NCBI RefSeq assembly: GCF_014805625.2
Contig: NW_023998415.1
Coordinates: forward strand, 42,120,700 to 42,184,699
DNA length: 64,000 nucleotides
DNA from: Glossina fuscipes
Lineage: Eukaryota > Arthropoda > Insecta > Diptera > Glossinidae
Direction of reading: 5' to 3'
The notes below the pieces were generated by a model, which was not told the DNA's origin, ran no database searches, and saw only the letters and a program-made list of their open reading frames with translations. Within the stretch, counting starts at the first letter, position 1. Every line of letters begins with the position of its first letter. Below, piece by piece: positions 1-64,000 of this stretch. The translations under genes and the position numbers were made by a program.

Positions 1-46
<46 letters not shown>
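1..46. repeat. (CA)n microsatellite
   Basis: An uninterrupted CA dinucleotide array starts at the window edge, so it may extend further left. It is the first of many simple repeats here. Confidence 0.97.
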
Positions 47-52
<6 letters not shown>

Positions 53-899
53 GATCAAGAATGTTGCGGATGTCGCAACCACTATGAAAAATGCGGTATA
101 TATCGCCATCTTTTAGGTGACGTGTATTAATAATAAAATCCATTCTGTTTGTAATGACTATAGAAGAGGGGGGTGGTATTGTGCTAAAGTACATTTTTCT
201 TTTTTTTCCTTTTTTTTTTTTTTTATCAACAAAGTTATCACGTGTTTGCAATAAAATTTGTTTAAATTGTGTGTTGATTGTTTGTGCACTGGATACACTT
301 GAGCTTTTAAATCGCCATCCATCACTACGTCTTACGAGTATTTTGTTTTTCATTTATTTACTCATTTTTACAAGACTATTATGATTAACGAGTTACTTAA
401 TATTATTATTATTATTATTATTATTACTTTTTTTTTTCTTTTCTTGTCTTTTTATTATCGTTTTACTTTTCTGTCTTTTTTTTTTTTAAGCTTGTTTTCG
501 TCTATCTGTTAATTTAACTCTTCAATTATTTGCACTTTATACGCAATCGTATGCACACCTAAATAGAATTTTTCATAATAAACCATTAAAGAAACATTTA
601 TGTATTGTTGTTGTTGTTGTTGTTGTTATTATTATTATTATTACGCCGTCATCTTTTTACTGAATTATTTATTAACTATTTTCACAATAAAAATAAGCAT
701 CGTCATCATTATCTGTTGTTGTATGTTTTTTCTTTTTGTGTTTTTTTTTTTTTGTTTTTTTTTTTTTGTGCGATGACTATACCGACGAAGTCATTAGTAA
801 TAAATTTTTGATTCATTTCCATTTTTATGTTTACACTATTTAAAGTTTCATTAATTACGATTTAACGTGCATAAGTCAAACTATATATATATATGAAGA

Positions 900-935
<36 letters not shown>

Positions 936-2552
936 TCATTTGAGACATTGCGTCATGCGTGTGTACTTAACTTCGATTAACTTGAAAATGTATTTAAACG
1001 ATCAATAAATAAGTAAGAGTAAGAAAGCACAGCAATATCTATAGTATTTGGCTTCAATTACAATTTCCTATATGAACAATTCATATCACTTAATTATATA
1101 TGTAGCATTGTTATTTTCATGAAACTATTACGGAGATTATACAATCTTTGTATTGATTTCTAATTTATGTTCACAATTGAAAAATCTTGCCTAAATAAAC
1201 ATATGTACATATGTATGTGATCGATGCAAGGGGACAAGGATGTATCAAACATATTTTTTTTTTGTTTTTTTTCTTTTTGCATCATATTACTACCAAATGT
1301 CTTATAAGAATTTAATGATAAATATTAGGAAAGTAAAGTGTAAGGTGCAAAAAATTCGTTCTTCTCTTATAGTCACTCATGTCTGCGACATTTAGACGAG
1401 ACCCTTCACAAACTCTGTCATGGACAAGCATGTCCATGCCAAAAATAATGTCTATATATATATAAACATTCAATGGCAACAACACAACAAATAAAAATCC
1501 TTACATCCGGATTAGTGTTGAAAATGGGCCTAATTAAGAACATATCTCAGATTTGGAAAGCTAAAATTATATGTGGGCATTTTGGTAACTTTGCTTATAA
1601 ATTGTAATAATAACACGTAATAAAAGTATTCTAGTTGGTCTCGGCCATGCACTAAATACCCTTCACAATTTCGTGTAAAAAAAATGACTCAATCCGACCC
1701 AATTTTCATAGCCTTTGAACCTAAGCCGAAACACATTCGCGTACCGAATCAAAATATCAGCAAAATATCTCAAAAAAAATTGCGACCTATAAGTTGAACA
1801 CATGGACATAGGTGGACAGATAGACAGACAAACAAACTGAATAAAAGTGATCTTCAAATACGCATGTAAATCGATCGGTTGGGTCTATCTCAAGTTTTTT
1901 TTTCGCTGGCGTATACATCCGTACAAATTTAATATACTTTTTTGCACCACTAATATTGGAGAATATAACAAGGTGTCGTCCACGCCCATTCAATATTATA
2001 GAATATGAATTCATTTCTTCTTCTTTTTTTTCCCCAAGAGATTTTTAAGATACAGATGTTGGGTGTTGAAAGTTTGACCACAACCGAGCGTAATATTCTT
2101 AATTGTTGTCTTTTTTTTTTCGTTTTGTGTTATTAATTTAGCTTTTATTTCAAGGTTACATGTACGATAACACTTCTTCTAATAGTAACTATGAAATTGT
2201 AAATCAATTAATTGGTACATGTCCGGTTAAGACTTTTACGTTTTTCCTTTATTTTGTCAATTCATTTGTCTGACTGTGCGTGTTTGTGTGTATGTGTGTT
2301 TTTTTTTTTTTTTTTTTTTCTTTTCTTCAATTTAATGAGAAATTACTTAATTGTTTTAGGGAATTGAAAATTTCGATTAATTTAAATGACTCACTTTTTC
2401 ATGTTTAATATAAATGTTTTTCTCTCATGTGAACTTTCCCTACAGATGTAGATTTTGTTTACCAGAAAAAATTAAAAGGAAAATTCTGAGGAAATAAACA
2501 TTATTTTTGATTTTTCAATTGTACTTTTTCACACCTATCGCTATTGCCTATG

Positions 2553-2589
<37 letters not shown>

Positions 2590-5500
2590 AGATTTCTACA
2601 TTTTATTTAATGCGAAAAACATCGGTTGAAATCCTATTGATAATCATCGCATGGTAATATGTGCCCGCAGTAATGCTGTAACGACCGATCGGTAGATATA
2701 ACATTTATCGATTGGTCTAACACTTCTCAACTTGCGGCAATATCAAATGGGTCCTTCCCTACTTCTATCTCCCTGGTCATCATCGTGTTCATGCATAGAG
2801 AATATATCCAGAGTGATTGGTCATAAAAAAAAAGTAGCTTTGCTTATGAGTTCCGATCTTCCCAAGGCTCAACACTTTTCAACGCAAACTAACATAGGCA
2901 ATTACGTATAGCAATAATCTGAATAAGAATGAAGTGTATGAGTATGGAGAGAGATCAAAGAAGCATCGCAATAGTAGGATGCATTGCTTCGGTTCACAGA
3001 TGTAATGTGAAAGCGAAAGCGAAATTTGTCCTTATTTTTGTGTAATATTTTGCTTCGATTTCGCAATAAACTTTAGATCGATCCTTGTTACACGTCCTAT
3101 AGTGTTAAAGGATTAAACCAAATTCTTTATTTTTATCCGCTTAATAATACAGGCTGGCTTTAAGTCTTCTAAAGGATAGTGAGCAAAATTCATGATCTGA
3201 AAGAAATTTTTTCCTCGACATTTTAATCTCTTCCCCAAGCACTCTCAAATGAGTGTCTGCTTAAAGCTCCTGTTAGTTTTCAACTTATCTAACACACTGA
3301 CAAACAGCTTTAGAAAACTTTCAAGTTGATTTAAGCGCATTTTCCTTATCAAGATTGATTTGAAAGATATCAGTGCCTACGGTTTATGATGACTTATGAA
3401 ACCGAAATGAATAAAAGTCGAATAAGACTCGACAAAGATCATTGAAACGATTCCGAAAAATATTAAAAAATTGATTGCAAATGCCCGACGCCTTATTGAC
3501 ACGAATCAAGCCCATTTGTTAGATCATGAAATTTTAAGTAAAGTCTTGTTAGAAAGAATAAGCAGCGTTTTAAGTCTTTCGTTATGATTCTCGCTAAGTT
3601 AAGTCGCTTAGGTCGTTCGATAGATACCCTTATATTGACTCTAAAACGTTTTGTTACTACTAGGCATTCTTCTCTCACAAAACACCAAAGTCCACCAACA
3701 CTAAAGGTTGACAAGTCCAAATTTGACTTAAGCTACAGTTAGTGAAAAACTAAATGTGAATATCGCTTTTAATTCAAGCAATCATTCGTATCGTAGTGGT
3801 TGTACCAATGGACTTTCATTGCATCTTGGAATCTAAACGTTAAGAGCCCATTAAATTTACAATATAACAATTGAAAAATTTTCTCAATTTAACACAAGGT
3901 CAAAGTAATTGTAAAAAGAAGAGAGAATTAATATTCGCTTTCCCTCTCTCTTTCTCTGACCAGATTTTTTCCAATGCACCCCCACTAGCTGATGTCATAT
4001 TTGCTTGCAAAAGAGATCCCCATTCGTATGTTGTTTTCAATCATACCTTTTAACGATTTGGCAGCACTTTCCATTATATATGGGTTTTTGATAACTTTAC
4101 GTAAGTTGTTGTCTCAATTGAGCTTGCTTTGAAGATTTTATTGAGAGAAAATTTTAATTACAGCTAAGAAGTTCTAAATTCTATTCTTACGATTTTGAGA
4201 CGACAATTTAAGAGACTAGCGAGACTTATCAAATTTTATTGGTCTATTTTGCAAATATTTTCCTGGCGATCGTAATAGAATGAATTTGAGGCCAAATATG
4301 TCTTCTTGAGCAAAGTTTTCTGGCCGTCTATTTGATTTCAACAAATGGACAGGAGATACACATAACCAAACCTATTAAACTGTTTACGTCATCTTTTATG
4401 CATTTCTCTAGGGGTTAAAAAAATTTGCAAGTCTAACATAACCTCTTTGATTGGTGCGAAAGTATCTTCATTTCTTTTGGTTTCATTTTAGAGTTTTGGC
4501 AAGGGTCAGACAGAAAGTGACCGAATGATTTTCTTTACAATATGTATATATATCTTCTTAGCCGGGGTTTTTTTTTTTTTAATTCAGCTACTTATTGGTT
4601 TAACCTTGCTGACTGCACTACTATAACTGACAGCATCAGTGTCGCAAGTAGACAATTTAAATGCTTAGATAAGTGGTGACCTATTTTTGAATATCAAAAG
4701 AATAACAATTTTGTTACTGTCAAATAAATTTTTGTGTCCTATTTTTTGGTGATATCAATTGATGAACCAAATTTGCACACTCCCTTCTACTTGGTAGACG
4801 GATAAGAAAATGTATAAACATAAAAAATAACCGGGTGTTTTTTAGCTATTCAATTCGTCAGTCAATGTACAACAATTTCTTCTAGTTCTGATCGCTGTGA
4901 ACGAACATTACGCACATTTTTATACCCACCATTGAAGAGAGGGCATACACTCAATATCTCAGAACGTTTGAAACACGCAAAAGTGTATACACATTCTTGG
5001 CCCGTGTCAAATTCTGAATTAATTTAGTCATATCCTTCCGTCCGTTCATGAAGTAGAGGTCCTCCCGATTGCGGACATTAAGATATCGATTTTAAATTTG
5101 GCAAAAGAAAAAACATTAGAATATCTTGCATGCGGGACTAGTCGAGAAATCTACAATACTGATTAAGCTGAGAACACTTTCGTTTTGGAAATGAAAAAAA
5201 ATAAATAACTAAAAACAAGAATAATAAATAGGCATTATTCATGTCTATAATAAATTCATAAACTGCAGTAGATGCAACGACAAAGATTGACGTATATCCA
5301 ATGCGTTATCCTACAGTGACTGTATAAAAATAGGAAAAATCAACTAAGCTTAAATGTGAAGCGTATGAAAGATCCGGCCACATCCGGAAAATAATTTTCT
5401 TACTTGTTTTTATTACATATGCTATTTTTAAATTCATATAGAACAAAAAAAATTTTTGCACGCACAGGAATTCACTTTGATTACAAGAATTGAAAAGTGA

Positions 5501-8500
5501 AAATTTGTTGTAAAAGCAAAAAATAAAAATAAATAAAAGGAAAAAGAAAACATTTGATGCATTTGATGATGATGTTGTTGATATATAGCAAAAGCGAAAG
5601 TTTTATATATAAATAAGTGAAGCGAGGATGCCTACATATTATTTGGCTTGATATCAAATTTTCGCGACTTCCATAGTCAACCAGATATTTAAGAACAATT
5701 GTAATTTTTCGTAATCATAACTATAATCAAAGCAATGTTAGCAGATGTCATTAAATTTTTTCAATTTTTTCAATTTTTATGTCCCTTTTATCATCGTCTA
5801 GAGTTCGTGGCTTGCATTCATTTCCCCATACTATTTCTAATCCACTGGCTTTGTAAGCAGGTAATTTTTGGCTGCAACTATATGTCTGGCCTTTTTTTAT
5901 TATTATTGAATTTTGAAGCTTTAGAATGATTTATATATATAATCAGTAATATAATCGGTCTCTTCTCATCTTTTGGGTTGGGTAAACTTATTGCCTTGAA
6001 ATCTATAGACTTGTTACTGATTCAGCAATTTTTCAAATGTACGCCATACATATTCTGAAACTTATGTATAATCTTAGAAAATCTTGACACACTCCCATAA
6101 TATTTACATATTACGCTTGATAGTTATAGACGAGCATTCAGTTGAATTTAACCGATTCTCGAGCCCATTGTAAACAATTTTGAAGGTATTATTTCAACAA
6201 ATTTTAATCAAAAAAAGATAATAATGATCTTTTTTTTTTTTTCTTGATAACTAACAGCGAGTTGGTGAATTATTGTTTTAAGTATGCATGTAGAATTCAT
6301 TGCAACGATTGTTACACAGTTATAAAACACCTTTACACATCGAATGTAACCAAGAAACAAATATTTCATACAACTAAGTCATTGGTGCACTACAGCTCGC
6401 CTGCACTTCAAATGTACATATGTATGAACATTTACGCTTAGGTGCAAACGTCTACATTACATTACAATTAACTATTGTTACAATTCTAGAAAGTTTATGT
6501 GCCAACTGAAGTAATTTGATGCTTGTTTGGTAAAACTTAACAGCAATGAAAGGGCTCAAATGTTTTTTATACAAGAGTACTACGAATATTGCAAAACAAA
6601 TGCAAAAAAAAAAAAAAAAAAAAAAAAACAAAGAAAGACGAATAACAAAACTGAATATAATAATCACCTCCGCTGAGTTGTTGTCTTTTATATATATGTA
6701 TTTATATATAAACGTTGTGTTAATGCTCCAAATGGCCGCAGAAGTTAATTCTGCTGGTAGCTAAGTAGCTGTTATACACATATACAAACGTATAATCATG
6801 TATGTACATACAAACGCATTAAATGTCGATCGATGTCTTTGACTTCGATATCTCCTCGTGCTATAGCAGTTGTATAGCTTGATTGTTGTTGCTCTTGTTC
6901 TTCAATTAATTTTGTAGATAATGTTTAGGGGTAAAAATTTTCACTTCACCATATAAAAAAGCATTTGTTTCAAAAAAAAAAAAATAAATAAAAATATATA
7001 TATAAATAAAAACAATCACGAAAAAAAAAACAAATGTAAAATTTCGAGTACTTTGTTAACAGTTATAAAAAATTGATTTTCTTTTTTTTTATCAAAACAT
7101 TCAAAAATACAATCATATACACGTCGTATAAAAATTATTAACAAAATTTTCGTTTAACAAGTTTAAGTGTGTACATAAGCATACACACTCATGTATATAT
7201 ACGTATAAAATAAATTATGTTTTTTCTTTTTTTTGCAGGCTTAACGACAAAAAAACGCATTTGGGGAAAAATATATTAATATTAATAAATAAGTGTTTTG
7301 TGCACAATGTATTTTAATCAATCGACAATTTTTTGCTGCTATTATAATTACTTATATTGCCTTGTCGATTTTATTATTAATTTTTACACCTGCAAACAGT
7401 CCCGTAAATATTTGCTTTCAGAATAAAATAAAAATTCTACCCGCAGCGCAAAAAAACATTAATGAAAAGAAAACAACTCTCGTCGCGCTCGCTTTTTCCC
7501 ACTAAATGACTACGCAGTGTTGCCGTATATCCTAACTTTTTGCGAGATTACCAACCTCAACATTTATATTTAAACTATATGGGATTTATTTGTTCCCAGA
7601 TATAGGATCCCGGAATCCTTCGATAAGCTGAAAGGACTTTGTTGTTGCACTAACAAACTACAAAAATATTGGTAAATGCTTAATACATTATTTTGACAGT
7701 AATAGGCTTAACGCTGCCATATGAATAGTTATTAAAGGCAAAATAATTTTTATAAACTAAAAAAAAGGAAAACTTGAATGATAAAAATTAATAAATTCCC
7801 TTGATATTAAAAACTAAATTACTATGTATACGAATTTTTTGGCTAACAAGAAAGAGATGATCCTGATACCCTAAAATGTACGCAATGTTTTTTATCGTAA
7901 AATAGAGCGAGGATGTTTTCGTTAGAAGCTTCGCTTATATTTTCACGTCTAAACAAGAAATTAATTTATTCATTTTATAAATTTTTTACATATAGAATAT
8001 ATATTTACAAGTTATCTATTCAAAAATTAATTTCCTCGCTAAACGTGGGAATACTTTTTATATTATAACGTCTATTTATTATAAAATTACTATCAGAGGA
8101 GTGGTAATTAGTACCTAATAAAAGTGTCACAAACTCGTACAAACTATAGCATGAACTACCCTCTTCGCGTTACATTTCCTACGATCTTTCAATGATATGA
8201 TATCGCTTCGTCATCATTTTCAAAAGTAAAAAATGTCATTTTTAACTAAAAAGCTTGGCTGTTTGCGTTGCTGCTGTTACTTTTTTGTTTATATTTTCTT
8301 GTATGGAACTCTACATTGGAATTTAGCTAAGTTTTCTTAGGTGGGTAACAGTTCATTAACACATTCTGAGTTCTTTCTGATTTTGCAATTGATATTTTCT
8401 GCATATAATTAATAATTGCTAGTGAACGTTATGAATTTATGGCAAGACAGCTGGGATAACTAAGATTTAGGTGATTTATTTTGAGTTATTAAACTGTATC

Positions 8501-9927
8501 TCATGTTTTTCTAATTAGTTATAATACCGTGTAATTTACTTTGATAGAAGAACAACATAAGCCAAGCTTCAAGGCATCTTTAGCCTTAGGCATATGTATC
8601 CCACGTTATACTATGATCATCATGTATATTAAAAATCATACGTTTGTAAAGCTTAACCACATTATATTTAATCAGCTTGATCAAATTTGTACGTTAAAGC
8701 TTTCGTTATGCGTGATGCGTGGCACACACGCTGTCAAAATAAAACTAATTTTGTGTATTGAAGTATAGACGAATATGTAGCTTATCTTAACGAAAAGTTT
8801 TCAGCAAATTTTTCAAAATTTTTAACTTTGAAAAGTGAATGCAGTGAAAAAAAGGGATTTGTGTGTATTTGCTTCTGTAAAAGCATGCAGTGAAATTATT
8901 CAGCCTTTTTTCCAATTTCAAACGGATACCTTATGCTATAAGGGTATTGCTTATAAGTAGAAATTTATTTTTTGTTTTCATGTATTTATTGAAATAAATT
9001 TATGGTATATATTACTATAACAATTTTCATAACACTTTTATAATTATAATTTTTCAAAATATCAAGCAGTTGAAGGCGATTTTGCTAGCATTATTTGCCG
9101 ATAACCATCGTCTTACTTCCCAGAGCCGTATTGAGTTCTGTCTCTATAAACTAACTTTTTGCTTGTCGTTCACTGCGGAATATCCTTTTGCATTTGTAAG
9201 TACCATTCCTTTAATTCATAATCTGGGAGGACGTTAATATTAAAGGCTGTTAATTAATTGCAAATTATTATTAACTGTAGTGCAAACTTACTAAGAATAA
9301 TTTAAACCATCTTCTGTTTCCTAAAAATCACTTTCTTGTCTCTTCTTTTGCCTTTTCTTGAAAAATCACTTTTTAAAAAAATTTTCCACTATATTAATTT
9401 TACGCTTGTTCATTAATGTTAAACAAACATAAGATTTTGCTTTAGCAACGCACACAAGTTATGTCTTTAACTGATTTTGTGTATCGAGCTTATTACATGT
9501 TTTTACAAGTGGCGGATTTTTTTGTTTGTATAACTGCATGTTCAACTGCAATAGAAAATGTGATTTAAGAGGAAACTTAATACAATTATTAAAAATTATA
9601 ACTACTTGCATGAATGGCAAAATAAACAATTATTTTTAGATTAATAGTTATTCGTGGTTTGTCGGTACAGAGGGAAAAAATTTAAATGAAGCCATTAAAA
9701 TTTACTCGGACAAGAAAATGCAGATCGTTTATAAAACTTTTTTCATTCACAACATATGAACCATATGAAAAAATTAAGAATCTGCCATAAATTTACTATT
9801 TCCAGACATTTGTCCAACACCAAGTAAAGAATATGGCGCCTATGACCTAATACGGGAACGGTAATCCAAAATTTATAACTAACTGAAAACCACGATGGAT
9901 TTTGACCATAATATAACCATAATATAT

Positions 9928-10029
9928 TGATCATAAATTATGCAAGTGTAGTTAGTAGTCATTTTGTAGATGGTATTTTGATCATAATTTATGCAAGTGT
10001 GGTTAGTAGTAATTTAGTGGATGGTATAG
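9928..10029. repeat. Two-copy tandem duplication, 51-bp period
   Basis: The segment beginning at 9928 recurs at 9979 with a handful of substitutions. Both copies contain ATGCAAGTGTRGTTAGTAGT. No coding potential. Confidence 0.85.
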
Positions 10030-10329
10030 AGCTAAATAAAGAAGAAAAAAAACTGTTTGAAATGTAAACAATAGCACGTGCATGACAAACGTAAACAAAA
10101 ATTAGAATTTGCAAAAGCCATCACATAGGGTACCAGCGTTACAGCAACAAATTTATATTTAAATATAAATAGCTTTATTATATATTTAAAATAGCTTTAT
10201 TAATATATATAAAAATATATATAAAAGAAATTGTTATTCTTTTTAATGGTTTCCTGATTGTTTCCGATTCTTCTTCCTTGACTTGGTCTTTTTTGCTCTT
10301 CCATCATCTACTCTACATTTACCATTTAA

Positions 10330-10860
10330 GTTGTTAAGTAGGGCTTTTAACCATTTAACAGAGCTGCCAGTTTTAGACTATTTTCCACAAGAAACTCTCT
10401 ACTTTCCTTTTTAACAGGGACTTTACCGAGGGCTTTGTTTAAAAATTATGGCGGTCTAATTTTAGGCTAACCTGTAAAATTGAAGAAATTAAGAAATTTT
10501 ATATGGAAACATAGATTTATTAAAAAATATATTGTAAAATTGAAGAAATTAAGAAATTTTATATGAAAACATAGATTTATTAATAAAAAATAAGGATTTA
10601 GATTAGATACAAAATATCCAAAAGTTTTCACTTTCACTACTTTTCTTTTCCTTTTCCTTTGTTTTGCCGACGGCTTTGCATTTTAACGACGGAGTTGGAC
10701 CTTTGTTTTCTGTTAAGTTAGCCTAAAAGTAGACCGCGATAATTTTTTTATTATTATCAAATTAAACAAAGCAGTAGTTAAATTTCCCGCTATTTGCAGG
10801 GAGAACGTAATACTCTATATTAATTTGCAAAGCCGTCGACAAAAGTCCCCTATTTGTTCC
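10330..10860. repeat. Nested inverted repeats, possible foldback/MITE remnant
   Basis: The arm at 10444-10471 is the reverse complement of 10717-10744 at 26 of 28 positions. Pairing resumes outward: GGCTTTGTTTAA on the left against TTAAACAAAGC on the right, with a TTATTATTATC-like insertion between. A second pair lies at about 10662-10686 against 10821-10845 (core GACGGCTTTGC / GCAAAGCCGTC). No open frame is present. The interleaved inverted pairs suggest a decayed non-autonomous DNA element. I could not identify a target-site duplication. Confidence 0.6.
10473..10590. repeat. Two-copy tandem duplication, 60-bp period
   Basis: The segment from 10473 is repeated exactly 60 bp later (10533) with only one or two differences. 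Both copies share TGTAAAATTGAAGAAATTAA. It lies inside the larger inverted-repeat structure at 10330-10860, so it may be an internal expansion of a transposon remnant. Confidence 0.9.
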
Positions 10861-10989
10861 TCTTTTACAGCACCACTGCGAAAGACGTTGCCATCTTCAT
10901 GATAATAATTTAAAACAACGCAGACAAATACGAAAAGTGGTGCATAGGTCGCGCAGTTCTAGCATATGACGCGAATTCAAACGTTTATA

Positions 10990-11630
10990 TTCACCTTCAC
11001 ACACAACGGAAATAACCTCTCAATTTCAAATTTGACAGAAACATTGGAAGTTCTTGCACGCAGGTTGTAATTAAAAGTGAGCCAAATCGGTCGAAGGACA
11101 CGCCCACAGCGCTACGAGAACGGAGAACAACTCTGTTTTTAAAAAGTAATACCAAATTGATACTTCGATCATTATTCGAAAATTGCGGCAGATAAATCTG
11201 CAGAATTTCGAACGCATATTCTATAGGCGATGCTGTAGCATTTGTACAAAAATAGAAAATATAACCATGCCTAACCAAGTGCAGTGTTTTTTTTTAATAC
11301 CTTTATAAGGCGCAGAAAGAAGCATCAAAAATCCCATAAACTATATAAATTCTTAGCCAGTTTTAAGTTTGGAATGCACGATTCATCTGTACACCCGCCT
11401 GTCTGCGCAATTGTGTAGTATTTGCGATGAACATCCTTCCGTTAGCGAAAATGGGGATATCGCCTACAAACTGGCACAAGAAATTGGAACTTATTTAAAC
11501 TTTTCCGAAGATACGAAATAAGCAGCCGTGCTCACTCCAAAATTTAGTTCTTTGTCTTTGTTAGGATAATGGTGATGGGTATAAAAGATTCGATCGCGAC
11601 CGAATATCATTTTCTTACTTGTTTTCATTA
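10990..11630 (-). repeat. Dispersed repeat family A, reverse-orientation copy
   Basis: Read on the minus strand this matches the copy at 35516-36405 in order. It starts with ACAAGTAAGAAAATGATATT and the palindromic core TTCGGTCGCGATCGAA, then a TACCCATCACC motif and a GCGCAGRCAGRCRGG (GTCY-type) block. The blocks around 11235 (ATGCTGTAGCATTTGT) and 11040 (AAATTTGACAGAAACATTGG) correspond to about 36015 and 36170 on the other strand. The element has no recognisable ORF. Its end abuts the acceptor of the SLC22 exon starting at 11638. Confidence 0.75.
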
Positions 11631-11637
11631 TTCTCAG

Positions 11638-12001
11638 ATAATTATTATATTCAATTGGTGTTATTTTACTTGGGTAAAATGGCAATAACTGCGAGCTTTC
11701 AAGTTCTATATTTTTTCACATCGGAAATATTTCCAACCACATTACGCAATAGCCTCTTGTCATTCTGTTCGATGACGGGTCGTTTCGGTTCAATGTTAGC
11801 AGTCCAGACACCACTTCTAGTACATAACTAAAGTAAACAATCGCGATATTTATGCGGTGAATGCATTTACACTCTTTACAGGCTAAATATTTTGTAAATG
11901 CTTCTCCCATATTATTCACAATTACTGCGCTCACTAGTGCGGGCTTATCACTGTTATTCTCTGAAACGACAAACAAGATCTTGCCAAACACAGTTAAGTA
12001 A
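11638..12001 (+). pseudogene. SLC22 organic-cation transporter, C-terminal exons (probable relic)
   Basis: Two exons encode the last two membrane segments and tail of an SLC22/Orct-type major-facilitator transporter. The first, 11638-11819, contains [20 protein letters not shown] then [16 protein letters not shown] and QTPLL. The second, 11882-12001, begins AKYFVNASP and ends NTVK then TAA. They are joined by a 62-bp intron (donor GTACAT at 11820, acceptor TTTACAG ending 11881), phase 0. The first exon opens with two bases of a split codon after TTCTCAG, so upstream exons once existed. I find none in the preceding 11 kb. Two normally conserved prolines look changed: APQTPLL reads AVQTPLL, and PETTN reads SETTN. 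I infer a decayed or truncated gene. A live gene with distant 5' exons beyond the window is the alternative. Confidence 0.6.
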
Positions 12002-12049
12002 ACCAATGACATCGGTGGAACAGAGAAAACCAATGCAATCGCAGTATAG

Positions 12050-12859
12050 AGGATTTTGTTAATCTAAAAAGTTCCTTTGGTATTCAAGTTACGTATGTAT
12101 TTACGTCAATGCGTATGTATGTGAATTCTCCATAAACTTGCGTTTGGAAAATACGCAGATTGAAAAAAATAAATATTAACTATGGTGTACATAATTTGCA
12201 CAATTCACATTTATTGAATCTTTTGTTACCTTTCAAAAGATTCAGACACGTTAGACTTGTCCTTCAGAAATACGTCAAAGCTATATAGCGGCTAGATTAA
12301 ACATTATTCGTTTATCGCCCCTTCCGTTTGCCTGTAGCTGTTGCACGACGTCAAAATCGAGTTGAGAATATCTAACCCTAATCTAATTAACTGACTGTGG
12401 AAGGAAGCGCAGTTCGAAAGTGCTTTGCAAAGTACCTTTACGCAACTTCTGTTATTCAGGATGCTGTGCGACCCGGCCATCACACTACTACTCATGTCGA
12501 CCAAAGAAAGGCCTTCATAGTTTTTGGTCGTCATAAATCGACCTTAACGCGAATATTACCTAATCAAATATTTCGATTCGAAATTTTCAATTTAAACATA
12601 AACATAAACATGGCATTAATTTCAACTCCCTTGTTGGGATTATCTCTTTAATATTTATCGTGTGAGTAAAAGAAAATAAGTCTATCACAAAATAGGGATG
12701 ATCGACATGTTTTGAATCCAATGCAGAAATGATTTTACGGACAAAACGAATTTGCCGAGATATTGGAAGATTTAAGATTTAAGAAAATCCTAACTAATAA
12801 AAGCCTTGTTTAATTTAAGCATAAAAACAATATTTTCCATCATATTTACACAATTATAT
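12050..12859. other. Intergenic stretch between SLC22 relic and polymerase eta
   Basis: It holds one unassigned minus-strand reading frame (12304-12534, listed separately). AT-rich sequence 3' of the polymerase eta stop includes candidate minus-strand AATAAA signals, for example near 12209. I saw no other gene. Confidence 0.4.
12304..12534 (-). CDS. Unrecognised short reading frame, 76 codons
   Basis: The frame starts MTTKNYEGLSLVDMSSSVMA and ends SYRQTEGAINE. Its composition is less biased than most chance frames here, with leucine, serine and asparagine typical of small helical proteins and no low-complexity run. I do not recognise a family and see no clear splice-linked partner. It sits about 330 bp beyond the polymerase eta stop on the same strand. 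It may be a small gene, or equally a chance frame. Confidence 0.2.
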   Translation of the reverse strand: MTTKNYEGLSLVDMSSSVMAGSHSILNNRSCVKVLCKALSNCASFHSQLIRLGLDILNSILTSCNSYRQTEGAINE

Positions 12860-15800
12860 TTAATTAAAGAAACTCGTAATTGGTTTCGTAATAGTTTTGC
12901 TCTGTGTGGATTGTGATGCAGGCAAATTTAGTCGTTTCTGTGCGGTATCGGGACAAGATTCTTTAGTTTTAACTGTGTGAACTGCAAGTTGATTAAGCTC
13001 TCTTTGCAGATTCTTGGCCACATGAAAATCTTGATGTTCCTGTGCGCTCTCTTTACTAATGTATTCTTTGCATATATCACAGAGTATTCGATCACTTGTC
13101 GACTCAGTTTCCATGACATTTCGATTCTCTTTCAATTGTTTTGGTTTAAAAAACTTTTTAATATTACCCATCGCAGATGGCTTTCTAGTATCAACATTGC
13201 TATCTTTTTTAGATTTCTTCGTATTTGTACTCGATGTTGGCGATTTTGATGTATGGGCAGATTTTGTTTTGATAGTGTTTCGATATTCAAGCCGTTGTTG
13301 TTCGCTTAGCTTCTGAGCTATGTGACGATCATTGTGTGTTTGAATAGAAACTGGGTTATCCGGAATTTCACACCCACACTCAGTACATTTTGTTAAAGGA
13401 AGTAGTTCAGGCTTGTGCTCAGGAATTGCATATTCAGCATAATCCAACTGATAATCACTTTGCATTTTTTCAACATTTTGATTCGATTCCTTTAATTCGT
13501 TTTTAATTTCACCATCTGCCGCCTGAGTAGTTTCGTGTCTAACGCTCTTGGGAGACTCATCTTGCAGAGTTCGTATATCATCAATAAGGTCACTTAATTC
13601 ATTTGCACTTGGGTCCTCCTCATAACTTTCACTTACTCGTTTTATTTTGGATGGACGCGATGAAGGACTTCGCTTGTCATCAATTTTCTTTTTCGAGTCC
13701 TCATTATCTTCGACCTGAATATCATTATCTTTTCCATTTTGTTTCGGTTGATTTTTTTGCATGTTATTTGATTTTGTCATCGCTTCCAGAAAAAAGCTTC
13801 GAACATCTTTCGTCTTAACTTCTTTTGGTAGAGCCTGCATCGACTGCTTGTCCGGTTTTTCCATTTTGTTTTCTCTTGCTTTAAAAAATTTTTCTTTACT
13901 TTCCTCTTCGTTTACATCGTCGCTGATTCTTCTCTTCTTAGCTGCTTGTTGGGCGAACATTTCTTGCAGCTTATTTTGACCATTGGATATTGTCTCAAAT
14001 TTACCCACACTTATGCCCAAAAATTTTATTGGATTGTTCAGTACGCTTTCGCTGCCAACACGATAAAATTGCTTAGTATTTGATTTAATTATTTCAAATG
14101 CATTTTTGGTTAATGCCTCGACCGTGTAATTAAGTAGAGGAGCCGAACGTGAACTGGATACATCTTCACTGTCGAACTCTTGCGCAAAACTTACTACCAT
14201 TTGCTTTGCTCGGCGATTATTTTCAATAACATCTTTCTCTAAGCGATCAATTATTTCGTTCGCCAATTCTTGAAGCCAGTGTTGCAACGTCTTTAAGCCA
14301 GATATGCTATTACGTCCGGGAAATTTCTTACAACAACCGATGCTTTTAGAGTAAAATCGTGGTGTTACTGCTTCTAAATCGATTCCCCGGCAAATGTTAT
14401 ATAGCCAAGATCTACGTAATTCAAAATACATGGCAATTAGTGCAGAAATTCAGGTACACTTTATTTATACCCATCGCCTAAAATTTGCATTTTCCCTTTC
14501 AAGGCAAACATTAAACTTATACATACATGTTCATGGGGAAATTCAATAAATTTCAAAAGCAAAATGTCCTAAAACAAATGATTGTTCAATGGAGGAGTTA
14601 TACGTGTGTTCAAAGTCGATCAGAGTAGAAACGATAATTTGGTTTATTTACTGCATTCGGTAGATACATGTTTATGAGTACGCGCCGCGTTTTTAAGTTC
14701 AACTTTCACTTAATGTACGGCCCGCCCTACCCATATTTGATAAATGCGCGATCGAATAACTAATTAATAGTATTATTAAATATCTAAACAGATAAGCGAT
14801 GGGTATCAAAGGTTCTATCAGTGGTTTTTATTTTTTTTATTTTTGTAAACATACCCGTTTTTTTCATCAAACTTTTGTTGCAACTCCGATTCAGTAAATT
14901 TTATTAATTGGGCGACATAACGAATATTTAGCCGTTCGCAAACTTCTTCTCCAAATTTACCTCCTAAGCCTTTAATTTTTCCCAATGTTAAGGTTTCGAA
15001 TAATTCCGGAATTTTGGCTAATGGCAGTATAGTTTGTTTGTTGGGCTTATTAATACCGCAGGCTAATTTCGCTAGAATTTTATTATGAGCAATTCCAGCA
15101 GAACATTCATAGTCAGTTTGAGCTTTCACAGCGGCACGTATTTCGCTTGCTATAGATGATCCAATCAGTAGACGTATGTTGCTCAAACGTAAGGATGGGA
15201 CGTTATCTCCGTGGAAACACCGAAAATCATCATTATCATCATTCTCATCACCATCATATACCGAAGTCTTGTTATAACACTTGGTAATGTCGGTAACAAA
15301 GTCACCTATGCCATCGTAGCCGACTACATACGTACTAACCAGTTCTTGTGGTTGTAAAACAAACGAACCCTACGTGAAATGTGTATTCGAAGTTGACAGG
15401 CTGGAATTGAAAACAATCTAAAATACCTCATTCATTAACTGCATACGTTTATTTACTGCTTCGGTAATGTCCAGATAGGCCTCGTCAACAGATGCGCGTT
15501 CCAATAAATTGGTAAAATGTTGTAAAACATTTGCTACCTCTTTACCAGCCTCTCGATATTTAGTCAAATCAGCCTTTTCCCGTACGTTTGGCACTTTAAC
15601 CAATTGAATCTCTGGGCACTGTTCCTTAGCTTCATCTCCCCGCATATGCCGGGTTACGCCTTTAGCACGGGCCGCATAATTTACTGCTATAATTCTAAAA
15701 TTACATAAAATTCGTAGAATTATTGAAAAAACCGCAACGACACCTGTAGATAAATTATTATAATATTCCAGATAGATAATTGTGTTTTCTGCGTTTCCCC

Positions 15801-16690
15801 AGACACAATGGATTTCAAATAACAAATCCACTCATTTTTGCCAAGAATATATTACAAGAAAACAAAGATTGTTTAGACATTTTTTCGTTCAAATAAAGAA
15901 TGCAAAATCTTCATCATTATATCGGTAATAAAAGGTGCTCCTATTTCCAAGTCTTTTTGGGTGTTGCGCATATGTAGAAAAACTTAATATACTCTTGTAC
16001 CACAAGATGTGTCAGGTATAAAACGCATAGTCGTAGAAACTTACTGCTTCCAGTCTTCGAATAACAGAGACAGTTTCAAAGTCTTCATTAGCTAGATCGA
16101 AATCTGAGATAATATGTTATGCGTTCTGCAGTTTCTAAGAAATTTTGAACTATTTCGATCCTTTGAACTTGATACGTAGCTCCCTGTGACAGATTGCACA
16201 TTATTTTCAAAAATTCTAGAAGGACGTTTCAAAAGATATGCAACCAATTTTAATTTTTTTCGTTTTGTCACATTTCTGGATTTAAGCGAATAATCGCAAG
16301 ATACATGTAAGCAAATCGCAATCCGAATACGGCTGAAAAGGGAGGCAAAATTTAAATAAGGAAAACGTATTATTTAATTCCATGAACTATTGAACACTTT
16401 CGTAACGAAATAAGTAGTAATACGTCAAATGCAATAGATTAGGTTTGTTACGACTTCGACTGGTGCCAAAAGCAGCAAACATAATCTTGGGAACCTCAAT
16501 TCACAGAAGTAAAGGAATGATATTGGATAAAATGCGAAAAAGAGTCTCTGAGATCTCATGGAAAACCTGACATGAAAAAGTTAAACTTGAGATTTTCGCA
16601 AATTTTGCGTAAAACGACGAAAACACAAATCTCGAAAATATTCTCTCTTAATATTTTTATAATTCTTTTATTTCCTGCCTAATATACATA

Positions 16691-16727
<37 letters not shown>

Positions 16728-17236
16728 GATGGAAAATGTTATCAGGGTTTATAGGAATACATTTTCGGATAATTTTACCCTAAAGCCCAAAGCTCAATGT
16801 CTAATACCAGAGAAGACAAAAATACGTACGTATGGTTTATTAATACTAATAAAACTACATTTTCGGTAACAATACCACAATGCGGTTAAATGAAGTTTCC
16901 CTATCTACTATCTTAAGTATGTTTTTGTTAAAATATAAGATAAAAGTAGAAACATTTCTTTAAATTTCGTTGCCAAAAATAACTGCGCTACTATTCTTAT
17001 AGCACAAAACTGACTATGACTATGTTTATAAACTTACCCGCCTCCGCGCCAAGCATTATACTGAACCACAGCCAATGGCTTGCCTTTCAAAGATGAGTCG
17101 AGTTTTTCTACATTGAATAAATTTATTCTACATTGAAAACAATTTATGTTTATTGAGGCAGTTATTCACCTTCCACTTGACAGTAAAAGCAATCCATATC
17201 TATGAGCAATATAATTCGATCATATTTTTGTACCAT
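12860..17236 (-). CDS. DNApol-eta: DNA polymerase eta (Y-family translesion polymerase)
   Basis: The enzyme copies past UV-type lesions such as cyclobutane dimers in the nucleus. Exons (minus strand): 17236-17170, 17107-17038, 15694-15427, 15369-14855 and 14411-12860. They total 2472 bases, giving 823 residues with all phases matching. The start MVQKYDRIILLIDMDCFYCQ fits the family's N terminus, and the ATG sits in a CCAATGG context. Catalytic acidic residues are visible as IDMD (D13) and SVDEAYLD (D116, E117), matching the human DE pair. The nucleotide-binding YAARAKGVTRHMRGDEAK stretch is residues 52-69. The thumb/little-finger region follows (GIAHNKILAKLACG). Two C2H2 ubiquitin-binding zinc fingers lie at about 649-670 (CTEC...HNDRH) and 751-770 (CDIC...HQDFH). 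A PCNA-binding box, KPITSFFN, forms the extreme C terminus, and an internal IKKFFKPK is a second PIP/RIR-like motif. No broken residue seen. Introns are 62, 1343, 57 and 443 bp. Confidence 0.93.
14412..14854 (-). other. Polymerase eta intron 4
   Basis: Donor GTATGT at 14854, acceptor TACGTAG ending at 14412. The codon GG|A (glycine) is split across it. A TTTATACCCATCGCC motif near 14459-14475 suggests a short fragment of dispersed repeat family A inside. Confidence 0.75.
15695..17037 (-). other. Polymerase eta intron 2, 1343 bp
   Basis: Donor GTAAGT at 17037, acceptor TTTTAG ending at 15695. The glycine codon GG|A is split. Contents are AT-rich with a TA array at about 16699-16724. No exon-like reading frame or nested gene was seen. 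Confidence 0.8.
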
Positions 17237-19114
17237 TGGAATAAAGTTTTTACTAGATGATGCACCACCGCCGCCGGACATTTATATTTCTTTCTTATTT
17301 GTGTATATGCAATTAACAAAATATATTAATGTATATAATAATTACAACTCAAATTTTCACGCAATTGCAAAATTTTCAAAATGGTGTTGCCAACAATCAA
17401 AAACTAAAAAATATTTCATATCCACCTGTTCCAAATGAAAACAGCACAAATGAGGTAACATTTAAATATTTAGTGTTTGTTTGATGGATACGTACTTTTT
17501 CTTACTTTCTATAGGGAATTTTACGAAACGAAGAAATGTTTAGTAAATAAATTTCATTATGATGTTTTGCTTACAATAAAATAAAAGAAGATATATTGCC
17601 TATTTATTACTTATGCGGAAGGAGAAAAAACTTTTAATCCCTTAGTTAATTTAATTGTTTTCGTTTTATCCACATATGTCTAAGGTTTTTTAAACTTTTA
17701 AGTCATTCGAAAAATATTTGTAATATTTTTCTTTTTGTAGCCTGCGGAAATGCGCACGGATGACCCCATAACGTCTATGTATTTTTAATGAGCGCAAAAT
17801 TCGAACTCGTTTTAACCAAGTCTGCCTCTGCCTATCTGTGTAACATTGTTATGTTGGTATCTGCGTGACCATTATGTAAGAGGATTAAACAAAGGATTTC
17901 ATAACAAAATAAAGGCTTAACAGTTTATCCTTGTAAGCGTTACACGCCGCGATATCAGTAAATGTACGAAACAAGCAAAGAAGGAAAGGCCGTTTAAGAC
18001 ATGTGATGTGTTTTCACCTAATAGTTTGCAACGAAGCAAGTTTTATGCCAAACCGGTTTTATGCATGGATGCACATCCGCTGCCGTACGAACATCATACA
18101 GCATACAAATACTAGCTTACAGAAACCGAAGCGGCACAGCAGCGAAATTGTGTAAAAGGCCGGTGCGAATAGCGATCGTTCTGGAATTGTACTTCAGTAG
18201 TCAGCAGGAACAAGTAAGCCGAGTGAAATCGCGAACTTTAACAAAACGAGCTGTTTCGTCCCATTTGACCGCGCCTGCCGTGCTAGCTTTTTTTCGTTGC
18301 TATCCTGTTATATTGTACCCGTCTGCAATTTTATGAGCACTTAGACCTAAGAAAGGGAACTTTATCAAATAAAAAAGAAACAATATCGGCTAAATTATAT
18401 CGGAAGCCAAATTATTTTATTTTTTCAAGTTTATAAACACAAGCCGCGAGTCATACCCCAACTATAAATAAACCGTTCAAAAGTTATTAGTATGATGTTT
18501 CAATAAATTGATGATATTGTGGGCCGTAATTAAAGCAAGGGAGCGTTTAAGAAAATCTTCTAATTCTAGTAAACATATTAACATATTCAGATATAAAAAA
18601 AATATTTACCGATCCATCACTCGCTACTTTTTGATAGGACTAAATTGGGTTGTCTTTACCAAATAGTTCGAGGAAAGCACAGAAAATAGGACCACGTTAT
18701 GTGCATATATATGATTAGTTTATGTTAAAGTAAAAGATATCTTGTCCTTAAGTATAACGTAAATAAAAAAGATGTCAAGGTAACATTTTTGGAAAGAGAT
18801 TCTATTTTATAAGATATATGTTAAATAAAATCTATTGCTTAAAGCATTCCAGTTTATATAATGGTTTTAAATCTTCAGTTATTGAATAACGGAATTATTC
18901 TATTATCTTTCCCAAAATATTTTCGTTTTTTTTTTTTTTTTTTGGTTTTTATTTGGAACTTATTCAATGCATTTATTTCAATTAATTTAATTCATTGAAT
19001 TCAATTATAGTCTCGTGGCTGGTTTTTAAAGCTCTTATGATCTTTTAAATGAAATTTTCTTTCGATCAGAAGCGATTTTTTTTCTTATTCTATATTTGTG
19101 TGCGCATATGTAAT
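17237..19114. other. Intergenic stretch upstream of polymerase eta and 3' of the first yellow gene
   Basis: No supportable gene. The open frame at 18061-18336 (+) is relatively GC-rich but matches nothing I know. A minus-strand AATAAA at about 18972-18977 lies about 140 bp past the stop of the minus-strand yellow gene and is a plausible polyadenylation signal for it. Confidence 0.5.
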
Positions 19115-21461
19115 CTACCAACAACCTCGCATAACTGCTAATTGCTGTGTGGCACCACAACCCATACGATTTTGCATAAAATCTGGAAAATTACTTTGAA
19201 GGATACGCATTGTATTGTGTCTATAATCGGATATAGCGTGTGTTGCCAACTGGCACGTTGTGCTGCGGTAAACTGGCTTAAAGTTGTCCTCCTTAAACGT
19301 AGTATTAGTATCCCAACGATAGACTTCGGCACTGCCTTCATTACGGAAGAATATTGAATTACCATTATTCGTACCAATAATAACCATGCGTGACGATTTT
19401 TTACCTACTTCTGCGAAATTGAAAAATCGAGAGAAAACACAACTGAATTAAATTAGATGAATTAGATAATTTGTTATGCATTACCACAAAGCCAGACATA
19501 TAAGAAGAATGAAGTTATATTATATTATTAATAGTGACCAGCACATAGTCTGGCATATTGTGCTTGAAAGATGCAAAGAAAATCCATTGCTCGGATACAT
19601 AGTAAGCATATGGCGTACATCTATCTATCGTATATATTTCTTATATATAATTTATTTATATGGTATGGTGGAAGCATTTCAGAGGTAATTGTTTAAAGTA
19701 AAATATTGCACAATTTGTATGACTTTTTATCCCATGCAAGCCAGTTTCTAATCCCATTTAAGGCATTTTCAAACCTGAGGATTTAATTTCAACGAAAAAA
19801 AATTGAAGATACGCTTTAAAACTCCAAAATAAATTCTGCGCAATTTCGAGTGCAAGTGTTTAAGAGATTTCTTTTGTAATTTTCGAAAGATCTATGGACG
19901 GGTTTCGTCGATTTCGTTCGCACTTAATCCAACAAGACGCGATAAGAGAAAATTCTAAAATCAACGCTGTTTTGTTACATAAAAGTTTTGAAGTCATAGT
20001 CGAGATTTTAGCAGACTTTCGAGTCGCATTTTATATAAGTCTAATGCCCTCCCTAGGGATATAAAAAAGCAAGCATTTATAATTGAAAAAGCTTAAAGCA
20101 TATTTTAGATACGCTTATCTACGATATGTGACGCAGTAAGTATACCGAGCAATTACCAAAAATATACGAAAAATTTTAAAATGAAATTTATAACGTCCAA
20201 CCATCCAAAATCCATTAGAAATGTTATCAACCGTAATGCGATTTAGTCAGACGTTATCTTCCGCATACCTGGATTATATTAAGCAATATATCAAGCTTTA
20301 AGTGCAGACATGGTCTTGCGCCGCAAAGGGAAAGCTTTCATTTTAAATGCCATATAAATATTTCCGCGCTTGAAGATATTCACGGATCATTGTCATCATT
20401 ATCATTGACAGTGACGAAAAAAATTGTGCCCTCTTAGTTACACCATCCAAGATTATCTATCTTGCTATCTATCTTGCTACCTGCCTTAACAGTTAGTTTG
20501 AAATCTTAATTGGAAAACTGTTCGAGCGCTTTCCCATATTTTGAATTTTTTTTTTTTTTTCATTCTTACCCAAGACCCTTCCATCGGCCGCACCAGTTCG
20601 CAAATATTCCGCTTTAATAGAAAACAGGCGATTTGTGCTTAAATAAGTGAAATACAACTCTGCAGTACCGCAACTATGACGTATTAATGCTAAATATAAG
20701 ACATCACGGTTTCGTCCTCCAGCTGTAACAGCTCTTGGTAGTACGGCACGAAAGCCTCGATCCACTTGTACATTAAAGATGATAATAGCTCGATTAGCCG
20801 CGTCACTAACATACACAAAACAACCGCCAGTGGGAGCATAATCTACAGCTAAATATTGCAGTCGTGAGGTATTTGTACTTAGACCGTCTAAATCGATCAT
20901 TTTCAAGACTTTTGACGATTTTGATGATATAGCCCACACTTTGGGTGAACATTTTCGTACTGGGATTTCCAAAGTGTTCACAATTCCGGTATCCAATAAC
21001 CAAATGACTTCATTTTGATCGACCACTATATCGATCACAGATTGCATAGCTTTACAATTTCCCTCCTCTTGCATGTTCCAGCATGGATAAGGCGCAAAAT
21101 TGACATAACAAATACCCGGTTGCAAATTTGCTTTAACCAAAGTCGCAGGGACCCCGTGTCGATAGCGTGGCAGAGCCAAATAAGCGATATCGCCGATAAT
21201 TTGAGCGCGAGTAGCAATAACATTTTTCGGTATATATTTGCCTGAACTCTTAAATAATGATTTTGTTGAGGGACAAGGAAACTCAAATTGTCCTCCTGTC
21301 CATTGAATAACACTGCCATTGGCATCGCACATTCTATCATTGATAAATAAACCGTATTTATCGTCATCGGTCGCTTTAGCGAAAGGTACGCAAGCACAAA
21401 TACAGATAAATAAGATACTTAAAGAAACCTTTGAATATGCAAACTTTTTATGCCGCCGCAT
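19115..21461 (-). CDS. Yellow/MRJP-family secreted protein
   Basis: Two exons, 21461-20570 and 19410-19115, are joined across a 1159-bp intron (GTAAGA donor, TTTCGCAG acceptor; Glu codon G|AA split) to give 395 residues. The open frame continues seven codons upstream, but only from a TTG, so I chose the ATG at 21461-21459, whose -3 base is A. Residues 1-30 are basic then strongly hydrophobic (SLSILFICICACVPFA), a signal peptide. The body has yellow-family landmarks: ATRAQIIGDIAYLALPRYRH, GVPATLVK, FAPYPCWNMQEEGNC, VIWLLDTGIVNTLE, LAVDYA and ELYFTYLSTNRLFSIKAEYL. The end carries NFPDFMQNRMGCG. The family forms beta-propellers involved in cuticle pigmentation and, for some members, eggshell hardening. 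Head-to-head pairing with the gene at 24943 suggests the yellow-g/g2 pair, but I cannot settle the paralogue. Confidence 0.88.
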
Positions 21462-21525
21462 TATAAGAGATATGATTTTCAAAAGTTTAGCACTAAAATG
21501 TTTCTAACAATATATGGGCGTTTGG

Positions 21526-21533
21526 CTTTTATA
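21526..21533 (-). promoter_or_regulatory. TATA box of the minus-strand yellow gene
   Basis: TATAAAAG on the minus strand, about 65 bp upstream of the ATG. Transcription would start near 21503 with a roughly 40-nt leader. The same box at a similar distance precedes the divergent paralogue. Confidence 0.55.
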
Positions 21534-22827
21534 AGTTTCTTCAAAAGATTCTGAATTATATAAACGTGCTTCAAGTCGAGATTAAAAATTTCGCATTTTT
21601 ATTAAAGAAATAGACCTTCGAGAAAATATTTATCTATATATCTATATATTATCTATATACGTGCATGTGTGTTTATTTATTTGCAAAATCAGTCGTTTTG
21701 TAATTTTGTGGAAATTCTTTTACACATTTTTTAAATAAAGTTTGCTCACGAAATCAATAAACTTTAAAGGGAAATTCTCTCTCCACATACATCCCATGAA
21801 GACATTGTTCGATAATAGGGGATTAGATTACTTTATCAAACACTAGCGAATTGATGCCATACGTGCGACAGTGACTTTGGTCAACTCTTTAGACAGACGT
21901 ACGGACGAGATAAACGGAGAGGCAAGTTGAGATATAATGGAAACGCGAACAGATGGATGTACGCACGCATAAACTGATGGATGAATGGACGTATGAAATT
22001 ATGGATGAATGAGGACATAACTCCAGAGTTTAACTCAGAGGGTGCTTACTTATGTCAGGTTTAGGATCATGTGTAAGGGTAAAAAGAAAGTAGGTTGAGG
22101 TCACTCGTCGCCCCTGGAAATAAATTAACGGTTAAAGTTTCAGATAGTTAGATAAGAGCAGTGAAAAGCTTTGAGTTTTTTTTTTGACATGTCCGTTCGA
22201 TAGAAAGGCTCGCAATCTTCCAAACTCCTACGATAAGTGAAACTTTCTGATAAGATCTACGCTACCAATATTCAGCAGACGCTGCAGATTACTATCACCA
22301 TCTCCAAGCTAAACTATCCTTGTGCAGATTTTCACGATAGCCCGTCTATAGAGAAAGAAAATTATTTCCAATAAATGGCCTGAAATTTTCTCTGGAAATT
22401 CCCTCGTCGTGTAAATGAGAAACGATTAAGCGGCCCTACGCTTCCAATTAAGCAGGTAAACACAGAACTACACATTTACATATATAAATGAGAAATAGAT
22501 GCCCAAAATTGGAGCTAGTTGATGTCAACAATCGACAAACAGCTGCTATTATAAACTATAACAGACTTGCTTACGTGCAAATAATGACAAAAAAAAAAAA
22601 AATCAAACAAAATCTTTTCCTTCTAGCGCTACAACGTTTCAGTCCCTTGGAAGCACGTTCATCTAATGCAGTTGATCGTCCATTGGTCGCAGATTTTTTA
22701 TTAGATTACTATGCTACTAGGTTACTATGTTTCTAACGTAAAATGAAAATATATTCAGTGGCACATGAAGTCAGTCAGTAAAACCATTCATAGAAACGGT
22801 GGCAGACAGATAATAAGAATGAGTAAA

Positions 22828-22927
22828 NNNNNNNNNNNNNNNNNNNNNNNNNNNNNNNNNNNNNNNNNNNNNNNNNNNNNNNNNNNNNNNNNNNNNNNNN
22901 NNNNNNNNNNNNNNNNNNNNNNNNNNN
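22828..22927. other. Assembly gap, 100 N
   Basis: Exactly 100 N, a conventional placeholder for a scaffold gap of unknown size. The real distance between the two yellow genes is therefore uncertain. Confidence 0.98.
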
Positions 22928-23084
22928 TTATATTTTTCAGAAATTCTTTGAAATTTTCAATTTTTTTTTTCAACAATTTGTTGTTGTTCGTTTTCTTTAA
23001 AGTAAAGAGCGTACGTAAGGAGATTTAGGCGTAGTCTTCCTTAAGACTATATACAGAGAGATGAAGAGAACCAAGTAAAAAAAT

Positions 23085-23400
23085 ATTATAGTGAGCCACG
23101 GCCCATCATTAAACACCCTATGCTAATTCGCTTAGTATAGTTACGAAAATTGGACCGATTCCGATTATTATCAACGGCGTTCGTCTTTGGTACGAGTCAT
23201 CAAAATATCTTGAAAATTGCTGCTTGCAAAATGAATGTAAGAACACAAATGGACAGATGGACGGACAGGCAAACAGGCGAACAGGCGAACAGGCAATCTA
23301 TAATAGAAAGTGGATCTGTCTCAAGTCCTTATAAAATAATCAAATTTCATTTTTCTTTCCTGTCTGTCGACAATAAGGCAGACGCAATAAAATCGATTCA
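23085..23400 (+). repeat. Dispersed repeat family C with GTCY-type tract
   Basis: It shares CACGGCCCAYYATTAAACA, an ATTCGCTTA block and an ATT(CG)GTYTT..GAGTC block with 33390-33660. It is followed by ATGGACAGATGGACGGACAGG. No ORF seen. Confidence 0.55.
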
Positions 23401-24867
23401 TACTCTTCGTACCTTATTTTTAGTGCTGGTTTTTTTTTTTTTTTTTTTTTTTTTTACATCTAAGGGGAAAGCGTTTAAAGCTATAGATTTGATTGCGCTT
23501 GAGTCCAGCTGTCCATAATTAGCCTTTAAATTTTCGAAAATTAATTGATAGCGAAATCAATTTTTTTTTTTTGATTTCCAAATTTCGAATTAAACTATTG
23601 CGTAGCACGGGTAAAAGTTTGCGAAAGAACACCGATATGCTTGATCACATAGGAATTCGTTCACATGCGTTCCACAATTGCTCCCACATTACACCTCAAA
23701 CGAATATATGAAAAACGCATTGTTTTGTTTAAATTTGGTATTCAATGGAAACGGATCAATCCTGAATTGTAATTCAGGATTATATATTTGGTTCGCAAGG
23801 AATGCTTTACGTGTTTTCTTCAAATTCTTTTAGTCCAGCAGGTGTGCTTTAAAGCAAACCACCATCAGATTGGAGCCCAATCGGGGTAATTAAAGCAAAT
23901 CTTGCCAGTCAATGGCAAAAAATTTGATACATAATCGAGCGAATTAAATGAACAGACATACAACTTGTCGCCAAACAAGCAAATGAGCGAAGGAACAAAG
24001 TCCCGAATGAATGTAGACCGATGACCTTGCGGATAGACAGACGGTGGGTTTAACAGCCATGTGCAAATGACTTCAACACCCAACTCTGATTATAAATAGA
24101 AATGAGGAGATATTTTACGGTCTCAGATAGACGCAACGCGAGGAAAGAACCAAATTTAATCAACGTTAACTCCTCAATCAAAATTAAACTGAATGAATTG
24201 ATGAATTAAAATAACCTTTACTGTATTATTTTAATTGTTGCTCTCCATCTTCTTATGCAATCGTAACATTTTACCATTCTTCTGCAGTTCGCTTTCAATG
24301 TCATCTTTGAATTTTTCGCATATTCCAACGTAGCATTATTTCGTAATTTATCATCATTTTTAATCTAACACAAATGATATATATCACGATATATTTTTTT
24401 TTTTTTTTTATATTTTTTTCTACTTGCAGGGTCACTCTACAAAAGTTGGGGGTATATTCATTTTCTGAAATCGTTAAAAACAAAACTTCACTGGCATGCC
24501 TATGAGGCATGCATATGATTCAGGGGATAACTGGGAGCTTATCCGCCCATCTACGTATGTCCTTTACAGTATCCAAACTTTGGATCACAAATATTAAGGT
24601 AAGCGGTTTAAATTGGCAGAGAATCATTGTTAAGAATGAATCAAATCGACTAAAGAACTCGCCTACAGTACAACGTAAACTGGGACCATCCCTGTTTTTA
24701 AAAGTTTTTTTTTTGCTCATTACTCATTCAAATTTCGAATGTTTGTCGCTTTTGAAGGTTCGGCCACAGCCAATTACTTGCATTTCTTGGACCTGTAATC
24801 GTAAATGTGTAAACGTTTATAAGGAACGTGATAAGCCGCTAAGCAAAATAAGTTCCGCAATTCTTAA

Positions 24868-24875
24868 TATAAAAG
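24868..24875 (+). promoter_or_regulatory. TATA box of the plus-strand yellow gene
   Basis: TATAAAAG, 75 bp before the ATG at 24943. A start near 24898 would give a leader of about 45 nt. A TCAGT at 24881 resembles an arthropod initiator but is too close to the TATA box to pair with it. Confidence 0.5.
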
Positions 24876-24942
24876 TTTATTCAGTATAGACGATTGGTTT
24901 CATTTCTTTTTTGTTATTCATTAATCTTACATCTTAATAAAA

Positions 24943-26399
24943 ATGTTAAGCAATTTACGCATAGCTTATGTTTTGCTATTAATCACAAAAATTAGTGAAA
25001 CAATGGTCAGTACATCCATCAGCGAAGAGTCCACTGTGTTGGAGAGATCGAGTAAAAGTTTTTTAAAAGAATTGGTATTTGAATTAAGCGGCAGCAGCCT
25101 TTTGTGGCCATGCGAATCGACAAAACATATTTATATACAGTCGGGTCGTTATGTACCACGTAATGTGATAATCACACGAGCACAATTGCAACGCGATATA
25201 ATGTATGTGGCTTTGCCGCGTTACAAACACGGCGTACCCTTCACTTTAGGCAAAATTCAATTGACAAAAGGACAATGCATAACGAAAATAGCACCGTACC
25301 CTTGCTGGGCTATACAAGAAGAGGGTAACTGTCAGGCCTTACAATCGGTTGTCGATATAAAGCTAGATCATTATGTAAGTACAATCTTTTATTTTCAATA
25401 AGAACACGTGTAATCACTGCAAAATTATATATATATATATATTATTATTATTATTATTTATTATTATATATTATTATTTATTATATATATTTCATTTTAT
25501 TTATCCGACCCAAACACTGATCCATTTCCTTACTTCCTTATCTATTTACCCCACTTTTCAATTCCGTATTGATTATGATGACGAGGCAAACATCAACCCA
25601 CTCACACATTTTTATTCTTTATAGAATCAAGTCCAAGCTCACTGATTGGCCATTGGTGAAAAACACAATTTTTTTTCATTTTTCTTCATTTTCTTGGTGT
25701 TATTAGGGTTTTCTCTGGATTTTAGATGTCGGTATTGTTAATACCTTAGAACAACCGATACGTCGTTGTAAGCCAAAAATTGTAGCCATTAACACGCTGG
25801 ACGGTAAAGTGGTCAAGAGTATTGATATAAACAATTTATTGACAACTGCTTCACGCTTACAATTTCTGGTCGTCGATTATGGATCAAACGGCAAACCTTT
25901 CGTGTAAGTTCTTAAGCTTCAAATTGTATACGCAACTCACATCACTATGTAATGTAAAAATCAAAAGATCAAAAAGTGCATTCATATTTTAGAAAAGCAT
26001 GTAATTATGTCAAAAAAAAAACAAGCAACAACATCGTCATCATACTGAATATATGGTTAGTGTGAGAGGCGAAAGTGATTGTCAACGTTAATGTAGAGAT
26101 CAAAATATTGAAAATTTCTCGAAATTCCATGCAAATATTTGGTAAGGATATCTAAAATTTCAATGTAAAAACATTCTCAATTAGCATATATCTAAACATA
26201 AAATGCTTATGCCAGGGCATGTACCCTTTAGGCTGTTTTTCCCAATAAATATTTATACACAGGCGCACCTTTCGTAAAAATGGCCGTATCAAGCCTTTCT
26301 ATACCGTCTATAAAGACGTGCGACGTGCAAAAAAAAAAAAACAAAAAAAACAGAAAATTATATTCGGTCGTGACCGAACCTTTTACAGCCATTGCCGTT

Positions 26400-26434
<35 letters not shown>

Positions 26435-28291
26435 AAAAGAAATAAATGTTCATGCTCTGTAAGCAGTGTAGAGTGGGCATGGCTGGTTTTTTCGAATTTC
26501 AAAATAAAAGTTTTTCTCGCGTAGGCGTGTCCTTGGAAAAGTTAAAATCACTTCGGAGATAGAATAAGGAAACGCCCACAAGAGCAAAGGATCTTAAAAT
26601 ACGCTAAAAATAATAAGCATTTGAATAAAGTTTCAGTTCATCTATCTATTTGAAATGCTGAAGAGCAATTTATATAATTTGGTTTTGAAATACTAAACAC
26701 ATCGTAATTGCCCAAAGGCAAAAAAAGCGATCTTTTCTCGATTTAAAAAATTTCAATTACATACTTTCGGGCTTAGCAATATTTTAATACTTTTGCATAC
26801 TTTAAAGCTTACGAAGATCCTTCGATGGGGAAAACGTTGCCGTTCTGCGAAAACTTTCTGAAATTGATAAAGTTGTAAGCGACTTCTGCTTCTTTAATTA
26901 TTATATTGAACACAGAAAACTTAAGCAAATAAATTAATTAATTTGACATAATGAGAAAATATTTTAAGCGAAATAGGACAGGCAAAGGGCACACAAATTG
27001 TTAAAAATACATTCTAAGAGTAAAGCCTTAAAGCATTAGCATCTAAGGCTAGCGGCTTAATTCAAATGTCTACCGCTTTTGAGACATGCACTCACGACCA
27101 TTGACTTGTCAATCAAGATCCTTTGCCTACTCGACCATTGGATGACCTGAAATACATATAATGAAAATTAAATTTATTTATTACCGAATATTTATTTATC
27201 CCTACATAACTCCAAACAGGTGATTGGTTGAAAACCTTCTCGTCGTTTACATCAAGAATATCCCGTCGAATAGAAGTATGATTCGAGCGATTTTGATGTT
27301 GATCGGCCGATCAGAGCAAATATCAGTTTCAAGGTCAAAGTGTCGCATATCACGATCTTCTTTTCCTATGTTTTCGTTCATCAACATTAAGAACGCGATA
27401 TACTTCGGCAATGCAAGCTTTCCCGTTCTTCGTATGTCTCATCTCGGAAAATATTGATTCAAACATTCATTTTTTTATCTGATTATATTTATCCGATCAA
27501 TAATATATCAGAAATTTTCTCTTTATTAATTATTTAATTCTTTTTAGTTATATCGCTGATGCTGGCGCGCATAGCATTTTAGTTTACGATATTGCTGCTT
27601 CTAAATCATATCGGATCGTTTTACCTAAAGCAACATCCCCCATCACTGACGTCCTTTATATGGTCTTAACATCGCCTGGCACTGGCAACTCTACCTTATA
27701 TTTCACATACCTCACCTCAGCGAATCTCTATTCGATAAAAACAGAATATCTGCGTATGGGCAAAGGTGGAGACGGTTCCATCGTTAGTGTTGGTACAAAA
27801 CCATATGGAAAACAAATGGTTCTGTTAGGTGCTGATGGTGGTAATGCATTATTCTTTCGTTATAAAGGCGAAAATGACATTTACTTATGGAACACTAAAA
27901 CTTGCTTTAAGATCAGTAACTTACAAGAGATACAACGCGGCGAAGATTGTCGCCTCACTACGCAGGTGCGTGAAATGACACATGCGCAAAGAAGAAATTT
28001 ACGTAACGCTATAAAAATTAACGCTTATACAGCGCCTAAGAGATCTTTGTATTCAAAACTGATTAAGTTTTATGGCGTTATTCTTGTCTCCGATATGTCG
28101 ATATATCGTTTGACTTGTTGTTCTTTTTTTAATCCTTTTTGCGGTACCTTGTTTTTCTCTAGATATTGCCGGGCCATAAACATTTTATGTGGGCTTTGGA
28201 AAGCAATTTTCATGATTTCATATCTGAGCGCACTGGTTGCAACGGAGCATCTATTGTCTTACATCCGGTTCTACAAGAGTGCGATGATTAG
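24943..28291 (+). CDS. Yellow/MRJP-family secreted protein
   Basis: Four exons, 24943-25374, 25707-25903, 27548-27965 and 28163-28291, join in frame into 391 residues. The N terminus (MLSNLRIAYVLLLITKISET) is a signal peptide. Family landmarks follow: VIITRAQLQRDIMYVALPRY, APYPCWAIQEEGNCQALQSV, FLWILDVGIVNTLEQPIRRC, LVVDYG, YIADAGAHSILVYD, LYFTYLTSANLYSIKTEYL, VGTKPYGKQMVLLGADGGNA and ENDIYLWNT. The last exon encodes ILPGHKHFMWALESNFHDFI, then RTGCNGASIVLHPVLQECDD and TAG, closely matching the family C terminus. Introns are 332, 1644 and 197 bp, all GT-AG. The second intron carries a family A fragment and a SINE copy. It is paired head-to-head with the 21461 gene and shares its protein architecture but has two more introns, so the pair is an old duplication. 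Confidence 0.9.
26345..26560 (+). repeat. Dispersed repeat family A, partial copy in a yellow intron
   Basis: It begins AAAATTATATTCGGTCGTGA and holds the palindromic core TTCGGTCGTGACCGAA, then a GTGGGCATGGCTGG block and GTAGGCGTGTCC as in the 35516 copy. Truncated before the GTCY block. Confidence 0.75.
27008..27150 (-). mobile_element. tRNA-derived SINE, diverged copy 3
   Basis: Read on the minus strand it follows the two copies near 41.5 and 42.1 kb over most of their length. The head has GGTCGAGTAGGCAAAGGATC, then GTCAATGGTCGTGAG, GCGGTAGA, GCCGCTAGCCTTAGATGCTA and ATGCTTTAAGGCTTTACTCT. The head has lost some promoter bases (the B box reads GTGAGTGCATGTC), so this looks like an old inactive copy. 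It lies in the second intron of the plus-strand yellow gene, opposite to that gene's transcription. Confidence 0.75.
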
Positions 28292-28567
28292 AATAAGTAA
28301 GAGTTTAATTTCGGCGATTAAGACTGTTTATGCACATCTAATAGATATATGCTCTTAAATGCATATCACTCACTGTCTTTGTTCTCTAATACAATTTTAA
28401 ATGAAAAGCAGTACTTATTATATCTTGAGGGGCTGGAAATTACTACTACAAATGAAAAAAAAAGAAGAGCAAAAAGGAAAATTGGAATGAAATGCAATGG
28501 AATTTTAAAAATTTCAAAGATGTACATACAAAAGCTGAAAGTTAAATGGTTAGCTATGTAACGTTTG

Positions 28568-28573
28568 AATAAA
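28568..28573 (+). terminator. Candidate polyadenylation signal, plus-strand yellow gene
   Basis: AATAAA 277 bp after the stop codon, followed by an A-run at about 28582-28595. It is the first well-formed AATAAA I see downstream of 28291. Confidence 0.4.
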
Positions 28574-29734
28574 TTATACGAAAAAAAAAAAAAACAAATT
28601 TTTGGATAAATTTTTTAGTTGAGCTAAGCAAGCTCAGCTGTAGAGCTAAAAGCTCAAGAATAAATTATGTTAATATGACAGGAAATTTAATCTTTTCTAA
28701 AGCCAATGTCATAGTGTCTTCACTTCTACACACAATATTGTTTCTCTAAGGCTTAAAATAGCATGCAGCTGCATCTTTTACTACGAAGAAGAAATCTCAG
28801 CAATGTTTTGGACAATATTTTACTACTCCAACCTATGGAATTTCACTCATACAACACCTCCAAAGTTATTTTAAACATTCTTAACAAACATTAGCAAATC
28901 AAAGAAAACCTTTGGTAAAATCACTTCGCATCAAAATCTATATATATATATGATAATATAAGCTGGACATATAGCTGGTGAATCCTAGCGGCCTCGTCTG
29001 AAGAGGCTTAACATTGCATTAAAAAAAAGTAGAAATCCAAAACAAGAAGAAGCAGAATTGAAACAGGAATTAATCAAACACATATGAAAAGTTTACCCAA
29101 TAGAAATTCGTAAGCACTCAAGAGACATAAGGGAGCTGAGTCAATGAAGTTTTTCCATATTTTCCACTTCTTTTAAATTTTATATTAAACATCTGCAAAT
29201 GGTATATTAATGTTCTGCGTTGGTTCATCCTTAGTTGATACGATAACGATTCTTTCCTAATTTTACAACATCCCGATGAAGGAAACCGTACTTGGGACTT
29301 AAACGCTGTCCCTTGTACAGTCTGTAAAGAAAGACCGTTGATGTCTTTATTATTAACACCAACAGTATCGGTTATTAATTGACAGAAATTTAATTGTTTG
29401 CTGCTTTGCTGCTTTATTTCTTTCTCATTATTTATACAGGCATAGAAAGTTTCTTCACGTCTACCTATATCGGACGTATATAAAACAAAGAGGTATAGAT
29501 TTCTTTTAACTGAACATTCGCAATATGTACAAAAGAAATCAAAAATTAATGAACAAATATAACTTGTTTTTGTTTCATCGTTTACTTCATATCGAACAAT
29601 TCTACATATATATATTATACTTGCATACACATACAGTAACATGTTTTATGCAAATTTTTCATATTTTGGATAAATTATCGTACAAAACGCGTTGTTTATT
29701 TACTTTACATAACTGATGCCTTAACATATTATAT

Positions 29735-29900
29735 TTTATACCCATCACCGAAGGATGAGGAGTATATTCATTTTCTCAAAACGTTTGCAACGCCCAGTAG
29801 GATGCATCAGAGACCGCACAAAGCCCATACATTCTTGATCAGCATCAGATTTTAAATCGATTTAAGCCTGTCCATGTGTCCGTCCATGTAACGCCTTTTG
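29735..29900 (-). repeat. Dispersed repeat family A, right-end fragment
   Basis: It reads TTTATACCCATCACCGAAGG, then ATACATTCTTGATCAGCATC and ending GTCCATGTGTCCGTCCATG. This is the reverse complement of the right end of the copy at 35516-36405. The block around ATTCTTGATCAGCAT with GTCCGTC is one I recognise as common in fly intergenic DNA. Confidence 0.65.
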
Positions 29901-32457
29901 CAAACATCACGCAGTAGCAATATTTGATATTACTGCATACTTCCTTATGGTGTGTTCCACCCGCGGCATAACATGTTTGACACAAATCGCAAAACTGTCC
30001 TGCGGTATGTCTTCGCGTGTATTGCGTTTTTACAGAATACTTTTTGGTGCTTTTGTCGCGCTCACTGCACCAACCAGTTTTCATGTACTTTTGGAACATG
30101 TCTATACATAAATATTTATGCCAATTTCTTTATTATTCTGCTCAAATCGATTGATGTCGCATTTGGTCATCGGGAATTTTAAGCCAGAGGAATCAATTTG
30201 AATATTTCTCAAGCTCAAAGACGATCTCACAAATACTTCCAGTTCGTGTGAGGTACGTCCATTTCGTGTGAGGTAGTCTGCGTAATTCCTCTACAGTCGG
30301 TTTATAAAAGTTATAAACGATAGCCGCTAATACGCACCATTTATAACAATAACACATCAATATTTTTCACATTAATTGCATCCTTTTTAGTATATACACC
30401 AACTGGCAAAAGTGCATATAACAGGAATGGACCTCAAATGGCAGTTAGTTAATTAGAAAAATTTGAATTGTCCTAAAGCCCAATCGCAATCTTGTTCCTG
30501 CTATTCTTCAGCTGATTTCTTAAGCTTGTCAACCTTGTATTTGGCTTTGTTGGTTTCTTTCGTTGCAGCAACGAACTTCGCTGAAAAATCATTATTTCTG
30601 TTTCCACTCACTTCACGTAGTCACCAAAAACCGCCAAACTAAATTTTACACAGTTGAATTCATCTAATTTGGTTTAAATTTGCTCGTGTATAAGTGTTCG
30701 AATATCGTGTAAAAATTCATCGATTGATATCTCATCGCTCAAGTTGCTAACAATTTTGAATTGAAGCACATTTATGATAAATTCATTTTCTTATTGGTCT
30801 TCAAATGGGTTTTGCATTTTGTTTTCATCATAAATACTTGTCACGAGGCGCAACATAACTCACAGCCAGAAACTTTCGCGTTGGTACTATTTTCAAAAAA
30901 ATCCTTTAGATTTACGGGCATTACTTGTAGACGGTCCGTCGTTCATACTGGAGGCAGTAGGATGTTGTTCCACACTGCTACGAGTGCTACGACTGCTACG
31001 AACTCTTCAGACAAATACGTATGAAAAAAATGAGAAAAATTACTGTGTGTCACACGCTCACCACTTGTTTCCTTGTTTAATAAATTACCTTGATCTGAAT
31101 CCAGCTGACAGATTCTCGCAAGCTTTGGACAGCAATCGTCCAGTAAATTGTGATCTGTTTCGTTCTAAAAAAAACACATATACATTTTTTATGTTTTTAA
31201 TATGTGATATATAATTTTAACAAACTGGTCGACATGATGGTTTAATTATTTCTAGAATAAGATAAGAGAAAACCCTGCTTATATAGGATAGAAATGTTGG
31301 CGAACATTCAAGCGTTCGTTATCTGTAATCTTCCTTCTGCCGTTTGTTGCCCACTTTTCCTCGACAAGTACGGTCATAAAGCAATAAATAAAACACAATT
31401 TTGACTTTTTGTCTATAACACGAATTATTTTTTCACTTTCAGTGGGGTATTTATACGAATCCAAATACTATTAAGAAGAATACAAATGTGAAAAGGATCA
31501 TTGAACGTTTAAGTGTTTTGGCAAGCAATGCGATGAAATAGAGGGCATTATATCTTTTTTTCTTTCCTGGAAATTTGCCTACGCATTTCTATGCACATTT
31601 GCGTTTAGTAGTTATCAGCCTCAGAAATAATGCTTATCCTTGAAGGCACGCTTTTGTCGTTTGTTCATTAGAATATAGAAATAGAATATGAGGAAATATT
31701 CGCCTTAACCGAAGTGCTTATCACTTTCGTTCCGGAAATTTGTTTATGCATTTGTATGCACGTTCGTGTTTAATTGTTGTCAGCATAATAAATAATTTAT
31801 GTCCTTCCAAGAATAATTTTTCGTTTGTTCATTTGGATGTAAATAATAAAGAAAGGATTGATCGAAGAACGTTTTTTTTTAGTGTTTGTATATGCTTACG
31901 AAAAATCCCTTTTTCACGGAAAATTTACTTGGATTTTGAATTGTTTACCAGGCAGGAAGAATATGTTTTGTTATTTGAAGGGGAGGGGAAAGGGCAATCG
32001 TTACGCATGCAGGGGAAACGATAGGCATGTGTTTGCGATGAAGAAGTGTGTAAGATGGCGGGGAAGATTTGCGTGTGTGTGTGTGTGCGTTTGTTTCCAA
32101 ATATATATACTAATAACCGGACAGGATGAAATGTTGACAAATAAAAAAAAAAAAAAAAGCAAAAATTATTTTTCTGAAGGCCAATGAAATAAAGTACCCC
32201 TTACCTGTCGTCATCAGCCCAATTGAGTTAAAAATAGTTGAAAATATTTTTCTCCGGCTATATAAAAATAAATACGTTGTCCAAGTGGTGTCGATTTGTC
32301 GATATATTATATTTAGAAAACTGCTCGCTTTTCATTTATTTTATCAGATTGAAATCTAAGGTTAAGTACACAGTTTTCTTAGTTGCTCGCACAGATGATA
32401 TAGGATAAGGCAATTTTTTACAAATAAGTAATTTACTCACTAAACTTATCTCGGTGA

Positions 32458-32489
<32 letters not shown>

Positions 32490-33191
32490 TTTTGATAATA
32501 AACCTAATGCCGGATACGAATGTAATATTGTTTGAGTAAAATTTTGTTATTAAAATTTTTAGCTGAAATTGATGAGTGATAGATTAATACTAATAGTTAA
32601 CTAACAAGACTATCGTTCTTGCGGTTGTGTAAACGACTTATTGAAATTATTGCTATAATAAATAGCAAGATAAATACTTTTTGTATATCATTTAAAAAAA
32701 AATTATTGAAATTCAGTTTATTTCGGTTTTTCAAAGCAATATATATTTAAATTCTTTATTTTATTTCAAATTAATTGCAAATGCATTACAAGTAAAGGAA
32801 CGTATACAGAAATAGTTGTTTGATATTTTGCTTCTTTCATAAATTTGTTGACATTTAATTTTATATTCTCTTGTTGTCTTAAATAATAATTAATTTATAT
32901 GAATTAATTGGTTTGTGTAATTTTTTCACGTCGAAACATTCACACTTACATGTACAAAAAAAAAATTTTGCTTTCTGTTTTTTTTTTTTTTTGTTTTTCT
33001 TTTTCTAAAAAAAGGAACCTGTTTGTAAAATGTTATGAAAAATATATATTTCATATATATATATGTATATATATATATAGGTGTGTTATTTGTTTAATTT
33101 TCCATCTAATAAAGTCAATGTTGCTCGATATCAAATTTTGCTTTCAAACTTATCAAAGGCAAACTTTTCTATATATATATATATATATATA

Positions 33192-33357
33192 CAGTAAAAG
33201 TTCCTTATTCGCGGGTTAAAAAAATGCGATACAATTCCTCTATTCGCGGCTATAAATTTCTTTATTTGCGGACTCTAATAGGTATCCAACCCAAATTCCG
33301 TATTTGCGGTTTCTGTATTCGCGGCACGTATCCCCCGCGAATAAGGAACTTTTACTG
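33192..33357. mobile_element. Short TIR element (MITE), 166 bp, TA target site
   Basis: Perfect 24-bp terminal inverted repeats occupy 33192-33215 and 33334-33357, starting CAGTAAAAGTTCC. The element is flanked by TA on both sides (33190-33191 and 33358-33359). CAGT ends plus a TA duplication fit the Tc1/mariner superfamily, pogo/Tigger branch. Inside are four more degenerate copies of a TTCCTTATTCGCGG-like motif (about 33235, 33258, 33296 and 33311), all in the orientation of the left end. No ORF, so mobility would depend on a transposase encoded elsewhere. Confidence 0.9.
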
Positions 33358-33389
33358 TATAACATAAATAAGGACGTGTGAAACTATAG

Positions 33390-33660
33390 CTGTAATGGAC
33401 CACGGCCCACTATTAAACAGCCTACACCACTTCGCTTAATTGATCTATTGAGGTAACGATTTTTCAAAATAAGGCGTTACATAGGAGGTGGTTGAAAAAC
33501 TGGTCCGGTCTAAATCATTTTCAGTAGCATTCGTTTTGGAGTCGGCATATTAAAGTTCATTGAAATACATTAGAAATTGTGAGCTATGGATTGAATCTAA
33601 GACATGCAGACAATCTTAGCTCAGTTCGAAAAGAGATTCTGAATTGATCGGTATAATCAA
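33390..33660 (+). repeat. Dispersed repeat family C, second copy
   Basis: It shares CACGGCCCACTATTAAACA, a CTTCGCTTA block, TGGTCCGGTCTAAATC and GCATTCGTTTTGGAGTCGG with 23085-23230. No coding potential. Confidence 0.5.
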
Positions 33661-34910
33661 AGAAGAAGATTTATTCCAACTCCTTCTGCGTATTGTATAC
33701 ATTCGTTTATATATCCTTGTAATATACCCGTGTATCATAAGTAGTGTACGGTGTAATAAATAGATAAATAAATAATAAAATGCATATATATACATATATA
33801 TATATATATATATTTACATATTTATTTTTACCGTGTAAAATATGATGTTAAGACGCTTTATTTTTGTGAAAAATGTTTATAACCATCATCGAACTAATTA
33901 CTTTAAAAAAAAAGCTCGATATAATACTTTTATAAATTTAATCATCATAAGATTCTGTTTGAGTCATATGTGTTGATGCATTGCGTCGCCTCATAATTTT
34001 GGCCAGAAAGCGAAAGTTCAAATCAAGTTTGTATTGCAAGCACATTTTGGTTTTAATCAATCTGATCTCGTCCGCATTCCTGTATACCCTATCTGCTTAT
34101 ATATATATATATATAGGCTGTGGTGGATTTTAAAGCATATACACTCTTAAGTGATGATTGTGAAATAATACAACGCCCATAATAACAAAAAAAAAAAAAT
34201 CCATACATACAGATATTAATTGAAAATTTAAACTTGAATATTTACTGAGCCCATTTAAAGTATCGATGCAATAAATGGCTTTACACACTTATAAAAATGT
34301 GTGCCTTATAAGAAAACTACTTTAACTTAAAACCTATTACACGTATTTCTTACGTCTATTCATGAGGCAAGCGCAAAAAGGGACAAAAGTTCCGATAGCG
34401 CAACTGATACGAAAATAACTAATAAAGCATTTTATTAATATTATAGTTTTGATGTATTGGTGACGGGTATTAAGCAGCCGCCCCAAGGCGAATATAATTT
34501 TCTTAGTCGTTTTACTTAAACAAATTCTAATAAGCAAAAAGCTTGTAGTGTTTCAAAGCTTCTACGCTTCTATGCGAAAATTGAAATATTTCGCTTAAGA
34601 TATTCCAAGCAAATGAATTAATAGGTGCTTAGGGTAGTTTAGTAATTTGTTTTTTTTTTTTTTAAGTAATAACTCGTAGGATTTTATAAAGAACGTTCGT
34701 TCACGTTTCTCAATTAGTAGACAACAAACAAATACACGAAATTTATTTTATGAAATGCTTGCAAACATTTAAAGCGATATCGCATTCGCGCTTCAGCGCA
34801 AACCGAACGATTTTATATTAACTTCTTATCAACTAAATTAATTGAATCTATGCTTTGAAATGATTAAATTTTACATTTCAATACACTTCGCACATACACA
34901 TAGCTAATAA

Positions 34911-34911
<1 letters not shown>

Positions 34912-34960
<49 letters not shown>
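34912..34960. repeat. (TA)n microsatellite
   Basis: A TA array of about 48 bp, roughly 230 bp downstream of the TrpA1 stop. Similar arrays lie at 2558, 16699, 41229 and 54013. Confidence 0.9.
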
Positions 34961-34965
<5 letters not shown>

Positions 34966-35187
34966 TAGTTTTCATATAAATTTGAATGATTTAGAAGATA
35001 AAATGAATGAATAATAAATACGTTTTAGTTGCTTGCGCGTATATGAAAATATTGTTCGTTCACTTCACCTTATTGCAAGCTGAGTGGTATGTTGTTGCAG
35101 CCGCCGTCATATTCGCTCTACTCATATTCGTATAAATCAGACATTTTCCCATTGTATATTGGGAGAATTCAGTCTTTGCCTTAACTC

Positions 35188-36660
35188 CTATATGCTTTTA
35201 TTAAAGCTTAATGCTGCACGCAATTTGTTGCGTATACGAGGCGAAGTCCAACGCGAGCTTGACGAATTACCCGAATTGCTGCCAGTGCCACGTAAATCAT
35301 TTGGCGAAACACCTTCGTCAACATCATCAGCTTCCGTTTTAATTTCCATCTTTTGAACAATTAAACGTAAAAGTTGATGCTGTTGCTCTAAAGTACGCCC
35401 GATATCGCGAAGCTTACGTTTTTGTTTCTCTAATTCGCTATTAATGTAATCATCATTATTTTCAAATGGCATCGCATCCAGTGAGGCTTGAAAGACAAAA
35501 GAGGCAAGAAAATAATACAAGTAAGGAAATTATATTCGATCGTGACCGAATCTTTGATACCCATCACCGTTACACTAAAAAAGGCAAAAAATAGGTAAAA
35601 ATGCTAAATTTTTATGCTCCATAATACGGAGTGGCTGGCGTCTGATTTTTTCTATTTTTAAAATTAAAATTCTCGTCATACGGTCATACGGACGTGTGGG
35701 CGTTGTAGGCGTGTCCTCGTAAAAGTTTAAATCACTTTGCAATTCTTTTGCAAATTTGTAGGCGACATCGTCATTTTCGCTAACGTGAGAATGTCTACCA
35801 TAAATATTACGCAGTTGCGCAGGCAGACAAATGGACAGACAAAAAGGCGAACATGTTTAGGTGCATTTCAAATATGAAATTTGCCCAAGAATTTATCTAT
35901 TTTGTGGAGTTTTTAAAGCGTGTTTCGGCGACTTGTAATGATATTGAAAAAAAAAAAGAAGAATGTTTGCACCCTATAGTACTGGATAGGCATGATCAAT
36001 TTATTCCATTTTTGTGCACAAATGCTACAGTATCGCCACTAGAATCAACAATTTCGAAAAAATCAATTTTTTAATCCTTTGCAAAAACAGCGGTGTTCTC
36101 ACTTTATGTAGTACAATAGGCGTGCCATTGGACTGATTGAGCCCAGCCTGTATGCAAGAACTTTCAATGTTTCTGCCAAATTTGAAGTCGATAGTTTCAT
36201 TTTTGCGGCCCGAAGAATCTTTACAACAGAACTTACGCAGACAGACAGACAGACAGACAGACAGACATACATACAAACGGACATGCTTAAATCTATTCAG
36301 AATTTGATGGTGATCAAGAACATATACACTATGATGCTTTCTTCTTGGCTTTGCAAATAAATAATCAAATAAAATGAATACATCCCTCATGTTTCGGTGA
36401 TGGATATAAAAGCAAAAAAAAAAAAAAAAAAAAAAACAAAAAACAAAAAAACAAGAAAATTGTCATTTATCTTTTGATTCCATCCGTTCTCCTTACTTAC
36501 TATCTTCGGTAAAGGGATTTGAAAACCATTTTCTTAATATAAAATCAAAGAAACCCATTTTACTTTTTGTCTCGTTCGGATATTCAATTAATTCCATTTT
36601 ATCAATTTTCTGCAACCACATCTGAGGAAGTTTACGCTCCAGTTCCGTATGCAGGACGAC
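35188..36660 (-). other. TrpA1: TrpA1 exons 14-15: post-S6 cytoplasmic tail
   Basis: Exon 36660-36501 encodes VVLHTELERKLPQMWLQKID through RKWFSNPFTED. Exon 35486-35188 encodes NNDDYINSELEKQKRKLRDI, a coiled-coil helix, then a Ser/Gly-rich linker and a basic end RNKLRAALSFNKSI before TAA. The Thr codon A|CC is split between them. Confidence 0.92.
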
Positions 36661-39600
36661 CTGAAAGTTCGAAAGTTCAATAAATTTTATTTATTTACCT
36701 ATTTTTTTTTTTTTTTTTTTTTTTGTTAGGCTAATTAGCTATTGGGGTTGACGTTATCTTTTGTGACGGGTTATGTTATCGACTTTAGTTATTTCCGGTG
36801 CATTATTATATTTGTTTCGTTGTAAAGTTAGACTTCATAATTACAGCGGTTTTAAGGATTACACATTAGCGTCGTTCCAGCAAAAATTATAAAACGAGAA
36901 AAACATAATAGTGAACGGGTTAGAAGGCCTCACTTCTTTCGATAGCAGAGAATTGTGAAACTTAGCCTGGCTTTCTATCCACAAGTTTTGCCGTGAGATT
37001 CAACGAAATTCAGGACATTTTAGGATAATAGAGAAAGTACCAGTTTAGAAGAGTTATAAGATGCTGGATGATACTAGAGATTAGGCCCAGTCATATGACG
37101 AGTTTGACTACAATTTAGCGGTTCTCAAAGCAAAATGTCCGAGAACGTAAAGCGAGTGAGTAGTGGCGCACACACGAACGGTGAAGGTGAAAACGTACTC
37201 CTTCCTCCGTGAGCACGCGGATTAGCGTGCTTCAGATTTTAAAAGTTTCAAAAAAGTTGCTATCAAAAGTCGGGCCGAGAGTTCAAACATTGTCGCCTAC
37301 TCAAGACACTCGTGGCACTTATTTCTCCCCGGGCTATCATCATACGTTTTGCAATGAGCGAAAAGCCATGCTCTCGCCTTTTCAACTCTACATTTTTCGT
37401 ACCATTTTTCTGCGATGCAGACTTCCGCAGGCATGATAGTGCCTGCATGGAGGAAGAGAAAGAAATGAATGAGTTCCCAATAAATTTCAGGTCAGGTCTA
37501 TAGCGATGCCGCGATTGGGATCAGGAAAAAGATAGTAGGACATGCCCACATTAATTTTAAACCGATTAAGAATTTATATGTAATCGAGGGAACTAATCTA
37601 AAGAATCTTCATTCTTCGACGGTGCGATGCAATTCAAAGTCATGCTATGTGATAATCGGAAGCTTAAACTTAAACTTAATATGAAAATGATCCCAATCGA
37701 TCAATTAACATGGTTACAAGTTGAAAGAACAATGCGCCGTTTTTTTTATTAGAAGATAGGGAGGTAGTAGGGAGTATTCAAGAGTCGTCATCATGCGAGA
37801 TTTCCCACCTGGTTATTATTAAAAATTGCAAAAAATGATAAATATGCGAGCGATTAATTAATTGAAAATTTTATTCAATTATAGTAATTACGCCTTCAGT
37901 GATTTGCGATAACGATAACGGCCGCATTATGTTGCAAGATAATATTATATTATTACAAATCGCTAAATATATAAATGAATGGTGATAATGAGCAAAGTAT
38001 ACCTGCATTGCCAATCTTTTTAGTTGAGCATTACGTCTTACGGATTCTATATCACCGACAGCCAGACCAATAAGTAGATTCATTAAAAGTATCGGCATCA
38101 ATATCATAAAAATACCTAAAAATTTTTAAAATTAACTTTAACTTGCTCTTGCTATTGCTACGCGTAGAGATGGGTATGAATGGGCTTTAGATCACGAGTA
38201 CTTACTTAATATTAAGAATGATGTTACAGGAACTTTCAATTGGTCACGATAATAGGTATTGACGTAGGTGCCTACAAAATCCAATTCACCTAACATCATT
38301 GAGAAGGTACGCAACAATGACATCGGTATATTAGAGAAACTTAAATGATTTGGTTGCGGATCGATAATCTGGAAAAATGAATATATGAAATCGTTTGATA
38401 AAACGTTCAATCACTCAATTTTAATTCTATCGCGTCATTCATCTTCGTTTACCTTCGACAATAGTATATAAAAAGCCAAACCGAACGCTATAATTAGTAT
38501 CGAGAAAACCAATAATACTTTAATAAGCGTTTTTAAAATCTCGAGAAACATGACCACATAAATGCCAACCTTTAAAGTGCAACAAGAAGAGCATAAATAG
38601 AGAATAAATAAGAAAAGAGCAAATATAATGATATTTAGTTTGAGTTGAGATGAAAGCTCTTGCGAATTTCTGACTTACTTGATCGAAACGTTGCAAGAAT
38701 AATAGTAAACGAAACCATGATAAAAATACCGATATAGAGGCGGCCGAATAGTGAACATTTGTTATAGCTCCGTCTGTTTTACAAACTGGTGCAACCATTA
38801 TCAAGGTTGATATGTATAAAATCCATGATATCAAGTTAACAATTTCCAAAATATAATGCAAACGCTGCTGATAGATTTGAATCAGTTCGCGTAACGAACT
38901 CAATGCTATATAAACAATTATGGTACCGGCGCATACACGTATTGTTGGCGATTGACTTATGCTCTCATAACAATCATCATGTGATATTGAATTATTGCGC
39001 AATTGCAGTGAACCGATTAATGATGAGCAATCGATTAGATCGGAACTGATCGAGATAAGCAGAATATGCATTGAAATTGAAATGATTCGATAAAATTCCT
39101 AATGATAGATGAACTTACCGATTACGTATCACATTAAGATTTGCAACAAAGACACGATTTTTAATTTTAATGCCATTCATCATTAACGACGAATAAATGG
39201 TAACGAAAAGCAAGAATATGGAATAAACTAAAAGGTTCGCTAAATGAAAATATTTTCCATATGAGTTCCATTTCATTTGCAAATATTTTTGACTTAATGG
39301 ATGTGCCAGCAATTCAACGCGTCCATGATTGACCATCGTCTGAAATCAATAAAAATCATACGATTATAGCATTGGGGCCTTATATGTGTTTTAAACTTAT
39401 ATATTTGTTCACAGTCATCATCGATGATATATATGCCTCATGTTATGTTAATTTTTTGATTGCCCTTATAAATCCTAGAAGTATGCACCGGAAATACAAA
39501 AGTTAACCAAAAAAAAAAAAAAAAGAAGATGAAAAGAACAATGAATGTCCAATTTCATTCAATTGCCGTAGAGTAATAATCTCGATTCCCCTCACTAGTT

Positions 39601-41226
39601 GGGCTGGATTCTTAGATTATTGATGATTAGTGTATTTTAGCGGTAAAAATATGGGTCAAAGTCTTGACTTTAAACTTTACTTTAGAATAAAGTGCAGTAG
39701 AGCATCGTAAATTATAGAAAGGTAATTAAAGGAATTCCTCTACATGCATGAGATAAATGCTTACACGAACGATAATTGTTTGCAAGGGGGCGCTTTGATG
39801 AAGACGACAGACGCCAGCATATTCTGGCATATCAAGACATATCGATAAGAAAGCAGAAAGAATGATTGCAAAAAATAATCCCGTTGGGATAACTTTTGTG
39901 TTTTACATCAGGATGTCGGTTCATTATCCTTTGGCCAGGAAACGTATACCGATTTCGTGTAAAACGAGCGTAAACGCAGAAATAGTTTTACCAAAATCCA
40001 TATAACTTTCCCTTAGTATCTTCTTTTTATTAAATAAATTGAAAATAACTTCGAACTATCAACGTTTTATACAAATTGAAAAGAAATAAAAAAACCAAAA
40101 ACCCGGATCAATTTGATACATGAGAAGATTGTCGAGCCTGCCGGTAAAAATGCTTTGATTTTTAAACGATCTCTAAGAACGTCCAGTTTCATGCGTTCGC
40201 GAAAATTGACAGCGTTCGGACTTTTCACAGCTACTGTTACTGGTTTTCTCTTCGTAAGCTGAGCTTAGCTAACTGCATTTCGAAAGTTTCTTAATATAGA
40301 GAAATATATTGGGAAGTTGTTAGTTGTGTATCCGATCCTCTATTAATTGTAAGAAGGCATAGGCAACTTGATGAAAACTAATTAAAATTCTTGTTTTTTA
40401 TTTCTGATCATTTTTTTTTTTTTTTCTTTGTTTATGTGAAGCGACCTTGAAGCGTTTTGTAATACAATAAATAACAAATTAAGCTGGATACTGCTACTTA
40501 TGAATAAGAATTTATATGAAAATGTTTTTGATTTTTTTCATTTTTTTCATTTCTTCAATTACACTTCTTTTAACAACAATTTACAAATTACATAACCTTA
40601 AAAGTAAAGAGTTAATCACAATTTACAATTACGAAGAGATCTTAAACTATAAAAATTAATGCGTGCAAAAATAAGAGTAAATAAAAAGAGAACTGGAAAT
40701 CGTCGTCTTAGCTCTCTTAGTCTAGCGAAGTACATCGATTAAAAGTGTGAGAGATTGAAAATCATTAATGTTCAAAAGAATCGGACGAAATACGAAGTGT
40801 ATGGTATTGATTGCATTGATTGTAACATGATAATTGCGTACTCTTGATGTAGGTTGTTGTCCTGAAAGCTTGATTCTGATTTAACCTGGTCTGTTAATCG
40901 GCCCCCTCTGCCAGTCCCATGTCTTTGTTCTTTATGAGAAATTTATGAATAAATTTTTCATATTGACACGCTTGGGTCTTAAGATGAACATTGTCGAAAA
41001 TCGATTAGATCGAGCACTTTAAGCGGTTTAATCGATTGCAAAATCTCCCCTTGTATAATGATTGTGTTTAATAATTTCTTTTATGTAAGAATTTTTTTTA
41101 CAATCTCTCTCACACTGCTCCCTAAGAAGGTTTTCTAAGTTTATTTGCAATTAATTACGAGTACGTTTTTGTAGCAAGCAAGTATTGGCTTTTAACCTAA
41201 CTATCTTAAATGACTTTTACCTAACC

Positions 41227-41257
<31 letters not shown>

Positions 41258-42235
41258 TGACTATAACATCTGTCGAAAATTCTTCCTAGAAAAAACGTAG
41301 TACCTTTGGCTTTTTCAAACGAGTTGAAAGGACCAGTCATCCCCATTCACTCTTTTCGAATATAACCAAAAATAATTGTAATTTGATTAATAATAAAATT
41401 CTGATTTAAAAGCACTTAAGGGCACATAATTAAATGCATTTCTCTGCCTATTAGATGCCTTTACTTAACACATTCGCCTGAGTGGCCGAATAGGCAAGAG
41501 TCTCGACTAGCAACTCAATGGTCGTGGGTTCAAATCTCAAGTGTGGTAGAGTTTTTAATAAAGCCGAAAGCCTTAGATGCTATCGGTTTAAGACCTTAGT
41601 CTTCGAATTTATTCTCTGACTAAATTTATAATAAAAATAATAAAAATACAATAATTGTTTTGTGACATAATTAACCTAATACTGGTTCCCCATTGTCTTA
41701 TAAAGAAAATAAATATATATATATATATATTTATATATATATTTGATCACATTAATTCCTTTGAAGACGTTATGAGCTTAAGAGATGTGCATGTCAGTGC
41801 TCTTTGTGCGTCAACCTTCTTAAAAAACTACTGCTGTACAAAAGTGTGTAANNNNNNNNNNNNNNNNNNNNNNNNNNNNNNNNNNNNNNNNNNNNNNNNN
41901 NNNNNNNNNNNNNNNNNNNNNNNNNNNNNNNNNNNNNNNNNNNNNNNNNNNTTCAAATTCTTCAATTAGCATAGATTTGGCGGTTTTATGAAAAAATTCA
42001 AATCACATGCGCTCTACACATTTCATACTGTTTCCCTTTCGATAGGCCGTAGTAATGCAAAGTATTAAAAAAAATACTATCCGCCTGAGTGGCCGAGTAG
42101 GCAAGAGTCTCGACTAGCAACTCAATAGTCGTGGGTTCAAACCTCAAGTGCGGTAGAGTTTTTTAATAAAAGCCGATAGCCCCAGATGCTAGTGCTTTAA
42201 GACTTTAGTCTTAGAATTTATTCTCTGGCTAAATT

Positions 42236-42276
<41 letters not shown>

Positions 42277-43184
42277 TACTATCATTGCATATTATCATAA
42301 GTGGATATAAGTTGCAATAAGTTGCACTGCATATCATAAGTGATAATATGCAACTTATTGCAGTGTAGCTTCTAAGCAACGGCAGCAGTATATTGGGTAA
42401 ATTGGCCGCTGAAGGTATATGCTTGCGCTTGAACTTTTCGAAAACTAGTGCAATAATGGAATTATTGGTTACGAGAACTCGTATTGGTAAACTGCTATCA
42501 CACGCTATCAACATGAATTTTGTCGATTTTCACCAAAAACGAATTTCGCAGACTTAAGAATCCATGCATTTAAAAAGGGCGCATTCAAAAATCTGCTATA
42601 AAAATCCAAGAAATGCTTTATATCGCGTAAAAGGATTGCCTTTTGTAATTCATTATTACATATATTTTTTATATCTTGAGTTCGGTTGTCAGGCAGATAG
42701 TTGCATGATCCCGGTATTCGAAACGCTGCTTTTGATATTGGACAGTCCTCACTGTCTGTGTCCTAAATAGATTTCAACTGGCCGTATTTAGGCATTGAAA
42801 AAAGCTTACTACAGTAGAGTGACATGTAGTTAGGTAAAAGAAAAGATAGGTCAAACGATTCATTCATTAATTCATTGCAAGTTAATTTTAAGAAAAGAAT
42901 TTGCAGTAATTTATCTTAAAGTTATTCACGTATAAGGGATAATATATTTTTGATCGGTTTTTGACCGATTTTCCTGATAAAATAAAAAAAAAATAATTTT
43001 TGGAATAACAATTTTTTATATAAAACTTTTTTGAATTGAAAATTAAAAATATACTTACGTTCAGAGCCGGTAGAGGTATTGGGTTCGATTGTATAACGCG
43101 TTCGCCGGTTTTCTCGTCCAGTTTAGCAAACATAAAAGGACATTGCAAAAATGAAAAAGTGTACTTTATCTGAATAAGAGAACA

Positions 43185-43218
<34 letters not shown>

Positions 43219-46200
43219 AATAAAAAAACATGACAGAAATGACGGGGAAAAACTTTGAAGACTTAGAATAATGAGAGAATTGCGGTCTTTCACTGTCTTT
43301 ACTGTTTTCATTCTATCCCCGTAAACCGCGTGCAAGGTGTAAGGATATATTAGGAATTAAAATAGGAAAATTCTTGGACTCCATAGGTTTATTATTTGAA
43401 ATGCGCCTCACATTAGGGTTTTCATGAAAACTAATCCTTCATATGGCAGAAGGTTACAATATTTAATATATTATGACGAAAATTGTTGACGAATAATAAA
43501 ATCTGAAATGAATTAAACCTATGCCCATACAGTTTTGGTTGTGATTTCTTCCTATATAATGGTTTAAGTGATAGGTATGCCTGTATGTATAGTATTTTCT
43601 CACAAAAATATTATAAATGAAGAATGATATTGGATGAGGTAATTTAGGGTATTTAGCGGTCGACCTATAACCGACCTATAATTTTTTTACTTGTTTACAT
43701 AACGCAGAAAAGGAAGCTTATCTTGCATAGACGTTTGTTTATTTTATCCACAGCCACTTACGTAAAAGCTCTTCGAGTCTTTCTTACAATTCGCTTTCGT
43801 TATGCATTTATCCTGAACGGCTTCAAAAACTTTTGGCATCGATGCTATTAGAGCTAAAGTAACGCAAGGATGCTTATCTGATTTTAATGCCATCACCTCG
43901 TTGGCACGCTCTTCATGCGTAACCATAGCTAAAGCTGCTTCTGGGTATTTATAATAAATAGCGTAATCGATCGCGCTCATATCCATCCGATTGTATAGTA
44001 ATTTGCAGTCCATCGATAGTAAAACAGAAATGGCATGAGGTTTATTTTCCATGGTAGCCAAGTGAAGGGCGGTATTCTACAAGTTACAATATTGAAATTA
44101 AGCAAAGAAATAAAGATAACATCATTATACGCTTACACCATCCTTGTCTATTTGGTCTAAAAGATGCGAATGCACTGAATGCAATAACTCGATCGTTTCG
44201 TTGTAGCCGGACATCGCAGCCAATTGTAAAGGATTCCTTCCGTTATGATCACGATGCAATAAAGCTCCACGATTCAGTAATAATTGCACAACTCTTGTGT
44301 GTCCCTGCTGCGAGGCAATATGCAAAGGAGTTAATCCTTCACCATCACTTTCGTTAATTATGAATGAGCCTTTTTCCGAATCTAATAACTGTTTAACAGT
44401 GTTATAGCGTCCGTAACGTGCAGCAAAATGTAAAGGACTCTCATTATTGTTATTCTTAAGATTTATGCAAGCACCCAGTCTTATGAGATTTTCCAAAGAT
44501 CGTATATGACCATCGCGACTGGCGTAATGCAGGGCGGAACAGCCTGTATTATCTTTTTCATTGAGCAACAACTCTAATTGGGCTTGCGTCTGCGTTTTGC
44601 AAACTTCTTCGGCAAACTCCTGCAAACGTCCACCGTTCATTATAACCAAATGCAGGACATTACGAGAACTGGCATCTTTGATACCAATATTAGCCCCTAA
44701 TCGTATTAGCAAATGTACCGTCTTCCAGCCGGAACGTGATGCAGCCAAAAGTAACGGCGACCTATGCTCTTTATCTAGCGCATTAACGTCGGCACCTTCC
44801 TGCACCAAATACTCAACGATATCCGGATGATCGAACATGGACGCACAATGCAATGGAGTCATTTTTTGCACATCCGTGCGACTTAAACAAATTCTTTTCT
44901 CCATTGGTTGCATAGTAAACATTAATTTAACTATCTCGATCGCTCCCTGAAATGGAAAATTAACTTATGTATATAATATTTTTTGATATCAATTTTTTCA
45001 TCTATCTAACTAAACATTTCAATGAGTTAATTAGCTGAAATACAACTCTGAATATTATATATCAGCTTAGGTGTAACCATCTGCATTCATTTCTCCCCAA
45101 TATATTTGCGTATAGATATTGTAAGAATAGACAATGCTTAGTCCTTTCAATTCGGAAACACTCTAATTGCATCGATAATATGCTTATAAGCAACAAACAA
45201 CCAAAGTTAAGAATTTTTCATATTTTTTTTTTCAAGAGACGACTGCATAAAATGCCAAATGTTCCCGAGTGTAACGCAAGGTGGGATTGAGATAATTGCT
45301 ACAATTTTATTCTTGGCTGAGATGTATGATAAAATTAACAAATTTTGTATATATAGTAAATTTTAAAAAATTTTCTATAAATTTTTTCGAAATAATAATG
45401 TAAATATATTGAACTTTTCAAAAAGATTTTAAATAAAAATATTTTATTTTGGTAGTTTTTTTAAATTTTTTTTTTTTTTTTTGCAATTTTAAAGAAGAAG
45501 AAAAAATCCATTGAATACTTTTAAGAATATTTATTAAATTAGTGATTACATCAATCTTTCGAGATTAACGAACAAACTGACAAATAATTCAGACTTTGCT
45601 TGCGTAAGTGAAGTTTGCGCAACTTTGGTACACTGGAAGGATTTTAATCGTGAAACTGAGTACTACTTCTACTTCTTAATAAAAGTACATTGCCACTGTT
45701 CATTGAGAGGGACAGCTCACCTAACCTTGGGCATTAAGGTATGTGTATACCCATTTGTAAGCAGCTAAAATAGTAGTAAACCGAATGATGGGTATTTTTA
45801 AGGGTTCTAGTAATCCATTCCATCAGCATTTGCGACGTTTTGCCTTCAAATCATTTTTATTACACATCTTGTACCACATGCCAAAAACTATCATGAATAT
45901 CGTTTGATTTTTCAGGCAAAAAAGAGACCGCTTTTATAAGACCTTCAGAGTATATTGCTTACGATTGATTATTCTTTTCGTAGCATTTGAAAGTAAACGA
46001 TAGGCATTCTTTATTCCTATTAAGATAGGATTTGAAGTTAAAATCTAATATTCTGACAGTGGCAAGAGTTGAGACAAAACAACTGTAACTTGGCGAACGT
46101 ACTCTGAGCTCGAGTGTACAAACGAAATATGAAAGCGGCTACGATCGTTTTTATATGCGATATATTTTAGAAAATTGAGTTTTAAAACTCTGTGCAAATA

Positions 46201-49200
46201 TTCGTCAGCGTCTTAGGACTTTTCCATGTAATAGAAACTCTGGCAAAATCACCAACCGTTAAACTAGTGTTTGATATGTGCCTTACGTCGGATATAGTTG
46301 AGATCTAATTCAACATTCATTGTTATCAAGTATCATGTAATTCATTTTTGAATTGATAGCGTCTGATTATGGACTCGCTCTAGCGAACAGAGAGTTTAGG
46401 ACTCTTAATAAACTATGCATTTCTGTCGAGAAGTTTACTCATTATCGAGAACCCAAATCGGAGGATAGCCCAATCGGATTGATCAATTGGTTAATTCGTA
46501 GATCCGGGATAACATAACAGGCATTTTTTACTATTCCACAGTTTTTGTGTGGCCCTTCCGTTGAAAAATTCAATATCTTACCTAGTCTTACCTAATATCT
46601 TATCTAGTATGGGAAATATGCGCTCAGTTTCAACTTCCATTTTAATTTTGATAACCGAAGGAATTGCAAGTAAAAACGAAGAACAGAGAACGATAGAAAG
46701 GTGGGCGTGGTTAAGTCAATTTATAACCCTATTGAGACTTATTTAGAGCACTTCAAGTGCTTGCTTTGTTTGTCAATTGTTCGCAAATTTTTCGACAAAA
46801 ACTCGCTCTGCAATAGTGTTTGGACATTGCAAATTAGCGTGACAAAAATTTAGTTCGCCTGGGCCAATTTTTTCATAACTCTTTCATATAATCGTTCTGA
46901 CGAAAATTGAATCTTCATATAGTAAAATTCGTTAATATTTCATAGTGAAAATTGGTTCATAATAGTAAATGAACAAGGAAATCAACCCTATCGGGCCAAG
47001 GTAGATCTGTCTTTTGGGTATCATCGCATATAAGCATTCTCAGCTAAGGTAAACACTCACGTGCGAAAAAGATGTTATTGTTAACGTTTTATGATGCAGA
47101 TTTGTTCATGATAGTAATTTGGCATACAAATTAAATGAACCACATTCGAATCACGTGGCTCCATTTTATTGCACCCCACTCCATATGAGATTTCGCATGA
47201 ATAGTAGACTTTTGCAGGAAAAGGAAAATTAAGAGTAGGGATTTGGGATTACGTAGATCTATTTTATAGGCCCCAAGAAATGTAGGGGTTATCATCAAAG
47301 CAACTCCTTGCATAGAGAGAAAGTCTAACTCATAACTGTTTACATCGGAAACTGAAAAGTAATTAAATTTTTAGGAAATAAATTAAGTTGGGTCACGCCA
47401 TTTGATTTTTTTGGGCACTCTCCGTATGCAGGCGTTCATGAAATTTATGCCTTTACATGGAAATAATGCGTAATCTTTGCATTAAGTGATATAATACAAC
47501 GCACTTAATGATCGACCTTGTCCGAATATAACGTTCGTATTTGTTTCACTAATAAGGTAAATAGACTTGATGAGTAAGGACAATGAGAAGTCGTTGTTTA
47601 TTGAAATGAGCCAATGCTCCTTCATAACTCCAAAGTGAAAAGTCCATTCAAGTTATATCGCATAATCTTTGTGAATAGGCTATATACGTATTCTTGTAGA
47701 TTACATGATCGTTGAAATGGGATGTATGATGTGTCGCATCGCTTGGGCGAAGCCATCCAGCCTCGATGCTGAAATCATTTACGATTTACGTCGTGCCATA
47801 TTTCGACAGTGTTCTCCTTTGGGGGTAAGTGCAATGCCTTATCTATGTTCAGGGCCAAACAACAGCCAACAGTTGACTGCAGCTATGTTTTCTCTTCACT
47901 ACAGAGGTTACGCTCCTTATTTGCGAAGTCATTTAACCAAATATGAGCTTCATTCCACATATGCCACATATTGAAAGTTGATCCAAATCTATTTTCGCTT
48001 TCGGAATTACAAAATCAAGGAATGATCCTATATACAGCTTCAGTAATTATTTCGTATTAAAAAAAAAATTAATAATGCCTCCATCATCGTTATGGTTCAG
48101 ATAAATTGAATCATGAAGTTAATCATCCATCTTCCCAAGACAACGATATTTTGAGTTGAGCTTGCCTCATATTTCAATTATCGTCAACTCGTATACCGAG
48201 TTGGCCAAGAAGATGACTGATTACTAATTTCCGTTTAGTACAATAAGTTGTTCATGCGAACATCAGGCTAGTCGCAGAGGCGAAAACATAGGGGGAGATT
48301 GAGTTTCGCAAATTGCAAACATGGCTTTCGAAATGGATATAAATCTGGGATAATTTAAACAACACGAACTGAATGGCCATTGAAGGAACAAGAAGGTCAG
48401 CATTGTTTTATTCAGCAACTCTTTGCCGCGCACTGTGTTCTTGCCTTGAGAATTTCAATGCTAATAAGATGTGGCCTTTTAAAATTCAGTGTATCGAAAC
48501 CCCGAATCGAGTAAAAGGTTGACGAGCGAATTTATCGTTCAAATTCAGCCCATATTAATGCTTTGCTTCGGTAAATTCACGGTGATTGGATGTGATTCTT
48601 AATTCATTGTATTTTAAAGGCCATCCCGTCAGTATCGTCATCATTCACCTCTCGTACACACGTAATCATATGTATTAAAAAACGTAGAGTGCATAAGTTC
48701 TTCGATTAGCCTCTAGCTTCCTTCAAATGAAAATATTCTTGTGAACGAAACTGGTGGAGGAATAAGCAAATCAACAGAATACATGCATGCACCGTGTACT
48801 GTGATTGTATGCATGTTTAAATACGTAGAAAAACATTTTTTTCTTTTTTTTTTAATATTATTCATATTACACTTACATTACATGTTATGCTTACAGCGGA
48901 CCTTAAGAATTGCAGTAAGAACAATTCTGGTTTATACCATGCCTCCATGCGGCAAAGGAGTGGTGCACAACAAATTGGTAGAAGCACAAATATCGAATAG
49001 AAAAGAGCGGAGTCACTTCCCCTTTACCGCCGCAGGTTTGTCTATCGATCCGTTTCTTGCTCCCGATCCCCGTTGTTTCAGCTTCGCTGCTATCCGCTCT
49101 CTTCAACTATCTAAAATTCAATATCTAACTTCCTTCGTTTATTCGTTTTTGATTATTATTATTTTTTTTTTATTATCGTCTTTAAAATTGTGGCAGTATT

Positions 49201-51151
49201 GTGTAGATTGTATATGTATATGTTTTTATAATCTTTTGAAAAACACAAAGAATTGGTTGTCGTCTTTGTTTATGTCAATGGAAATTAAGCGAGCAGTGTC
49301 AAGAGCAGTAATATCAAAAATAACTAATGAATTAATGGGATAAGGAGGGAGTGAGTTTACGCATTGCGGACTTTTTGACGTCTCAGATATGACAGAAGTA
49401 GCTTTATTTCCTATATTTGACTGCTTGCTTATTCGTCATTCATCATTTATAGGGGGCAAATATACTCAGAGCATATATGCACATATCTATGTTTCGAAAT
49501 AAACATACGCTACGATATACATGTATTTGTGTATGCAATGAAAAATCCCAAAGGTGACATACAAAAACTTTTAAGTTGGTTTTCGTTCCGTTGTTTACTT
49601 CAAATTTTGTTCGACGAACCTTAACAAATTTCGTTAAGGCGATGTTGTAGGCTTTGAAACAAATTTTCTTCAAATTTATGTTTATTTAATATATTTTCAA
49701 TGCATTTTTGCACAACGCCAATTAGGTTTTAGGCAGGAAAGATTGTTTATTTATTTTATCGGATTGACCCAGCCCAGCACATAGCAAGCGTACGCATCAT
49801 AATTTGCTTAACTTAAAGATACTGCAGCACAAAACGCAATCATAATTTAATTACTATTAACAAATAAGTGGACACACACACACACACACACACACAAGCT
49901 TCGTACATTAAACAGTTATACTTAAAATTTATATTGTTGTGGAATTCTCTGATCAGTATATTTTATATAGTTATGCTATCAGGCCAGAGAATTTCAGATT
50001 TTTGTACAATAAAACGCTAAACGCAGAGTCCAATGGTGGCACACCTATGTCCGCTGCATTCATCATTCGGACTAAATCACTCCTTCCTAACATTTTCCTA
50101 ACATTTAACTTATGTTTACTTTCATAATAATCAGCCTCACGGGGTATTCGTACCGGGTACTCGTACCGGTATATTTCATAAATTTCGTATTTAGAGTTTT
50201 CTTATTGCGTTATGGTGTTTCCGTTCATTTACATTTTACGTTTTATAAAAGTATCGGACAGACTGCCTAATGTGAAATATCTCTGTTCGTCATGAACGTT
50301 AAACGTTTTCCATAGTGTATTTATATCCTGCCTCAAGTTTGATAAGTTTGTATATTGCATATGTAACGTCCAGAAGGGCTTGAAATTGATCCATCTTTCC
50401 GAATCGATCTAAGTTTTTTTTCCACGTCTGCCCGCTTTTTAGAGACATTTTGATAAAAGTGATTAATAATTTGCTTGAGTATGAACGCAAAAGGCGAAGA
50501 ATTAATGTAATTTTTGATTATAATATGTAGCAAAATACAGTATAGGAAACTGCATATATAGATTAGGTAAGTATTTAAGATTTAAGAGTAGTTTTTCTAA
50601 AAAAATATACATTTACAATTAAAATAATTTAACGCACATTCTGGAGTTAGGTTAGTTTCCGGATTGAAGTTTTGCGTATAACTTTGTTTGAACTTTTTGA
50701 ACGCTTTTAAACATATATATCTTACCTGGGCACATGCTAAATGTACTGGTGTTGAAAGATCATGTTGTTGTGTTGAAATTTTTGCCCCCGACTTTAGGCA
50801 TAACTCAACTGCCTTAATATCGCCACCATGTACAGCTGAATGTAGGGGAACGTTACCCTCCGAATCGTAGAACGATATCATCTCTTCCCGCGTACAATTG
50901 CGTTGTTCTCCCCACTAAAAGTAAAACCGTAAGTTCAATAGAACGTAATCTATGTTACTTCGGTTATTAAATATAATTTTTCTTTCTTTTTTTTTTTTTT
51001 GTTTGGATTGGTTTGAAGTAAACCTACCCGCTAAATGAATGGACAGCAGATAGGTTTGACATAACATTTCGGTAAACATTAAGAAAAACTTTTGAATACA
51101 AAACAAAACTTTTGATAACAATTTCAACATAGACGGGCATTGTCAACATTC

Positions 51152-51183
<32 letters not shown>

Positions 51184-54010
51184 GATTTAACGTCTATGTA
51201 ATATCTTTAACATCGAAATCTGTTAAAACATTATTTTCGTTTCCCTCTTTGTATTTGTTATGCTTGGAAGCACATGCAGAATGTTTAATTTACTCTTCGC
51301 TGTTATTCACAGTGACAATGTTGTGCATAAGGAACAAACAATAATGTTTCCCTTTATGCTTCACTGAGTTTTTAAAATTTTATGTAACATTCTTTAAGGC
51401 GTTACAATAGAGCTGTACACGTAGATTGAAAATGATTTCATTTATATGCAAGCAATTTTTACATATTCCTATATAACCATCATTGGATTTATGTTTCTTT
51501 TTTCTATGATCTCGACTCGACATCAACACATTGTATATATGTTTGCAATTATTTTTATTCCTTTGGCCTTTTTGAGCAAATTTTTGGTTTATTTATTATT
51601 CGTTTATCATTTATTTTTCTTTTTTCGTTGTCATTTTGTTCTTAATTCTGACTCAGTGGATATTATTGTCCATTCATTATAACATTAGCTTGCGAGTCCT
51701 GACGTAATTTTGCTTTAGTATATTTTCGCATCTAAATTAAAATTCTTGGACTTAAGTAAGCTTAAAATGTTGCTTTGCAATCCTGTAAATATATAAAATA
51801 TGAATCTATCTGAAGCTCTCATAATATTGAACATTGCCGAAGAGAGACAGACGTTTATTGGCCATCCTTTCCCGTCAATCGTTCACTTAGGCGGTGAAAA
51901 AAATTTATGCTAAAATGTCTTTATTTGATTTTCGTTGATAAGGGTGTAATACTATCCCACAAATGAAGCTATCGGCTTCAAATTTGATAGAAATATTGGA
52001 AATGCTTGCGAGCAGGTTGTTGCAGTTTGCAAATAGACTAAATCCACGTAACATGTAAACCGAGAATATCTCGGCTCTCCAAAGGGAAGTGAATTGAGAG
52101 ATAAACCTATAAAAATTTAAACGCACATTATACGGGCGGAGGCGATGCTACAAAAGCCTACGGCTACCCAATATTATCAAGTATCAAATTTTCATTGGTT
52201 TATCAAAACTTTTATAATAACCAGAGCAATAGAGAAGAAAATATATACATTTTTGACTAATGTGAAATTTGGAATGCGCTTGAGCATCTCCATTCGTCCG
52301 TCTGTCCGTTTGCGCAACTATGTAGTATTTGTGGTAAAGATTTTGCAATACGCAATTCGTAAACCGAACCGGTCAAAGCACACTCGTGCAATGCGATCAA
52401 TGTTTTTATACCCTATACCTTTGACCCAACTTTTATTATACCTAAGATTGTCCATTCATCTATTCATCGGTCTGCCTATCAATCTACAGGTCGCAATTTC
52501 TGAGATATTTTGATGAAATTTAGTACATCGCGTGTTTTGACTCATGGATGAATGGAAATTATTACATGGCAAATGTTTCGGATCGGGCGACCACTTTTCG
52601 GTTCATTGCTTTGTTTCGAAAAGTCGATATATGAAAAAATTGTGTTAAACAAATTGGAGTTGGGCCCTAAATGATGGGCCGCGCGCACCACTAAAGTGCT
52701 TTCACTTGTTCAGTTTTTTTTTTTTTTTTGTTTCGTTATTAATTTTCTATGGAGTGTCCCCATCCACTTGATGTTTTGATTTAATATGGTGAGCTAAGTG
52801 ACTTTGAAGCATCAGTTGATATCACGATTGCAAGCACATTCATTCAAGGTTAATAATATCAGCCCAACAAAGATTGTAATTTAAGTTGTGAAAAAATCCA
52901 TCAACAATGAATAATTATCACGTCGGATGTACGCCTTTTAAAACGTAAGAAGTAAAGAAATCGAGAAATAAGAAAATAACATTAAAGTCTTAGGCAAACT
53001 TGAGTTTTCATTACGGATTTGCGATGTTGTTCAAAAATATTCAGAGCAAGTAAAACGACGAAGGAAAGGAAAGAAAAAAAGGAAGGACGAAAGGAAGGAA
53101 GTAGGGCATGTTACGGAAAGCTCTTATTTAATATGTGAACACTTTTTTTTTGTTTATTATTATTATTATAATTTTTTTTTTTATTTTCTTTCAATTTTTT
53201 ATGATTATTTACCGCCTCAATTTATGAATACATAATTGAAAGTTTTCATTTAGAGCTTAAAAAAATAATTTTTTTTTTTTTGTTTTCATATTCTTTTGTG
53301 GTTTTGTTGATGAATTTTTAAACTCTCCGATGAAATAAGCGAGTAAACGACACCCGACGAAACGATTGCCAATATTTGTAAATAAACTCAAATATACACG
53401 TACAGCGTACACACCTGCATACTTATACTTATATAGCCTGAAGACGGAATTAATAATAACACCGATTATGAACAAACTGTAAAGGAACTTTTAGCTCTTA
53501 AAGGATATTTTAGACAAATTTTAGGACAGTATTTGGCAGTAAATATGAAAACATACATTCATACATACATACATACATACATATATACATACATGCGTAC
53601 ATACATACATACATACATACATAGAACATAAAATTAGTTATTCTTGTTTAAAATATTCTCACACAAACACATACGCTCTCTCTCCCCTTCAACTAAAAGT
53701 TTATCAGTTTTTAATATTAACCGTTAGATTTAATTTATATCACTTTTTGTTTTGTGTTAACTCAAAACATGCAATTCAACGACTTAGGAGAATTGCTTAT
53801 GCATTTTGCTTTCATTAATTTTGTTTTTCTTTTTCTCTTTAAAAATTAATTTGTTTCGCTTTTGCTGTACTTGCCTGAAAGAATACTTCCATTGTTTTTG
53901 AGCTGGCATTTTTAGCCGCTTCATGTATAGGATAATAACCATTGTTGCACGGTTTTCGAGGGCATGCATCAAATTCTGTTATCTGCAAATATATATATGA
54001 GAACTTATAC

Positions 54011-54054
<44 letters not shown>

Positions 54055-57000
54055 GCATACATATTTTTATTATTATTATTATTTAGCATACAATTTATAC
54101 TCGTAGTTGTATGTGTTTGTTGGTATGAAGTTTTCATTTTATTCATTTATTTTTCTTTAAAAAATTTTTAAATAATTTCCACACAACATACTCTATATAA
54201 TATATACACTCTATTCACAACACTGTTTGTTTTATGAAAAACAAAAATAAAATTTTGTAAATTATTAAAGAAAAACTATAAATAAATCAATAAAGAAATC
54301 AAATAACATGAATTTTAGTTTCGCTACCAACACACGTCTATATGCAGTTACATGCATACATATATCCATCTAAAACACATGCAGACGATATTTGGGATTA
54401 CTAAGAATGATTTAAAATTGTTGAAAAATGTGTGGGAAAAAATTTCCGCAGACGATGTATAAGAAAATCGAGATTAGATTAATAGAGCATTTGTAGTGTG
54501 TGGGCAGTGTATTAGGCAGCACAGATAATCCATAAATCTAATCAGCATATCAAGTCTATTTATCTGTCCGTTAGTTTATTAATTCAAATGCTCTGACTCT
54601 TAAAGTCATGTTGACGTATTGAAAACATTAACTAGGTCAAGTTCCGGTTTAACTATTATGTAAGTTTAAAAACAAAAATTTGCAAAATGTGTTCATAAGG
54701 CGCTCGATTTTTAAAAATTACAATTCAATCTTTTTTGTGTCCGCATGATAAGGTTTCGAATGGACTATTATGTATAGAGAATGTGCGTACATTGATATAT
54801 ATCGGATCGGTCAGTTGGTATTGATGATAAAGTATTTCAACAATATGTTACTCTATAAAACGGAAAGGAGTAGATCAAGGTTGCAAATGTACAACCTATG
54901 AAGGCAATTCATTTAGTTGACTCCATTTGTTAAACTGAACTTTAAAAACGCTTTTATGGGCTTTAAAGTTTTTTTTTTTTTTATTTATCTACAATGGTTA
55001 AGTAGATAGAGCCTAAATTCGTTCGCGTCCTCACTTACATTAACTTATATCTAAGAATCAGCTAAACAAAGTGTAAAATTTATTCCGTTTATTTGTCTAA
55101 TAATCTTTCAATTATGATGATTTAATATACGTTTTGTGATTTTCTTAGGCTGAAATGTATTAAGTTTCTGCTTATATTTTAAGCTACAATAATAAAAGTT
55201 AACATACCAAACTGAGTTTGTGTGAGTGAGGTAAGCAAGCAATACTCCCTATTTCATGTTTGCATTCATTTTGATAAGCAATGAGACTCAAATAACTAAA
55301 TACTAACAAATGTTTTACTAAAATTTTGTGCAAAAATTTTTATTAAACCTTCGCATCCGTGAACTTTACAATGCGAATGCAGGCCTCTTGAATAAAAATA
55401 ATTTCTCATTGCATTGCATTTCCTCTAAAGAGTTTAACAAATTTTTTCGCCGCTTCCATCCTCTTCGAAAGATGTAGACGCAGTTTTAATTAAAGTTGAC
55501 TTGGTTGGTTTGGTGAACTATGGTGAACGCACCTAAAGGAAAGATCAGACTCTCTGAGACTTCGCTGCATATAAGCTTAGATCAGTAAAAAAACTCATTA
55601 AGAGCTATACTGGAGTATGATGATTAAAATGCCTTTAGTTTCGATGAACATGTCGTCCATCAAAATTCCAATGATATGAATGCTTTAGCATTTGATTGTA
55701 CTGAAGAAGAACTAAATCAAAAGTATAATGATTGCGGTAAAGATATCGAAAGGAAGCAAATCTAGAGAAGCAAACCAGAAAACAACTGAGCAATTTTCAT
55801 AATGAAATGTTGCTAATGATTATATATTGAGCTATGAGAAGAAATGCATGAAAGTTGATTATGTTATCGAAAGAGCTCGCATTTGCTAAATTGTGGACAT
55901 TGGTTTTGGGTGTTTTTCACTTCATATAAAAAACGATGGAAATTTTGAACTTAATCATACGGTTACATATAATTAAATGTAGTTTGATTAAAAGTCCGGC
56001 AATTATTCGAATGAGATAAAGTACGAATAAAGTAAAATCATATGTTTTTTTTTTTTTTTAAGTTTTTATTATCTGCGTGTCGCATGTATTGCGTTAAAAA
56101 ATTATGTACAAAATTTTATACCAATTTACACCAGAATTTTCTTACCTTTCTGGCTGGCAATATTTTCAAAGAAAATTGCTTTGCTTTTTAAATAAATAAA
56201 AGAATGGAAACTTGATAAAATGATAATAAAAATTCGAAAAAACAAGTAAGAAAATTATATTCGACAGGGACGGGATCTCGCATACCCACACCACTATACT
56301 TTTCGCATTCTATTCTCTAAATAACTTTTATTTCATACCCTTATCGCTCGTATTATTAAGAAAGAATTGAATATCACCAGATCGCCATGTTCATTTAGAG
56401 AATTAACCCATTTTTAGGCCGATAATTTAACGGCGTGTTTGAGCAATGTGTAAAATAGTTTTACGCATTGCCGCTTGCTTGCATTGTGTTAAATAAGCAT
56501 AAAATATCAAAAAAGTGAAAAAAAAAAAAAAAATTAAATTTAATCACTTCTAAGTTGTTGTGTGGACAAGGCTGACTTTTTTTTTTTTTTAATATTTACA
56601 CTGCGTGCTTCTCTGCTCTAACCAATTTGGCTCAATTTTTCAATGCCAAGCTGCACTGCTTCCAAACTTGCAATGTTTCTATCAAATTTAAACACGACAC
56701 ACATACACACACCCACACACGCCATACAGACGGACCGACATGGCTTAATCTAATCAGAATTTCAGATGCTGATCGAGAAAGGAGTCGCTGAAACATACTT
56801 TATGGGTATTACATACATTATGCAAAAAAAGGCAAAACGATTATACCATGCAATGCTTCAGTGGTGGAGGTAGAATAAGAAAGGAAAATCAAAAAAATAA
56901 AAAAAAAATAAAAAAGAAGAAGATAAATAAATATTTAAACACACACACAATTAGATTCGATTTTTACGTAATCAATTTTGGTTGTTTTATGCTGAAAAAG

Positions 57001-57670
57001 ATACAACAGAAATTTTAAGAAAAAAGATATTTATGTACATACGTTTATATGGAAGAATAGGTTCTTTTTTATTTTTTATTTATTTATTTTTGTTTTTTTC
57101 TAAAGCTAAGACATGAACGCATTATCTAAGCATGCTCGTTATAAGAACAAAAAAAAAAAAAAAACAGAAAATCAACATAATTGAATAAAATAAGAAGAAG
57201 AACTCGACTGACTCAACTAACATATATTTTTAATAAGAAAACTGATTAAATGTTACTTGGAAACACATGTGACTTTTTTTTTTAATCTCTTTTTAAAATG
57301 CACACACAGAATAGAAGAATGAAAATAAATACATAAATAAATAAATGAAATGAAATGAAATGAAATGAAATGAATGAAGTAATAAATGAAATAAGATACA
57401 AAAAGGAAAAAAAAAAAAAATTACAAAATTCTTAGATATTTCCGCGTACCAAAATGCGAGCGCACTCCTCATGATCGTATATTGCGGCTAAATGCAAAGC
57501 GGTACGCCCATGTTCACCGCCCTGCTGTATATCTATGATATTACGATATTTTCCCATAATACGCAAACACTTGACTTTATTCAGCTCGGTGGCCAAATGT
57601 ACGGGAGCTTGTTTCTTTTCGTTGAGTATGCTGGTGTCCACAGGTCTGCAAATAAAGACATGCAGATTAG

Positions 57671-57709
<39 letters not shown>

Positions 57710-60690
57710 AAAAAGAAAGAAATAGAGAGAGATCGTTATTATCTGAAAGTTTGTGAAGCGTTAAGTAATTCAAAAACGAGTAAAAAAAAGAAAAACAAAA
57801 AAAACCGTAAAGTTCTGTTCGCGTTGTGTTAAATCTCTTGTCCTGTCGCTTAAAGAAAATCCTTCGGAATTTTTAATCATTTATAGGCGCCTCAAGCGCC
57901 TCAGGCGCATCAATGAGAGTCGTTTCTACTTTCAGCATAAATTTTAACATTTCCTGCTCATTTCGCTTGTATTTCAAGTGCGATTTTTCAATGTTTGTCT
58001 CTTTTGTAAGTAAATCGCAATCCATTTACAATATCGATAATAATAAAAATAAAATGACGGATCAAATAGACAGACCGTGATAAGCCAAAACAACACAAGT
58101 TTAATAGAGAACGTTCTTATTCGGATGACGTGAATGTTTAGACCGATAAGTTAGCAGCACAAAGCAAAGTCAATTTTCAAATCAAACTCAAAAATTTCTA
58201 ACACCACCACCAGGGATATACTTTTTACAAAATATAATTCCGGTTATTACAAACGCAACAATGTTATTTGGCATACTTTCATTTTATAGTGGAGCAATAG
58301 AAAAATGTTTCCAAGCAAAAATAAATGTTTCACAGAATCTCTACATCTCTCTTGCAATATCTACTCTAATTGGGAGAAATGGTGAACAGGCAAAAAATGA
58401 AAAATAAGTGTTATGTAGATATAAGTGCATTGTAACGTACTGTCGCATGCCCTATGTGTCCGTACGCTAAGAATATGGCGTACAAAAAAAAAGAAAAAAA
58501 AAAGAAAAGAGAAATAAATCCGAGTTGCCTTCCTCAAGTTAGTATTGAAATATGACCATCGCACCAACGCCAGCAATGTTAGTCCGTCATTGTGGTTTCA
58601 TTCTTTACACACATAGGCATACACATATACTAACTCGTCATATAGTTGACTCATTTTGCACTTACATTGACAATAAATAATCCAGGGCTTCATAAGAATC
58701 GCATTCAACGGCAACATGTATGGGTGTATTACCTGCATTATCTCGAATATTAAAATCTACAAATAAATCAAAATAAAGTGAAATAAATTAATTATATTAA
58801 ATAATAAAAAAAAAAAAAAAAAAAAAATATAAAAAAAAGAAGAAGCAAGTTGAAAGATATCTTTTTATATCCATTACAGGAGTCATATTCATTTACAGGA
58901 CTCATATCACCGTCGAATTATAACCAATTTCTTTCTATTCTCGTCACCGGGAAAACTAATTCATTTACCCAAAAGTAAGTATTGTTTGTCTATATCGTAT
59001 ACTATTTTCTTGAACCACTATTCGATGCATAGCTGCGATCTGGTATTTGTTCTTGTTTAGGACACTTAGTTGCAGAAGCTATAAAAACTCTTCAACAGGA
59101 CTCTCTTCAACGTACGTTCAAGACTTTTGATGCAATGCATGCTTTGAAGAGATCGCCTTTTGATCGAAAAAACTAAACTTCCACACTATTGCTTAAGCAA
59201 CAAAAATATATAATATATATATATATTTATATAGATCGTATCGTATCAATTTTTATATTCTGCACCATCTACGACGCAAGTGTGAACGAATGCACATGAT
59301 ACGCAGAAGGACTTGAGATAGACCCATCTCTTATTATACCGATCGATTCAAAAAGTGATTCTAAGCTTATCTGTCCGTCTGTCCATCTAGTACTAGTTTT
59401 GTTCAATCCGAATAATTTTTCAAATTATTTGATGAAATTTGATACACTGGTGTGTTTCGGTTCCGAGACGAACTGGCTTCAATCGAACTACTTCTCTGAT
59501 CCACTTTCCATATAACGCATTATTTTGGAAAGCCATTAGATGCATAACTGCATTAAACGAGGTAATCTATAATATTTTGAACCGTGGCACATGGCCGACT
59601 ACAGTGTATCAACTTGATTTTGTATATAGGTTTTCGGAAGTTGACGGGTCGGCTCGTAAGCGTAAAAATCAACCGAAAGAGTTTTGTACGCATATACTCT
59701 GCAGATAATTTTATACATACACATGTGTATATAAAATCCATGTTGTATTGATAATAATTTCGGATTCTACGTTCCACAATATTTTATTATTTTAAAATTA
59801 TTTGAAAATTCTGATCGTCTTAAGGCAACATTTTCGTTATTGACTTGGCGTATTACTATCTAACTGTGCACTGAAAAACAACGTGGAGGTAAAACAAAAA
59901 CCATGACCGCTTTTATTAAGACCTAAATTTCGGTTAAAAAGTCCAGGTGATATGGTCCACACAATTCTAATTTTCATATATTTGCTCGACGTAATATAGA
60001 TATAGATATAGGCGATATAGATTTGACGCAAGTTGTATATAACTTTCTTAGATGAGAGACTAAGAATATTTGTTGTTATTGTTGTTGCGTGTCGTTGCAT
60101 GCTGGCATGTGCCGGTTATATTACATTTCTGCCAGTTATGTACACTGACGAAATATTCTACGTAAGTGATGCGTATCTCTTATGTGAATTGTGTTTTAAG
60201 AATTTTTCGACATGTATTTATTGAAAAATTTACCGAAACTACATAGGATGAGTAGAAAATACGTTCAATCTAAGTTGTGTACATTTTTTTTCTCATATAT
60301 ATACTATATGCATATAACATTTGTTGTTTTGTCGATTTGCACATGACGTGCAAAGTGTATACAATTGCAAATAGTTCGCGCGCTGCATGTGTCTTAGCAA
60401 CTATTGAATTAAGATGGAAACAAAATTAATTACCTAGAAGCAGTTGCGCAGTTAAGATGCCGTTTGTAGTGCATTTATAATAGTAATAGTAACTAGTAGT
60501 GGCTTAAACATGAAAATAGCAATTGTTACTTACCTCCTTTTTGATCATGTATATAGCGTAATATATCGACTTGATTACGGGCAGCTGCTTGATGGGCTGC
60601 AGTTCTACCTTTGCCATCTTGCAGGGATAGCCGTGTATTATCGGCTTGATAAAGACGTTTAAAGTCATCCAAATTGCCAGCCTCAGCTGC
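35188..60690 (-). CDS. TrpA1: TrpA1 cation channel (5' exon not found)
   Basis: TrpA1 is the ankyrin-type TRP channel of sensory neurons, gated by heat and electrophilic irritants. I place 15 exons on the minus strand: 60690-60534, 58756-58666, 57645-57450, 53982-53875, 50914-50726, 44946-44137, 44076-43762, 43169-43059, 39339-39119, 39045-38679, 38569-38453, 38368-38206, 38115-38003, 36660-36501 and 35486-35188. They sum to 3417 bases (1138 residues plus stop) with every phase consistent, and read collinearly with what I recall of Drosophila TrpA1. The order is an ankyrin-repeat N-terminal half (residues about 1-590), a linker, six membrane segments and pore (about 680-975), then a C-terminal coiled coil (ELEKQKRKLRDIGRTLEQQH). 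The first visible exon starts at AAEAGNLDDFKRLYQADN after TTACAG, so the initiator exon lies further 5'. I did not find it in 60691-62882. Introns range from 60 bp to about 5.8 kb. Confidence 0.95.
35516..36405 (+). repeat. Dispersed repeat family A, longest copy, filling a TrpA1 intron
   Basis: The left end is ACAAGTAAGGAAATTATATT, with palindrome-derived TTCGATCGTGACCGAA then GATACCCATCACCGT. The right end is TTTCGGTGATGGATATAAAA, so ATAYCCATCACCG occurs inverted near both ends. A GACA-repeat tract ((GACA)n, GTCY type) lies at 36237-36268 and a smaller one at 35818-35840. No ORF of note. The copy fills most of the last TrpA1 intron (35487-36500), stopping about 30 bp from the 3' splice site. 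Confidence 0.8.
38003..39339 (-). other. TrpA1: TrpA1 exons 9-13: transmembrane domain and pore
   Basis: S1 is HLANLLVYSIFLLFVTIYSS (exon 39339-39119). S2 contains CAGTIIVYIALSSL, S3 LISWILYISTLIMVAP and S4 SVFLSWFRLLLFLQRF (exon 39045-38679). S5 is in exon 38569-38453 (LLVFSILIIAFGLAFYIL). The pore helix and selectivity region is SLLRTFSMMLGELDFVGTY (exon 38368-38206). S6 spans the exon 12/13 join, FLIL(S)IFMILMPILLMNLL, followed by AVGDIESVRRNAQ. The exon 10 acceptor at 39046 was chosen because it keeps the split Arg codon (CG|T) in phase. All splice sites are GT-AG. Confidence 0.93.
41475..41650 (+). mobile_element. tRNA-derived SINE, copy 1
   Basis: The head reads CGCCTGAGTGGCCGAATAGG, an A-box region, then GGGTTCAAATC at 41526, matching a pol III B box. 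The spacing and the GTGGCCGA start resemble a class II (Ser/Leu) tRNA. The body carries AAAGCC...AGCCTTAGATGCTATCGGTT and AAGACCTTAGTCTT, and the tail is an AT-rich AATAA repeat. No convincing target-site duplication flanks it, so it is probably older than copy 2. Confidence 0.85.
41852..41951. other. Assembly gap, 100 N
   Basis: Exactly 100 N, between two SINE copies of the same family. Repeat-induced assembly failure is a plausible cause. Confidence 0.98.
42066..42283 (+). mobile_element. tRNA-derived SINE, copy 2, with target-site duplication
   Basis: The element body is 42082-42267, bounded by a perfect 16-bp direct repeat (TAAAAAAAATACTATC) at 42066-42081 and 42268-42283, the hallmark of LINE-mediated insertion. 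Head: CGCCTGAGTGGCCGAGTAGG. B box: GGGTTCAAACC at 42133. Body: GCCGATAGCCCCAGATGCTA and AAGACTTTAGTCTTAGAATT, the latter able to form a hairpin. Tail: (TAA)n from about 42236. It is about 80-85% alike copy 1 by eye. It lies antisense to TrpA1 within an intron. Confidence 0.93.
42286..42361. repeat. Interleaved short inverted repeats
   Basis: TGCATATTATCA at 42286-42297 pairs with 42341-42352. GCAATAAGTTGCA at 42314-42326 pairs with 42349-42361. The arms overlap, so alternative hairpins are possible. It starts three bases after the SINE target-site duplication. Confidence 0.7.
43059..44946 (-). other. TrpA1: TrpA1 exons 6-8: main ankyrin block and pre-S1 linker
   Basis: Exon 44946-44137 (270 codons) encodes consecutive ankyrin repeats, for example TPLHCASMFDHPDIVEYLVQ, SPLLLAASRSGWKTVHLLIR, SPLHFAARYGRYNTVKQLLD and TPLHIASQQGHTRVVQLLLN. 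After a 60-bp intron, exon 44076-43762 begins NTALHLATMENKPHAISVLL and continues into DKHPCVTLALIASMPKVFEA. Exon 43169-43059 carries IKYTFSFLQCPFMFAKLDEK. Confidence 0.95.
44947..50725. other. TrpA1 intron (exons 5-6), about 5.8 kb
   Basis: Mostly AT-rich, with family-like fragments (GGTGGGCGTGGTTAAGT near 46700) and a CA array at about 49872-49896. A 200-codon plus-strand frame at 48741-49343 begins at a GTG, contains hydrophobic low-complexity runs and resembles nothing I know, so I do not call it a gene. Confidence 0.6.
50915..53874. other. TrpA1 GC-AG intron, 2960 bp
   Basis: Minus-strand donor CAG|GCAAGT at 53874, acceptor TTACTTTTAG ending at 50915. It holds a CAA array at about 51150-51182, a reverse family A fragment (about 51940-52170), a family B fragment (about 52430-52640) and ATACA arrays at 53554-53622. 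Confidence 0.85.
53983..57449. other. TrpA1 intron (exons 3-4)
   Basis: Starts GTACGC at 57449 and ends TTTGCAG at 53983. It contains a TA array at about 54011-54050, a family A copy at 56245-56815 and a (GAAAT)n tract at about 57344-57375. No gene recognised. Confidence 0.75.
56245..56815 (+). repeat. Dispersed repeat family A copy in a TrpA1 intron
   Basis: It begins ACAAGTAAGAAAATTATATT, then ATACCCACACCAC. It contains GCAATGTTTCTATCAAATTT in the same place as other copies, a CATACAGACGGACCGACATGG tract, GCTGATCGAGAAAGGAGTCG and ends near TTATGGGTATTA. The palindromic core is degraded (TTCGACAGGGACGGGA). Confidence 0.7.
57646..60533. other. TrpA1 introns (exons 1-3) other than exon 58666-58756
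   Basis: Contains a GA array at about 57675-57705 beside an acceptor and a family B-like fragment at 59340-59640 (TCTGTCCGTCTGTCCATCTA). No additional coding exon was found. Confidence 0.6.
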
Positions 60691-62882
60691 CTGTAAGAGC
60701 AAACAAACAAATCCATAATAAACATTAACTATATTTTTTTAAATTAGAAAAAACTTGTAAAAGAAAATAAAGAAAGTAATAATAAACCGCAACCGTAATC
60801 GCAATCGCAATCGCAATCGCAATCGTTTGTCATCATCGTAACAAATAAAATAAAATCACTTTACTTTATTTACATAAAACGACGGAAAAAATCTTGAGTT
60901 GAAATAAAAGAAATTAAGCAATCAGTCAAATCGTCTCCGAAATTCCGAATTTACAATGAGATATCATTTCCATGCTAAACATCGATTAATTTAATTTTCT
61001 TTATGATAATCTTAAAAATATTGAATAAAGAGAGATATTCTTATATTATAGGTACGCTGCTTATGTTATTGATATATTGATTACATTCTTCTTCAGGTGT
61101 GGTTTTTGTGGCGCAAAAATTGAACTATCCTTAGACTTTGACTTATGTCTTCAGAGAGGATAACAGAAAAGACTAATGAATTTTAGAATGATTTGATCTA
61201 ATACCGATTGTAATTACTCTCTCGCACACTATGATGAAAGTTTCTCGTACGAGAAATCGTGTGTTCGTTTCTAAAAGCTCTCAGCAAAAAAAAAAAAAAA
61301 AAGAAGCATCTTCAACCGCCTTTTTTCTTACTCTACTTCTTATTCGGACTTTTGAATTTTTTTTTTTTTTTTTTTTTTTTTATGTCTCTGGTGTAACATT
61401 ATGCTGGTATATATTATCCTCTAGACTGCTTAACCTATAAATATATGAAGTTCATTAAGAAACGTATAGCAGTCAGAAGTACTTGAGATAGGATTTTAAT
61501 TATATCAATCTACTCAAAAAAGTATTCTGCATGTCTGGCTCTCCCACCCGTCCAATATCTGCCCATGAATTTTTTGCATTTAATCGTCTGGTTGCGAGAT
61601 GTTTTTAAGAAACTCTGCCATCGATAATGGACGGAATCTCAGAACTCGTACACGGTCCAGAGAAAGTCGTTCGTTATATGCAAAATGTTTTTCTGTTTAG
61701 AGTACATTGCGATAAAACTTGACGAAATATAATTACTATGCCATTATTAATTGAATGGCGTAAATTTGGATCGGACGGACACATATTTGCAGTCTTTCCC
61801 TTCTAAATGTTCTTACAAAAAATTGACTTTCATATGACAACATTGTCTAACGGTTGGTCCTAATTGGACGCGTTTAATTTTTAATATTTTATAAAGAAGA
61901 CAAAAAAAAAAAAAAAAATGTATTATTAGAAAATTTACAGGATCGGTCTCGTCACACTATCACATTTTTATCCTTTTTCATTTTGAATTACATCCAATCC
62001 TCTTCATAATTATTTAGATTAAGCTTAACTGGGGCTTGTTACGGTCACATTTTGCATGTTAAGTAGATCGCGTTGGTTCTACGATTGACGTTTCATTATT
62101 TTAACCTAAGAAAATGACCTTTGAATCGGTCGTTACAATACTTATATAAGTGGATCTATCTGACGTTCTTCTGGGTGTCAGGTACTTCCGCGCAAACTTA
62201 ATATAGCCGGTAGTGGTAGTTGTTTGGGGTAAAAATATATATGTAGTTAAATCAATCTACGTAAAGCGATTGATTGTGTTCAGTTATTAAATAGGTAATG
62301 AGAGGTAAAGCGAGGCAAGAATACGTCTGTAGCGCATCGAAATCATTCGGTTCGATTTAGAAAGAATACAGAGATATCACTTTAACATCGTTGAGCTGTG
62401 TCTTGTATGTGGCATACAAAAAATGAGTGTGGTTTTCACGAGAGTACCCATCTAGTACTCGACAAGAGAACGAGTGTAACAACTTTTTGTATTTGATATA
62501 CATTTGTGTTCACTATTTACATATTATGTATAAACGCAAGCGCTTGCGTATTCAAATTATAATTTTGCAGCGATTTACATAAATATAATATTTCTACCCC
62601 GAGTCAACCAGCTAGATAGCTAAAGAATACATTTTTTGTTTATCATATGACTACTTTTTGAAGAGTGAAATTATTCAGTTCAATTACAATCTATGTCTTA
62701 TGGAAATCTTGCTCGTCACTTATTTGACTACACGTTACGGTGAATTATTTTAAATAAAACTATAGTTTACCAATTAGTTAGTATAAGTAAGTCACCATTT
62801 ATTTTCAATTTTTTTTTTTTCAAATTCTCAAAAAACGAAATATTACTATTTTTTTTTTTTTTTTTTTTATATAAATACGTGT
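60691..62882. other. TrpA1 5' region and Got2 3' flank
   Basis: About 2.2 kb without a recognisable exon. It has a GCAATC hexamer array at 60791-60824, poly-A and poly-T runs, a family B-like fragment near 61540-61830 and a minus-strand AATAAA at 62798-62803, about 80 bp past the Got2 stop (candidate polyadenylation signal). The TrpA1 first exon and promoter may be here unrecognised, or lie beyond the window. Confidence 0.45.
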
Positions 62883-64000
62883 TCACTTTGTAACTTCATG
62901 CATTGCTTTTGCTAAATATTCAACGTTCTTGCTAGTAACACCAGCCATTGAAATGCGACCGTCTTTCGTAAGGTAAACACTAAATTCTTTTGTGATACGT
63001 TCAATTTGGTCTGGGTTCATACCGGTGTAACAGAACATTCCAATTTGATTAGTAATATGATCCCATCTACGTTTCGAGCCGTGATGCATTAAGCCGTCTT
63101 TTAACTTTTGCCGTATACCGATGGTACGATCAGCCATTGTTTTAAGATCTTTTAAGAACATGTCATACAAATTCGGATCGGTAAGAATTTCTGTAACAAT
63201 TCGGGCTCCGTGCAGGGGTGGACTGGAATATAGAGCACGTATAATAATTTTAAGTTGTGAGAGAACACGTGAGGCTTCTACTTCGCTTTCACATGCTATT
63301 GTAAGTGCTCCGACGCGTTCGCCATAGAGACCCATATTTTTAGCATAGCTTTGAGCTAAGCCAAAATTAATACCTTTCGATTCGAAGATTCGAACTGCTT
63401 GAGCGTCTCTATCCACATCACCAGTCGCAAAACCTTGATAAGCCATATCAAAGAATGGAAAGAGGCATTTGTATTTGACCAAGTCAGCTAACTCACACCA
63501 CTGCACTGTGTTGGGGTCTACACCAGTGGGATTGTGAGCGCAAGCATGAAATACAATGATCGATTCTGGCGGGATTTTGCATATATCCTCTTTACAACCT
63601 TTGTAATCCAAGCCGCAAGTATCTGAATCATAATAACGATACTTTTTCACTGGAAGACCGGCGTGCTCGAAAATAGGTATATGATTTCCCCATGTTGGAG
63701 TAGGTACGTAAACTTCGCGATTGCCCTTCCAAAATTTTGCTAAGAACGCCGATCCAACACGTAAGGATCCAGTGCCGCTAATACTTTGCGCCGTGGCGTT
63801 ACGTTTATCTTTTAAGACGTAGGAATCCTTACCCAAGGCCAATTCAATACTTTTAGCGCAAAATTCGGGCAGACCAGTGATGGGTGCATATTCTTTATTC
63901 AATTGCTTCTCTATAACTATTTCCTCTGCGCAACGTACGCAAGGAAGCACCCAAGGATTACCGCAATCATCACGGTATGCTCCTACACCCAGATTAAGAC
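62883..64000 (-). CDS. Got2: Mitochondrial aspartate aminotransferase, 3' part
   Basis: This PLP enzyme interconverts aspartate plus 2-oxoglutarate with oxaloacetate plus glutamate, serving the malate-aspartate shuttle in the matrix. The frame is open to the right edge. It starts in [20 protein letters not shown], near the mature N terminus, so the targeting peptide and start lie outside. Class I motifs are in order: [62 protein letters not shown], the PLP-lysine segment [31 protein letters not shown] and C-terminal [20 protein letters not shown], then TGA. About 372 codons are visible in one uninterrupted exon. I favour the mitochondrial over the cytosolic isoform from [21 protein letters not shown] and the GRISMAGV end. 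Confidence 0.93.

Follow-up and report, generated by a model that had tools for sequence, protein, structure and literature searches.

A 64,000-nt stretch of the tsetse fly Glossina fuscipes (C2:42120700-42184699, hereafter the window) carries three copies of a dispersed repeat that is very probably a tRNA-type SINE moved by a LINE, and an I-clade-like LINE family is its probable partner, as judged from the sequences of both. The SINE family consists of a tRNA-like head with A and B boxes, a body of ~85 nt that resembles a LINE 3' UTR, and a (TAA)n tail, giving a unit of ~185 nt. Its SINE identity, which had been proposed in a sequence-only reading of the window, is upheld by copy number, target-site duplications, pol III-type boxes and a LINE-like tail. 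The length of the unit and the indels between copies speak against a coding function.

Copy 2 (42079-42267, plus strand) is full-length and belongs to a young subfamily, differing from most aligned rows at 1 of 174 nt. Copy 1 (41472-41655, plus strand; tail end approximate) is older and lies 9% off the majority sequence. Inspection of its sequence and a box scan place its A box at 41483, its B box at 41527, a T5 run at 41552-41556 and a degenerate tail behind these. The two had been noticed as same-strand repeats about 600 bp apart, and we see 94% identity over 85 nt (41472-41556 / 42079-42163) and 86% over 97 nt in a second block (41552-41648 / 42161-42257), with 607-609 nt between corresponding parts. 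Both of these elements are real, but the count of two is not, as the window contains a third. This is an old and decayed copy on the minus strand (copy 3, 27006-27145), 25% off the majority sequence and with 76.9% identity over 134 nt. It was scored by nhmmer at E 4e-44 with a profile that itself included copy 3. No TAA tail can be recognised in it, and its flanks were inspected by reading alone.

The window has assembly gaps of exactly 100 N at 41852-41951, between copies 1 and 2, and at 22828-22927. Directly 3' of copy 2, the stretch 42285-42362 is made palindrome-like by a pair of exact inverted repeats, with arms of 13 and 14 nt, and is possibly part of another small element. There is also a second dispersed repeat pair, unlike the SINE, at 11386-11625 (minus) and 35514-35839 (plus), the members of which are 75-83% alike in two blocks.

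From our reading of the surrounding exons, all three SINE copies look intronic and antisense to their host gene. Copies 1 and 2 have on one side an ankyrin-repeat exon (44125-44964, minus), which is TRPA1 by the names of its database matches, and on the other an open frame that looks channel-like (38520-39098, minus), for which a Pfam search gave no match. Copy 3 lies between two plus-strand open frames, of which 27504-28358 is of the yellow/MRJP type by Pfam and 24925-25401 gave no match in a Pfam search. A yellow-type exon at 20496-21503 (minus) shares 95% identity over 92% of its length with a Glossina palpalis gambiensis protein, the next named matches being from Calliphora, Lucilia and Drosophila at 67-69%.

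The assembly (366,281,344 bases, 709 contigs) was searched with copy 2 as query, as the sequence-only reading had suggested, and this revealed a dispersed family. All 40 scored matches, the best 40 of 3,327 first-look candidates, cover query positions 1-162 at 99-100% identity (rounded). They comprise copy 2 itself, 23 matches at the next score and 16 one score lower, which we read as one and two mismatches to copy 2, respectively. A 26-nt signature that spans the head-body join and includes T5 gave 2,780 matches with up to two mismatches, and its control gave none. For an exact 40-mer taken from the young subfamily, the assembly has 52 matches (backward control 0). The window's copy 2, which differs by one base, is not counted in this number, and at least two pairs of the matches (C68/C69, C544/C545) seem to lie on duplicate contigs. 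The contig pairs C68/C69, C122/C123, C544/C545 and C25/C27 have matches at identical or near-identical coordinates, which suggests that these are duplicate (haplotype) contigs and that the genome-wide counts are slightly inflated.

Abundance was also estimated from a random sample of 200 kb (600 N), made up of 20 of 180 random 10-kb stretches drawn from nine large contigs. Four copies in the sample are near-complete and six are fragments; it also contains one LINE 3' end, and the reversed sequence yielded nothing. Five of the fragments are head-only, and two have E near 0.001-0.002. The profile used here included the window copies and the four near-complete sampled copies, the latter having first been found by BLAST. 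Because four such copies were found in 0.2 Mb, we infer ~7,000 near-complete copies in the genome, with a Poisson range of ~2,000-19,000, if the sampled contigs are typical.

The young copies are extremely alike: 21 of 29 rows are identical from CGCC onward, although the 30 loci cut out of the 40 scored matches are the most similar copies, so that youth is overstated. Since identical copies stand at different loci with different duplications, amplification is very recent. Three sampled copies (L040, L041 and L055) form a second subfamily, being 2-5% apart from each other, and L040 is 8.2% apart from the young subfamily. Two loci show rearranged or neighbouring copies. At L025:2913-2972 and its upstream flank, a copy with an internal deletion has the head start joined to the body, with a duplication of ~13 nt recognised by eye, and at L037:1501-1848 a young copy lies directly upstream of an older one on the same strand, the older copy being without part of its head.

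Rather than a few copies with no duplications elsewhere, the genome thus holds thousands of copies, and 26 of the 35 distinct copies compared are flanked by exact duplications of 9-17 nt. The set comprised 38 near-full rows, taken from the cut-out loci, second copies within them and the sampled copies. Exact duplications of at least 8 nt were found in 28 of these rows (actual lengths 9-17 nt), and the number of distinct copies was reached by dropping L024, whose flanks are those of L023, and both rows of L008, which is the window itself. As a control, 3' flanks were swapped between copies, which gave 8 nt or more in 50 of 740 cases. Three of the 26 duplications are low-complexity (L009, L017 and L023). 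The nine distinct copies without an exact duplication include copy 1 and five that are otherwise young (L010, L011, L014, L021 and L035).

Copy 2 had been described as bounded by a perfect 16-bp duplication. The exact 16-mer TAAAAAAAATACTATC is indeed present on both sides, at 42066-42081 and 42268-42283 (plus strand), and an abutting exact repeat of at least 16 occurs under the same rule at 5 of 62,810 window positions, with copy 2 among the five. No duplication of this kind flanks copy 1. The true target, however, is probably 13 nt (42066-42078), with the following ATC (42079-42081) being the element's own 5' end, because other copies start ~3 nt upstream of the position equivalent to 42082, with ATC at the element start in most of them. 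The second ATC, in the 3' repeat, is probably due to chance or microhomology. Across the family, duplications stop 0-6 nt, mostly 2-4, ahead of CGCC, and the element start is therefore placed at about ATCCGCC. The duplication starts with T..AA in 21 of 26 copies, compared to a background of 5,293 of 19,919 window places (27%). This represents an overlap with the TAA tail, as tail-primed reverse transcription would leave, and the longest-exact-match rule somewhat favours such T..AA / TAA overlap.

The tRNA-like head of copy 2 (42082-42152, plus strand) was defined by a box scan and by comparison with tsetse tRNAs. Its A box at 42090-42101 (TGGCCGAGTAGG) has 0 mismatches to the consensus and its B box at 42134-42144 (GGTTCAAACCT) has 1. 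The same scores were obtained for copy 1, and the A-to-B spacing is 44 nt in both. Elsewhere in the window the scan, which allowed at most 1 mismatch in the A box and 2 in the B box, gave 5 weaker pairs, and it did not detect copy 3. The head had been likened to a class II tRNA of the Ser/Leu kind, and as it stands this part of the sequence-only reading finds no support: the box spacing in the head is that of a class I tRNA, its 44 nt standing against 53 nt at the four tsetse Ser loci measured (other tsetse tRNAs, 43-46 nt), with Leu outside the comparison. The comparison covered 40 tsetse loci among 63 matches, from which ARAGORN read 36 distinct sequences, some differing only in their called ends; the set was without Leu, Asn, Pro, Tyr, Trp, Val, Asp and His.

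Among the tsetse tRNAs compared, the best overall match to the head is Thr(CGT), with z 8.3-8.9 relative to shuffles. The 3' half is closest to Thr(CGT) and the 5' half to Ser(CGA), and it is possible that the parent was a mixed or much-changed tRNA. In a preliminary tRNA comparison, later replaced by the tsetse loci, Thr, Lys, Leu and Ser came out close together with no clear parent. Neither Rfam nor ARAGORN at default settings called a tRNA in the head; at a lowered threshold, ARAGORN gave copy 1 a poor tRNA-Leu-like fold. The fold of the head is no better than that of shuffles (z -0.26).

The body of copy 2 (42153-42237) resembles an I-clade-like LINE's 3' UTR, and is followed by the (TAA)n tail (42238-42267), which lies within a tandem array at 42237-42278 that runs into the duplication. 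The AT-rich TAA tails noted earlier are present as (TAA)n in copy 2 and as degenerate TAA/AATAA in copy 1. The LINE itself was found in a sampled stretch, L044, through its 3'-end match to the SINE. It is a LINE-like element ending at ~8,560 with several open frames, in which Pfam recognises a zinc knuckle (zf-CCHC, 20.7 bits, just below the cut-off of 20.8), Exo_endo_phos_2 (4e-12), RVT_1 (1e-18) and RNase H (2e-5; 25.3 bits, just below 25.8), with the endonuclease and reverse transcriptase above their cut-offs. The order of endonuclease, reverse transcriptase and RNase H is also that of the Drosophila I element. The domain order and the TAA tail suggest that the partner LINE is I-clade-like. 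Among named proteins, the reverse transcriptase piece comes closest to uncharacterized ones from G. fuscipes fuscipes (84-86% identity, with 43-67% of the query covered). The random sample contains another LINE reverse transcriptase, at L042:3231-4253, which is distant from that of L044 (22-26% identity).

The sequence directly after the L044 stop codon aligns to the entire non-tRNA part of the SINE, and scores 76.5 without the tail, compared to a mean of 28.8 and a maximum of 53.5 for 2,000 shuffles. A genome search with the C-terminal piece of L044 gave 4,002 candidates, of which the best 150 were scored (all E < 1e-112, 76-100% identity). Twelve LINE 3' ends picked from these best 150 matches to one LINE copy, together with L044, make a set of 13. 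All 13 (12 of 12 besides L044) align to the young SINE body, with 60-68 identical of 84-96 columns (68-74%) and scores of 72-81.5, where shuffles reach at most 54 (z 6.8-9.4). Every one finishes in TAA-type repeats, some of them imperfect, and the blocks AGCCGATAGCC, GCTAGTGCT and TTTAGTCT.AGAATT are kept in most. The similarity is confined to the SINE body and tail and does not extend to the whole unit. To judge from these alignments, body and tail are derived from, or common to, the LINE 3' UTR.

Because the LINE-SINE identity reaches no more than 68-74%, the exact partner subfamily is not among the 13 LINE ends. The same modest identity would fit a reading in which some LINE outside the I-clade-like family moves the SINE, the common 3' UTR being of ancient origin and the TAA tail alone mattering now, through relaxed recognition. 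This has the SINE part in common with our preferred explanation, and it gains from the fact that 12 of the 13 LINE ends come from the best 150 matches to one copy, so that a closer LINE may exist elsewhere. We nevertheless consider it unlikely, as the entire body, beyond the tail, can be aligned in 13 of 13 LINE ends with sequence blocks kept in most, and one stem pair is changed on both sides between LINE and SINE.

A small hairpin around AAGACTTTAGTCTT had been pointed out in the body. The inverted repeat is present, but it is absent from the minimum-energy fold of the body. Compared with shuffles, the bodies have a somewhat more stable fold (z -1.67, -2.91 and -1.86), and in an alignment fold of 8 sequences 2 of 16 pairs are changed on both sides. 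We regard this support as too weak for claiming a recognition hairpin in the body.

With an I-clade-like LINE as partner, the dispersed and recently amplified copies, their duplications and TAA tails, the TAA overlap and the common 3' end point to the following likely route. RNA would most likely be transcribed by pol III from the tRNA-like head, and its common 3' end would be recognised by the LINE reverse transcriptase, the LINE enzymes being used in trans. At TT/AA-like sites the target would be nicked by the LINE endonuclease, so that the TAA tail could pair with the cut strand. The duplications, of 9-17 nt where exact, would then be left by target-primed reverse transcription.

One feature sits awkwardly with efficient transcription by this route. 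Between the head and body of copy 2 there is a pol III terminator-like T6 run (42159-42164, plus strand). Among the aligned copies, from which alone these frequencies come, TTTTTT is present in all 29 young rows and T5 in four copies (copy 1, L040, L041 and L055), while four diverged copies (copy 3, L045 and the second copies of L033 and L037) have T3-T4. A run of the T5-T6 type normally ends pol III transcripts. The internal run would thus speak against efficient full-length pol III transcription, and the SINE template would have to arise via terminator read-through or from another polymerase.

That the T6 of the young subfamily should terminate pol III, and that the body is LINE 3' UTR-like, would also suit a short, internally deleted, non-autonomous LINE that captured a tRNA-like sequence and is transcribed by pol II, leaving the A and B boxes as relics. 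This seems quite improbable, since copies 1 and 2 both retain the boxes at a class I spacing of 44 nt, and since the near-uniform 5' start right upstream of the head is what is expected of pol III starts. Retaining the tRNA-type SINE as our preferred reading, we tentatively raise the somewhat doubtful idea that a SINE and an I-type LINE are mobile as a pair in a higher fly today, and that the youngest SINE subfamily gained, rather than lost, a pol III terminator between the promoter and the LINE-recognised part. If so, genomic RNA would come from regular terminator read-through or from pol II.

There is a negligible chance that the family is instead a TRIM-type LTR element with a tRNA promoter, of the Helenus/Ajax kind, or a solo LTR. 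Elements with tRNA-like sequences, some classed as tRNA-Ser, do exist according to the portion of PMC10886601 available, but the aligned copies have no terminal repeats, their duplications vary from 9 to 17 nt compared to the 5 bp given for Ajax in that same portion, and they combine a (TAA)n tail with a LINE 3' UTR-like body. Segmental or tandem duplication of one locus, instead of retroposition, might account for copies 1 and 2 being on one strand and 607 nt apart, but can be dismissed almost entirely, as their flanks are not alike, copy 1 has diverged by 9%, and near-identical counterparts of copy 2 stand on other contigs with different flanks and duplications of their own.

Viral and prokaryotic sequence collections gave 0 matches to exact head patterns, and one of two body-pattern searches also gave 0. 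The other, with a 19-letter body pattern, gave 7 viral contigs. For six of them the profile similarity is limited to 25-28 nt around the pattern, and for L006 it covers 48 columns; by BLAST, L005 and L007 show one 49-nt stretch at 78%. We reject all seven as chance matches, with profile E of 0.0006-0.02 in contigs that had been picked by the pattern and no head or tail.

The closest described pair is Gecko/MosquI of Aedes, set beside the tsetse pair by description only and not by sequence. Gecko tails vary (poly(A), other repeats), unlike the (TAA)n tail found here, and the host is a mosquito rather than a tsetse fly. The likeness is that Gecko, of Aedes aegypti, is a tRNA-headed SINE in a fly with a LINE tail of the I type, paired with MosquI and other I elements in the available part of PMC3747384. 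The Drosophila I element, again likened by description, ends in TAA repeats according to the same part of that source, but is an autonomous LINE, and so the likely kind of partner rather than a SINE. In Lepidoptera, the accessible text on PxSE1-3 (PMC8010984) and HaSE1-2 (PMC3272025) describes SINEs with a tRNA-related head, body and tail, in an insect host of another order. PxSE5 has a 3' end in common with a LINE, but there the SINE is 5S-derived and the LINE terminates in ATGT repeats, as given in the excerpted text of PMC8010984.

In the parts of the literature available to us, SINEs are reported to be absent or nearly so in higher flies. Drosophila is described as lacking them and the calyptrate Phormia regina as having 39 insertions (PMC5084420). 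The latter include SINE-3_QC and SINE-4_QC, and are mostly distantly related or highly mutated as far as the available text goes, in contrast to the thousands of copies, partly identical, seen here. SINEs are termed "very scarce" in six Glossina genomes, with a significant part of the dispersed repeats left unclassified, in the part of PMC6721284 available. For most dipterans, the corresponding part of PMC6327564 gives SINEs as <1% of transposable-element content. It also reports a tRNA-derived SINE superfamily in all species investigated, which counts against novelty, and Glossina is not named in that text. Our literature search found no description of a tsetse SINE family, Repbase, Dfam and SINEBase being outside this search.

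Thousands of copies, some of them identical, would alter the "very scarce" picture of SINEs in tsetse flies, unless the family is already in those libraries under another name. SINE insertions could serve as homoplasy-poor markers for populations and species of this disease vector, and the SINE would be a natural partner for testing RNA recognition by I-type LINEs in a lineage near Drosophila.
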